Origin: Bryoerythrophyllum caledonicum | Taxonomy: Eukaryota > Streptophyta > Bryopsida > Pottiales > Pottiaceae | Direction of reading: 5' to 3' | Assembly (NCBI GenBank): GCA_963971425.1 | Contig: OZ020519.1 | Coordinates: forward strand, 19,675,397-19,739,396 | DNA length: 64,000 bases | Shown: positions 1-64,000 of the stretch, piece by piece | Layout of the letters: each line of letters opens with the position of its first letter | Numbering within the stretch: the stretch's first letter is position 1 | Notes under the pieces: generated by a model | The model's input: the letters and a program-made list of their open reading frames with translations, nothing else | The model's database searches: none | What the model was told of the DNA's origin: nothing | Made by a program: the position numbers and the translations under genes

Positions 1-393
1 TTCTCCACTCACACTTTGTTGCACCGACTTCCTCGTGTTCCCCCACAAGCTCAGCCAAACAAATTCAAATTCTGTGTTGTGCCTCTTGCAGTTTTTGCTT
101 TCATTGCTGCAAATTAAACCCCTTGTGCGAGTATCATCTGGAGAGAGAAACCTGCAATCATGCACAAGAGCTGATTAGGAACAACTGGAAAAGAGTAGTA
201 AGTTTCTTCGAACGAGAATCAACTTGGAAAGGCCGGTTGAAAAGGCCGGAGGAGCACAGTGAGAATAGAGCTCATCCGGAGGGAGGATTTTGTTGAGGGG
301 ACTGTATATGTGGAGATTCTCTCGTCACGTTGGGGGAGATGCGGCAAAATGGTGGCCCAGGTTTCAGGGGTGGCACTTGGCGTGCACGTTGAT
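1..393. other. unassigned flank
   Basis: No gene is supported. The stretch ends where a TTAA-bounded element begins. A short open frame at 200-390 gives a gag-like impression (tryptophan-rich, ending near a WWPRFQ string) but has stops, so I do not call it. Confidence 0.3.
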
Positions 394-1349
394 TTAACCC
401 CTACAGGACCAAGTGTCAAAAATGGGCTTTTTGAAAGTGCGGTCAGGTTCCTATGGTGTCAATTTCCAACATTCCCCTTTGAAATTTTTACCATAGAAAG
501 GCATTACCACGACCTTAGTGGGAAAACCAGGTTTTCCTGAATTGGACATTTGATGAGAAAGTTATAGGGTTTTTAATTTCAATTGGGGAGAGCAGGCACC
601 TCGGGCAACTCCAAAAACTTTTGCTAGGACACTCTATGGAATGTGAGATTTTCCATACTTGCAAGTAATATTGTTTCCCTTCATATTGCCAATAAAAAAG
701 TTCTTGTGTTTAGTGAAAAATAGCATACCAACCCAAGTCAAACATTTCACACATTGTCACTCATTGTCTGACAAGGTACCAAAAAACTTCTTCTTTTCCA
801 CATAAAACCTAGATATCTTTATATTTTTCACTTTTAATTTTTTCCACAACAATATGTGGTGTAAAGCTTCTTATTGACCATTTGGATTATCAATCTAAAA
901 CATATTAAGTTCTCAAAAAATTAACGTGTGAATTAGCGAATTTCAAACCTCCACTCCTTGCATAGTTGTTTTGAATATGCTACACCCGTCCTCTACCTCT
1001 AAAAATTGGTGTATAAGGAACTTACATCATGCTTAACAAGATGGTAATGGATTTAGAACTTGTGTAGTGCAAAAAATTTGACACCAAGCGAAGTCAAAGT
1101 CTATTGATCCACTGTACGCAAGGAAGAAAATGAACCATTAGCTTGACTTCAAAGACTATAATCTTTCAATCCTTGCGGTAAAAGCTCATGAAATTTTGTA
1201 AATATGTTACTTTAAAAGTTTTAATTCAGATCCTACAGCCAGAACTAGAAATCAAAGTTATTGTTTCCTTCTTTGTTCATTGCACTAGACTTCAACAAGC
1301 TTGAAGTGTTTTTGGTGTAAAACTGTCACGGTATCTTTAAAGGGGTTAA
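394..1349. mobile_element. TTAA-flanked non-autonomous DNA element, family 1, copy A
   Basis: The element starts TTAACCCCTACAGGACC and ends with the inverse, AAGGGGTTAA. It has no coding capacity. Internal sequence matches, in inverse orientation, the elements at 14,512, 50,231 and 52,218 (shared stretches such as GACACCATAGGAACCTG and the leading block about an early-flowing 'CCACTCCTTGCA'). TTAA at each end followed by a CCC-type inverted repeat is the hallmark of piggyBac-type integration. The family assignment is inferred from the termini only. Confidence 0.7.
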
Positions 1350-2079
1350 GAAAATATCGGGAATCGGGCAAATTTGTTGGGGCCATGTACCCAAGTAGAG
1401 ATGCTCTTACAAAATCCACATCAAATGCTCGGCCAACAAGCCGTTGAGCTACCCACCCGGTCACTTTTTATTTGAGGTCCACAACAACATTCGGTGAAGT
1501 GGACAAACAGAGCCGGGTTCCACTAAAACTACACTTACCATGGCAAAAATGCAATTCCAGTCGTGCCATGTCAAGATATATTTCATATTTTTATTTTTTT
1601 CCAGAAATAAGAGGAGGCTAAGGTGGCAGGCTTGTCGTGTAAAGAAAGATCGATAACTACAACAGATCGAGAGTCCAAACCAACATCAAGTAAACAAAAA
1701 ACATACACTAAAAGAAGTATACGTAATACACCCTCAAGTACCCACCTCAGCGGATAAAGGGACCTTCTATCTAGGTTGGCCCATACAACACCAACAAGAC
1801 TAGACGCCACGGTGATGTCGCTGCAACAATTGTATCCATCAAGTGTATGCATCAAGTGAAAGATGTGGCCCGTCGCCGAATCAATAAGCATATGGAGAAG
1901 TAACATAGAGAGGGCAGGTTGGGTGCCATGTGAGCCCCATCTTTAATTGCCGTAGGCAACTTTGTTGCCAATCCCTTTCCACATTGCCTATCCTTTAATC
2001 GAAACCAGGAACTCCAACAGGATGGCAACGCATCACATAATGACTAGTCCACGAGGACTTCAAGTTGTTTGATTGGATG
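1350..2079. other. 3' flank of the gypsy element, no gene
   Basis: Probably the 3' untranslated region or LTR of the retrotransposon immediately upstream in coordinates, but I could not find a matching LTR copy on the other side. On the minus strand at about 1,440-1,480 there is a tRNA-like A-box (GGTAGCTCAACGG), without a convincing B-box. Confidence 0.35.
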
Positions 2080-2093
2080 AAATGTGGCTGAAA

Positions 2094-2227
2094 GACAACG
2101 AGGGCAAGTCCAATCCCCGAACGATAGAGTAGAAAGTGGTGGCATCAAGCAAGCCATATGCCAACCAAGTTAGAAATGTTCACAAAGCAACATGCTAGCC
2201 GCACCATTCTTCTCACCACACACAAAA
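2094..2227 (-). pseudogene. PHD-like zinc finger at the pol C-terminus
   Basis: Directly after the integrase the minus strand reads FVCGEKNGAASMLLC, then an EHF-stop, then LGWHMACLMPPL and GDWTCPRC. The spacing C...LLC...GWHxxCL...WxCPxC is that of a C4HC3 PHD finger, a domain that in host proteins reads histone H3 tails. Here the first cysteine is replaced by tyrosine, another by phenylalanine, and a stop lies inside, so this copy is dead. The integrase-linked position suggests a role in target-site choice, which is inference. Confidence 0.7.
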
Positions 2228-2289
2228 TACGGAAGGCCGTCGGGCACAACTGCCAACTCCGGATGAACGGAGCCATCAATGGGTAAATG

Positions 2290-3410
2290 ATAGGAAGCAC
2301 AATTTTTCAAGTGCTCTCGACACTTCCGCTCATCCTTCCCTTCCAACAACAAGATGCCACTGGGCAACACATCCTTCACGCAAAGAATGGTGCACCCAAC
2401 CTTGACGTCCAACATCGTGGGTGCCTCACGCTGCAGATAAACGTAATCCCCTGTAGAAAATCGTCGCAGCTGAGGTCGGTAGGCACCGCTACAAATACAA
2501 GCGTACCATAAGGTGTCAGGGTGTTGAGCGATGGACAAGTTCTTCATGGTCATGGGCATAGCTTGCTTGAAGAACTCCGCTCGATTTTGTAGACACTGGG
2601 CCCACAGCTCTGGATCGTCCAAATCCATAACCGGAGCCAACTTTTTCCAAACGGAACTCAGTAAAATTGGCTCCCCCCTGTACAACAACTGATACGGACT
2701 GAAAGCAGCCAGTGAAGCCTGCGGACTAAACCGGTATCCCATGGCGATCTATAGTATCATCAGATTCCAATTACGTGGTCACCCTAAAGTAATTCATACT
2801 TCCGTAGGCCCCGCTTCACGGTCTAAACCACACGCTCTGCCAAATCGTCCGCTTACGGGTGATACCGAGAAGTGGTACGATGGTCAATCAAAGCCTTGGT
2901 ACACAAAGCTTCGAAAGCCCCAAGGAACTCACGTCCCTAGTCAGTCAAAACCTCAGCAGGAGCTCCAAAACGAGCCAGTACCGGGTCCAGAAATGCCATG
3001 GCTCCCAACTTTAAAGAGTTCTGCAGAAGAGCCACAAGCTCAATCCACTTGCTGAAATGCTCCACCATCACGAAGACATACTTGGTTCCTTGTGCAGTTA
3101 CGACAAGTGGACCAACAAAGTCCAAAGACCACCGGTATCCTAGCCTCATAATAGGCAAAGGCTGCAACTGGGTGTTAAGGAGTTCAAGTTGAATCTAATC
3201 CGATCACATACTTCATACCGAGAAACATACATGGTGACCTATTGATACATGTCGGTCCACTAATACTGACTGCGCAACATCGAATGAGTCCGTCACACAC
3301 CAAAATGTTTTAGGTCTTCGTAAATTTGTTGTACCAACGAAGCCCTCTGATCAAGCCTTGGAACTATGCGCCTAGTCCCATTTGGCCACACCCAAAATAG
3401 AAGGTCGTTC
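2290..3410 (-). pseudogene. integrase core of the gypsy element
   Basis: An H2C2-like N-terminal region at about 3,230-3,360 (QRASLVQQIHEDLKHFG...) leads into the catalytic core. The first aspartate is in WSLDFVGPL (about 3,108-3,131), the second in LTD followed by a TAG in place of glutamine (about 2,937-2,948), and the glutamate in LAERVV (about 2,850). These are the D,D(35)E residues for strand transfer. A C-terminal stretch (2,290-2,742) with GYRFSPQASLAAFSPYQLLY and a basic SH3-like segment completes it. At least three in-frame stops are present. Confidence 0.82.
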
Positions 3411-3679
3411 TCTCAACGGAACCTTGCTATTTGGTGCCCAACTCTACCACGCTCCATAGCAGAAAGAGCTAGGGGAAGTGTTCCATGTTGTAGTTTGTAC
3501 AAGACTGGACTGTCTTCCCATACATCGCTAACAAGTTGGGCCCTATCCGGTTTCTCATCCGTGTTCAAATCATGCAACGTCGATGCGAAGCCACACATCA
3601 ACATGAGGTAAGCCGCTGCATGCCACACCGGCAAGGACTCCCTTTCACAGTCCCCTTGTGACCTGACACCAGTCAAATC

Positions 3680-5180
3680 CTCTTCTGAAAGATTAGGATG
3701 CGAGATAGACCATCCGCATCTAAGTTCGTGATGTCGGCCGGATGTACAACCTCAGAGTCATACTCCTGAAGCAACAAAATACACCTGGCGAGCTTGCCAG
3801 TAAGCTTGTCAGACTCCATGAGACACTTCAAAGGTTGATGGTCGGTCACTAACGTAAAACGTTATCTATACAAATACGGCCTAAAATGGGCTATGGCCGA
3901 AATGGCAGCCAAGGCCTCTCCATCATAGGACGTATAGTTGGACTCCGCGTTGTTGTTGCTCTTAGAAGCAAATGCCACAACATACTCCCATCCTTCATCA
4001 TCCTTCCGAGTCAACACAACCCTCAATCCCACAACACTCCAGTCTGTGTGCAACTGAAAGGGTCTTGTAGCATCCGGACGCCGCAGCACATGCGTTGAAC
4101 CGAGCTTCAGCTTCAAAGTAGCAAATGTCTGCTGATGCTTCCGTCCCCAAGTCCATGGCTGCTCTTTCCCCGTGATAATAGTAAATGGCTTAGCAATCAA
4201 GCTAAAGTTCTTGACAAACTGGCGATAGTAATTCTCGAAGCCAAGAAAAGCTCAAAGCCGTGACACGTTGTCTGGGGCACGAATCTTCTGCAACGCATCC
4301 ACCTTGGCCTGCTGCATGCCAAGACCCTCTAGAACAATCATATGTCCCAAATATGGCAACCGATCGTGGAAGAACTTGCACTTGCCATGGTGTAAGATCA
4401 ATCCCCACTGTCGTAACCTCTCAAACACCGCTTGAAGATGCCTCACATGCGCCTATGGGCTCCTACTAAAAATGATAACATCATGAATGTAGCATCGGGC
4501 AAACGGTAAACCAGCCAACACTCGGTCCATCACCCTCTGAACTCAGCGGGTGGGTTCTTGAGGCCAAATGGAAGAAACTTCCAATGATAGAGTTGATCTC
4601 TCCCATCCTGATCAACTCTTCAAAACGCAGTCTTCACCTCGTCATCCACCATCAACGGTAATTGGTGGTAACCAGACCACAAATCAAGAGTACTAAATAC
4701 TCTAGTATGGCCCACCGCATCAAACGACTCCTCCGGCGTGAGCATGGGATACCGGTCTGACTTGGTCGTGCGAGTGATCGGCCTATAATTCCCACAGACC
4801 TGCTTCTCCGTCTAATTGCCAAAGATATCCTTCTTCGATGGCATAACCATGGCACAAGCGTACTCATCGTTAGAGAGCTCAATCAAGCTGGCGGCCAACA
4901 ACTCCTGACAACGAATCTGAATCCCATCTTTCTCAAAGAGACTGAGCTTGTACGGTCATCGAAAGATCGGGTGGTCGTCTTCCAATTGAATGTGAATTGG
5001 TTTGCCTCTATATCCCTTCAAATTATGGAGGCTAAAGGCAAAACAACTACGATACGAACGTATAAACGCTCGTACCCTTTCTACCTCGGCACCGGTAAGA
5101 TGTGGCTCCAAATTCAAAGCCCAATCATTAAACTTTGTGGTCTCCTTCTCCACCGTTGAAGACTCACCCCGTACCGGCAC
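3680..5180 (-). pseudogene. reverse transcriptase and RNase H of the gypsy element
   Basis: The RT begins near 5,180 with HNLKGYRGKPIHIQL, continues through CGNYRPITRTTKSDRYPM and FSTLDLWSGYHQLPL, and reaches the active-site box. This box reads YIHD instead of YxDD (4,480-4,491), a loss of one catalytic aspartate. RNase H follows at 3,862-4,200 (HTDWS..., VVAFASKS, YDGEALA) and closes with HPADITNLDADGLSR at about 3,700-3,745, the usual end of the gypsy RNase H/tether. Stops and frameshifts are scattered throughout. In the intact element this enzyme converts genomic RNA to DNA. Confidence 0.85.
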
Positions 5181-6853
5181 GGCCGGTGATTGTTACTTGG
5201 TTGCAGAGAGGGCATCAATGCCCCAAGACTCCTCACGCACGAGATCAACATAAATTACCGTCTCGTGATAATAAAACCGGACAAATATATCCCAGGCATC
5301 CTCTCAACCAAAGTCCCCGGCCAAGGCTGCAAAGACACGATGAGCACGGAGCTTGTCAGCTGCATGCTTCTTCGAACAAAAAACCAACTCCGCTTCCTCG
5401 ATCTCTGTGAGATGTGGCATCGTTGCCCCTTGACCATCACAGTCTGTCCCCTGCACGTGTGGATGGGCCTTCAAACGGCGCTAAATGGCGAAATACAAGC
5501 CACAAACCCAAACGAGGGTGTTGAGGTCAATGGCTCGACCCAACATACAACGACGTTGGCCCTCAGAAAGATCCAGTGCGGCGGTGGTGCATGTCAAAAA
5601 GCCCATCGCCCGCTCCCTCTCACTGGCAGAAGGCTCCTGGTAAGTTTGTAAAGAAGAATCCCAAACCATGCGCGGACTTGGTGTCATAAAGGCAAAAGAT
5701 CATGGATAACACATCAACGTGGGAAATGCCCCCCAAGTGAAATCAACGCGGTTGTAGTCTAAAAATTTAGGATCGTTTATCTAACCCAAGCTACATAATA
5801 AAATTGGTTCAAGGTAAGGACTTTTTGTTTAGCATTTTTTAGGAACTAATGGTTAGGTGTAGATTACAAAGAAGATAATTCCTTAATTAATAACACAAAG
5901 TATTTTCTCAAACAAAGCTCAGGACTACTCTACAAGTTTATCTAAAACTCTCTCTTATTGCATCCCATAATCATAGGGTTAAAAAGGTGATTCAAATTGA
6001 CCATAACCAAGGTGCATAAGCCTCATGTGTTTATAGCCTATTCAAATAGACAGTGCTTTGGTCCAATAGACAGTAGCTATAATATATATGCCATTCATTA
6101 ATTAATCTTAAGCTATGTGTTTATTAACCAAAGTCTATCTATTTGCATGAAATTCAATAAAGAAGTTTACTTATCTCAAGCAAACTCCCGCATGCCTTTT
6201 CCAAGACATCTCCATCACTCCATCACAAGTTCCTATTTTTTATTACCATGGGTTTATATTCTCGTCACTCTTAACATCATTTACTCTTAATTGAATACCG
6301 ATTATGAACTTACAAAATCTATCAAACTAGTTTACTACTACAAGTTTTAATTAATTAAAGGGTGATCAATCCTCTAAAAACATCTATGTAATTACATTAA
6401 TTTTAGTTTTACAATATTACATCAAGTTCTTTAAATTAGACTTCTAATAAATTAGTTGCACAACTCGTCTATAGAATCTAAATTATTTCTGTTTCACAAT
6501 TACACCATGATGTTAAATTTACTATAACTCCCTCTTCTGGATCATCACTTTTAACTCCAAAAAACATTCAAACTTCATGCCTCTCACAAGTGCATCTTGA
6601 AAATGCACATTGATCATTTCTATCATTAATTAATTTTGTTATTCACAATAAAATTAATATTGTTTCAACTCCTGAACATTCACTCAATCATTCAGGCAAC
6701 AAGCAGTCAGCATTACTCTTGCGCTCTGGCATTTCCAATTGTCAGTTAGACTGATGTAAAGTGAACACAGTTATGTGCATGGTGTGGTACTCCATGGAAC
6801 TTGACATTGATTTACTGATGTCCGGGGTCCCACTCAAATTGCATGCATTCCCA

Positions 6854-7888
6854 TTAACCCCTAAAGTCGAAATCGACCAGAATGTGGTCGATCTGACTCT
6901 GGTCAGGCTCTCAGTTACTAAATTTAGATTTTATGAAGTTACATTTTTGGAAGGTTGTAGAGTTTTCCCATACCTTTAAAATGACACCATTCATGCTTCA
7001 AAATTCCTCATACTTTAGGAGATATTCACGGTCAAAGTTTGAAAACACTGTTAGGGCATGCTGAAATCTGCCCAAAACTGCGGTATATGCTCATTAATTC
7101 TCAAAATCTGCCCAAAATCAATTAGATCGCAGTAACTTCAAAAATTCACCAAAAATTGAGATTTTGCTTTTTTTCTAATTTTGTTTTTCGTACATGTAAG
7201 AGAGGTAGTAAAGCATGATCTCACCGTTTGGATTTTCAATCCAATAATTTTTACACGCCTTTTTAATTGTTGAAAATGGGCATTTGTATTTGTATTTCAG
7301 CATACCTCCATGTGAAAAATTAAGCATTTCTTTAGGTTTTACAGGTCCTATGAGGGTAAAAATTGTATGGACATATTCCTTACTCACATAGGAACAAGAA
7401 TTTGAAGAGCCTCATGTCAAATTTCCTTTCGAAATTGGTTTTTTGGCCCCCAAAACATTAGTTTTCCATTCTACAACAAGGAAAAAATATATTTTTTCAA
7501 CTTTGAACATTACGATCTCACAAATGGAGAGGAATTTGAATCTAAGATTTGGTATGCATGTACAAGAAGAAGAACGCCGGTTCCCGGAGGGAACCGGCGT
7601 GAATAAAGTGTCTGTTCGTTCCATTGCTAAGACCATGCCCACCGGACAAGGAATTAGCCAACTGGAACTACTTCCCCCTTTCGAGGGTAGACACTATGTA
7701 ACGAGTAGCCAGAAACCAACCAACAACGACCAACCACGACTATGCATGTACATGTACAAGTTAGGTACTAGATCTTATGGTTACATACTCAAAAATTTGT
7801 CAAAAGTTAAAAATTTTCACCTTGCATTGAAAGAGGGCAGTTTTGAGGGTTTTTGGCAGTTTTGAGGGCTTTCGACTTTAGGGGTTAA
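6854..7888. mobile_element. TTAA-flanked element, family 2, copy A
   Basis: Terminal inverted repeat TTAACCCCTAAAGTCGAAA is perfect over 19 bp at both ends. The internal sequence is nearly identical to 47,686-48,525, except that this copy is longer because of a 176-bp insertion plus a 12-bp duplication at 7,553-7,752. No transposase is encoded. Confidence 0.8.
7565..7740 (-). mobile_element. 5'-truncated LINE tail with target-site duplication
   Basis: The minus strand matches the last ~150 bp of the LINE at 26-36 kb (ACATAGTGTCTACCCTCGA, GGTGGGCATGGTCTTAG, TTTATTCACGCCGG) and ends in a perfect 11-bp-stem hairpin and a short TTC tail. It is flanked by a 12-bp direct repeat, TATGCATGTACA (7,553-7,564 and 7,741-7,752). 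The empty site is visible in the sister element at 48,370-48,395. This is a typical 5'-truncated target-primed insertion. A SINE using the same tail is the alternative. Confidence 0.8.
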
Positions 7889-8060
7889 CTATTCACATAC
7901 ATACATGACCAACGATTTTGCTAACTTCCTCAATTCAGATTTGTACATAAATGCTGTCAACCTGACTTGAAATCTTATCCATTATATTAAATTTGTCAAT
8001 CTCAACTTGAACAGAACCAGAAGTTCACAAAATGTTTCTATCTCATCAAACTAAGAGCTT

Positions 8061-8200
8061 CAAATTACTTGCTCCAATTGACATACACTCTCTAATTATT
8101 CTATTTCTATTGTAGTGTTGTGTTTTACTTCAAATTACTTGCTCCAATTGACATACACTCTCTAATTATTCTATTTCTATTGTAGTGTTGTGTTTTACTT
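8061..8200. repeat. 70-bp tandem duplication
   Basis: CAAATTACTTGCTCCAATTG and the following ~50 bases occur twice, at 8,061 and 8,131, with no visible divergence. The identity suggests a recent duplication. Confidence 0.9.
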
Positions 8201-8795
8201 CTTCTTTAGACTTTGCTTATATGTTCAAAGTCTAGTTGACAATCCTTTTTATCTAGATTTCAAAAGGTGTAGCCGTCACGTCTAGAAGAATCAGATTATA
8301 AGGGACGGCGGCTACAAGTCTATTAGAATCTCCTTTTTTAATCTCACAAGCTTAATCATATATCTCCTTAAACTATTTTCAAAATGGTTTAAAGAAATAA
8401 CTCCTTTCACACTATCAAATCAAAAAAAGGTTCAAACTAAAAAATTTAACGTTCACAACGGTTCACCATGGCCAATGGTGGCTCATCATCCTTAGTAACA
8501 TCCGTAGAAACACGGTGGTCGTCCGAGATGTCCTCGACCTCACGACGCACGGGTTGTTGCACTTGAGCATGTGCAGAGGTGAGCGGCGCCGATGTTGCCA
8601 TGTTGGTCCAAATCCAACGTGGCCGATGGGCGTAAGAGCCCAACGCCGCTGCATCAACAAAACTGGGGGGACCAAGAAGGTGATGGATGTATGCCCCATC
8701 CTCACACACCTTCGTCCGTGTATCTCTCAATGAAGATACATTCTAAAAAATGTACCCCGGTGGCGTCAATTGGTGGGTCAAGCCATTGACCTCAT

Positions 8796-8945
8796 CACCC
8801 TTGTTTGGATTTGTGGCCTCTTTTTTTTGCCGTTCAGCGCTGTTTGAGTGACCATCCACTCGTGTCGAGGCAGGCTTTGATGGATAGGGGGTAGCGGTGC
8901 CACATCTCACAGAGATTGAGGAAGCGAAATTGCTTTTTGGTGGTT
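8796..8945 (+). repeat. inverted duplicate of the methyltransferase C-terminal segment
   Basis: The plus strand here matches the minus strand of 5,391-5,536 at roughly 80 percent identity along about 145 bp (shared peptide pattern IDLxTLVWxCGL and ATSHRD/ATMPHLTEIEEAE). It is inserted backwards between methyltransferase motifs IV and VI. The flanks on the minus strand carry similar strings (TGGACTAACCACCAA and TGGCTTGACCCACCAA), suggesting a target duplication or microhomology. Confidence 0.75.
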
Positions 8946-9699
8946 AGTCCACCATCGGATAAGCCTGAGCAAATCCGCAAAGAGACCCGACCGTGGATCA
9001 TCTAAGCCATGTCCACTGCCCGCACGTGAATGGCCTTGGCAAGGCCATTCGGCAATCACTAAGTCCACGTGACCTATCCGGCGAAGATCATCCTCACTGA
9101 TCAACGTCACATCACGTCGCAACTTGCCAAAACACCCTCGAATTGCAGAAGGTGGTAACTGCTCCGAATACAATGCCAAAAGACGCTGAATGTCATGGTG
9201 AGCGCCATGGATGGCTGCAAAGCCACTATCCACGTGGGTATACCGTCGTATCTTGAGCCCGACCTCTAACACAACCGCGAGCCACGTATCGATACCGGAA
9301 AATAGCCCCACAAGGATAATACTCTCATCCGGTGGTCGCCAGTGAATAGAGCCAGCCAACAACGGAGTGGAAGAGTTTACTGAAAGCTGTGGAGCATCAA
9401 TAGCATCCACAATCTCCCAACTGCGGCGTGTGAGCTCTAACTGAGTTTGCCATGGAGAAAGGGGATCTTTGTAATAATGTACAGGGATCTCCACTCATCC
9501 TTACGTGATTCCGCTACCCCTGATGTAAAAGCATATGTCTCCTCCAAAATCGTAGAACCACACGGCAAATCGGATGCCAAAGCACTACACCCGAATATTG
9601 CATCCGTTGTGGAAGTCACCGCGCTAGCTACGAAGACAACCGGAATGATCTCCTTTCTGCCACCACTGGCAGACCACCCAGGCCTAATCCATGCCTACT

Positions 9700-10015
9700 T
9701 CGTCTAGTTATCCTCCCCAAAACCAAGGTGATAATGCGCATGCTGACCCACCAAAATGCCGTAGTTGGTGGCGCCAGTCGGAGCGCACTGGAGAGATACG
9801 TGAGAGAACAAAGGACTAGATTCCACGCCAAACATCAACTGCAACGGATGTCGGGTGTAGTCCATGGCCTTCTCCATGGCCTCAACCGATGTAACAATCG
9901 TAAATGGGCAAGGCTCAAGGTTTGAAGCACCTAGACCCAAATCCTAGGCTAACTGCTTGTCAGTCATCACTAGCTCAGCTCTGGAGTCCAACATTACACA
10001 TAGGGGGGTAGCTCA
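9700..10015 (-). pseudogene. retropepsin-like aspartic protease remnant
   Basis: On the minus strand a VMLDSRAELVMTD string occurs at about 9,960-9,995. It aligns with the retropepsin active-site context (hydrophobic-D-S/T-G-A), but the glycine codon is changed to arginine (codons at 9,980-9,988). It is followed by a stop and then an open stretch ending GILVGQHAHY. Position between gag knuckle and methyltransferase fits a protease that matures the polyprotein. The identification rests on this one motif and location, so it is moderate. The mutation of DSG to DSR would inactivate it. Confidence 0.55.
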
Positions 10016-10814
10016 AGTGGAGTTGCCGTCCGTTTGGCCAACCACCATGACTCCATTGTCATTCACCAAACGTACCACCCATGGACATTCGCTGCGTCGC
10101 TCCCCTGCCGACCGGGTTGCAATGTCAGACAAATAAGCCACTCCAGAGATCAAGGACTAATCTCCGAAGGACTACTCCATAGATGTGGACGTGGCCTTGG
10201 CCGCAAACACGGAAATAGCCTACACCGCCAACTTTGTCTACATTGCCACGAAATCCTTCTCGGTGGATGGAGCCTTCATTGCCTGCGACACCTCCAACGA
10301 TGGCATGGGCACCTTGCCCTCCAACATACTATCCGCCAAGTGGAATATATCGGATGGTTGAAAATCCAGTGTCTTAAAGTTGACACTGGCAAATACCGGC
10401 AACTAGAACACCTAATACGCCAAGGTGTACGTGGCATCTCCATATCTAGAAGAAACCAATGGGACTTGGGTTGAAGTTGGAGCGGCAATAGAAGTCGCCG
10501 CATCCGCAATGCTGAAGGAAAGAGGTAACCTGGATTGATCAATTTCGTCCGGCAAACCCATGTGGCGTGGACGGCCACTTCGCCTCTGCGGTAGTCTGAG
10601 CACGAGTGGCAACAACCGCCACCACCTTTCCTAATGCGCCATACAAATAGCGATCTCGGGCTAAAGATGTGCCTTAATTCCTCACCGGAGGTTGTATGTT
10701 CGCCACTGGCCCCAAACAAGCCATTGCATTCATCTGCTTCCTCTGCTCCGCCATTTCGGCCAGAAGTTTCTTCACAACCTTTGATCAGCAGCCGAAGACC
10801 CTAGGCGCTTCTCT

Positions 10815-11990
10815 AGGTGAAGAGCAAAACAGTTCTCATCACTGTGGCTAGTCTTGCCACAATGAGAGCATGTCATAGCCTTCTTCTCCTTGCCCTGAGC
10901 CTTTTCTGTAGTCTTGGCCGCCTTGATCTTGGGCTTGGCATTCGCGGTGCCTGCCCCCTTCTTCTTGGAGCAATTGGGGTCCTCTTTGGTGGGACCTGCC
11001 TCCGTACAAGCCCATTAATGTACAACCTCTTTAGGTTGTGCTTCCGCTAAGCTACCGGTTGCGGTGGCAAGCTTCTTGGGCTTAGAAGCATCCATAAGCA
11101 CTGCGACCAAATCCGTGGCCTCGCTCACGCCCATCGCTCTATCAAGCGCTTTCACCTCGGCAAACGCTTCCGCCGTAGTGGCGTTCCCGTGATACCAGAA
11201 AAGAAAATGTGTACTAATATGCTCCACCATCTGCTTATCGAGCTTGGAGATAAAGATCTTCACCACCTCGCGCTCCGTGAATTCATCCCCAGCCTCCGCT
11301 AACAACCGTGCCAACCGAGTATACATGGTGCGAGAAATATTGTCCTTCTCTCGACGAAAATCCTGGATGCGTTGCATCTGATCACGCTTGAATCCCCCAT
11401 ACTCCCCCTCCAAAGGCGCCACAAATTGCACCAAAGAATCGAAGGTTGGCGGATCATCAACTCCCATCAATTATGTCGCATGTGATGCCACGGCCAAACG
11501 TGACATGGCCCCCATGCGAGACCGTTCGGCCACAACGACAATGCCCTGGCCCCTGGAATCCTCACTGAGGAAACTCTCTTCCAGCTTGGACTCCTCGGTG
11601 GAAGTCAAGAATTGGGCAACTGCAGTCTCCTTGAGCGCGGTTACCAACTCCACAAGCTGACGCCAAAACTCCTCAACAGGGCACATCTGTGCATTGTGTT
11701 TTCTATTCCACCTTCCGTATGACATGAGGGCCCCCAACTCCAAATGTTGGGGCAGGAGCTCGAACGCATATCAGTCGCTAAAACGACGGCGTCCGCTGGC
11801 GCTTCTCTTTCCTCCATGTTTGGAATCGAAGTCGCCAATCGGGCAGTGACATGCCCCTAGTCCATCCTGAGAATTTGTCTTGTACAACATGACGGAGATC
11901 GGCTTCCATGTCGCCAAACGTGCCCACGCCCCAGATCCGAAGCCCACGGTCGGTATCCAACGCCAAAACAAGCTCAAAAGCCTGGTCGGT
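10815..11990 (-). pseudogene. gag with retrotransposon-gag domain and CCHC zinc knuckle
   Basis: The best frame lies at 11,015-11,470. It shows the typical gag alternation: a conserved FxxL...F start, a GGFKRDQ loop, YTRLARLLAEAG, and a final helix ending before MDASKPKK. The N-terminal part (11,470-11,970) continues in other frames. Downstream, 10,829-10,870 encodes CSHCGKTSHSDENC, a perfect C-x2-C-x4-H-x4-C knuckle for nucleic-acid binding. In an intact element this polyprotein packages the RNA. Several frame changes separate the parts, so it is not expressible as it stands. Confidence 0.75.
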
Positions 11991-12050
11991 CTCTGACCGT
12001 GGCCGAAAGTCTGTGGTGGAAGCACTCTCCGAGTGGTTTGGTGAGGGAGA

Positions 12051-13883
12051 GCGGTAATACCGACTCTATGTACTCACTATAAACAATAACTACCTCAGAA
12101 TCTATCTACGTGTATTATCTAAAGGGTAAGGGTACAAACGGGCAACCTGCACCTGCAAGACCACCAAACTTTGTGGTTCACCAGCCATCACTTCCGACTA
12201 GCACGAATCCAACCACAACCCTCCACACAGAATGGTCTTGCCGGCAATAAACCCGACTTCACCCCTACAATACGCTATCACGATCTAGTACAATAAGAAA
12301 TATGGCCACCGAAAAACACCGGCAACAAGCCCGCAACACTGGGAAGATACCGCACAAGAATCCAGAAATCAAAATCGGATCCTCTCCCCAAACATCATTA
12401 AAGCAGAAAAGACAAGGGGTCAAAGCCAGTGGCACACGCGTGCAGTGGATGGTTAGAGTCGCAAACCTGCAATATAAAAGCAAATACTAGAAGTGTTTTT
12501 GCATAGTCTAGCACTAAGGAAATATTGGAACTTGTCCGCAGTGTTCAAAAACACAAACCCCACAATGAAATGCAATTCAATGGATGAGAAACGCGACAAA
12601 CGCCAGTCCTCAACTAAAATTGGATTAAATGGCGGAATTCCAAAATATAGGTGCAAATGTCAGTCACACCCGAGTAACAATGCTCTTGTAATCTACTCCC
12701 AAAGTCTTGCACTAAATTTTTTCTTTAGATCACAAAAAAATGTCAAAATATTTTGTTTTTGTAAACTAACAAGTTTTTGCAACAGTAATCTTAGATTATC
12801 CTCGCAAACTCAAATCTGCAATTGGAATTCAAAAATAAGTTAAATTGCAAAAGTTAAAAAAATATATGCTTCCATTACATGGACTCTTTAAAATTTCAAC
12901 TCAAAACTCACGCATTTAGGTGCTTCAGCATGGATTTAGGTCCCTAATAAATTTAGGTCCCTAACGGATTTTGGTCCCAACGCAGTGTGTACAGAGCTAT
13001 AACAAACCGGTTCAAAAAATAGCTCGAAAGCACAGTGTGAACGGGAAAAATTGAAACCGATTTGGCCGCCGCAGCACAATCTAAGGAAGGAACTTGAAAA
13101 ACTTTGAAGCCTCCTAACTTCCTCAAATATTGTCCATTTTGAGCACCATTTGTTGCGCAAAGACCGTCGCAACGCGCTCTACAAAACCATGTTGAATACC
13201 CATAGATTTTCTTTGATCACCCAAGCTCAACTTTAAGAGCTATAGAAAAAAGTGTGAGAGGTCTTTGTCAAGTAAACAAGTATGAAATCACTCACGTAGT
13301 CAAGCGTCTCGCACTCCACAAAGGGAGAATCAATGAGTGCAAGTAGTATAAGAGAATGCGGAGCCTTTACTAATGACAAACAATCACTTACAAACAAAGA
13401 TAATCACTAACACTTTCTAACTCACTCATAAAGCTTCACTTGACAAAGATGTCAAGTCAAGGACGTGTGCGGCGCTACACGCACTCGCATACAACCCTAA
13501 GTGGATGAAAATCATCCACGAATGAATGCGGTGCGCAGCCGTTCGTCTCTAAATAGACGTAGATTAGTAACAAACTAATCTACGCTAAAAGTACGATATG
13601 GAGAGGCCCTCGACGCCACGTCCAGTGATAGCCTGCATGTAGGTGAGCAAGGGCTATGGGATGATTGAGCTGTGGGGACGTTGCGGGTCTTATTTGGCCA
13701 ATAAGGCCTTTGGCTTTCGATATCGGAATGTAACACTACGAATCAAGTGGGTCTTGCTACCGTAGGTGAACCTCTAGTTCGGCACCTCCATGCCGAATAA
13801 CTAATTAAAGTGAGTAAAGGCCATTTGGCATCCATACAAAAATATATTAATTTTTGGCAAGAAATCACATATTACTGTATTTA
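12051..13883. other. 5' flank of the gypsy element and unassigned DNA
   Basis: The part next to 12,050 should contain the leader and 5' LTR of the minus-strand retrotransposon, but I found no matching terminal repeat. The rest is AT-rich and has no supported gene. A dispersed repeat lies at 13,365-13,590. Confidence 0.35.
13365..13590. repeat. dispersed repeat, copy 1
   Basis: Order of blocks is shared with 21,325-21,548: ACTAATGACAAA, CTCAT-CAAAGCTT-ACTTGACAA, AAGTCAAGGA, CCTAxGTGGATGA, ATCCA, and AACTAATCTAC at the end. The two copies are strongly diverged. Element class unknown; an old LTR fragment is possible. Confidence 0.55.
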
Positions 13884-13960
13884 TCACATATGATGATCGT
13901 GGGGTTTGAACCCAAGACCTTGAGGTTCTAAATTGAAGCTTCCTTGAATGCACAACCTTG
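13884..13960 (-). repeat. tRNA-like B-box remnant (possible SINE head)
   Basis: The minus strand reads CTTGGGTTCAAACCCCACG, a good RNA polymerase III B-box with T-arm-like pairing, preceded by CCTCAAGGT. I cannot form a proper D-arm or acceptor stem upstream, so a functional tRNA is unlikely. Confidence 0.3.
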
Positions 13961-14241
13961 AAGGGAGGCTTTTCCAAGCCCTACTCCTCTTTGATGTCTT
14001 CCAATGTGGCAAAATCTGCAAATATAGAGTTTCTCTAGTTTCGGCAATTTCATTAAATATTTTCCCACTTAATTCAGCAAGCATATTTCTAATTAATAAA
14101 CGCCGAACTAGAGATTCACCTATGGTAGTTTGCCAGGTGTGGCTGTGGATTCTAATTGCTTTCAAAGTGAGGCTTCAACATGAGCACGATTTGGTTTTTC
14201 TCCACCACGAAGTCCTTTTTTGTTACAAACTCCTTCAACTA

Positions 14242-15666
14242 AGGTAGTTATGCCTAAAACCGCCAAGTTAAGCAATGTATATGTATGGAAAGCCCAAACA
14301 ATATTACATTTATTTTTCAGTAGTAGCCAATAGACTTACAAGTTCAACCCAAGTGATTTTATATTTTTTTTATTAAATGTGAATTAGTAATGATTTTTCA
14401 AAGATACATGTGAAGAATGTTGGGTCACCGTCAGTAGGTGGGGGCCATGACCCTCCCACAAATGGCCTAAAACCGCATGCATAACAACTTAAAACCGGCA
14501 ATGAGTCAACCTTAACCCCTAAAGGACTAAGAGTTATTTCGCTCTAAAACCAGTCCAAAACTGCCACTGTCAAAAAGAGACATGAAAATCACATTTTAAA
14601 GTGAATTTCGGATTTTCAACCGTAAGATCTTAAAATAGACTTCCATATAAACATGCCATCAAATTTTGGTTGCAATCCACCGCACAGATTGATAGATTTT
14701 AGTGTTTAAAGTCAAAACAATGGTTCATTTTCATCCCTGCGTTGAGTAGATCAGCTGACTTTAACTTCATTTTGTATCAAATTTTTGCATTGAACAAGGT
14801 TGAAATCTTTTACCATTGTCTTAAGCATGATGTTACTTCCCAACACACCAATTTTTAGAGCTAAAAAAGTGGTGTAGCATATTCAAAACAAGTGTGCAAG
14901 GAGTGGAGGTTCAAAAATTGCCATTTCACGTTTTATTTTTTTGTGAACTACATATGTATTCAAATGATAATCCAAACGGTCAATAAGAAGGTTTTCACCA
15001 CATATTGTTGTTGAAAAAATAAAAAGTGAAAAATATGAAGATCTCTAGGTTTTATGTAGAAAAGATGAAATTTTTTTCCCGGTTGCCCAACAATGTGTGA
15101 AAATGTTTGACTTGGAATAAAATGCCTTTTTACACTAAAGACAAGAATTTTTTTGGAAAATTTCTAAAGAAGGAAATATTCTTTATATGTGTGAAAAATC
15201 TCAATGTCAATAGAAACTTTTGTCAAAATTTTTGGAGGTGCCCGGAGTCCCCACTTTTGGCTTAAGTGGTACTAACTTTCAAACCACAAATCCAAAAATA
15301 AATAAATAAATATCTCCACGAAGCTCTTATCAGATCCTATCTTGAAAAAAAATTCCAATTAAAAAGTATTTTTTTCGAATCGTGGGTACCTGCCCAAATT
15401 CACCAGAGGACCGTTTTGGTCCTCTTAGTCCTTTAGGGGTTAAACTAATTCTAGAAATATTCCATTTTCTCCACTCTTGCATGTACAATAAGTCTAGAAG
15501 ATCCCACTTTCCTTAAACCACCAACTGTGCATCCAATTCATGCCACCCTAGCCTTTTCTCCCGCCATTAAAAATAGAGAGTTGGTTACACGTGCAAATAG
15601 TGGCGGTTTTTGGTGAAAAAGCAGTTGGCGGCCTTGGGACATTGGCGGTTTTAGGCATAACTACCT
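14242..15666. mobile_element. TIR element with a nested TTAA element
   Basis: A perfect 25-bp inverted repeat beginning AGGTAGTTATGCCTAAAACC bounds this segment (14,242-14,266 and 15,642-15,666). Removing the nested element at 14,512-15,443 leaves about 490 bp with no open frame, a MITE-like size. Flanking duplication is not clear. Confidence 0.7.
14512..15443. mobile_element. TTAA-flanked element, family 1, copy B
   Basis: Both ends carry TTAACCCCTAAAGGACTAAG in inverse orientation. This is the best-preserved family 1 copy (932 bp) and has no coding region. It is inserted inside the TIR element 14,242-15,666, which fixes the order of insertion. Confidence 0.82.
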
Positions 15667-16293
15667 AACCACAAGATTGACAACACATTCCTGAATCAGA
15701 TAATGATATGGTTGCGATCTATGATTGGTGCAACTTGTTCTATGACGTGTTTCTTTCACAATCCCTTATGGTATGTATCTTTTCAAGTTGTAGCGCTTTT
15801 CATTTATTTAGTCTCTTGTTGTGACTCATGTTGCTCTTGTAATGAAGAGATTAATATTACATGATATGAATTGGTGACGTAATCAACCATGCGGGGTTGG
15901 AAGATACTTCCAGTGACAATAACACATGAATATTCACAATTTGGTACATCAAGAATTAACATACAATCAAAATCTTTTGATCAACCTTTGGTCAGCTGCC
16001 CTTGGCCAGCTAGACCACACATAGGAGCACTTTCTGAATTCTATTGTTTGTTCACGGATTCTTTGGTGTTCTTCGTAAGTTCTTAATTTTGATGTTCTTG
16101 CAAGATCAAATTCTAGAGTAGTCTTTAGTTTCAAACTTTCTTCGTATAGTTGTATTTTCAGGTAATGAACCAAGAGCAAATGTATGTGCTACATTTGGTC
16201 GCGCATGTGACCACTTTGGTGGTTAGAGTACTTGTAGTAGGGCAACGGTTCGTAGCACCTAAGTAACTAGGTGGCAGTAATTTTTTAAAGGAT
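15667..16293. other. unassigned
   Basis: No gene or clear repeat seen; AT-rich. Confidence 0.4.
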
Positions 16294-16529
16294 GAGATGG
16301 GGCGATTTGATAGGACATCCCCCACGCTTGGACTTACCGGGTGGGGATGAGGTGGTGGGGCCAAAACCTGGCCCCTATTTTGTTTTTGAATGGGGGCCTA
16401 AATTTAGCCAGAAAAGCCTCTAACCCCCCCAAAATGGGAGGGCCAGAAAAATGAACCCATGCAATTAAGACGGGGGCCCACCTCGGGTAAGTCCGAGCGT
16501 GGGGGACGTCCTGTCCGCCCCGAGATGGG
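16294..16529. mobile_element. GC-rich foldback element
   Basis: Two arms of about 52 bp are inverse copies: 16,294-16,345 (GAGATGGGGCG...CCCCCACGCTTGGACTTACC) and 16,477-16,529 (GGTAAGTCCGAGCGTGGGGG...CGAGATGG). The spacer and surroundings are G/C-homopolymer rich, unlike the AT-rich flanks. No open frame of note. Confidence 0.6.
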
Positions 16530-16892
16530 GATGGAGCCATCTCCAAACCTACGTTTAGAAAAAAGGAAGGAGGTAGGTTGTGGGCGGAAATGGGGGGAAA
16601 GTGCTTGTCTCCTCCCTTTCCAATTATGTATGATAGGTAGGTGGCGCCCATGTGTCCCATGTGTCCCTTGTGTCCACTAAATATGGTTTATAATTTAAAA
16701 TCTACTAGTTGAGGTGGCATGTGCATATATGGAAGATGCCCCATTCTTCCAAAATTCTCCAAATAATGAATTATATACTGAAAATCCCAAATAAGGATAG
16801 ATTTTTTTTATTTTTAAAAATAAACTCTAATTTAGCCATCACCACATTAAATAAAACCGCTAATTTGGGGTCAGATCTGTGCTATAAAAATT

Positions 16893-19800
16893 GGATAGGG
16901 TATTGACAGGGGAGTTGTGATGGAGCTGTCAGTACCCTATCCCATACAATCTTCATCCACGTTCAGTTTAAAGCTTAGGATTGTAGAATATCACATATTA
17001 GGGTTCCTTGTTCACACACTACAACTTTAGGATTCTAAATTGAGGTTGTGCGATTTATAATTTGGGGTTTTCATTATAATGCTCACTACCTTCATGTTAA
17101 ATTTTAGTAAATGCAAAGTACTTCAAACTCGCTCTAAATATTTAAACCTACTTTTTAATAAAAGATAAATTAATAATCTATATATAAAGTATTCCATTTT
17201 ATTATGAATACAGATTTTTCATTCACTGGGTTTTTAAGTTTGAATAATAAAATCCATGTTCTTATAATTAATTTATTTCACTTCAATTTTTTGGACACAT
17301 TCTCATATACCAAAATTTAAATAGAACTATTTATACTCTTACACGATTTTCGTTCAATCTTTTTTTCTTTTTCCCTTTGTCCTTTTATTTTTCTTTTTTC
17401 CCTCCATTCACTTTGCTATGAAATTAAAATATAACTATTTATACTTTGACACGTATTTCGTTCAATCTTTTTTTTCTTTTACTCTTTTTCCTTTTATTTT
17501 GTTTTTTTTCCTCCATTCACTTTGTTTTAAAATTTAAAGCAAACTAATTATACTCCTACACGTATTTCGTTCAATCTTTTTTTTCATTTTTTTCTTTTTC
17601 CTTTTATTTTTCTTTTTTCCCTCCATTCACTTTGCTTATAAGTTTTAAGCGAACTATTTATACTCCTCACCGTATTTCGTTCAATCTACATTTTTCTTTT
17701 TCTTTTTCCTTTTATTTTTCTTTTTTCCCTCCATTAGCTTTGCTTATAAGTTTTAAGCAAACTATTTATACTCCTCACCGTATTTTGTTCAATCTACATT
17801 TTTCTTTTTTCTTTTCCTTTTATTTTTCTATTTTCCCTCCATTCACTTTGCTTATAAGTTTTAAGCAAACTATTTATACTCCTCACCGTATTTTGTTCAA
17901 TCTACATTTTTATTTTTATTTTCCTTTTCTTTTTCTATTTTCCCTCCATTCACTTTGCTTATAAGTTTTAAGCAAACTATTTATACTCCTCACCGTATTT
18001 TGTTCAATCTACATTTTTCTTTTTCTTTTTCCTTTTATTTTTCTTTTTTCCCTCCATTCACTTTGCTTATAAGTTTTAAGCAAACTATTTATACTCCTAC
18101 ACATATTTCGTTCAATCCACATTTTTTTTTCTTTTTCCTTTTCTTCTCCATTAACTCAACTTTACAATTCAACTAAAATTATTTATACTATTACACATAT
18201 TTCCTTCAGTCCTTTTCTTTCTCTTTTTTCCCTCCGTTCACTTTGCTTTAAAATTTAAATAGAGCTATTTATACTCTTACACGTAATTTGTTCAATATTC
18301 TTTTGCATTCATTTTGTTAAACTGTTGGAAATTGTTGTACCATCCTCGACTAATTAGGTGTATTAGAATAAAACATGATAGTTATAGGTTTTAAAAAAAT
18401 TCTAAACAAATTTTTTAAGTAGAGAAATATACTCGTTCAATTCCCTTCAATGCACTTCAGTGTTATTCATCCATGCTTTCTTGAGGAGCACTCCAAGGTA
18501 ATGTATGCTTACTCTAACTTTGCTTTGTTTATTGCTTAAGTAGCTTCATTCTCCACAAATATATCAAATTTTCTATGGGTCTATATGATAGGGTATTGTC
18601 AGGTTTTAGGGTTCGACTTTGAACAATTTTTTGAATCTTTCCTTACTAGGAGTAGTACAAACTTCATGGTTTGAACTATGTTTCATGGTCTATTGTTCTC
18701 AACGGATTCATCGTCCTAAATCTTCAATTAGTGTGGATAGGGTATTGTCTTTGCATTGTGAGAATCCATTTATGCCTGTTTTAGCCAATGGTCGTAGACT
18801 GCGACCATTATACTGAGATAGGGTACTGACAGAAGAATATGTAAAATCGCGCTCTTCCATGACGTGCATATTTTTTGTCAAGGTGTTTCAGGATTTCAAT
18901 ATGGCACAATTATGGGCCATACAAGATCCTCATCTTCAATTTGGCCTCCACACTCTAAACCAACACGATCACCCCCATGGTAATCAACCCGGAATTGCTC
19001 ATCGGAGGGTGATGTAATGTTCTATCGAATCTCCATTTCGTCATTCAGGTCCTGGACCACCATGGCTGTAGGCAAAAAACAAACGTTTGAGTCCGATTAA
19101 TTGACGGGTAGGGTATCGATCAAGAAAAATGAAGTGAAAAAAAAAGCTGTGATGCCACAAATGTGGCATCACAGCACTAGAGTAGGAATGGGACGTACCA
19201 ATGAGCGTTGAAGCAGAAAGAACGTCTGTGTTGTCCATATTCACGCTCTAAGAAAACAATCTCTCCACCTGTGTTCAAACCCCAAATCGAGAATCCATCG
19301 CTGTCAATATCCTATCTCCTTCAAACTGTATGCGAAACCCCAACAGTACAACGCTGCAAGAGAAAGCCCTGGCAAGATATGACACAATGATGAGACACAG
19401 GACTTCTCGGCATGAGGATGGTTTCATTGCGATCTGCCCCAGGACTAACATATGGAAGCCATATACGATCTGCCCCACGATCTAAATTCTGAGGTGCCAA
19501 TGAGTTGTTGCAGTTATCTCCGCATACTCATCACCCTAAACCGAAGTGATCAGAAGAGCAGCATTGCCCGAGCTTTAATCATACCATTCGGTTGGACTTA
19601 GATCTGAAATCAAGCACGATCAAGAGAATGATAACTTACCTGGAAATACTCGATGAGTTACCAATCTCGACCTCGACAATGCTTGTGGTACTCCAGATAA
19701 GGCAGGTGAAGCATCAACCACTCTTTCGGCAGATAACTGCAAAGAGTAACCCTGAGTGTGGGACGATCACCCACACCGTGCCGACTTATTCCCTGATCCG

Positions 19801-20334
19801 CAGCTTGCCAAGCTCGTTCAAGAATGAACACACAAAGAGCCGAAGAGCACCTGCAACGTCCCTATATTACACACAAAGTGAAACCCCAAAGTCAGACTTG
19901 AGGTTTGTGTGCACTTGCTCTAGAACAACAGTACTGAGCGGAAGATCACAGAAGATGACACGACCCTAAAACCTTGAATCTGTGTAGAACAACACCAGAC
20001 GAATGATCTCAAGACATACCAAACGGATGTGTGAGTGACAATTTTGCTTCAAGGTTTTCGGAGTTCTAAGTTGATGGTATAGTGACGATCGAGTTGCACT
20101 CCAAAACATTCCTAAAACATAGTCCATACACACCCTAAACCCTCACCAATGCCACAAAAACACGTTGTCCAACGCACATACCCTAAACAACTCGCACCCA
20201 ACATCCACCCAACTCCCATCAACACCAAGCACCAGCAAGAGCCACCCTCACCGAGCAGGGAGAGCGAGAGAATGAGGGAGGGAGGGTGAACGAAGAGGGA
20301 GGGTTTGGGTTCAGGCCCTGTCAATACCCTATCC
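16893..20334. mobile_element. segment bounded by a 19-bp inverted repeat
   Basis: GGATAGGGTATTGACAGGG at 16,893-16,911 is exactly inverted at 20,316-20,334. Related termini occur inside: CTGTCAGTACCCTATCC at 16,926-16,942 (making a 50-bp palindrome with the left end), and plus-oriented versions at 18,587, 18,735 and 18,815. This looks like nested or arrayed transposon ends, but no target duplication or transposase is visible, so the boundaries of any single element are unsure. Confidence 0.45.
17310..18310. repeat. minisatellite of ~108-bp units
   Basis: About ten units, the central seven spaced 107-110 bp, the last two shortened (about 94 and 87 bp). Each has a T-rich run (TTTTTCTTTTTCCTTTTATT), then CCCTCCATTCACTTTGCTT, then AACTATTTATACTC, then CGTATTT(C/T)GTTCAATC. 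Predicted proteins such as repeated LLISFKQTIYTPHRI arise only from the repeat and are not a gene. Confidence 0.88.
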
Positions 20335-20891
20335 ATAGGTTCGGTAAAACCTAGGTTCGGGATCTACGGGGCGACGTGAGAGGGATTCATCCTCGTCCAC
20401 TTCATCCCCAAGGTAGGTGCTGCGAACGCTTACGCCTTGTAGTACGTAGTTTTATCTTTGTGGTACATTTTCCAATTTGTATTGTCGTTCATTTTCTTAA
20501 CTGAGTTTGTTCATTATATGGTTAAATGTTTAGCTATTTGACGGTAGAGCTGCCATTTACATTGGGGGCAAAGAGCTCAATGATGGAATCGTCAAAAATT
20601 GTGATGTAGTCAAAGATTTTTTTGCAATGGTGAAGGTTAATTTCCTATTTTCAGTTTCATTGTAATTTTATTGTTATAGCTGCGTCTAGCTTCATGCATG
20701 AATGTTTTTAGTTGATGTTAGAGTGGAAAAGGATTGCAAAGGATCTGTTTTAGCGTCTTGCAGGGAATTTGGATGGTGTGTCAATGCCTTCTCTGTTCTG
20801 CATTTTAGCTTGACAATTCAAAATTCAAGCATGCAAAAGGTTTTGGTTTGTCTGGAGTGAGTATATTATTTTTCTCTTGTTTTTTTTTTGC
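18311..20891. other. unassigned DNA with a strong short hairpin
   Basis: No supported gene. At 19,146-19,175 a perfect hairpin has 14-base arms GCTGTGATGCCACA/TGTGGCATCACAGC with a two-base loop. At 20,531-20,636 an exon-like open stretch (LFDGRAAIYIGGKELNDG..., preceded by TTTAG and followed by GT) is seen. I do not recognise the peptide and cannot connect it to other exons. Confidence 0.3.
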
Positions 20892-21112
20892 TTAACCCCT
20901 AAAGTTCCTTGACAATTTCCCTAAAAGCTATAAGTGATACTAACTTTCAAACCACAAATCCAAAAAATAAAATAAAAATATGTCCACGAAGCTCTTATCA
21001 AAGGCAATCCAGAATACATATTTCAAAGAAAATTGATTTTTTTCGAATTTTAGGAACCTGCCCAAAAATCAAAACATCCCCCCGAAGGAGACACTGGTCT
21101 TTTAGGGGTTAA
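20892..21112. mobile_element. TTAA-flanked element, family 1, short deletion derivative
   Basis: TTAACCCCTAAAG at the left and CTTTTAGGGGTTAA at the right bound 221 bp. Internal sequence (ACTAACTTTCAAACCACAAATCC, CCACGAAGCTCTTATCA) equals the right-hand part of copy 14,512-15,443, so this is an internally deleted relative. Confidence 0.82.
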
Positions 21113-22551
21113 GTGTGTGCGTTTCTTTTAAACAAGTTGATAGTGGGTTTCTTTTTGGTTCTGTTGTGTAAATAGCCATTGTCACACACAACAACTTGAG
21201 TGCCATTACCAACATCAAATTAAAAAAAGAACAGCCATAAAAGTGCACACATAGCACACCCTCAAAAAGCAAACTACATGTCCGAGAACCAAATAGTGCA
21301 AATGAAAATGGAAACCACAATTTTTACTAATGACAAAAATTGTCATCTACAAGCTACACTCAGGAATCACTACCTCTCCAACTCATGCACAAAGCTTGAC
21401 TTGACAAGAATGATAAGCCAAGGAAGGTTGCAGTGCTTATACACTCATACCCTAGGTGGATGATCTCATCCATTGGATGAGAAAGGCAACAACCAATGAA
21501 CACCTTCCAAACCAAGTAGATTGCAATTTGAAAACTAATCTACTTAACTACTACTTCGACGCGGTGATGTGGCCAATGTCGTGTATCATGACAATTTGGT
21601 TTCTGGATGCAACTGCTTTGGCTATTTTGGGACTGTGGATTCTACAATGGTGACTTTGATTTTTTATCATATAAAATTGAGCTCTTCTTATTTGTGGTTT
21701 GATAAATTAAAAACATGTTATTTAGATTCTTAGTTTTTTTTTGTATATACGTGGTTTAGAAGTTCCTCAATTTTATGTTATTTTCTCATACATTTGTTGT
21801 TGAGAAAGAGAATGATGACAATTGAGTTATTCGTAAAGGGAACCGGTCTTTTGTCCTTGTTTTTTCATGCAAAAGAGAATCTAACTTGTATTTGAGTGTA
21901 GCCGCAGAGTAATCCTGTGAAAAAAATTCTGGGTTTGAGGGTTTTGAGGAGGTGTTATTTATGGCACAAGTGGCACAAATCTCCCAAAAAAAAACAAGAA
22001 CAATCATGAACGTCATGACACTCTGGCATGTATCCTACAATCCTAGAGCTGTGCATGATGTGAAGGGTCAGAGTTTGCTTAAAATAAAAGCTTGGCACAA
22101 ACTCGAGTTTGGGAATTCTAGGGCTCAAAAACTAGTCTATCCAGTGTTCTATTCAAGGTCTACAGTGAAACCCTGCCAGTGGACTCGGCGACCCTGGCTT
22201 TTCCATTTTACAGGTTAGAAACTGAGGATTTGGGGTACTTTGCGGATAACTAATGTGGAATGTAACGAACGCTAAACTGTGGTGAGTTTCTTAATAGATT
22301 CTTGATTATTGATTATCAAGGCTTCTGTTTATGTTTCTATATTTGTTACAATTATAGTGTTATTAGACATTTAGAGTCAACATGTTTTAATTTCTACATA
22401 TTTGGATTCCCTTTTGGAGCCTATGTTTTGTATTGCCAAATTAATGTAGGGCACTCATTGTGCTGCACTTTATCTTAGTACCAGCAGTCAGTATATGGAT
22501 GGCTCTTTCATTTCTTGTGGTAGTGTGAGCATGATTTTGATGAAGATATAA
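21113..22551. other. unassigned DNA; second copy of dispersed repeat at 21,325-21,548
   Basis: The only feature supported is the diverged copy of the 13,365-13,590 repeat. Short open frames here have no recognisable similarity. Confidence 0.4.
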
Positions 22552-23052
22552 GGGGCGCTTCACACTATGGACCATGAGGATTGACCAAGAGAAAACATTT
22601 ATTTTCATGGTCACGGCTCTTGGTCTAAAGCCGTGACCATGAAAAAACAAAAATCCTTTTTTGAGTGTCTTGGTCACTTCTCATAGTGTAAAGTGGATTT
22701 GGACCGGGACAAGTATGGGCTAATTTTTTAATGTATATATACAAATCCGGGAAAAAATAATTTAAAAATAATAATTAAAATAAATTTTAGCCAATCATTG
22801 ATTTTCAGCCCAACGGTCCCCTTGGTTTCCGTCGAGTTGACCTATTTGCCTCGACCCAATAGAAAACCCGTTGGACCAAGACACATTATCCACTCAGCAA
22901 AAATAGCATACTTAGGTAACCTCGAACTCTCTGGTCAATCTCCTTTTTTCAAGGTAGTGTAAAGCGAACACGGACCGGGACAACTTCCTCGGCCAATCAT
23001 AAATTTTAGAGGGCCATGGTCAATCTCCATGGTTCGTAGTATAAAGCGCCCC
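22552..23052. mobile_element. PIF/Harbinger-like MITE, copy 1
   Basis: Begins GGGGCGCTTCACACTATGG and ends with the inverse (ATAAAGCGCCCC), flanked by TAA on both sides (22,549-22,551 and 23,053-23,055). Three-base TAA duplications and G-rich termini fit PIF/Harbinger. Inside is a near-perfect inner hairpin with arms TTCATGGTCACGGCT/AGCCGTGACCATGAA. No coding region. Confidence 0.75.
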
Positions 23053-23137
23053 TAAGTTAGTAAGTAGGTAATTGTTGTTGGCATTCGATTTTTAAGTTAG
23101 AGATTTTCCCATAATCAATTCTAGAGTGTCATGGTAA

Positions 23138-23639
23138 GGGGCGCTTTACACTATGGACCATGAGGATAGACCAAGAGAAATCATTTATTTTCATGGTCAC
23201 GGCTCTTAGTCTATAGCCGCGACGATGAAAAATAAAAAATCCTTTACTGAATGTCTTGGTCACTTCTCACAGTGTATAGTGGATTTGGACCGGGACAAGT
23301 ATGGGCTGATTTTTTTAATGTATATATACAAATCCGGGAAAAATAATTTAAAAAACAAAAAATAATAAAAATTTCAGCCAATCATTGATTTTTAGCCCAA
23401 TGGTCCCCTTGATTTTCGTCGAGTTGACCTATTTGCCTTGACGCAACGGAAAACCCGTTGGACCAAGACACATTATCCACTCGGCAAAAATAGCATATTT
23501 AGGTAACCTCAAACTCCGTGGTCAATCTCCTTTTTTCAAGGTAGTATAAAGCAAACTCGGACCGGGACAACTTCCTTGGCCAATCACAGATTTTAGAGGG
23601 CCGTGGTCAATCTCCATGGTCTGTAGTGTAAAGCGTCCC
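23138..23639. mobile_element. PIF/Harbinger-like MITE, copy 2
   Basis: Same orientation and nearly same length (502 bp) as the copy 85 bp upstream, with TAA duplications at 23,135-23,137 and 23,640-23,642. The inner hairpin has decayed (AGCCGCGACGATGAA). Divergence between the two copies argues for two insertions, or an old tandem duplication. Confidence 0.75.
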
Positions 23640-25550
23640 TAAGTTGATATGTTGTAAGATTTGACAAGTATATTACAAACTTCATTTTAGTAGGTGAGCC
23701 GGTTTGTCGGAATTCTAGAGACTCATGTTTTTGGTCAAATGTGGTTCCTTTTCTTTGTTTGGGTGCAAATGTTTGTGTTTTTTCTTAACACTGTCGAATA
23801 CATTGGTGTATTTTGGCCAAAGGAGAATGAACACTAAGTAGAGCTCCGCATTTCCTCGTGAGGGAGAAGAGGGACTTAGTTGCAAAATCACATAACACGC
23901 ACAACAGGAGGTGGTTGGCCCTGTTGATGAGCCGGCGTTAGTTTTAGTTTTTGCAAGTGGTTAGGCGTGGTAAGGAGAGTGTGGAGATTGGTGAGGCTCA
24001 GAGATCTCAGACCTGGAGATTAGAGGCTTGGTGAATGTATGTTGGTGGACTAGATCTTGTGTGTGAGATCTATAGCGAGGGGCACCTGCGTTAGAGCATA
24101 GATCTGGCCCTCTCAACTTGCTCGCATGGTTACTCTACCCTAGATCTGAAGAAGGTTAGGCTGAATCTACTGCCTCCCACACAACCCCTCCCCCCTCCCC
24201 GATCCACGAGCTCAAGCGCACAAGATTGAAGTCAAAAATTACTTGGCGTCGCTGCAAGGTGCCAGCAATGTTCCATATCAGGCTACATCTCACCTCAATA
24301 CTCCTTGTTGCCCCTTCTTTGTACAAACTATGCTTTGTATTTACATTGTTCTTGCCTTTTTAGACACACTCACATTGAAATCCTCACTTACACTACACCA
24401 GAGCATTGAATGCTCAAATAGTTTCTCACCACCACTAGATTTAGCATATCTCCCACCCACACACATGGAAACCTCATTCCGTTACACTTGTGCTTGAGGA
24501 CTAATCCTGAAAGACACTAACCACATCACAACAAATACAAGCACACTACGTGTGGCAACAACAATCCACGGCAGAGACCGGCTGCTACATCTGGAGACTC
24601 CATGTCTATGAGATCCGCACTTAATACCACGGGAGACATCCACGAAAGGACTACGTGGTGATCGGCTCTACGTCGCAACGACAAACCAAATCTGCGCCCG
24701 GATCTGCACACAAACAAACAATCAACCAAAATCAAGTAAGTTTTTTTCTAAACTCCCTCTCTCACTTTATCACGTAGCATATTCCTCACAACATCTTCCA
24801 TACACACTGCACATTTTGCTATACACAGCTAGCAATACCTCAGACACTGCACTCCACTCTAGAAACCCCAACGCCCTAAACCCTAGTACCTATTACTCTG
24901 CACTCACTCATACTAACAAGCATGGCCACAAGATTGATGGTTTGAATCATACCTCGAAAAAACGTTGGCTGAGCTATTGCTCATTCAGGGTTATCCACAG
25001 ACCTACAGCTACAAGGATCAGCCCCCAAAAACAAGACCTGCATCAGAGACAACACCAACCCGAATTAGAAAAACACGACCAAGCATCAACATCCACAACA
25101 TACAAGACAACATTCGGATAAGACAACGCAAATCAGAGAATATAGATAGTAACCCCGCCTAGATCCCCTCAACCCCCCTCTCGACACCCGAACTACCCCA
25201 GCCTCCCCCCTTCCTCATTAGCTCTCTCCCCTACTCTCCCAACTCTCCCCTCCCCCATCCAGTCTCCTTCCCAACCCTTTCAACTCCCCCCTTGCTCTCT
25301 CAATCTCTCTTCTCACTTCCCCACCCTTCTTCCCCAATCTCCCAACCCCTCTCCCAACTCCTTGTCACCTCGCAGTGACGGTCTCGCACCAACCTCCATT
25401 CATAGAATCCGAGAAGACCCTCAACAATTAGAAAAAGTTGTCCAACCTAAACCATCACCAAGTTGTCCGACCCAAATCTTCTCCAAGCACTTCGAAGAGA
25501 AAATAATACCAAACTTTGACAAGAGCGTATCAAGATCCCAAGGACGTCAG
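23640..25550. other. region upstream of the LINE, no gene
   Basis: No supported gene. 25,160-25,370 is a strikingly C/T-rich tract on the plus strand. It may belong to the LINE 5' untranslated region, whose start I could not fix. Confidence 0.35.
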
Positions 25551-25645
25551 AACCTGAGCCTAGCGAGGCAACTAAACTGCAACACAAGAATAAGCCCAAA
25601 CTCCACCACCAAAGAAAATCCAAACCATAAGAATCCAAGCTAAAG

Positions 25646-26175
25646 GAGCAGCTCAGGAGGAAGCTTGTACCCAACCAAGCTACCTGAATCGTGTAGTAAA
25701 ATCCGAAGCCACGTACAATAGACGTCAACGCCAAAACAGGGGGACTAACGCCGATATCACACACAACAGGAGGCGACACACACGCTGCGCCGAATTCAAG
25801 AACAGAAAACGACGAAAAAGAACTCTAACCCGAGCCAGGGAGCAGCTCCAGAGGAAGCCCAGACAAAATACAAGATTGTGTAGTGACCACCACAACCGCA
25901 AACACTAGGCGCCTACACCAAAACAGGAAAACCAACGCCGAATCCACGTACAATAGGCAGCGGTACGCACACGACGCCAAAGTCGAAAGCTAAAGACGTC
26001 GAAAGCAACTCGAACCCCGAGAACCTGAGCCAACGAGCAGCTCTGGAGGGAGCCGGTACCGGACTAGAACACAGAAGGCGCGAGACAGAGGCTGGAGCCG
26101 CGAGCAGCACGAGCTACTCCAAAACAGGGCAACAACGCCGAAATCAAGCGCACGCAGCGACACAACACAAGAAGT
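25646..26175 (+). repeat. tandem ~195-bp monomers in the LINE 5' region
   Basis: GAGCAGCTC recurs at 25,646, 25,840 and 26,035, spaced 194 and 195 bp. Each is followed about 90 to 110 bp on by CCAAAACAGG and AACGCCGA. The monomers are diverged (two full, one partial). Promoter-bearing 5' monomers are known from some LINEs such as rodent L1; that function here is inference. Confidence 0.6.
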
Positions 26176-26420
26176 GCCGAAAACCCAAACAACAGGTGAC
26201 AAAGAGGAACAAGGGCGATGTGGAACAAAGTTGTTCCATCCTTTTCAGCACCAAGTCACAAGCCATCAACCAAAAACGACCCTTCTCAACGGCGACATTA
26301 GTTGCTCTTTGCCACCAACACTCATCAGGCCCAAACTTCCAAAGGTAAGTTCTCCCCCTCTTTGCATTTGTGCATTACATTTGCCCTAAAAAGAATACTA
26401 ACAAAAATATTACTAAAGTC

Positions 26421-28049
26421 ATGTCCAGCAGTAAAAGGAACCTCCAATTTGAGGAAATGATGGACATCAATGAAGGAACCATAAACAGAACATTCTTTTC
26501 AAAAGAGAAAATAGTTAGAAAATATACGGAGGAGATTGGCAGCAGCAAGCAGAGCAAAGGCACCGGTGAAGAAGAAGGTAAGTCCCCTCTCCTTCACCCC
26601 ATAACCATGACATTCAATTTTTGGTTAGGATTCGAAGCCATGGAATGCCTCGCAATCAAAGAAGGATTAGAGGAGCTCCCACACGATGAGAAAAATGAGG
26701 ATATGATGACAAGAGGATTCCAAAAACACGAAGCAAAGGAGTTCAAAACCGCAAAGATGGCGTTCCCAAGGATCCCACAGCTCTATTACCCACTTTCTAG
26801 ACCGGGAGTGACGAACAACACTACAACATTACCTAATTTCCCAAAGGCACCAAAACTACCGGTGCTACAGGTTTGGCCCTTGACTTCCATGTGGCTATTT
26901 ACTTTGAACCACCCTCCTCCCTCCTATTGCATGATGATGTCTACAAGATAATATTCCATAGACTTGAGGTAATGAATATTAAGCTAGGATCAAATGTCAT
27001 GGATACCATATACATTCAATGTCATAGTGTCAAGAGAGGTGGACAAAAAAGGGTATGGACCGGAATGTTTAAGTTACATTTACTTAACCCAGAATCCGAT
27101 GCCCTTATGGTGCTAAAAGGTATTAGGCCTTTTATTCTCACTCAAGATAACCAAAACATCATTGGAAAAGTGTGTAAATTCTTCCCACAAACCGCTAACC
27201 CTTCTAACCTTTCAGTACAAGTGAGAAGTGACACATTGATAGGTACATCCTCCCATCAACTTTTCAAAGACATCCTTTACAACAGCTTTAGGCGTGGCCA
27301 AGGCTATGAGATCACGGAGGTGACTAAGAGAGAAGGAGACTCAATAGCCTTCATTGCCGCGACCACCCCCCTCCAAGCCTCCAAAATACAATCAACACAT
27401 CACCACCCACCATGAGATCATAAAAGCAAGGAAGACCTACATTGGTGGGCGAATGACACCCGAAGTCAAGGCCAAGAAGGATGCCATCTCTCTCACCCTC
27501 TCTCCCTTACCCCTTCTCATGAATGTGCAAGATACTACTCAGGCTATTCAAAAAATTATGGGAGAGAACAACATTAACTCTGTTTGGTTCTACAAGATAA
27601 TCGAGGGTAGACATAATGGTAAGGCTAATGTAGAATGCACTAACCCCATCGTGTATAAGCAATTTGTCAGGAAACAGTTTGGCATAGGTGACAACTTCGT
27701 GGACTTTGCTCCACATTGGAAGAGCTTGGAAGGTAAACAACCCCCTACCGAAGAACAAATCAAGGCTTTTGGATTCAATGACATCAACACCGTAATGGTT
27801 AACACCGTTGCAACCTTCAAGATTCAAGACGCCTCCGCCAACATCACTAAGAAAGAATTGAAGGAAGCTTTGGAGGAAAACAACAAAAAGATGCTAAAAG
27901 AAAGCAAGAAATATACCGACACACTACATAGCAAATTGGTAGACCAAATGGACAAGGTGGAGAATGCCATGAATGCCACAATGCTTGCATTCCAAGCCAT
28001 GAAGGGAAGAATGTCACAAAGACTTGAAGACAAGCCACTAAACATGTGA
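26421..28049 (+). pseudogene. LINE ORF1 protein
   Basis: Starts at an ATG at 26,421 (MSSSKRNLQFEEMM). The frame shifts near 26,865 and again near 27,370-27,395, and ends at 28,049. The middle has an AIYFEPPSSLLL...VWTGMF segment, the second part an RRM-like stretch (SVWFYKIIEGRHNGKANVE...KQF), and the C-terminus a charged, probably coiled-coil helix (KKELKEALEENNKKML). An RRM-like fold plus coiled coil is the layout of L1-type ORF1 RNA-binding proteins. The last part is what supports the call; the first third is unrecognised. Confidence 0.65.
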
Positions 28050-28797
28050 AGACCATTGACCACACGGTAATCCATACTTACCACCCAATACTTTATACAC
28101 ATTACATATGTTATCTTACGTCATACATAACCTCTCATTATACTAGTACTACATACATTGTGATAGATACATACCTCAATATTACATACAAACATTGAAT
28201 TACCTCCCATTCTAATACAAATACGTTTACTATACACTGTATAAATATACACACGATCACCCACTCTACCATCCACCTAATAAAAATAAAATGCCTTGTA
28301 TGTTATAAAAAATACTCTACCAAATACTACACCAAGTATAACTACCAAATACCAAGGACAAATATACATACATATACTAGCAAACATATACGAATAAATT
28401 CACATAAAAATATAGTGTGCACAAGACGTAACAATACACCAACAAATACACAAATATACATATACACACACACCACCTTACACAAATACAAACACAAAAA
28501 AATACATATACAAAAAAAATTTACAAAATAATATACAAAGTTATACATAGAAAAACACACAAACCAGGAAAGCAAATAGATACAAAATAGCACCAAATAA
28601 CACACAATCATACACACCATACATACAAAGAAATAGAACTAAAAACACACAAAATAACATAAACAAACCCACCTAAAAAACAAACCAAATCCTAGCCACA
28701 TTCGAAAAAACCAGTACAAATACAACTACAAAAACAATAACACACCCAAACAAAAATACACACACACTCCCGAACAAACACAACCTCAATAACATAA
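28050..28797 (+). other. A/C-rich spacer between LINE ORFs
   Basis: About 750 bases with hardly any G on the plus strand (ACATACA, ATACACA strings). No ORF is supported on this strand. Long minus-strand frames here are artefacts of the base bias. Confidence 0.6.
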
Positions 28798-28860
28798 AAA
28801 AAGACCCCTAAAGTTATACAAAAAACAAGGATTCTAAAACACAACACCAAATCTAAACAC

Positions 28861-28911
28861 ATAAAACTCCTACTACTAGGAGGAGACATAGAAACTAACC
28901 CGGGACCAATG
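28861..28911 (+). other. 2A-type ribosome-skipping motif at the head of LINE ORF2
   Basis: The codons at 28,861-28,908 read IKLLLLGGDIETNPGP, followed by ATG (28,909). GDIETNPGP matches the 2A consensus D(V/I)ExNPGP, and the leucine run before it is usual for 2A. In other non-LTR elements such motifs sit near the start of ORF2 and make the ribosome skip the glycine-proline bond. The frame is open upstream only from about 28,798 without an ATG, and closes at a TAA at about 28,945, so this copy cannot make ORF2 from it. Confidence 0.8.
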
Positions 28912-28983
28912 CCTAACATACTAAAAAGACATCCCACATCACATTAAAAAAATGCCAAAATATACATTATTCCAAATACCATA

Positions 28984-30330
28984 AAACTGCAACCAGAATA
29001 CAAAACACATCGCTCAAACATTCGCATCTTTTTTAAAGACCACACATACACTACACCATTTGCACAACATTACACACCCAAATATTTCCCAATACATACA
29101 ACAACAAAATACACATCCACCAACATACATCTTATATGCCCTAGTCACTACCACCCATCCAAACATAGAAGAATATAACCATCTTTTAAACCCACAAAAT
29201 CCAAATATAATTACATGGACTAACACACTATTACGAACCTTATCAAACTTACAAAATCCACTCAAAAGACATATTCATACCCCGCATCCATATACAAAAT
29301 TTCTTGAAGAAAATCAGAGTATTATAAATCACGGGAATTCAATACATAAAGAATTATACAACTTTTTACTTAGCCAAACCATACCGCCATCAAGCGATAC
29401 AATAAAACAAAAATTTCCTTACCTTCCTAATAATCTAATTAACGAGACACTAAAATGTTTTGACCCCATAGCAGAATATAACCATCCACCCCCTCCCCCC
29501 TTTTTTCTTCCCCCACAAAACCAAAACATTCGTACAAACAACGAAAATACAAACATCATTACATGGAACGCGTCATCTCTAAACACTACTCTCCCTAGTT
29601 TACAAACTCTGACCACATATACAGAAACACCATTGGCCCTCATAGTCATTCAAGAAGTAAAAATATCCGCCACACAATCTACCAAATACATACAAAACAT
29701 ATTCCATGACTATAAACTTATTCTTAATAATACACATGCACTAACAAGATGCATCCAACAACAAAGACCATATACACCGGGCCGCAGAGGCCTCCTCACA
29801 CTAATACACAAAAAATATGCCTTCATGGGCAACATCAAAAAAATTCCTACTCCAATGCAAATATCCCCCTACCTTCAAATAGTTAGAATTACTAATCAAC
29901 CACTACAACCATGGCTAATCTTCCACATGTATATGCCATCTCACTCCGAAGATACTAGATTTATTATAGACATACAAAACACTATTACATCTCAAATGAA
30001 TCAAAACCCTAATCATACTTACTTGTTATGTGGAGACTTCAACAGAGACATAGCATTAATTGGTAGACAAAACGGAAATCATAACACCCCCTCCAAACCA
30101 TAGATTATCAATGGCGCCACTTCACAGAAAACTTAAACTTCACTTATATAAATACTGATACACAATACTCCAGACATGGCGGTTGTAACTATAGTGATTG
30201 GAGCCTGATAGACGGCTTCTACACAAATACAAATAATAATACACAATACACTTCCACAACAAACAAAGACATTATTCTCAACTCGGATCACTTGCCCATA
30301 CAATTTCACATCCCAAATAACATATTAATT
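28984..30330 (+). pseudogene. LINE ORF2: APE-type endonuclease domain
   Basis: The domain is recognised by NIITWNASSL (from 29,552), IVIQEVKIS, GRRGLLTLIH, CGDFN (GDFN at 30,032-30,043) and, after a frame change near 30,103, SLIDGFY and NSDH (SDH at 30,283-30,291). These are the metal-binding and catalytic landmarks of the exonuclease-endonuclease-phosphatase fold, which nicks target DNA for primed reverse transcription. The about 170 residues before it are unrecognised. Confidence 0.82.
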
Positions 30331-32660
30331 AGTTGTACCCCTATAATCACAAATAATACCACTAAACGCATACTTAACCCCATCCCAAAAGATAACTTAG
30401 GAAAATTTAACACAAAATTCTTTGAAGAAAATTCCATGCAAATTGACTTTCTCATAAACATCCTTGAAAATAATAACCAACTCTTCCAAACAAAATGGCA
30501 CGAAACATGCCACACCCTAGATACACTTATCAACAATATCTCTGATACATTGGAGCAAACTTGCAAAGCCCAACCAATACCACAAATGACAAACCGAACA
30601 TCACAACAAGGTGGTTATTTACCCCGCAAACTTTCTAAAATATGGAAACAACACCTAGCTACATACCATATAATACGAAAAACTATTAGAACTGTAAAAA
30701 ATAACCCACAATGGCGTAATCATCCCATATGTACCGAATTACTAACTTTGCATTATATCCAAATCCCTGCCCCACCTTCCCGGACCTACCCCATGACACA
30801 TGGATAAAAGACATTGCACTAATCGCAAAAAATGCCAATATACAAGCCCGGAAAGTAACTACAAAATATTCAAAAGATAATATTTAAAAAAACCATCTTA
30901 GACAACAGACAATTATACAAAACTAGCCCTAAGAAAATAAATAGAAAAGTTTTTTAGAAACTAGAATCTTCACCACTAGACTGTATTACTGACCAACATA
31001 ATAACATTCTAACTAGCCTGGAAGACATTGCAAATGAAATATTCAACCAACAAACAACAAATAATAGACCCATAGTACCAACATGCAACTACCAACCACA
31101 ACTCCTAATCGAATGCACATGTGCAGTACGCCAATACCCATGGCATGATCTAGATGGATTTACTTTAGACAAGAGAGGCAAACCTGAAATTCCATTACAC
31201 ACATACTTCAACAGAGCCATATACGACACATGTCTCCGCAACCTCGGAAATAACAAAGCCACAGGGCCAGACCGTATACCGAATGCAATACTAAAAAATA
31301 TGCCCCCAAGATTTCATAAATTACTTTTTCTATTCTTTTCTCACTGCTACAAACAAAAACAAATATAAGCCTCATAGAAAACAAGTGCAACAATTTTACT
31401 ATACAAAAAGGAGATCCTTCAATACTACCTAATCATAGACCAATTGCATTAGCCAACACAATATATAAACTATATACCAGTACACTCACCTCAATACTAT
31501 CCTCATATGGTGAAAAGTTTAAAATCCTACACAATAGTCAAGAAGGATTAAGAGCAGAAAGAAGTACCTCTAGACAAATACAAACCATAATAGCGGCACT
31601 AGAAGACGCACAATTCATAAATCAAGATATATATATGTTTTATATGCTGACTTCAAAAACGCCTTTGGCTCTATTGATCACGCTCGACTACTAGCAATAA
31701 TGATTGATATTGGGTACCCAAAAGATGCAAGTGCAGTAGTTGGAAACATCTACTCCCAATCATCTACTTACTACACAAGTGAGCACTTTGGAAAGACTAA
31801 GCCTATCCCCATTCATAGAGGAACTATACAAGGAGACACCCTTAGCCCATACCTATTCATTATATTTTTAGAACCACTACTTAGATGGCTAGAGAGAGGC
31901 AATAATGGGTACACCTTTGGTACATCACAAATCACCATAAACTCCGCCGCCTACGTCGATGACCTTGCTACTATAATAACAAAATCAAATAATTACAAAT
32001 ACAAATTGATAAAACTGATAGATATTGTAAATGGACTTGTATGGATGTAGGAGTCTAAAATGCGTTGCTACTGGATGCCCAAATAAATCCAAAATAAATC
32101 CAATTGCATTTAAAGTCCTAATGCAAGCTTCTAACATCAACTACCGTGGCCTACCAATCCTCATACTACACCAAAATGAATCATATGTATACCTAGGCAC
32201 AGATCTTGTTCCCTCTCTAAAATGGAAAATCCAAATTCACACTATGACCACAAAACTCATTAAACAATGTAAAGAATTAACAACATACCTGGCCACTATG
32301 AAACAAAAAATTAAAATGGTTGACACCGTAATACGCCCAGGTGTAGCATACAGCTACTATGTTGTACCATACTCTATGCCAGCTATCAAAAATCTTGATC
32401 AAAAGATTATAGCCATCCAAAAAACCATCTGTGGTATGCCAAAATGCATGTCAAACGCAATAACCCAACTCTCACATAACCTTTTTGGACTAGAAGCTTT
32501 CTCCCTAAAAAATGACTATCTCCGATGTACAGGGGAACAATTACAAAATGCCCTAAATGAAAAAGGTAGGCTTGCAAAAATATATTATGGATTAACTCAA
32601 TATGTACTTGCTCAATATAGAGGTGCCGAATATATACCTATAAAAAAACAGATTGTATAA
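30331..32660 (+). pseudogene. LINE ORF2: reverse transcriptase domain
   Basis: Finger motif NKATGPDRIPNAIL lies at about 31,250, then RPIALANTIYKLY, then QEGLRAERST, YADFKNAFGSIDH, the GTIQGDTLSPYLF loop (RxxxQGDxLSP) and the active site AAYVDDL (YVDD at 31,952-31,963), all typical of LINE enzymes. The thumb continues into 32,031-32,660 (YVYLGTDL, as in the usual YLG motif). Frames change near 30,810, 31,370, 31,640 and 32,040. It would copy the LINE RNA at the nicked target. Confidence 0.85.
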
Positions 32661-34350
32661 GATCACCAATAACTTGTACATTTTTCTTATTAAAACACGT
32701 AGGCAAAGTTCACCGTAAGAGTACACTTCCAAATTTCTTCTTTGATCTTATACCATTAGAAGTCTTATGGTGTCAAGAAACACGGAACCATAACACATTC
32801 AACTCCCAACTTTCCCAAAAGCTGTTACAAAAACTTCTCTCAAAAAATATTTTCAAATTAAAACAAATCACTTTACCAAACGGCACACACATCATGAATA
32901 GTGAGGACTTCAAAAACTTCCACTTCACCCCATCCAACTAATCAAGAGTGCCCTAAATGTTGCCAACAACTTTTTTGCCACCCACATGCCCCACCACATG
33001 TACTATCTCTTGACAGCATACACCCATACTCCCACATACTTTAACATACACAACGCACACAACATACACCCATACTCCCACATACTCCAAGACCTATTCA
33101 TCACCATCAACAACAACACCCTCTAAAGAACTACCCTACCACCAATCCACCCTCCCAACCCCTTACACCCACACCACCCCCGTCCCCCAACAAACATCCC
33201 CAAAAATCCCACCACATACCCCATTAATAACATCATATGCCATGAACATATACAACATCTAGATACCAACAAAATACAAAATACCTCTACAAGATATTTA
33301 TGCCAATGGCAACACAACAAGAACACATTCAACAAATGGCTCCCTCAAAGAAACCTCTTTCCAAGACACGACAGTAATACTTCCACATATAACACCGAAA
33401 AATTAAAACAATACTATCAAAAAATTAGAAATAAATTCTACTCGGAAATCATTCAAGCTCACCACCCTCAAGAACAATTACAAGACTCAAGATCTATAAC
33501 TCCACCCATAATCATTCCACTCCTAAACATCTACACAACGGAATGTAACCCCGAAAACGATATTCTCACACTCTCAAACACAATTAAAATAGAAAGAAAT
33601 CAAGCCCACCTATATGAAGAAAATGGCCGACATTTATACACTATTCCTACAACTAGACTTCAATGGCTATGGAACCAATACAACATGAAACTACAAACCC
33701 CTACAAACATCGAATCAACAACCCAACCATTTGAAACCAAATTAATTTGGCTATACGAAATATATAAATACCACATTCCAAAAAATAATCCCCTCAAAAG
33801 TGCACAATACACAATACTTACACCCATTCTAGACTCATTAATTTCAACCTTTAACATCGGACAATCATACTTCTCTTCCCCCATCACATGTTCCACCAAA
33901 CTAAAAAAATGATGTTCACCCTTTCAAAGAGATAAAATATTTGGCTCCCTGGGAAAGGCCTTTGACTATAAATGGGCCGGCAATGGTATAGCTCACCCTC
34001 ACAATGATGAAGAAACTCGACAAGCACTACATTGGGCCCACCTTGCAGCCAAAAATGACTCACATCACACATCTACACTCATTATCACATCGGACAAAAA
34101 TTGGTACCAAAACTTTAACCAACACTCAAATCCATTTACAGACTCCCATATCATTGCACTATTTGAAGTAGACTCAATTCCATACAAAGAACCCACTATT
34201 CCACGGGTGATAAAAAAGCCCCGGACTGAACCATCTACATTACAAATAATATGTGTCCACCACCAAAATCAAACCCATGGCACCCTATAACAGCTTGCTG
34301 AACTCACCTCCATAGCAAATACTCTAAACATACACCGCCTATACACAAAA
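32661..34350 (+). pseudogene. LINE ORF2 linker between RT and RNase H
   Basis: Broken frames with no recognised domain. A 75-residue frame at 33,685-33,912 and others show the same base bias as the coding parts, so this is probably decayed ORF2 sequence, not intergenic DNA. Confidence 0.45.
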
Positions 34351-35253
34351 ATGGCCCCACCATCAACTATACAAACCCCCGTAAACCAGAGCAAAAAATG
34401 GTCAAAACTAAACTACATCAATAATACATTAGATTACCTTGTAATACCTCCACCCCTCCCAAACTACCAAACCCCAACCCTACCAAAATTTAACCCGACA
34501 TATAGCTACTATACCGATGGCTCCTTCAAACCGCCAAAACAAATTAGCCTGGGAAACTGGCGCAAAGAAAAAGTTGGCTATGGCATATACAATCCTATCA
34601 AAGAAATCAAACTAGCCAAAAGACTCCATGGACTACAAAATATCCTTAGAGCAGAACTTATGGCCATACACAAAACACTACAAATCATCACAACAAAATA
34701 CAACAATGAACCCGCACACATATTCATAGACTGCATCAATGCATTTTATCTACTATACACCCAAATAACACACCCTACCCTCCACAATAGCCACCCCGAC
34801 CAAACTATATTAATGTCAATGGTCCAAATGTTAGAAAACCGAACACAAATGACAACCCTTCACAAAGTTAGAGCCCATGCCAATATCGATGGTAACGAAC
34901 AAGCACATAAACTTGCAAAAGAGGGCCGCGAAAAATCGCATAAAAATGCCAAAGACTCATACGAACATGCACATGCTACCCTATACTACTTCCAAAAAGA
35001 AGATTGGCCTTCTAAAGAACATACCCCCGATAAAGGCCCGGTTAGATTCTTAAACAAATATCTCAAGAAACAAGACCTCTATAACAACCTTGATACAATC
35101 GCAGAAAACTCCCCTAATATAGAAAAATGGACTGGCAACAACAAAATAGACAATGAACTCTCTACGGATTTCTGGAAGAATCCCATCATCTCCGACTCAC
35201 AAATAACTTTCCTCATCAAATTTCGTACCGGTCAATATATGGGAAATGCCTGA
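34351..35253 (+). pseudogene. LINE ORF2: RNase H domain
   Basis: A single 300-residue frame carries YYTDGSF (first aspartate), LRAELMAIHKTL (glutamate), HIFIDCINAFYLL (second aspartate) and KVRAHANIDGNEQAHKLAK (histidine and the final acidic region), the order of type I RNase H. The last catalytic position, usually aspartate in a NExAD motif, appears as NEQAHKLA, so activity is doubtful. Its role would be removal of the RNA template. Presence of RNase H after RT fits the Dualen, I and related LINE clades. Confidence 0.82.
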
Positions 35254-35979
35254 AAACAACTCTTCTTTGGAATAGAAAGATTCTCATCTATAACATGCCC
35301 CATATGCACTTCCACGGACCCCGACACATGGCTCCATGTTCTACTTAAATGCCAAAACCATTACATACACTCCCTAATCGTCAAAAGACATAACAAAGCG
35401 GTATGGGAAATTCGAAAACCAATTACCTCCCATATCAAATCACGTTGTTTTATCCTCATGAATGCCGGCACCTTTAATAACAACCTACAAGAAAATACGG
35501 TCCCCCTTTGGCTACTCCCATGTACATGTGTAACTCAACGTTGTCATTGCAATACTAGACTCAAACCAAACATACTTTACGTTCGAGGCCTACCATACAA
35601 TGACCCCGCACCCGACCACATTAACCAAGACTATACCATTCAATTCATCGAATTCACATATTTGTAATTCACATATTCATCAAACTCCCTAGAAACAATT
35701 GAAAACAAAATGAATAAATACCAACCCCTTATTGATGACATCATAGCCATGGGATGGAAAGTGGACCCCCTTATTGTAATCACAGCCGACGCCCGTGCCA
35801 CCACCTTTATCCCATCTATAAAAATCCTTGAAGATACCTTTAAAATCCCCATCGAAACAAGTTCACACACTTTCAATAACATTAACACCATTGCCATTCA
35901 ACATGCTATGTCCATCCTACTACACGAACGCAAAATTGAAAACAACCAAGCCCTCCCCGACACACAAAACCCTCCATAG
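35254..35979 (+). pseudogene. LINE ORF2: CCHC knuckle and restriction-like endonuclease
   Basis: CPICTSTDPDTWLHVLLKC (35,296-35,352) fits C-x2-C-x9-H-x4-C. It is followed by KRHNKAVW (RHN at 35,385-35,393), RLKPNILY (KPN at 35,563-35,571, expected KPD) and FIEFTY (35,644-35,661), the acidic-x-T box. CCHC, RHN, KPD and D/E-x-T in this order define the RLE endonuclease of early-branching LINEs (R2, Dualen). A conserved tail follows (GWKVDPLIVITADARATTFIPS). One stop at 35,665 splits the tail. The KPD aspartate is lost. Confidence 0.72.
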
Positions 35980-36099
35980 CATTACCGATTACTTACTTAT
36001 CTTTAAAACTTCAAAAACCTCCCACATTGAAAACACACTCCTCCCAATATTACCCTCCTATTTTTCCTCCCCTCTTCTTTTCTTCCCTCTTCCCCTTCT

Positions 36100-36288
36100 C
36101 CTTTTGATACTTTTTGGATATTGATGGTTACTTGTGTACTTTGGTTACTTGGTACATAGTGTCTACCCTCGAGAGGGTGAAGTAGTTCCATACTACTTAT
36201 TCCTTGTTTGGTGGGCATGGTCTTAGTGGTAGAACAAACAGATACTTTATTCACGCCGGCCCCTTCAGGGACCGGCTTTCATTTTCTT
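36100..36288 (+). other. LINE 3' end with conserved hairpin
   Basis: The hairpin at 36,255-36,276 has arms GCCGGCCCC and GGGACCGGC around TTCA, with one mismatch. The same structure with different bases is present in the truncated copies at 7,565 (perfect 11-bp stem) and 38,244. The preceding 60 bases (GGTGGGCATGGTCTTAGTGG) also are conserved. A tail rich in TTC/TTTTC follows. Probably the RNA structure recognised by the RT. Confidence 0.7.
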
Positions 36289-37406
36289 GAGCTATTTTGG
36301 CCAGATGGTCCATTGTTGGTTGTGTGTGGATATCAATATTATGCATCATTTTGTCTCGGTTGAGTTATGATTTTGTGTGCACGTCTTAAAATTGTTGTCG
36401 CATGTTGTGTATGTTTACTCTTTAATATCGATGTTTACTCTTTGATATCAAAACTGTGTCCTCTTACAAACTGTGTGATGAAACAATGTCTTTTGCCCAA
36501 ACTTTATCCTTCTGCAAACTGGGTAACGCAAAAGTGTTTTTCTATGCATTAAATATTTGCGACTTTATCCTTTTGAAAATGATAATAAAGCTAATAAAAA
36601 TTTGTCTTGAGCTATAAGTCGGTTTTTATGAGCGTGTGTGAGTACAATAAAAGCTTCTTGAATTTAAAAAATAAATTAAAGTATAATTCTTGCCCGAGAT
36701 TTTTGCTGTGAGGGATAATTGTCATTAGGGAAAATGGGCATGAAGGAAATCAGGAGTCCTGCCTAGGAACACGTTCCTTGTGGGTAGGGCTGTGCAAATG
36801 AGTAGGCACAAAATATGAGCCGGCATTATGGGATGTGATTCACTCAGACTTCTAGGGCGGGTGGTGGGGTTCGGACATTCAAACTTATGCCACTCAAAGT
36901 TTGCTGGAGATTCTCTCATGGTGTGTTTCTGGTGAGTTGAATCACAACGTCAGAAGTCCACACGTGTACACTCGGGCACTACCTTGGAAGTACACACGCA
37001 TGGATACAACCATCAGTACTTTGAAGGACACCTAATGAATTATACTATGTTATCAGTTGGAATATGACATGATGCCCACACCAGTAGCTCCCTTATTGCC
37101 ATCTGCCTCAAGACAAGACATGCTCTTGGTGGAAAGGTCTCCATTTCTTGTTTCAAACTATAGAAATGTCTCCCATGTGAAATTCTTCTCCCATCCATCA
37201 ATAAAACTATACAACAACCGCCTCAGTGCAAGCAAAGTTACCATCATTCCATCTCTTACCTTATCATTTGTGCCTCACTTGGGTTACGGTATACAAGCCA
37301 CATGTGATTGCTTTTTCCCTTTGGTATGAAATCGACATGTTGTGGTACACACGGCAATCAAAGGCACTTTGAATTTACAATAGGGTGAAAGCTTCACAAG
37401 TTTTGC

Positions 37407-37602
37407 CAACTGTATGTGGTATACAGTACCAATTTTTTTTTGTTCAGCTTTAGAATTCCTGCATTATAAAATTGGAAGAATAATAAGAAAGTAAGATGAA
37501 TGTCAACTGTATGTGGTACACAGTACCAATTTTTTTTTGTTCAGCTTTAGAATTCCTGCATTATAAAATTGGAAGAATAATAAGAAAGTAAGATGAATGT
37601 CA
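37407..37602. repeat. 97-bp tandem duplication
   Basis: CAACTGTATGTGGTA and the next ~80 bases repeat at 37,407 and 37,504 with almost no change (ATAC versus CACA near the start). Confidence 0.9.
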
Positions 37603-38020
37603 GTGTTCAAGGGAGAGCAATAGCAATGTGAACAAAGTGTCGTATGTTCGTGCTGTCACTAAATTTATGTCCACCAGCTAGTAATATTAAAACATTACCC
37701 CATTTTAAGGGTAAACATTCTTTACTTAGCAACTAGATGAAACATTTGAACTTGAACAAAACCACTCAACCGTTTTAATTTTCCACATTTCATGGTCAAA
37801 TTTTACAAATATTTTAGAGCAAGTCTATTTATTAGGTAGTTTAAATTAGAATCCTACTGGATGATATCAAAATGCAAGTTTAGGTTTTGTTTTTTCTGCT
37901 CTTTGCAGTAGAATTACGAACAATTGTGGAAATGTTTCTGGTGACCAACAACCAAGGATCTTACAGGGTAATTCAGATAAATTATGCAAACTTTCCTCTC
38001 TCACTTTAGTACCTCCATCA

Positions 38021-38170
38021 ATTACAATGGCCCCACGTAGTCAAGTCACAGCATTCAAGCATTACAGCTCTGCAAGGGTTGGTGCTCCTCTCAGTTTCTC
38101 CACCAAATACAATGACACCACGTAATCAAGTCACAGCATTCAAGCATTACAGCTGTGCAAGAGTTGGTAC
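38021..38170. repeat. 84-bp direct repeat
   Basis: CAAGTCACAGCATTCAAGC and its flanks (ACCACGTA, GCAAGRGTTGGT) are present twice, 84 bp apart, with several substitutions. Confidence 0.75.
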
Positions 38171-38243
38171 TAAGTCCTCTTAATCACACTTGGATGAATC
38201 GTTTGTCGTTCAAAAGCTTCATCAAAGGATAAAAAGATACAAA

Positions 38244-38358
38244 GAAGAAGAGAAGAAGAACGCCGGCGTCCGAAGGAGGCTGGCGCAAATAAAGTGTCTA
38301 TTTGTTCCACTACTGAGACCATGTCCATCGGACAAGGAATTAGTAAGTTGGAACTACC
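38244..38358 (-). mobile_element. 5'-truncated LINE tail, second copy
   Basis: The minus strand ends in hairpin arms CGCCAGCCTCC/GGACGCCGGCG and a TTCTTCTTCTCTTC tail, as in the LINE at 36.3 kb. It is flanked by AAAAGATACAAA (38,232-38,243) and AAAAGATATAAA (38,359-38,370), a 12-bp target duplication with one change. Confidence 0.75.
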
Positions 38359-39050
38359 AAAAGATATAAACAAATAAAAGGTTAACAAGTAAAAGTGGGA
38401 AAGCAGTAACTGCTTACTAGGATCAACAAACCCAAGTTCCAAGTAACTACACCTTATTCATAGAACATAACCAATGGTGATATTTGCACAAACCAAGAGC
38501 ATTATCAGGTAACTTAAGCTAAGCCCCCCATAACCAACAAAAGAAACCCATAGCCAACGCCTATAAAATTGGGGGATATCCAACCCTCTTCCATCCCATT
38601 ACCACCAACTCAGTTCCAAATGGAGGTTTGCTATTAGTCAAGACCCTTACTTTTGATCGTTGGTTATTGGGGGTACTACTGTTGGCCACCCACTAAACAT
38701 GGCTGCACAATTTGAAAATTCATAACTAATTCAGTTTTCATCGGAAAAATATGAAATCACTTGGATTGGAATTATAATTCTATCAGCTATCACTGAAAAA
38801 TAAAAGAATAATTTTCTCCTCTCTACATATATGCAATTCCTTAACTTGTCGGTCTTAGGGGGCTTACCTTAGTTCCCATAACAACGAACTTTCATTCTAC
38901 TTGGGTTTGGACTACGGAGCTTAGTTTCACAGCCTCCAAACCCGAGTCATGAAGAAAAGCACCTGAACATGACCTCGGACCCTGAAATGAGGAATTTCCA
39001 AATTAAAAAACCCAGGGAAAAGCCCTCGGAACATTGAACACGAGCGTCAA

Positions 39051-41541
39051 TGGACACCACAACCGCGGCGGTTGCACACGAATAATTCCGCGTGGAACGG
39101 GCACCGGCAGCCGCCCGGTCGATCCGGCGGAATGATTCCGCGTGGGCAGCAGTTGGGCAGCCAATAATGTCGCGGGCAGGTCCCGCGGGGCAGCAAAGAA
39201 AACGGGAGGTAAAAACCGAGAGCCTTGCAGAACCAGCGTTGACAGTTGCGCGTGAAAGCGGGATCTACCTCAGATCAAGAGTGCGGGTGGAAATCGCGAC
39301 TCGGAGTTCCAGCGCAGTTTAACTTTAGTTAGGCGTTCGAGACCGCGGAGTAAATCCGGAGCGAATGCAAGCGGGGAGTAAACAAGCGCGAGTGTCAGCA
39401 ACCACGCGAGAGAGACAAGGACAAGCGGACGCGCTTGCGAGAGATAAGTTAAACTTTGATGAGAGTGAGAGTATCTGTTGTCTGCTGCGCGCGCGCGCGG
39501 GCGAGCGAGCGAATGAGCGAATGAGCTACGAGGGAGGCGATTATTTCGGGTCTCGCTTCGTCAGGGTTTGAGAGTGATTGTGGCCATGGCCGGCGAGTCC
39601 TGCAGTTGATCGGCCGACCCGTCTGACGGTGAGGTCTCGCGCTCCGGCGGAGTTCGTTCTGCTGCAGCTCTCGTCGCGCGGCTCTGTCGAACTTCACGTC
39701 CCGTTGCTCCTGTGGCGCACCGCCAGGTTTGTATTGCTCTGCTTTTCCACTCCGTTGTGGTGTAGTCGCATTTTGTTTCTTCTCTCCCGGTGCGTTTGTG
39801 GTTTTTGCTCCGCTGAGCACATACTTCGCATTAGGAGTCTCTACGAGTGTTTTATTTTTATTTTTTATCAGTTACTCGTGTGATAGGCTCTTTCCGTGTC
39901 GGTTGTTGTCTTGTGACCTGGCTATGTCTTTGGATTCAGAGGATTATGAGGCTTTTCACACTGAGTGCTTCTCTGGTGAGAGTAGTCGTATCCTTTTATT
40001 TTATGAATATCCTTCTCTCTCTGACCTTTGGTCGTACGGATAGGCTTTTGTTATTCGGGGATCTCGGGACTTTTCGGTTCTGTAGATTCTTGTCACCTCT
40101 ATGGCCTCTTTTCATAATTGAAGGCTCTGAACCTACAGGAGGTCCTGTCGTGTAGTTCTCGTCTGAGTGTTTTCGAGGTTCTCGTTCACTTTGTTCCGCT
40201 GTTTCGGGCGGTGATAAGTGAGTGTTCACCGCTTTCCGTGTCACAGTATGTCTGTACTAGCCTGATCTTCTTCACTTTGTTGTAGACTGTTCACGACTGA
40301 GCGCTGTTCACATATTTCTGATAAATGTTGTCACATACCGTATTGCCACCGCGGCTTAGGTTTTATCAGTTCCAAACCTTTTGGTTCTTTTAGATCGTGA
40401 TCTGTTTGGAGAGAATCCTTTAAATAGATCAGACGATTGAGCCTTAGTCCTCAAGCTTTTGTTTACTTTTGTAAGTCTGCAGTTGTCATTCGACTCATTT
40501 GTTACTATCTCCTCTGTTTGTAGTAATGAAAATCCGATAAAAGTTATTGATCATTTCAAGATCTGCGTATATGGAGCTGCGGATGGTCGTTATTTTATCT
40601 TAATCTTTGTTTGGGGATAATCACTCGTCGTAGATAGGAAATTGAGTGCTTATTTTTAAGAATCTTGCAGGCGCCCTGATATATGAATGTGGTGTGTGCG
40701 CAATTATTTATACTGTCTCAGAGAACTTTCCCAGTGCCTACCTGTAAACCTGGATTTTGTCGTGCTTTCAAGGAGCTGTCTCACCGTCTGTCTCTTAATT
40801 TGAAAAACACCTGAACTTTGGTATTTGAGAGATAAAACTGAGAGATCATACGCTAGCGAGGTATATCACTCTGTAAGATTGTGCTAAGCTTGCTGCTCTG
40901 GGTGTATTTTGTGCGCAGTGTGTAAAACGTTTGCGAAGACATTGATTAGGCTTATTTGGAGTGTGACGTTCATTAAGAAGTTGGTTTTGAAATCAAAACG
41001 AGGTTCTGAGATTTTGACTACACTTTAAACATCAAAAATCTGAACATGGCACCTTCTATTCAAGACAATTTCGCATCAACTCCTGGCAAGGTTGGCATTC
41101 TTGTAACTGTAAATTTCAAGTAGAGGTCTAGCATCTAAAAATGTCTCTGTACTGATATATTAATGACAACTCGCAGTGCTTATCTCATCGATTTATAGGA
41201 CCATGCTTCATTTAGATCCTTCTATGCGAGTTTAATCACTGACACCTAATCTAAATCTAATGTATTATTTGGAATTTTGCAACGGTTGGGGATTATTATG
41301 ATGTATTTCGCTATTCATAATGATCTGTTATAAAGTTTTACTCCTTGATTCGCTTCCAGCAATCTTCTTGATTGCGTAGCTTGCAACCTGGTCGAAGTGT
41401 TACGAACGTCTCGTATTGTTGAGATGAATTCTCGTGGGAATTCAAGGTGGTTGCTGTAATCTTCTCTTCGGGCGAGTAATCGTTTTACAGTGAATGATCT
41501 TGATAGGGCCTAACCTGTGTTCTTGCACTCCGCAGATAAAA
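39051..41541 (+). promoter_or_regulatory. promoter and leader region of the epimerase gene
   Basis: 39,060-39,720 is much more GC-rich than its surroundings and CpG-rich (GCGCGCGCGCG at about 39,487), as expected for a promoter or first exon. A donor-like CCGCCAG|GTTTGT at about 39,725 and an acceptor CCGCAG at 41,535, six bases before the start codon, suggest a leader intron of about 1.8 kb. Transcription start not determined. Confidence 0.45.
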
Positions 41542-42967
41542 ATGGAGCGCAGTAACTACTTTGGGCGGGCTACAAATCGCTGGCACTCAACAGGATCGGC
41601 AAAACTTTTTCTCTTCTCAGTATTTCTGCTTGCTATTACAATCTTCATTTGCTTCCGCATCACCGCGAATGGCATGGTTGATGGATACATCAGTTCTGCA
41701 TATCATAGCACCAACGGTGGAACTATTCGGCCAGCTTTTAAGAGCGATCATGCCTGGGACAAAAAAGTGACACGATCTTGCATTCCTGAGCGAGAGAATG
41801 GATTGATTGTGCTTGTGACCGGTGCGGCGGGATTTGTTGGCAGTCATATTTCGCTGGCTTTGAAGAAACGGGGTGATGGTCTGGTAGGACTTGATAACTT
41901 CAATGACTACTATGAAGTTTCCTTGAAACGAGCCCGCCAGGAGTTGCTGCTGAAGCAAGGGATTTTTGTGATCGAGGACGACATCAACGATGCTGCTCTC
42001 TTGAAGCATTTGTTTGACATGGTACAATTCACACACGTCATGCACTTAGCCGCGCAGGCTGGTGTGCGATACGCCATGCAAAATCCGATGTCATACATCC
42101 ACAGTAACATTGCAGGTTTGGTTACGCTCTTTGAGGCCTGCAAGAGTGCCAATCTCCAACCGGCAGTCGTTTGGGCGTCATCAAGCTCCGTTTATGGCTT
42201 GAACTCGAAGGTACTTAAGTTGCTTTGTTGCATAATTTACTACATGTTTCTGTGAAGTAAGTTTTTGATAATTGGTTTGATGAGCTATGACTCTTCAGCT
42301 TTCTAAGCGTCTGATGCTTTGCTAAATATTTTCGTTGCGCATTCAGGTGCCTTTCTCAGAGTCTGACCGGACCGATCAACCTGCTAGTCTGTACGCTGCC
42401 ACGAAGAAAGCTGGAGAGGAACTCGCTCACACTTACAATCATATCTATGGGCTTTCGATCACAGGCCTGCGTTTCTTCACTGTGTATGGTCCTTGGGGTC
42501 GTCCAGACATGGCCTACTTCTCTTTCACAAGGGATATTCTTAAGGGGAAGCCTATCAACATCTACAAAGGTCAGAATGATCGGGATTTGGCTCGTGACTT
42601 CACCTTTGTTGATGACATCGTCAAGGGCTGTATTGCGTCCCTGGACACCTCAGGTAGAAGCACTGGAAGTGGAGGCAAGAAGAGGGGTGCCGCAACGTTC
42701 CGGACCTTTAACCTCGGTAACACTTCTCCAGTGACTGTACCAGTCCTTGTGGAAATTCTCGAGAAGCACCTCAAGGTGGAAGCCAAGAAGGAGTTCATCA
42801 AGATGCCTCGAAATGGAGACGTTCCTTTCACCCACGCGAATGTGTCGCTTGCGCAGACCCAGCTAGGCTACAAACCGACAACCAACTTGGAAGTCGGCCT
42901 CAAGAAATTCGTGAATTGGTATGTGAAGTACTATGGGGTCCAAATGACCAAAACGAGAAGGTTATAG
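41542..42967 (+). CDS. GAE: UDP-glucuronate 4-epimerase
   Basis: Converts UDP-glucuronate to UDP-galacturonate, the donor for pectin synthesis, as a Golgi type II membrane protein. Two exons, 41,542-42,210 and 42,347-42,967, joined in phase 0 across a 136-bp GT-AG intron, give 429 residues, the normal family length. Seen: N-terminal cytosolic tail, one membrane helix (about residues 21-39), a lumenal stem, the NAD-binding TGAAGFVGSH (93-102), HLAAQAGVRYAM, the catalytic SSS (213-215 region) and YxxxK (Y239, K243), and the RFFTVYGPWGRPDMA box of the GAE group. An upstream in-frame ATG at 41,494 is rejected because an acceptor site lies at 41,535. Intact. Base composition is typical of host genes and unlike the repeats around it. 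Confidence 0.95.
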
Positions 42968-45756
42968 TGCGGTACGACGCGAGTACATGTATTGATTCCA
43001 TATTATCTCCTACATAGCTTGACTCTTCGGCTTCTGCAACCAAGATCCAGAGACTAAATATGAGATCTGTAGTTGTGAGAAGCGAAAAGTGGGGACTCCA
43101 GGTATGGGAAGGCGACTGTGGTTAGCATGGTCATCAAGAAAGAGTTATATTTGTATTTTCTAGGCTCTGGCTATGGGTTTCGTTTTGTCAACTCCGTAGA
43201 TAGAGCTCATTTGCTCATCAGCAGGAGGAACATGCCGTCGCTGTGCTGCTGTTCAGAGCCCGTAGCTCTTGGTGACCTTGTTACATAATCCAGCTTGCAT
43301 TGTATCGTAGTAATAGCCTTCAATTGTACTGATTCTTAAGGTGCCTGAAAGGTTCTCACGATGCCATCTCAGAATTGCTTTGCCATCTTCTATTGTCTAT
43401 TTATCAAGTTTGAGTCATGGCTTTGACCTGAAAACTAGTAGCATATGGCTTGTTTGGCTATGTTGATTTCACCTGTGGATTGTCTGCTTTCAGCCACATG
43501 GATTGAAAGAAGGTTATGCCTTGTGTCCACAATGAGATGGATCAAACGTTGATCGATCTATCAAATTCATTTATCTGTAGACTGATTTTATGTCATGACA
43601 TGACCTAGTGCTCTTTGTCGATGTTATCTCTAAACCTAAACCTCGTTGGCTTATAACTTGGAAAGCATGGCCAGGCTCAGGAGCTTGCGATTTTCCGCGG
43701 GGCGGGACGTAGGAAGGGACCATGTAGCCTGCCAGAAACAGAAGACATTGGTTAGATATCTATCTTGTGTGCAGCGTTTGTGGGAGGCTAGGGTTTGGGA
43801 TTTACCGTCACATGTGTAGCCAGGGGGGATGGATTTTTTGCATTGTTTGGGCAGGAGAAGGGAGGCGTGCAAGTTGACGCAAGGACATGAAGATAATTGG
43901 AATCGCAAAATCTCTTCGGAATTGCTCCAATATCAGAGTAGGTTTGAATTGGTTGATCGATTTCGTTAGAAATTCCTTGAATCGCGTCCAACTACAACAA
44001 CTGGGGGGATTGCTGTTGCTGTGAAGAGATCGTTCCGTGCATGAGGTACGACCTTGATGATGTGGTTTGAGGCTTTAACTGCTTGTCTTAATCATTTTGA
44101 ATGTATTTGCCATTAATCTACCCGAGGAGCTGCTGGTGTCCAGGACATAAGATCCTGACCTCCTATTCATGATTTTGTTTGCTACAGAAAGAAGTACTCT
44201 TGAAGTGTCTCGTGGATGCCGTGCAATTAATCCGATCTTCCAGCGCGTTTGCACCTACTTCATAGAACAGGGTTGTCATTAGAGTTCCAGGCGGCAGAGA
44301 TTGATACTTGAACACAATGTCTTGTCAGGAGAATGAATAACAGGGGATGCATGAGACATGCATACTCTTTCATGCATTTCGAATGTGAATATTGAGTTCT
44401 GATTGTCAATTGAAATTAGAAAGGGAGGTGAGTTTGATGAGTCTAATCTTATACTGACCATGTCGTCACAACTCATATCATCCATCAGGGGTAGATTCTT
44501 TCGTGTTGAGTCATTTGGACATTTGCTCTTCGTTTGGTGAAAGTAGCTTCACAAGTCAGAGAATCAATCATTGTTGGCTACTAAGCAGTCTGCAATATCT
44601 CACTGAGAATGGGACATCTCAACGTTGCAGACTCAAAATGATTCCTTCAAGATTTTTCTGAAGTGAACAATGTTTTTTCGTCTTCAGAATTTTTTGGGTC
44701 AGGGCTCAACGACCTTGGCTGGTACGTTCCCTTTCGGAAAAGCAGCGAAGTTGTCAATCGTGAGACGAAGGCAAAGCCATCATGTGAAAATAAAAGTCCC
44801 TGACACACATGAATCAGTCTCCTCGATTGGTGATATATCGGCGTTGTAAGCAAGGTGATTGCCCCCTGAAACCGACCCTACCCCCTCCTGCCTTGGACGT
44901 ATACACATTTCATCAGATTCTCATTTTTCTGTCATGTGGGCTATAGTTGGTGTAAGTTGAATCTGTAACCCTTCTTGAAAAATACTCAAAATAGAAACCC
45001 AATCGTTGCGGCTTTCTTTTAGGAGGAACTTTTCCTGTACAGGAATCTTATGTAGTTGTGGTAGAAAGGGATGGGATTCATCAAAAAAGTTTGATGAAGG
45101 TCATCTAATGCATTCACTTGTAACATCCAATTTGCATGTAGTAGGTGTTCCTGATGTAACAAACAAGAGGCTGAAAGAATCATTTGGTTTTTTTTTGTCC
45201 AAGTTTCAAACTGGTTCTGCATGTGATTATTCTAATGTCATTGGGCATGCACCCCTTGATATCCAAACTAATTGAACATGTTGTAAATTTTTTGGACCTC
45301 ATACGCTTGAAAGGCTCAATCATATTATAAATGGAGGTACACATTGAACATGAAATTGTGACACTTTGATGGCGTTTGCACGCAAAAGGATACACTCCAC
45401 ATCCAATTAATAGATGAATAAATGGCTGATGTGCTTCATTGGATGGCTTCATCAAATGCCCAGAGCACAACCTATCACATTCAGGACACTGCATACAATG
45501 ACATCAGATACATTCGTTTTCGCAAAAGTCAGATCAGTTATGTCCCCTATGTCCTTGAAATCCTAACATGCTGATTTGAAATAAAAGGCAAGGTACAATA
45601 CGTCATTCAAATGCTTGAGGAAGGTAACATGCATCAAGGTAGTTCTAAGGTAATGAAACTTAAATTGTGAATGTTGCAATACATGTCTCTCCATTTATGA
45701 GATTTGAGTGAAGCATATATGAGCTCACAACATACACAGCCTGGTGGGAGCACTAC
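42968..45756. other. intergenic
   Basis: Includes the 3' untranslated region of the epimerase gene. No other gene or repeat I can support; short open frames have no recognisable features. Confidence 0.45.
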
Positions 45757-45759
45757 TGA

Positions 45760-46366
45760 GGGGCGGTTTACACTACGGACCAAGAACTCGTCCCATGCAC
45801 CTCTAAAATCTGTGATTGGCTCCATCAACTCGTCCCGGGATGACTTGGGTTTACACTATGAGGAAAAAAGAAAAAGTGTCCAAAGGATTTGAGGTCCTGA
45901 AAAGGCCTAGAAATAGGATTAGTGGATAATGTTGAAGGGTCCCCCTGATTTTGCGGTGAGAGAGGCAAAAAGGGTTCTCTCATTGCTGAACGAAGAGACC
46001 ATGGGCCTAAAATGCCATTTTATTACTTTGAAATCATTATTTTTTTAATTTTTTTTGGAAGGCCCAATGTTACTCTAGATACAATGGCGGCCACCTTTTT
46101 GTCTTTTTGGCTTGTTTTTTTTCCATTTGTTTTTTTAGGCAAGAATGCCCTTTTTAGGCATTCATTAAAAAAATCAACATGCCCACTTTTTAGTACATGG
46201 TCATTCCTCCCGGTCCAAGTTTGGTTTACACTTTGTGAGAGGCCCAAGGGCTTTAAAATTTACATTTTTCTCAAGTGTGACCATGGAAGTGTGACCATGA
46301 AGCGGGACCATGGAATTAATCCATTTTCCTTGGTCACGGCTCTTGGTCTGTAGTGTAAACCGCCCC
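45760..46366. mobile_element. PIF/Harbinger-like MITE, related family
   Basis: A 26-bp inverted repeat with one mismatch starts GGGGCGGTTTACACTAC at each end; TGA flanks both sides (45,757-45,759 and 46,367-46,369). The inner GGTCACGGCTCTTGGTC matches the 22.5-kb MITEs, so the families are related. 607 bp, non-coding. Confidence 0.78.
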
Positions 46367-46898
46367 TGACTATGCACTCACCTCATGCTTTGATGTAACG
46401 CCCACTCCTTGACTGGTCAATCATGAAATGTACCCAAAATCATGTCACAGGTCTTCTGGTCATTACAGAGTAGGCAGGTAATGTAAAAAAACGGCATGGA
46501 AATTTATCAATGTGTATGAAATATCTACACAAGGGTAGATGGAATTATCTATTGTCGGCACCTGAATACCACCAGAAACCTATTTATGAAATCTGGCTAC
46601 AACTCGAAGGATGGGAGGAGGTACCACATAAATTTTGTCAAAGAAAGGTTGGGTGAGAGGAGGTGCCACTTTGATGTGTATGAATCTAGATTAGGTTGGT
46701 GATTGATTCCAAAGAAAGACATTCCTTGAGAAAGTCAGGAGGTGTACTTTAACCCTTTAACAACAACGGTGGTTTCTCTCTGAGTTTGAAATATGCTGAA
46801 AGTACAATCCAACCGGCCGAAACTTAATTGGAATAGCGCAATCGTCAAATGCAGACAATCAAAACTATCTCACTATGTCCAATTTGGTGTATGTTTAT
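46367..46898. other. unassigned
   Basis: No gene or clear repeat seen. Confidence 0.4.
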
Positions 46899-48529
46899 CC
46901 CTTTACCGCCCACGGATGTTTCTAGAAAAACCAAGATTTCTGCTGATGTTTTTCTTTGAACCGGATTTGATGGAAATACAATGCCTAATATTAATATCTA
47001 CCCTTACAAAATTGAACTTAGCCCATGACCCGAGCTTTGGGGAAATTTTGCACAACATCCAACGGTTGATGGAAAAGATTATAGTGTTTAAAGTTACTGT
47101 ATACTTGTAGTGAAAATTGTGGATTTTGGAGGGTGTACTACTTTAACCATCAATAGAATCTTGCAAGAATTATTTTTACTTTGAAATAGAGCGGTTCACA
47201 TGTGCACTAGGTTGATAGCTTCGCATTGACATATCATATGTGAAGAAAATATTTATACACAATTATTGGTGATTTTTTTTTGCTTTATTCTACTTGATTG
47301 TATACAAAAATGATCCAACCTTATACGAATCAAAACGGAAGTTTTGTATGTGAGGAGAGAGATCAACAATCACAAAACAATGATGAATGTCTTAAAGACA
47401 AAGTTCAATCAAAATTTAAGACCAAAATCAATGTGCATGTGTGTGAAATACAACATAGTATATGGCATGGTAGTCACTGTACTCATTGTATTTTAGTGTA
47501 TTTGATGTTGTACTCCTAGCTTTTCCAAGAGTTCTATAAATCCAAATCATGATATGATTGTTGGAGAGTGTTCGTGTATTGTGTGCACAAATCTGAATTT
47601 TGTATCTCAAAGCCTAGTTCCTCATGGATTTCATGCAAATTGAGATTTAGCATCTCCAGAGTCCCATTTCAGGCTTCCTGGGCGCTTAACCCCTAAAGTC
47701 GAAATCGACCAGAATGTGGTCGATCTAACTCAGGTCAGGCTCTCAGTTACTAAATTTTGATCGTATGAAGTTATAATTTCGGAGGGTTGTAGAGTTTTCC
47801 CATACCTTTAAAATGACACCATTCATGCTTCAAAATTCCTCATACTTTAGGAGATATTCACGGTCAAAGTTTGAAAACACTGTTAGGGCATGCTGAAATC
47901 TGCCCAGAACTGCGGGATATGCTCACTAATTCTCAAAATCTGCCCAAAATCAATTAGATCGCAGTAACTTCAAAAATTCACCAAAAATTGAGATTTTACT
48001 TTTTTTCTAATTTTGTTTTTTGTACATGTAAAAGAGATAGTAAAGCATGATCTTACCGTTTGGATTTTCAATCCGATAATTTTTTGCATGCCTTTTTAAT
48101 TGTTGAAAATGGGCATTTGTATTTGTATTTCAGCATACCTCCATGTGAAAAATTAAGCATTTCTTTAGGTTTTATAGGTCCTATGAGGGTAAAATTTATA
48201 TGGACATATTCCTTACTCACATAGGAACAAGAATTTGAAGAGCCTCATGTCAAATTTCCTTTCAAAAATGGTTTTTTTGGCCCCCAAAACATTAGTTTTC
48301 CATTCTACAACAAGGAAAAAATCTTTTTTTTCAACTTTGAACATTACGATCTCACAAATGGTGAATCTAAGATTCGGTATGCATGTACATGTACAAGTTA
48401 GGTACTAGATCTTACGGTTACTTACTCGAAAATTTGTTAAAAGTTAAAAAATTTCACCTTGCATTGAAAGAGGGCAGTTTTGAGGGGTTTTGGCAGTTTT
48501 GAGGGCTTTCGACTTTAGGGGTTAAAGGT
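46899..48529. mobile_element. TIR element (CCCTTTACCGCCCA type), copy 1, split by a TTAA element
   Basis: Left end CCCTTTACCGCCCACGGATG; right end ...GGCTTCCTGGGCG, interrupted at its last bases by the family 2 TTAA element and resuming as TTAAAGGTTAA. Internal sequence is inverse to 53,319-54,093 over about 750 bp. Non-coding; the frame at 47,298-47,519 is present in both copies only because the repeat is. Confidence 0.7.
47686..48525. mobile_element. TTAA-flanked element, family 2, copy B
   Basis: TTAACCCCTAAAGTCGAAA is inverted at both ends; 840 bp; near-identical to 6,854-7,888 without the LINE tail. It sits in the terminus of the 46,899 element. Comparison with the intact terminus at 53,319 shows one TTAA in the unoccupied site, supporting TTAA duplication. 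Confidence 0.85.
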
Positions 48530-48593
48530 TAAGGGTCTAAGAGCAGCCCATAAAAAATTTGTTTTCTTTGCTGATGTACATGAAGATGTCACA

Positions 48594-48996
48594 TAAGGTT
48601 GGATGACCTATAACCACCACGAACCCCAAAATGGAGACGCTAAAGTGGACCAAAACCACCACAGACCCACCCCATTTCCGAAATTTTAGGAAGTCAGATA
48701 TGATTGGGTGTCAATTCATGATTGGTTCAAAGCTGCCGGTTTTTAGTCAATGCAGAAGTGGTTATTAGTACAACTTAGTGTGGAAATAGAGAGTTTTGTA
48801 TGTCGAGGAATGGGTCACGGCTTACTATCCACTTTGAAAATTTGTAGCAATTTCAATATGAAAAAATAAATGGTCACGACAATTGCAATATTCATGAAAT
48901 CCTATTTTGAATTCCCAAAAAATGTCTTACCACCTATACAAACGCTATAAATAGGTCAGCAAGCTTAAGTTGGTTGTTATAGGTCATCCAACCTTA
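48594..48996. mobile_element. 403-bp MITE with TA-type ends
   Basis: TAAGGTTGGATGACCTATAA is exactly inverted at the other end (21 bp in all). TA at each outer edge may be the target duplication, as in Tc1/mariner (Stowaway-like) elements. Non-coding. Confidence 0.7.
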
Positions 48997-49292
48997 CTTG
49001 TATGTGCATTGTAGCTATTCCTTCTTGAAAATGTCACAAACTTCTCCATGCACAGCTACTTTTTGCATGTGGACAAAGAAAATGTAGGAAACGGAGATCA
49101 TGTTTGCATGCAACAATCCAATTGCGAGTTCAAATCTCCAATCAATTATTGCAAAGAACATGTATAAAGTTCTTTACACCGGTCAATGCCATGTCCATTA
49201 CTTGGACTCCTCCACCCCATCACTCCATCCTTTAGGATAAATAGCATAGGTTGTAGCAAGCATTTAGTGTGTCCAATAAACATGAAGGAATC

Positions 49293-49999
49293 CACTACAC
49301 TAATGATGTTCATTAGTGTTATGGCACCAATAGTGTAACTACCCCTATGACATGACTTTCACTAAATGTCAATTTGTTTGTATTTAGTGTTTAATGTCAA
49401 AAAATCAGCCTAACAAAATTGCTCATAACTTTTGCATCACCACGAATTAGAAGATGTACCGTGTACCGATGGAATCTCCTTGAAAAAAAACATAAGCTAG
49501 TCACCTCACTTGATAGAATTGGCGCGAAATTGATAAAGATATGCCTCCTCAAACTTTCAACCAAAACTCAAGAAATCTGCCCAAAAATATTCGCTATAAC
49601 TTTATATTTAAGATGAATTTGAAGATGGGTAAGGTGCCATTGGAAGCGTCTTTTCAAATCAGTTTAGATTGGCACCAGAAACTCTCAAATTGGACAAAAC
49701 TTGCCCCCGAAATCATCATTTGAAAATCCAACCTTAAAAAAATCAGCCCAACATGGGAGGTTTGCTTTTGACATGTGGTGAGATTTGGATGACTTGCAAT
49801 GAAATGTGGCATATGATATTGTTACAAAACCAACACTAAATGTCAATATGTTAAAATGTAATAAGGGCAAAAGTTACAGAAATTGACAATTAGTGTTTAA
49901 ATTGACATTTAATGTTGTTACATAAGTAGGGTAATTGACATTTAGAGTTTAAGTTCGTAAATAGTGTTGCGAACACTAATGAACATCATTAGTGTAGTG
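49293..49999. mobile_element. 707-bp MITE with CACTA-like ends
   Basis: The 28-bp perfect inverted repeat starts CACTACACTAATGATG and is itself partly palindromic (ACACTAATGA/TCATTAGTGT). The inner parts also tend to pair (AGTGTAACTACCCCT/AGTAGGGTAATTGACA). No three-base flanking duplication is visible, so assignment to CACTA is tentative. Confidence 0.65.
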
Positions 50000-50230
50000 A
50001 AATAACATGCCTGGTTCTTTTTCAAAATTTGATTAATTTTTTCTTACTATTTATTTATTATTGACGAAATTTTTTACTACCTAATAATTCAAAGGAAACT
50101 AATTATCATGCTTTTTTTTTTGGCCAATATTAGGGGTGTAACACCTTAGGTTTAATAATCGTATAAGAGTAGTTTTATAGATAATATTACTTTAAACATG
50201 ACTAAAACTTCTCAAACGGCTTATCCTACC

Positions 50231-50640
50231 TTAACCCCTAAAGGCCCAAGGCATTTTCACACCAAAAATACTTCAAAATTGCTTGTTCTAGTGCAATGAG
50301 TAAGGAGGCAAACAACTTTTTAAATTTTGACATCTAACCGTAGGATTGCAATTAGGACTTATTTGGTAACGTCCTCACAATATTTCATAAACTTTGACCG
50401 CAAGAACTGAAAACTTTGACTTCACTTGGTGTCAAGTTTTTGCACTACACAAGGTCTAAATTCATTACCATGATGTTTATCATGATGTTAGTTCCTTGTA
50501 CACCAATTTTTATAGGTAAAAAGTGGGTGTATGGTACTCAAAACAATTGTGCAAGGAGTGGAGGTTCAAAAACTACCAATTCATGTTTTAATTCATTCAT
50601 TAAGTTCCTATGTAGTCAATTTTGATCAATTTATTTAAAT
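50231..50640. mobile_element. TTAA element family 1, truncated
   Basis: Starts TTAACCCCTAAAGGCCCAAG and follows the family 1 pattern up to GTGCAAGGAGTGGAGGTTC and about 50 bases more, then loses similarity. The right terminus is absent. Confidence 0.65.
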
Positions 50641-50829
50641 TTTTGGTGAAGATGTGCCAAAGTATCAACATCATGAGAATATGATTTTTTTTTACATCAA
50701 ATTTCTAGAATAAGTGTTATGCTATTTTACATGGAAATTGTTGGACTTGTTTTCCGGGGCAATTCTAAACTTTTGCTGACATTGGTATTTTCTTTTTTCG
50801 AATTCATAATAATATTTTCTTAGCTTTCA

Positions 50830-51000
50830 AAAAACATTATTGGTAACAGATTAAATAGAAATACCAGATTATGTGGTCAAACATCATTGGTCACAGTTTA
50901 AATTGATACCGGATTCTATGGTCAAACATTATTGATAACAGATTATTTGGTCAAACATGATTGATACCAAATTATATGGTCAAACATTATGACCATATAA
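50830..51000. repeat. short tandem repeats
   Basis: ATGGTCAAACAT followed by TATTGATAxCAGATTAT recurs about four times with spacing of about 30-45 bp. Confidence 0.7.
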
Positions 51001-51920
51001 TATATAGATACGGGACTCTTGACATCCCTTTGGAAAAAGGTCAATGGGCACTCCACATCATGTGAAGATGCCCTAGAAGTTGTAGACTAGCCACACAAGT
51101 TGGAACACTTGAAGCCAAGGCAAAGCATTTGCAGTCAAAACACACTTGAATGGCACGACCAATTCATGGCTTTTGGCGGAGATTATAGAATGTTTTGACA
51201 CGGTGGACGAAGCAAGGTCCGCAGAGAAAACAGGGGCAGGTGCACATGGATGATGAGGCTGTGGTGGAGGAGTCTGACATTTGCATTATTGGTGCCTCTT
51301 GTCTCTTATTGATTGTGATTGTGTGAGTTGGGCAACCCCCTTGTCCTCCTTTCTCCTCCTTTTTCACACTCTCGCCTACGTTGCTCACCATTTTCTCTAT
51401 GTCCTCACCATCCCGCAATCGCATCATACCCATGCCTTATTTGCATGCCGAGAGTGGAAAAACAATTCTATATAAAAACAAATCATAGCTTGCATCTAGA
51501 ATGGCATCCCAAACAAATGCTCAACATTTGCAATGTCAGCGTTTGATTCTGCAATGGTGGAAAAAAAAAAACAAAAACTAAGATAACAACGAATTTTTTT
51601 ATCCCTCCTCAGAACTCCTACTTCAGTGAAAGTTGTCGTGTTCAGAATCCATTGAAAAAGTTTGGTTCCGGATGTTTTTGTTAACTTTTTCAACAGTGGG
51701 AGATGGTGCGAAGACTTGGCAAACGTTTTTCTACAAGAGGACCTAGTTTTGGAATTATTTTTCTTTGCAAACTTTTGCCATTTTCAACATTGCAAGACCA
51801 TTTCTGGGTGCTTTAACTCCTCTATAGACTTATTGTTTCTCACAAAAACACTTCACAAGTGCCCATCTTAATGCAACAAGTGGAGATGTGAAAAGAAACC
51901 CATTCTCAACTATACGATTT
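51001..51920. other. unassigned
   Basis: No supported gene; open frames are short and compositionally plain. Confidence 0.4.
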
Positions 51921-52147
51921 TTAACCCCAAAAGGACCAAGGTATTTTAGAAGAATCTCTAGTCCATTGATTAAAATTTGCCAAGGTGAACTTTTTGAGAA
52001 TGTAACTGTAGGATCTCATATTAAATTTATATGAGATAAGGTGGTAAATTTTTTGTGAACTTTGACTCTACGGATTGAAAGATGATGGTAGCTAAAGTGA
52101 AATTTTTTGTCCTCTAAGGCAACACTTTGTCCTTTAGGGGGAGTTAA
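51921..52147. mobile_element. TTAA element, short degenerate copy
   Basis: Left end TTAACCCCAAAAGGACCAAG; right end GTCCTTTAGGGGGAGTTAA, which differs from the consensus by a small insertion. 227 bp. Confidence 0.5.
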
Positions 52148-52217
52148 CTTTTGCAACCAAAAATGCATGCTTACATATTTCATAACATTTGACTGCACGG
52201 ATTGGATATTATAGTGT

Positions 52218-53165
52218 ATAACCCCTCTTGGCCCAAGCGTTTTCACACCAAAAACGCCTTGCATATTGCTCCTTCTTGTGCAATGAGTAAGGAGGGAAAC
52301 AATTTTTTTCTTTAATTTCTACATCTAATTGTAGGATTTCAATTAAGACTTGTTAAGTAACATCCTCACAAAATTCATAAAGTTTGACCACACATATTGA
52401 AAGGTTACAATGTTTGAAGCAAAGAAAACGGTTCATTTTATTCCTTGCGTTGAGTGGATCAACAGACTTTGACTTCACTTGGTGTCAAATTTCCACTACA
52501 CAAGGTCTCAATTCATTAGCATCATTTTAATCATGATGTTAGTTCCTTGTACACCAATTTTTAGAGGAAGAAAAGGGGTGTAGCATATTCAAAACAATTG
52601 TGCAAGTAGGGTGGGTTCCAAAATTGCCAATTCAGGTTATATTTTTTTGTGAATTAAATATGTTATAGAATTAGAATCGAAACCATCAATAAGAATGCTT
52701 ACAACATATCTTGTAGTAGAAAAAATAAAATGTAAAAGATGAAGATCTCTAAGTTCTATGTGAAAATGAAGACGTTTTTTGGGTACCTTGTCCAACAATG
52801 TGTGAAAATGTTCGACTGGGTTAATGTGCTATTTTTCTCTAAAGACAAGAAATGATTTTTGGACAATATGAAAGAAAATAGTATTACCTGCTAGTGTTGA
52901 AAATCTCACATTTCATAGAGTGTCCAACAATGTGTTCAAGTAAATTTTTTTGGAGTTGCCCAAGGTGCCCACTCTCCCCATTTGAAAATCCATACCCTAT
53001 AACTTTTTCATCAAATGTCGGATTTAGGAAAAACATTGTACTTACACGAAGCTTTTAGTAATGTCCATCTACTATAAAAAAATTCAAAGAAGAATGTTCT
53101 AAATTGACACCATAGGAACCTGCCCAAACCTTCAAGAGTCCCTCGAGGGGGCCCTTGGGCTTGTT
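52218..53165. mobile_element. TTAA element family 1, degenerate full-length copy
   Basis: Left end has decayed to ATAACCCCTCTTGGCCCAAG; the body follows the family to GACACCATAGGAACCTGCCC near the right end, where the GGGGTTAA terminus is lost. About 950 bp, like the complete copies. Confidence 0.65.
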
Positions 53166-53318
53166 GTGCCCAAGCCACCCAAAATGGGACTATGGAGGTG
53201 TTAAAACTCAATGTGCGTGAAATCCATGAGGAATTAGGTTGTGAAATTTGAAGTTCAGAAATGCGTACACATTACATGAACACTCTCCAAAAATTAAATC
53301 ATAATTTGGAGTTAACCA

Positions 53319-54093
53319 TTTACCGCCCAGGAAGCCCGAAATGGGACTCCGGAGGTGCTAATTCTCAATTTGCATGAAATCCATGAGGCATTAGGCTTCG
53401 AGATACCAGGTTCACACTTGCACACACATTACGTGGACACTCTCCAATAATCATGAATTGGGTTTATAGAACTCTTGGAAAAGCTAGGAATACAACACAA
53501 AATACACAAAATACACTGAAATACAGTGAATATAGTGAATACCATGCCACATACTATGTTGTATTTCACACACATGCACATTGATTTTGGCCTTAAATTT
53601 TGATTGAACTTTGTCTTTAAGACATTCTTCATTGTTTTGTGATTGTTGATCTCTCTCCTCACATACAAAACTTCCGTTTTGATTCGTGTAAGGTTGGAAC
53701 ATTTTTGTATACAATCAAGTAGAAAAAAGCAAAAAAATCACCAATAATTGTGTATTAATATTTTCTTCACATATGATATGTCAATGCGAAGCTATCAACC
53801 TAGTGCACATGTGAACCGCTCTATTTCAAAGTAAAAAAATTCTTGCGAGAATCTATTGATGGTTAAAGTAGTACACCCTCCAAAATCCCTCAGTTTTCAC
53901 TACCATCATACAGTAACTTTAATCTATTCCATCAACCGTTGGATGTTGTGCAAAATTTCCCCAAAGCTCAGGCCATGGGCTAAGTTCAATTTTGTAAAGT
54001 TAGATATCAATATTAGGCATTGTATTCCGGTTAAATGACAAAAAATCAGCAGAAATCTTGGTTTTCCCAGAAACATCCCTGGGCGGTAAAGGG
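53319..54093. mobile_element. TIR element (CCCTTTACCGCCCA type), copy 2, inverse orientation
   Basis: TTTACCGCCCAGGAAGCC at the left and CCTGGGCGGTAAAGGG at the right. It is the inverse of 46,899-48,529. A partial duplicate of its left ~120 bp (ATGGGACTxxGGAGGTG..., ATCCATGAGG) precedes it at 53,180-53,310. Confidence 0.75.
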
Positions 54094-56485
54094 TGAAGAG
54101 AAAGGCTGTCCAAAAAGAACATCATAAACCTGATAAAAAAACCTGGAATTACAGGCAAGCAAAGCGGAAACGAAGCCGGGAATGAGCTGTCAAAGCCAAG
54201 AGCGTGCAATCATGAGAAACTTCATTCCACCAAGCGTATTACATGTGTGTATACTCGTGGTTAAGGTAATTCAATGCGAGCCCTACTCGCAGGCTTTCCT
54301 CCCCACCCATGACCTGCGCCCACTTTTTAATAATTATTGGAACCCCATGGACGCCCATGGACGCCCAAGTCCACACTCCCACTCACATACAATTTCCACT
54401 TCCCTAGAAAAATCTACATCTGCCTCTGGGACCCATCCCACAGGCAGCAATGCAGACGAGACCGACCTCAATGACAAACAACATACTCAACGCCCAGAAT
54501 ATTCTATTTTGTGCCAATCATGTCGCCTTCGATGGCCTCAACCCGAAGACGAGTCTGATCATTGAGTGCAAGGCCACTGATTGACGCCCGAACAACTGGT
54601 GAGTTCGACATCATGAACATTCATGCACGCCCCTTGCGTCGTCGTCGTCGTGAGGGAGACTTGTTCTCTCCTCTAGCTTGCTTGATCATTTGTGAGCCAC
54701 TTGCTTGATAGCTGCTTCGGTCGTCGCCTGTCAGAGTCCTTGCTCGCTCCACGCAGCTGGTGAGTGGGCTTCATTCGCTTCGATCATGGGGAGCTGTGTT
54801 TTCTAGGATTGCAATCACATCTGGATTTATTGAGGTTCCTGGGCCTACCAGAGGTGGAATATGATAGATCAAGCTCCCACTGAAGCGCTAGCTCTGACAC
54901 CTTCAGTGCACTTGAGTCGCCCCCCAAGAGTTGTGTGTGTGTCCCGGGTGCTGGCTTGCATTATTGCGCAGCCGCCGTTGCCCTTGCGAGTGGAAGCTCT
55001 GTCTTGTGTTGTTGAGAGTGAATGATTACTCTAGGTGCTTCATTTGAGTGCTTGCGGGCTCTTCCCTTTTCCGCCGAATTCTAAACCATTTTGTGGAGTG
55101 TGCAGGACATAATTTTGGAGTTATCGCCTGTGCTAAGTCGCGGAGTCAGAGTGGGCCCCAGATCTTCTTTTCATCGTGCTGGTACAAGTCGGCCTCCGCA
55201 ACGAGACGACTCCCAGTGCACGAATCATAAGCACTTCGCTGTCAAGAGGCCGGCTCTGTTGCAGCTGCCGGGAGCGCTTGTCTAGAGAGGTAGGACATGT
55301 CCGCTCCTCACAAATTCCATCGCTGAGTGCGCATTTTCCTGTATTGCTAACAGTCTACTTGTTCACATGTGAACTCCATTCTCCAGATTCTCGAGCTTGC
55401 TCTTCTGTGTAAAGTGCTTCATTGTGATGTTCTTAGGAAGTTGACCGAGTCAGAGTCAATTATTGCTCTCCTTGGGGTGCGCGCTCTCCTCTTGTGTCAG
55501 CCCAATTTCCATGGAACGATTTCTTTTGCAAGATAAAGCAATGGTTAGAGCCTCGCCAGGATTGACACGAGAATCCTCTGCCTCAGGAAGTAGCTTCGAT
55601 CTGGGGTTTTTTTCTGACGCTAGTCTTGTGTGACGTGCAGGAGCGATAGTCGAAGTCGTTTCCTACATGGAGCTCCACAACCGACAGAGCAGCAGTCACG
55701 TAAATGCGCCTCATCTCCTCCTTCAAGTTCATGTAGGGACAGAAAAAGGAAATTGATTACTGCCGGCAACAAGCAATCATGATTCTTCTGACTCAACCAT
55801 GTGGATTTGAAGCTGGGAGTTCAATGTCGGTGGTTCTCATCTGACACTGGTGACGACGTTTTGCTGTCCTTGCAGCTTCTACTAGGATAATAATTCGAGA
55901 GGGAAGTAGGAGCATTGGAGGGGGAAGAGGCGTCGTCGGCAACCATTGCACTGCAGGTAGCACTTTGAACCCACGCCTTCGGAGAGCATCCTTCTCTCCA
56001 ATTGCCGTTCTTGCAGGCCTCTGTTGTGTACCATCATGCGATTGCGGGTGCACGTGCAAGAGCAGCCTGGGTAGGCCAGAAACACCCTCCCACCATCTCT
56101 CACTTGCACTCTATGTCTAGATCCCAAGAATAATCTCTAGGCAGCTAATTCTCCAACCACAGAGAGAGAATCTTTCCGAGGTGCCTTCTAGCCTGCTTTG
56201 CAAGACGGGTTGTTAGAGTATTTCCATACCTTGTGTAGAAACTCACCTTGTCACACAGTGCAGGGCCGTTATTCTTCTTTTAAAACTAGGATGTTGCCAG
56301 CAACTCGATTGAAATGGGTTTTCGATCTCAAGATACTAACCTCAGTAGATTGGAACTTCCGAGTGAACTGACCTACTTGTCAACGAAATATTAACCATTT
56401 GTGAGAGAGATGGAGAGCCAGGCATGGGCGATTGGCTAACTAGAGTTGGGATGGCAGAGGGCGAAAGAGCATACCACGCACGACG
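54094..56485 (+). promoter_or_regulatory. upstream region and leader of the xylosyltransferase gene
   Basis: Composition changes here from repeat-like to gene-like. No coding exon is supported. Pyrimidine-rich stretches and GT/AG sites could mark leader introns, but no leader can be drawn with confidence. A short direct repeat CCCATGGACG occurs at about 54,343-54,365. Confidence 0.35.
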
Positions 56486-57784
56486 ATGAAGGACGACGAG
56501 AAGAAGGCGATGGTGTCCAGTGACGAAGCATGGGTGCCGCTGCGAGGTCGCAGCTTCCAGACACGAGTGGTCTACGCCATGTGCTTCGTAGCAGCAATCT
56601 GCACGCTCGGATTAATCCTCATGAATTCGTCCACACTGAACATGACCATGCTCACGATCGGCAGCGGCCGACCCATGTACGGCCCGAAACTGATGACCCC
56701 GGACGAGGCGCGAATCTACCTGCGCAACGTCGACGAAGGGCTGCAGGCGTTTCTGAACAAGAGCAAGCCGTTCACCAAGTTCGGCCCGCCAGTGGTGGGC
56801 TGGGACAAGACGCGGGCGGACGCCATCCGGAAGAGCACCAACTCCTCCAGCGGAGTAAACCCTAAGCCACGCATCATGCTCATCACAAGCTCCCACCCGA
56901 AGAAGTGCGAGAACAAGCAGGGCGACCAGATGCTGCTCAAATCCATCAAGAACAAGATGGACTACTGCCGCATCCATGGCATCGAGCTGTACTACAACAT
57001 GGACAAGATCGACGACGAGATGCTGGGCTGGTGGGTGAAGACATTCCTCACGCACATGCTCATGAAGGAGCACCCCGACATCGACTGGTTCTGGTGGATG
57101 GACAGCGACGCCATCTTCACGGACATGACGTTCGAGCTCCCGCTGAAGAAGTACGAGAATTACAACATGGTGATGCACGGCTGGAACGACGCGGTGTACG
57201 ATAAAAGGAGCTGGCTAGGGCTCAACGCCGGGGTGTTCCTCATTAGGAATTGTCAATGGTCTATGGATCTGCTCCACGCCTGGGCGCCCATGAGCCCCAA
57301 GGGCAAGATCCGCAACGGCGTGGGCGAGTTCCTCACCAAGGCGCTGCCGGACAGAGGGAAAGGCGAAGCGGATGATCAGTCCGGGCTCGTGTACCTCATG
57401 GTCACGGACCGCGAGCGATGGGGCAAAAAGGTATACCTCGAGAGCTCCTACTATTTCCAGGGCTACTGGAAGGTGATCACGGAGCGGTTCGAGGAGATGA
57501 TGGAGAAGTACAAGCCGGGCAAGTACGGCGACGATCGCTGGCCGTTCGTCACGCACTTCTGCGGGTGCGAGTTCTGCTGCGGCGCCATCAACCCCGAGTA
57601 CACCGTGGACCGCTGCTTGATCCAGATGGAGCGCGCGGTCAACTTCGCGGATGACCAAGTGCTCGAGAGGTATGGCTTCCGCCACAAATCCCTGAAGTCC
57701 CCCGAAGTCGTGCCGCGGAACACCAACGCAACCTCATCCGCATCCTCAAAAACGGCCAAGTCCATCATCAAGAAGGCATCGTAA
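56486..57784 (+). CDS. XXT: xyloglucan 6-xylosyltransferase (GT34)
   Basis: Adds alpha-1,6-xylose from UDP-xylose to the glucan backbone of xyloglucan in the Golgi. Single exon, 432 residues, near the usual ~450. Seen: short cytosolic tail, one membrane helix (about 29-47), a stem, PRIMLITSSHP (128-138), the metal-binding DxD in WFWWMDSDAIFTD (206-208), LGLNAGVFLIRN (244-255), EADDQSGLVYLM (294-305), and FVTHFCGCEFC (354-364), all hallmarks of GT34. GT34 also includes galactomannan galactosyltransferases; the NAGVFLIRNCQWSMDLLHAW region favours XXT. Third positions are very GC-rich, which creates long shadow frames on both strands. The ATG at 56,486 directly precedes the cytosolic tail. Intact and not interrupted by the repeats. 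Confidence 0.93.
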   Translation: MKDDEKKAMVSSDEAWVPLRGRSFQTRVVYAMCFVAAICTLGLILMNSSTLNMTMLTIGSGRPMYGPKLMTPDEARIYLRNVDEGLQAFLNKSKPFTKFGPPVVGWDKTRADAIRKSTNSSSGVNPKPRIMLITSSHPKKCENKQGDQMLLKSIKNKMDYCRIHGIELYYNMDKIDDEMLGWWVKTFLTHMLMKEHPDIDWFWWMDSDAIFTDMTFELPLKKYENYNMVMHGWNDAVYDKRSWLGLNAGVFLIRNCQWSMDLLHAWAPMSPKGKIRNGVGEFLTKALPDRGKGEADDQSGLVYLMVTDRERWGKKVYLESSYYFQGYWKVITERFEEMMEKYKPGKYGDDRWPFVTHFCGCEFCCGAINPEYTVDRCLIQMERAVNFADDQVLERYGFRHKSLKSPEVVPRNTNATSSASSKTAKSIIKKAS

Positions 57785-58742
57785 AACCCTCAGGTCAGAA
57801 AACCCTTAGCGCCAAAACCTGAAATCCCACCATCACCGGAACAACCAACTTAACTGCTCCAGATGGTCCTTCTCCATCTCTCGTACTAACATGTCAGGCT
57901 ATGTCAATCAAGAAGGCAGGTAATAAAACCCTCAAATTCTTGAAACCCTAATGCTAATGCGAGCACCAACGAACTCAATGCTACTGCTGCACCGGTGAAG
58001 CTGATTGCTAACATGGTGGATGCGTGTGCAGTGAGACGACCACCATACGTAGGTGAGAGAGAGGATGAACACAAGCAAAGAGCGAGGTAATGCACACAGT
58101 CATCAACAATAATCGGGACGTGTACTGGATGGAGGCGGAGGTGGAGTAAACCTAGTAAAGACAACGGAACAAATTTCCGATGAAGGCCGTAGTAGTTAGG
58201 AGTACTGATTATGTACTCATGTCAAGATCACATAACCTAGCACTAAGGGGTCCGATTCAGATCCGTGCTTGTATATTGTAACAAAATCAATTGTCTAATT
58301 TGTTGCTATCTACCGTAATCGACTAGGAGTACTTACAGCACAATGTCTTTTGGAAGAATTTTAGAATTATAAAAAAAAACAATCCTACTGATTTGAATTG
58401 GAAGAATTCGTTTCTGAAACTGGCATGATCGTGAAGAGGTTTTGTGCAAACACGCATGTTATGCACAAAATTTGAGCTTCTCACTCAGATGATATTTGTT
58501 TTTTGGAAAGCAGTCTTAGAAGTATGCCTCGTGGAAAAAGTGTTGTCTACAACGAGCAATCACAACCATGCTCTAATACCCGCACAAAACCCTCAAACAT
58601 AGGAGTTCCATCGTCGTGACAAGTTCGTGTGCTGTTTCGGTTGGACTCTCGTCGGCGACGAAACAGATGAGTGAACAACTCCGCAACTCCTCTAAATTCC
58701 ACTTTCTCAACTGTTGCAGTCGGGAGCTTCAAGGAGCTGGCG
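57785..58742. other. intergenic between xylosyltransferase and cytochrome c6A
   Basis: Holds the 3' untranslated region of the first gene and the promoter and leader of the second. At 57,765-57,925 the string CCATCATCAAGAAGGCA recurs imperfectly after the stop (CAATCAAGAAGGCAGGTAATAAAACCCTCA), a short local duplication of the gene end. Confidence 0.5.
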
Positions 58743-59822
58743 ATGGCGCCATCGAACTTGGCTTTGCTGTCTTGGGGATGGCCCGTTGCGGCCCCGCTCA
58801 TTTCCTCCCCAAACACGCTCCGGCCCCGCACCGCGCCACCTCTACCTGCAGTTCGCGCTGCGCCTCAGTCTCACCAGGTAAACTCACTCGTTCTTACCTT
58901 TGCTACAATTTCTTACACGAACAATGGGAATTTGACCGAATACTGGAGCAGTGCGTGGCAGAGGCGAATGAGACATCAGGCGGTTGTGTTCCGGCGCTGG
59001 CGTCGATTCTCGTTGCTGGAGCTTGCGCTGCAGCGTTTGCGTTAACCTCTACCCCTCAATGTATGCCCTAAACTTCTCCAGCCTCTAAAATTCCACTCCG
59101 GTAGCTTCTTGCTTATGTTTAGATTTGGCACATTTCATTTCACATGCACCCCATTCCTGTACAGTAGGAGCAGCCTACGCAGCGGAAGGAGCATCGGAGA
59201 ATTCTACAACAATTTTCCAGAGAAGTTGCGCGGGCTGCCACGCAGGTGGCGGCAACATTCTGCAACCGGTACGAAGTTATTCCTCTTCAACCTTCTAGGT
59301 ATGATGCTCCTTCAAGTATGTCTTTGTGACCTAATTGGAAGCTGTGTTGTGTGTTAACAGAACGCAACGCTTTTTGCAAAGGATCTTGACAGGTAAACCA
59401 ACCTCTAGTACACTTTTGAACGGGTCTGTGGATAATGTTCTTAAGGAATTATTATAAGAGCAATTCTGCATTCTTCTCAAGGTTCAGTTCCCAGCAATTA
59501 GGTCTAAACATATACCGGTTTTTGCCGTGCTTGCCAGGAATGGGATGGCCAATGTGGACGATGTGTTTCAAATTACATATTTCGGAAAAGGACGAATGCC
59601 TGTAAGTCGCACACACCTCTATCAATCTCTTTACATTTCTCTCACGGCTGCAGTTGTAGAACTGGTTTGGGTGCCTCCTTATACCTCACGGAACTGCAGG
59701 GGTATGGCGAGAAATGCACGCCCCGAGGGCAATGTACATTTGGCCCTCGACTGAGTGACGCCGACATTCGAGCTCTGGCCGAGTTTGTGAGGCTGCAGGC
59801 CGATCAAGGTTGGCCTAGTTAA
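58743..59822 (+). CDS. cytochrome c6A, thylakoid lumen
   Basis: Six exons: 58,743-58,877; 58,964-59,060; 59,165-59,268; 59,361-59,392; 59,538-59,601; 59,700-59,822, giving a 184-residue precursor. A plastid transit peptide (exon 1) is followed by a hydrophobic lumen-targeting helix (VPALASILVAGACAAAFAL, about 54-72) and a likely cleavage after AYA (83). The mature part has the haem site CAGCH (99-103), the distal methionine in GKGRMP (Met143), and the c6A-specific loop GYGEKCTPRGQC with Cys150 and Cys156, which forms a disulfide in plant c6A. The loop separates it from photosynthetic c6. The proposed role of c6A is lumenal thiol redox signalling. The exon 2 start is the least certain splice: it is chosen to keep the hydrophobic helix in frame. 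Confidence 0.9.
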
Positions 59823-59896
59823 GGACTGGATACATTCACCCACTTTAGATTCAACCATCGCTTGTTCTCGTGACTATGAGCTTCACAAGATTTGTC

Positions 59897-59919
59897 AATA
59901 TATATATATATATATATAT
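59897..59919. repeat. (AT)n microsatellite
   Basis: Eleven or so AT units in the short convergent spacer between cytochrome c6A and the minus-strand gene. Confidence 0.95.
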
Positions 59920-59973
59920 TTTTTGGTTTTATTCGAGGTAACCTTGGTTCCTTCTGTGAGCAATCCTGTTGTT

Positions 59974-61211
59974 CTAGTACTTCTTTCGTCGACGACCTCT
60001 AACTGACCTGGTAGTATACACAAACTCCTCCATTTTCTTGGCTTTGGTTGCAGCGGCATTGCGCAAGGACTTCCTTACAGGTTTGGCTCCTTTCACAGGA
60101 CCACTGCCGATCTTGCTTTGCTCTAGGTCAAACCACTCCGTGCCATTGTCATACTTTGCCTGCATTGGTTGTCATAAGTAAAGTTCGTGCTTAGACTGCA
60201 TACACTGGTTCGAATATAGTGTGTGAGGATGTTTGTAGGTGTGTTGAAGTACCTTTCTCCCACGCCTGCCCACTAGTGCTTCACCCGCTCCCAAATCCTT
60301 CCTTGCACCTTGACTGCTGTACATGACAGAGAACTGACTCAGCTGCCTGGAAATCGATCTCTACGTTTCTTATTTCATGATCTCTAGTTCTGTATACATG
60401 AGAATGGAAAGGAGACCTTAGTTTTTCGAGCGGTGCTCGAGCTTTGAGCCTCATGCGTGAGGTGCCCATGCATTCAACCGCCAGGCTTGGCAACCCTGCT
60501 GGAGCCTTCCGTTTGCGACCCAGCTCGAAGAACAGCATCTTCTGAGAGGAGCGTGGAGGCACTTCTCCTTCTTTGGTGCTGTCCACCTTGAGGTCGACAA
60601 CGTCCTCAGGCTCGGGGAGCATGGATTGAGAAGCAGTGTCCCCCTCGTCGTCCTCCACCTGTAAGCCCACTTCACCCTCTGGAGCTTGTGATGGAGAGAA
60701 TTGAGATGGCGACTCCTCCTGTGCTCTAAAATTTCGGGCGCTTACTTTGTGCAGCCGAGGTTGTTTGAATGCTCTGGAACCATGCGATGACTTTTCCTTC
60801 TCTGGTCCCTTGGGTGGGGACAGCTGCTGGGACGTTGAGGGAGTGGGAGTCGTTTGCGTCTCCTTGCCTCTCTTCTGGTCAGACTCCTCCTCGTCCTCGT
60901 CTTTCAGGCTTGACAACTGCGGCAAAGAGAGGTTGTAATAGCAACACTTGCAAATATACATGACAATGGTGTGCTATCAGGAAGTCAGGATGTACCTCAA
61001 CGTCCGCTGCGCCTACGCTGAATAGGCCCCCTTGGTACAGTGGAACGCTGCTAGAAGCCTCTGTGGACGCCTGGCTGTTGGGATCCGGGGAGCTGCATGC
61101 CTCTGCGAAGGATCATAGTTTGGTGAGTGTTCTGTCAGCCAATTGTTTTGTTACCAGGTCTTTGCAGAGTAACGTACCACGCGCTGGTGGATCATTGCTG
61201 CCAGTTTCCAT
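59974..61211 (-). CDS. unknown basic, probably nuclear protein with a C-terminal YDNGTEW segment
   Basis: Five exons on the minus strand: 61,178-61,211; 60,996-61,102; 60,417-60,916; 60,253-60,316; 59,974-60,159, all with GT-AG borders and consistent phases, giving 296 residues. Start is METGSNDPPAR. The middle is acidic and serine/proline rich (SLKDEDEEESDQKRGKE). The C-terminal part has LVGRRGRK followed by AKYDNGTEWFDLEQSK, resembling the end of a Tudor-like barrel, then a very basic tail (SVRGRRRKKY). I do not recognise the family; a chromatin or nucleic-acid role is inference from composition. It converges on cytochrome c6A (151 bp between stops) and diverges from the hydrolase gene. Skipping the 60,317-60,416 intron would meet a stop, which supports it being spliced. 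Confidence 0.7.
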
Positions 61212-62169
61212 GTGCCCAGACGTAAATTTACTCCAGGTTTGGCCCATATTACGTCCCTGAGAGTCTCTGAGAGCTCAATCGTTCAAATTAGCTTCTGTCT
61301 ACAGGCTCATGGGCACATGGTGTCCATACTTTACAAAGCCCTCAGCAGCGCAGTTTTGCGTGTTTCTATCCTGTTTCTGATGTGGCCTCTCATCTCGCCC
61401 TATTATGGTGTGCTCCATTTGTGTCAGGGCAGTTCTTACGGTTTGGTGCGTTTGTGCAGGTAACCGTCCCCGTGCGGCATTTCAAATCAAGGCTGTGTAG
61501 ATTACAGAGCCCGTTCCTTCGCGCTTGTGATCTTGAGCATCTCCGAATTCTTTCCGTGCCTGCACGTTGACAGATACGCAACGTGGATTAAGATTTGTCA
61601 CTGTCTCTTTGGAGGGATAGGTTTTCCAATCTCCTGTGCTCCTCCGACCCCTGCAAACGGCCGGACGCTCTTCACCAAAGAATTCTCACACTTCGACACT
61701 CAGAGCATTCTGCATCAGGAATCGATGCGAGGGTTTCGTCGCCATATCCGTCCATGGCGCCATTCATGCGAGGAGTCCTTCGGTTTCCCCACCAGTCCCT
61801 TCGACCTATGCACTACTGTTTGGCCGGGTTCTCAGAATAACCGCCATGCTCACCCAACCGAAGTTCCAACGTTACAATCCGCCGTGATCCAGGTTACGAA
61901 AAGAGCACACCTGGAAGGAGCCCATGTGGCGGAGCAGGACGTTCTGCATCAGGTTCTGGCGCCTCTTGGTTGGGCCTTCACCAGTTCCAAACCACAAGGA
62001 ATCATTTCCAGTGTCATCGTCACAGTTCGCAGTTTCTCTGTTGATATGTGTGTCGTCAAGCCTTCAATCATTTGCATGTTGCATCATCTCTGATGATGCA
62101 CTAAAGGAATTGATCCTTGCACGGAATAGAGATTGTTTTGGATCCATGAGGCTTTAGCGGCAATTCAAG
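61212..62169. promoter_or_regulatory. shared divergent promoter region
   Basis: About 960 bp separate the start codons of the minus-strand gene (61,211) and the hydrolase (62,170). It must hold both promoters and leaders. A 188-residue frame at 61,527-62,093 is present but shows no domain and is not called a gene. Confidence 0.45.
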
Positions 62170-64000
62170 ATGGCCGTGGAGTTTGTTGCCGCGGATGAAA
62201 CCGCAGAGGAGGAGATGGGGAGGGCGAGAGTTCCTGCATCGAGTATTTCAGTCAAGGACACCGCCGGGCCGGAAACGGCGAGCGCAAGTGGTGAGAGTGG
62301 CTTCCTCCAGTCTGGAATTTTCGCATTTCATGGATCAAGGGCTGTGCATATTCTTACCTGGAAGTATATGCATTCCATTTGCTTTCCAGAGATGATGTAC
62401 GAGAGGAAACGCAAATATCCAGCTCTTCGAACTGGGAGCAATGTGTTAGCAGCGAAGTCACATGGTGAGAAGGACACAGCATGGTCTTGATCCTTGAGCT
62501 GCTAGGGTTTCCCCTTTCTAATGTGTTGATTACGTGGAGCTGGCAATACAGATCTTAGGCCAGGCCTGTACCAACTTCTAGTCTCGGAGGAGGTTTCAGA
62601 TGCTCACCAGCCTGTTCGTCTCTCGCCCTGTGGACTTACAGACGCCACTGTGCCGTCTTATCAATCCGAGGTCTGTAAGGATGCAGAAGATTATGTAATG
62701 GTGTGTATCATTGTTTTTGCCCCACCCTTTCTCTCTCGATGTTCTGTCTTCAGTTAAGATGAGTAATTATTGCTCTGCTCCTATGAATGCTTTCTGGTGA
62801 AGATGATAAACAGGTTTCAGCGGACATATCAGCAGGATGTTATGCGCCAGGAAATGAGACGTGGCATTTTTCTCAGTTCCCAGACATCAACGAGGTGTCG
62901 CAACGATTTGCAGAATCAGCATCAAATTTACGACGCCGTCTTGCCAGTTTAGTAGGTATGTTGACATTTTTCCGACTTCTGAATAATGTTACATTTGTAG
63001 AGGTTTGCAATATCTGATAACAGGTCTGTCTGGGTTTCAGAGGATAATGTGACCCGTGATATTCGACGAAACCTGTTGGACCAAATTGCTGGCACTTCTG
63101 TAGATGGCGATACCAACATCCCTGAGAGGATACGCGTGAATTCGTCAGCTTCAACATCCGCAGAAGCTCATATGAGGTTGCTAGAAAGTGCGTATCTAAG
63201 TAACCTATCGGTTGAGCGAGCCGCTGCGCTGTTCTCTTCTACCAGTGCCGCCATGGTGGAAATGGGCCAACGTTTTTTAAGTGTACCGCCAACAGTCTGG
63301 AACGGGTGAGTCCTTGCACTTGCAACCCTAAAACCTCCCCTGTTTAGGTCTTCGATTAGGTCTCCAATAGTTTCTCCTAAGCAGAGTCAGGAAAATCATG
63401 CAGTGGTGCCACTTTCGTTCCACAACATTGCAATTCTGAACGCAAGTCTTTTTTATGTAACTTTCCAGATTTGTGACCCGAGTTCAGACGACATTGCGGG
63501 GCTCGTCCGAGGACATAGGGTGGCTTGTAAATTCTCCTGAGTATCCTGCTGCTGAGGACGGTACCGAAGATTTTTTAAGAGCATTGGAGCAGATTGGGTG
63601 GGTGTCAGCTCTCAACTATAGAAACATACCATGTGTGATGTGCTGTGAGCTTGAAACACTTAGCCTCTGCTAGTGTTGTTGATGATCATCATGTGGTGGC
63701 TCGTGGCAGGCGTGGCATTCATATCCTTCCGGAAACCCTGACCTACCTTCTTGTTCCAGGTATGATTCCTCCTCTGGACGTATTTCGAACCTCTTTCATA
63801 AGATTGCTAGTCTGAACGAGAACCTTATGATGATGGTTTCTGCAGGTCTGTTCAGCAACTATGGCCCGTTGTACTTCTCCGACACGAAGAAGCATTTCGC
63901 CAAGCTGGGATTGCCATGCTACGTGGCCAAAATCCACAGCGAGGTCAACTGATTCTTGTCTTGCTCTTTTTTTTCCCGAAAGTCTCATGGCTAAATCATG
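62170..64000 (+). CDS. plant alpha/beta-hydrolase family protein, 5' part
   Basis: Eight exons lie in the window: 62,170-62,290; 62,390-62,464; 62,552-62,674; 62,803-62,955; 63,041-63,305; 63,469-63,597; 63,710-63,759; 63,846-63,943, 338 residues, then an intron that runs off the end. The strongest match is the block GFVTRVQTTLRGSSEDIGWL, then GRGIHILPETLTYLLVPG, then GLFSNYGPLYFSDTKKHFAK and CYVAKIHSE, typical of uncharacterised plant alpha/beta-hydrolase proteins. In that family the nucleophile elbow (GHSKGG) follows soon after, beyond this window. The N-terminal ~150 residues are poorly conserved. The exon 3-4 junction is uncertain: donors at 62,675 or 62,701 and acceptors at 62,802 or 62,813 are possible. 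Substrate unknown. Confidence 0.82.

Follow-up and report, generated by a model that had tools for sequence, protein, structure and literature searches.

Anatomy of the element in the window

The window (the whole stretch of 64,000 nucleotides analysed here) holds a gypsy element on its minus strand, from 13632 to 1633, the ends being set by alignment to L002, an intact relative that carries the whole domain order (Table 1). The initial annotation had placed a C5-cytosine methyltransferase (DNMT) between the protease and the reverse transcriptase (RT) of such an element, and this is borne out: on one strand, the protease lies upstream, and the RT, RNase H, integrase and PHD finger lie downstream. 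The element reaches well outside the extent first proposed, 5391..9494. The blocks are real and lie in order when compared with L002, although they belong to a single, complete domain that two insertions interrupt and do not make up an open gene; the reading frames are broken, and the window copy is dead.

Table 1. Positions of the element's parts, and of a related unit, in the window
Feature	Position	Strand	Remarks
Left terminal repeat A	13257..13632	-	starts TATCAC (TGTCAC in relatives); 80% to L002 7055-7431
Gag part of ORF1	11018..12096	-	broken frame; start by alignment, approximate
CCHC zinc knuckle region	10840..10900	-	approximate; CSHCGKTSHSDENC; placed by L002 alignment
Aspartic protease	9715..9980	-	broken frame, approximate; aligned to L002 protease
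DNMT3 block 1, motif I to PCQ	8937..9356	-	PF00145 E=3.8e-8; 79% to L002
Inverted copy of DNMT 3' part, ~160 nt	8771..8941	+	CCACCAA on either side
DNMT3 block 2, motif VI to VIII (RPRWIWTN)	8458..8781	-	83% to L002, 1 stop
AT-rich insertion in DNMT, ~2.7 kb	5778..8457	.	AACCG on either side
DNMT3 block 3, motif IX to X	5498..5777	-	aligned to L002 969-1162, 68%; 3 stops in piece
ORF1 stop	5193..5195	-	TAA, then CAATCA (CARYYA)
ORF2 RT and RNase H	3700..5192	-	broken frame; RT_RNaseH_2 E=5.7e-26; tblastn
Integrase (H2C2 and DDE core)	2480..3412	-	ends approximate; rve E=3.3e-7, just below cut-off; tblastn
PHD finger, ORF2 C-terminus	2077..2230	-	aligned to L002 PHD (PF00628 E=4.3e-10 in L002)
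Right terminal repeat B	1633..1738	-	ends CACGACA; no A-B after it in the window copy
Lone A-B unit, related element	21162..21591	-	L002 A and B match side by side, 64 and 70%

Residues 690-874, 871-978 and 969-1162 of L002 ORF1 correspond, in order, to window positions 9491-8937, 8781-8458 and 5777-5196. The block from motif I to PCQ is an open frame (9494-8910, minus strand) whose PF00145 match lies above the curated cut-off, and a chance origin of this match is excluded because independent proteins match the block with E down to 1.6e-57; the RPRWIWTN block (8742-8449) and the motif IX-X block (5699-5484) gave no Pfam match of their own. Further upstream, L002 8415-9285 aligns with window 12287-11400, and L002 13-2624 with window 11517-8937. 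The tblastn piece of the window from Gag to the protease contains 17 stops, and the protease of L002 matches Asp_protease_2 with E=7.8e-4, under the Pfam cut-off. The gypsy order of RT, RNase H and DDE integrase is confirmed by Pfam in the ORF2 of L002 and of L025, a copy from the genome to which the window belongs, and in the window pieces. Part of the AT-rich insertion recurs at 47686-48525.

At the ends of the element, repeat A matches both A1 and A2 of another copy from the same genome, L039, at 86%, and the flanks AGGC/AGCC mismatch at one of four bases. Joined by eye, the empty site is the palindrome GCAGGCCTGC, perhaps a decayed 4-bp duplication; inspection by eye revealed no 4-bp duplication at the lone A-B unit at 21 kb. 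The inverted repeats 694-1179 / 14679-15154 resembled terminal inverted repeats of the element but were rejected as such: they recur at 50.4 and 52.3-53.1 kb, in places that L002 does not match, and the alignment to L002 puts the ends elsewhere. No Rfam family reaches its cut-off in the window. Compared with L002, which is not the ancestor, the window copy shows an excess of C-to-T changes (455 of 3772 sites, compared with 228 of 3487 in the reverse direction) whose context specificity is not clear; of the effects that the initial annotation had considered, which may include imprinting of the element's own DNA, escape and resetting of host methylation, this excess does not suggest escape, and it is no proof of methylation either.

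Class and possible substrate of the methyltransferase

Related copies are numerous in the genome to which the window belongs (437 Mb), and the frames of some are intact. Of 1053 first-look candidates for PF00145 in this genome, 123 matches were scored, and 19 of these lie in open frames of at least 1300 aa with no stop inside the match. The domain order of the family is Gag, CCHC, protease and DNMT3-type methyltransferase in ORF1, followed by RT, RNase H, integrase and PHD finger in ORF2. Protease and methyltransferase motifs share one frame in 40 of 162 related proteins, and their order is common to L002, the own-genome copies examined and proteins from Marchantia, Calypogeia and metagenomes. 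A PHD finger and a methyltransferase in one pol had been named as the point of interest of the window copy. The PHD finger does belong to the same element, but the two domains lie in different ORFs parted by a conserved stop, and the same pairing occurs in L002 and other copies.

Judged by its sequence, the enzyme is a DNMT3 and not a DRM, so that only the first half of the DNMT3/DRM resemblance originally noted is retained. This assignment follows from the canonical, non-rearranged motif order I-IV-VI-VIII-IX-X, with the rearranged order of DRM not encountered, and from the profile E-values (3.1e-21 for DNMT3A vs 1.8e-8 for DRM2). Motif IV reads PCQ where DNMT3A has PCN, and the catalytic Cys is kept in 50 of the 53 near-full-length alignment rows. 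When one copy from each of two intact subfamilies is compared, the methyltransferase shows strong purifying selection (pN 0.065, pS 0.663); the RT of the same pair gives pN 0.021 and pS 0.544. The deep branching of the methyltransferase tree, which lacks a host root and the window genome's own DNMT3, is unsure because several long branches meet there. The window genome has 14 DUF3444 matches, which are candidates for host DNMT3. A methyltransferase from viral contigs (L001) was rejected as a relative, being 33% identical and located on a phage-like contig.

So what could be the substrate of such an enzyme? In the reading that we favour, the methyltransferase would modify the cDNA of the element itself. 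Alternatively, it might act on RNA or on the host and thereby lower transposition, as a device of self-restraint or host benefit. The enzyme sits with Gag, and Gag binds RNA. Methylation of RNA and slowed transposition have been raised as possibilities by de Mendoza et al. (PMC5890265). Nevertheless, the nearest profile is that of the DNMT3-class DNA methyltransferases, that of the tRNA methyltransferase DNMT2 being far weaker (1.4e-4), and we regard an RNA or host target as rather unlikely.

A putative leaky stop between ORF1 and ORF2

For the comparison of stop codons, 20 own-genome copies were picked for long frames; given this selection, and given that the copies are young and mutually related, the copy counts are neither independent nor unbiased. 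Among these long-frame copies, 17 of 20 end ORF1 with UAG-CARYYA, and the stop is missing in two (L038 has CAG, and L041 has lost the site). The context is TAG CAATCA in L002, L039 and L040, and the window copy has UAA, not UAG, before CARYYA. A search pattern that fixed CAACCA after the codon gave 205 sites, and of the 100 listed, 94 have TAG and five a sense codon. ORF2 lies in the frame of ORF1 and is open straight after the stop; 10 of the 20 copies have it at full length. The six bases 3' of the stop fit CARYYA in each of the two subfamilies as well as in L002. For L002, RNA folding 3' of the stop gives z -3.36; no compensatory change in this fold was found between L002 and the window, so no role is assigned to it.

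The stop codon, the six bases after it and the shared frame suggest that the stop of ORF1 is a leaky stop of the tobamovirus type and thus a candidate readthrough site. Among plant retroelements, stop suppression between two frames is known from SIRE1; unlike the present gypsy element, SIRE1 is a copia-type element in which the second frame is envelope-like. UAG-CARYYA is described as the type I readthrough signal of tobamoviruses (PMC5382211, PMC3542737); the fit extends to the stop and all six following bases, and in both cases the replicase lies downstream in the same frame, whereas here the stop belongs to a retroelement and follows a methyltransferase, and readthrough is predicted from sequence.

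Could ORF2 instead be expressed from a start of its own, by reinitiation, splicing or a second RNA, with the stop serving for plain termination? The gene models P0111 (Riccia) and P0154 (Marchantia) continue from the methyltransferase into the RT, presumably via a predicted intron across the stop, and in five of ten intact copies the first Met of ORF2 is found at residue 16-24. In the other five, however, this Met falls at residue 82 or 117, compared with an RT match that starts at 126-128, and the first ORF2 Met of L002 (VMPSKK) is the same as that at residue 117 in own-genome copies. Set beside the shared frame, open right after the stop, and the CARYYA common to both subfamilies and L002, these positions make an own start of ORF2 unlikely.

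Terminal repeats, integration and the proposed replication cycle

The genome contains copies with intact frames and terminal repeats arranged as A-coding-B-A-B. Five own-genome copies on contigs of 22-65 Mb (L039, L040, L025, L030 and L041) have this DIRS-like arrangement; A1 is seen only in part in L025 and L030, and A1, B1, A2 and B2 are otherwise observed. The B-A junction CACGACAGCTGTCA occurs 200 times in the genome, against one occurrence of the control, and 4-bp target duplications are present in all three A-coding-B-A-B copies for which both ends are in hand. No tyrosine recombinase is found among the Pfam matches of ORF1 or ORF2, which include a DDE integrase instead. This combination of A-B-A-B repeats, a DDE integrase and 4-bp duplications raises the question of the mode of replication.

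That the element is an ordinary LTR retrotransposon, its A-B-A-B structure being an artefact of deletion or assembly, might be thought from the window copy (A-coding-B), L035 and L029, which all stop after a single B, but this reading is very improbable in view of the five copies with both repeats and the frequency of the B-A junction; because of these five, the idea that L002 might be an LTR element in which one LTR has collapsed was dropped as well. To a chance insertion of a gypsy element into a host DNMT3 gene, the reading that the initial annotation had itself set against a transposon-borne enzyme, we give practically no credence: the blocks are interrupted in the window and a host DNMT3 is described for the moss Physcomitrium, yet L002 and the examined own-genome copies share the order, protease and methyltransferase go together in other species, the methyltransferase is in frame with Gag and protease in a single intron-less ORF, and intact copies have terminal repeats and target duplications that enclose the whole unit.

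The explanation that we consider probable, taken as a whole, is that the window copy is old and dead and belongs to a large gypsy-type family, in a land-plant-like and probably bryophyte genome, with the ORF1/ORF2 layout, a leaky stop, a methyltransferase made at the level of Gag, and integration through the B-A junction. Most ribosomes would halt at UAG-CARYYA and yield Gag-protease-DNMT, and a minority would read through and yield a fusion with RT, RNase H, integrase and PHD finger. Because the methyltransferase lies in ORF1 before the leaky-type stop, it is predicted to be a particle protein produced and packaged along with Gag instead of a scarce pol enzyme, and could methylate the cDNA inside the particle. 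The A-coding-B-A-B RNA would be copied into DNA with the termini TGTC...GACA, which meet at the B-A junction; the integrase would then insert the joined DNA, generating the 4-bp duplication, and the PHD finger may direct the choice of chromatin. A bolder version, which we put forward tentatively and consider doubtful, is that of a long-lived land-plant lineage in which a virus-type leaky stop loads the particles with Gag-like amounts of DNMT, the cDNA is self-marked before integration, and a DDE integrase acts from a DIRS-like B-A junction, making up a hybrid replication cycle.

The combination of a gypsy element, a DNMT3 and DIRS-like repeats is known from KnitGypsy-Dnmt3 of the alga Klebsormidium nitens (de Mendoza et al. 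2018, PMC5890265), which, compared by its published description, shares with the present element the gypsy domains, a non-rearranged DNMT3-type methyltransferase under purifying selection and DIRS-type repeats. In KnitGypsy-Dnmt3, the methyltransferase is described as part of the Pol polyprotein ORF, whereas here it ends ORF1 (Gag-protease) before UAG-CARYYA; the main text of that paper mentions no PHD finger, which the present element possesses; and the host is an alga, as opposed to a land-plant-like genome (PMC5890265). Because its methyltransferase is not within the Pol ORF, the element is a variant of the KnitGypsy-Dnmt3 kind and not that family itself; the name K. nitens does not occur among the matches listed (in one search 120 of 157), most of which are nameless. 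The retroelement-borne methyltransferases SymbioDIRS-Dnmt3 and SymbioLINE-Dnmt of Symbiodinium are also comparable, the DIRS type having A-coding-B-A-B repeats, but SymbioDIRS-Dnmt3 is described with a tyrosine recombinase in place of a DDE integrase with 4-bp duplications (PMC5890265). What is new here is the position of the methyltransferase at the end of ORF1 before UAG-CARYYA, and the DIRS-like repeats alongside a DDE integrase and 4-bp duplications.

Why would a transposon carry and conserve an enzyme of the class that silences transposons? The methyltransferase of the K. nitens gypsy element, the sole one described as assayed, showed no activity in yeast, a result that the authors call inconclusive, and retroelement methyltransferases are tied there to one charophyte and dinoflagellates (PMC5890265). 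Elements of this kind are now seen in a land-plant-like genome, with some 200 family junctions, and in the liverwort Marchantia polymorpha, whose DNA methyltransferases are given in one paper as MET, CMT and DRM only; their presence in Marchantia polymorpha, a genetic model, opens the question to experiment.

Domain organization of the gypsy element

The initial annotation placed a cytosine methyltransferase within a gypsy element, and the domain order bears this out: the minus strand of the window encodes, in succession, gag, CCHC, protease, the methyltransferase blocks, reverse transcriptase (RT), RNase H, integrase and a PHD finger. Within the methyltransferase (DNMT), block 1, motif I to PCQ, matches PF00145 of Pfam (E=3.8e-8); the other two blocks (motifs VI-VIII and IX-X), which have no Pfam match when taken alone, align colinearly to an intact relative, L002. 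The DNMT domain of the window is complete, with two interruptions: a stretch of about 160 nt that repeats the domain's 3' part in inverted orientation, flanked on each side by CCACCAA, and an AT-rich insert of about 2.7 kb, flanked on each side by AACCG, part of which recurs elsewhere in the window (see the table). Given these interruptions, and with both ORFs broken by additional frame changes and stops, the window copy is dead.

The relative L002, a 9285-bp contig bounded by an exact 127-nt repeat, encodes the whole element. It comes from a metagenome-assembled genome labelled as a cyanobacterium, and we infer that it is eukaryote DNA binned with that genome. Its ORF1 terminates at TAG and is followed in the same frame by ORF2, which encodes RT, RNase H, integrase and PHD (E=4.3e-10 for the latter); the stop context is TAG CAATCA in L002 vs TAA CAATCA in the window.

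Scanning the 437-Mb genome of the moss itself (894 contigs) gave 123 PF00145 matches, a lower bound because these were scored out of 1053 first-look candidates. Copies with intact frames of the kind that the initial annotation proposed to look for exist: 19 of the 123 matches are free of stops and sit in uninterrupted frames of 1300 aa or more, two of which (loci L038 and L041) are fused across the stop site.

A conserved stop between ORF1 and ORF2

Among 20 own-genome copies, sampled mostly for long frames, ORF1 ends at TAG in 17, followed by CAACCA (15) or CAATCA (2); the exceptions are L038, with CAG at the site, L041, which has lost the site, and L042, where TAG CAACCA is present but an earlier stop intervenes. 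In 10 of the 20 an uninterrupted frame of 1041 or 1047 aa begins directly after the stop. A pattern in which the stop was left free and the following CAACCA was fixed matched the genome 205 times (control, 0), and the 100 sites listed comprise 94 TAG, one TAA and five sense codons. Two reviews (PMC5382211, PMC3542737) describe UAG-CARYYA as the signal for type I readthrough in plant viruses, with CARYYA effective on UGA and UAA as well.

Could ORF2 instead be expressed from its own start? In five of the ten intact copies its first Met lies at residue 16 or 24, and a separate start would be possible; four others have it at residue 82 and the last at residue 117, where, with the RT match beginning at residues 126-128, such a start would be costly. 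We regard this alternative as unlikely. The scenario that we consider probable is a gypsy family with a Gag-protease-DNMT3 ORF1, a leaky stop and an RT-RNase H-integrase-PHD ORF2, in which the DNMT is packaged at the level of Gag and of which the window copy is a dead member. If the stop is leaky, ORF1 would be the main product, so that the DNMT would enter particles in Gag-like numbers, alongside the cDNA. That the stop and the enzyme are both conserved is consistent with this model. The methyl marks might serve as a self mark, in protection, in chromatin choice or in restraint.

De Mendoza et al. (2018; PMC5890265) describe KnitGypsy-Dnmt3 elements with DIRS-like repeats, whose DNMT3 lies inside the Pol ORF and is under purifying selection. 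The repeats are common to both families, whereas in the moss family the DNMT ends ORF1 together with Gag and protease; the word PHD does not occur in the main text of that paper. A 2025 paper restates that some DNMT3 reside in retrotransposons, and Schmid et al. (2018) give five M. polymorpha DNA methyltransferases of the MET, CMT and DRM classes. Our literature search, which covered few subscription papers and drew on listings and passages, found no report of such DNMT-bearing elements in bryophytes.

Enzyme class, conservation and relatives

A profile of 15 family proteins matched DNMT3A best (3.1e-21), followed by a chain titled just DNA methyltransferase (4onj; 1.5e-10), DRM2 (1.8e-8), HaeIII (6.5e-7) and DNMT2 (1.4e-4); among matches up to E=0.01 none bears the name DNMT1, and 4onj is presumably the tobacco DRM. 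The catalytic Cys is retained in 50 of 53 near-full-length rows and the full WPCQ in 41; the Glu and Asn of motif VI and the Trp of motif VIII are each present in 52. Ka/Ks between the window and L002 is 0.33 for DNMT, 0.27 for RT, 0.37 for RNase H, 0.27 for integrase and 0.22 for the PHD-containing stretch. Between the intact loci L025 and L023, pN and pS are 0.065 and 0.663 (the latter near saturation) for DNMT, 0.132 and 0.698 for Gag, 0.021 and 0.544 for RT, and 0.021 and 0.540 for integrase; in comparisons with L040, which is more distant, silent sites reach or approach saturation, and in the very close pairs L025-L033 (DNMT pN 0.004, pS 0.004) and L023-L036 (0.005, 0) the DNMT changes are too few to judge. 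Mean identity across nine proteins and L002 is 0.83 for DNMT, 0.82 for protease, 0.67 for Gag and 0.65 for the tail. Silent divergence between L025 and L033 is far lower in the DNMT region (pS 0.004) than elsewhere (0.02-0.08), suggesting that copies have recombined.

In a DNMT tree of 54 rows, several deep joins of which are flagged as long-branch risks, the window falls within a 15-row set (support 100/100), adjacent to L002 (90/81), and a separate 14-row set (100/100) unites the rows of Marchantia and Calypogeia with related ones from metagenomes. A protein search with block 1 gave 11 matches, two of which (P0002, P0008) carry the protease end 5' of the DNMT in a single frame. Two further searches, with scoring limited to the 8000 candidates with most shared words, returned 157 matches to a Calypogeia query, with Marchantia polymorpha, M. 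paleacea, Riccia, Calypogeia and Sphagnum among the 120 listed, and 37 longer proteins, including those of Marchantia (P0150, P0153-P0155, P0157), Calypogeia (P0148) and Closterium (P0167). By hand-written motif patterns, a protease motif is in frame with the DNMT in 40 of 162 DNMT-matching proteins (167 minus five too short for this test). Database Pfam marks place RT together with DNMT in P0152 and P0159; in P0160, P0163 and P0165, which are marked for RT, integrase and PHD, the DNMT aligns after RNase H and before integrase, a second DNMT position. Motif IV is altered in these three and in P0166, all of them metagenome proteins marked for integrase and PHD: it reads PECK in P0160, P0163 and P0166 and FECQ in P0165.

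One of the 123 PF00145 matches, L003 (C14:16014858-16018817), is a bacterial-type cytosine methyltransferase in a 370-aa frame on a 22-Mb plant contig, next to an insertion-sequence-like transposase frame (named by eye); contamination, misjoin or transfer might account for it.

Terminal repeats and other features of the window

Locus L039 shows a DIRS-like layout of terminal repeats A and B: A (385-751), coding region, B, second A (9603-9967), B. The same layout is found in L040, L025, L030 and L041, the start of the first A lying outside the available sequence in L025 and L030. The B-A junction CACGACAGCTGTCA has 200 matches in the genome (control, 1). The element ends are TGTC...GACA, and 4-bp flank repeats (AGCA, GTGC, TCCG) border all three A-B-A-B copies with both ends available (L039, L040, L041); the window element is flanked by AGGC vs AGCC, a one-base difference. 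The window element, L035 and L029 stop after a single B, and the window holds a lone A-B unit, at which no 4-bp duplication was seen by eye; we infer that these are the expected leftovers of B-B or A-A recombination.

The LINE-like element of the window is G-poor on its strand, with broken frames, and the glycosyltransferase gene likely encodes a xyloglucan xylosyltransferase. Together with the epimerase gene and the relatives of the element, this gene would be in keeping with a bryophyte host.

Features of the window with their coordinates
Feature	Position	Strand	Remarks
Gypsy element	13632-1633	-	
70-nt tandem duplication	8058-8201		perfect; within the 2.7-kb insert
Recurrence of part of the 2.7-kb insert	47.7-48.5 kb		
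Lone A-B unit	21.2-21.6 kb		
LINE-like element	28985-35667	+	RT at E=3e-14 and RNase H at E=6e-10; endonuclease match weak (E=7.5e-4)
Dispersed repeat family	431-1289, 14679-15244, 50413-50619, 52274-53135		copies 77-85% alike
NAD-dependent epimerase gene (UDP-sugar type)	41494-42967	+	two pieces
Glycosyltransferase family 34 gene	56444-57784	+	446-aa frame, E=1e-53
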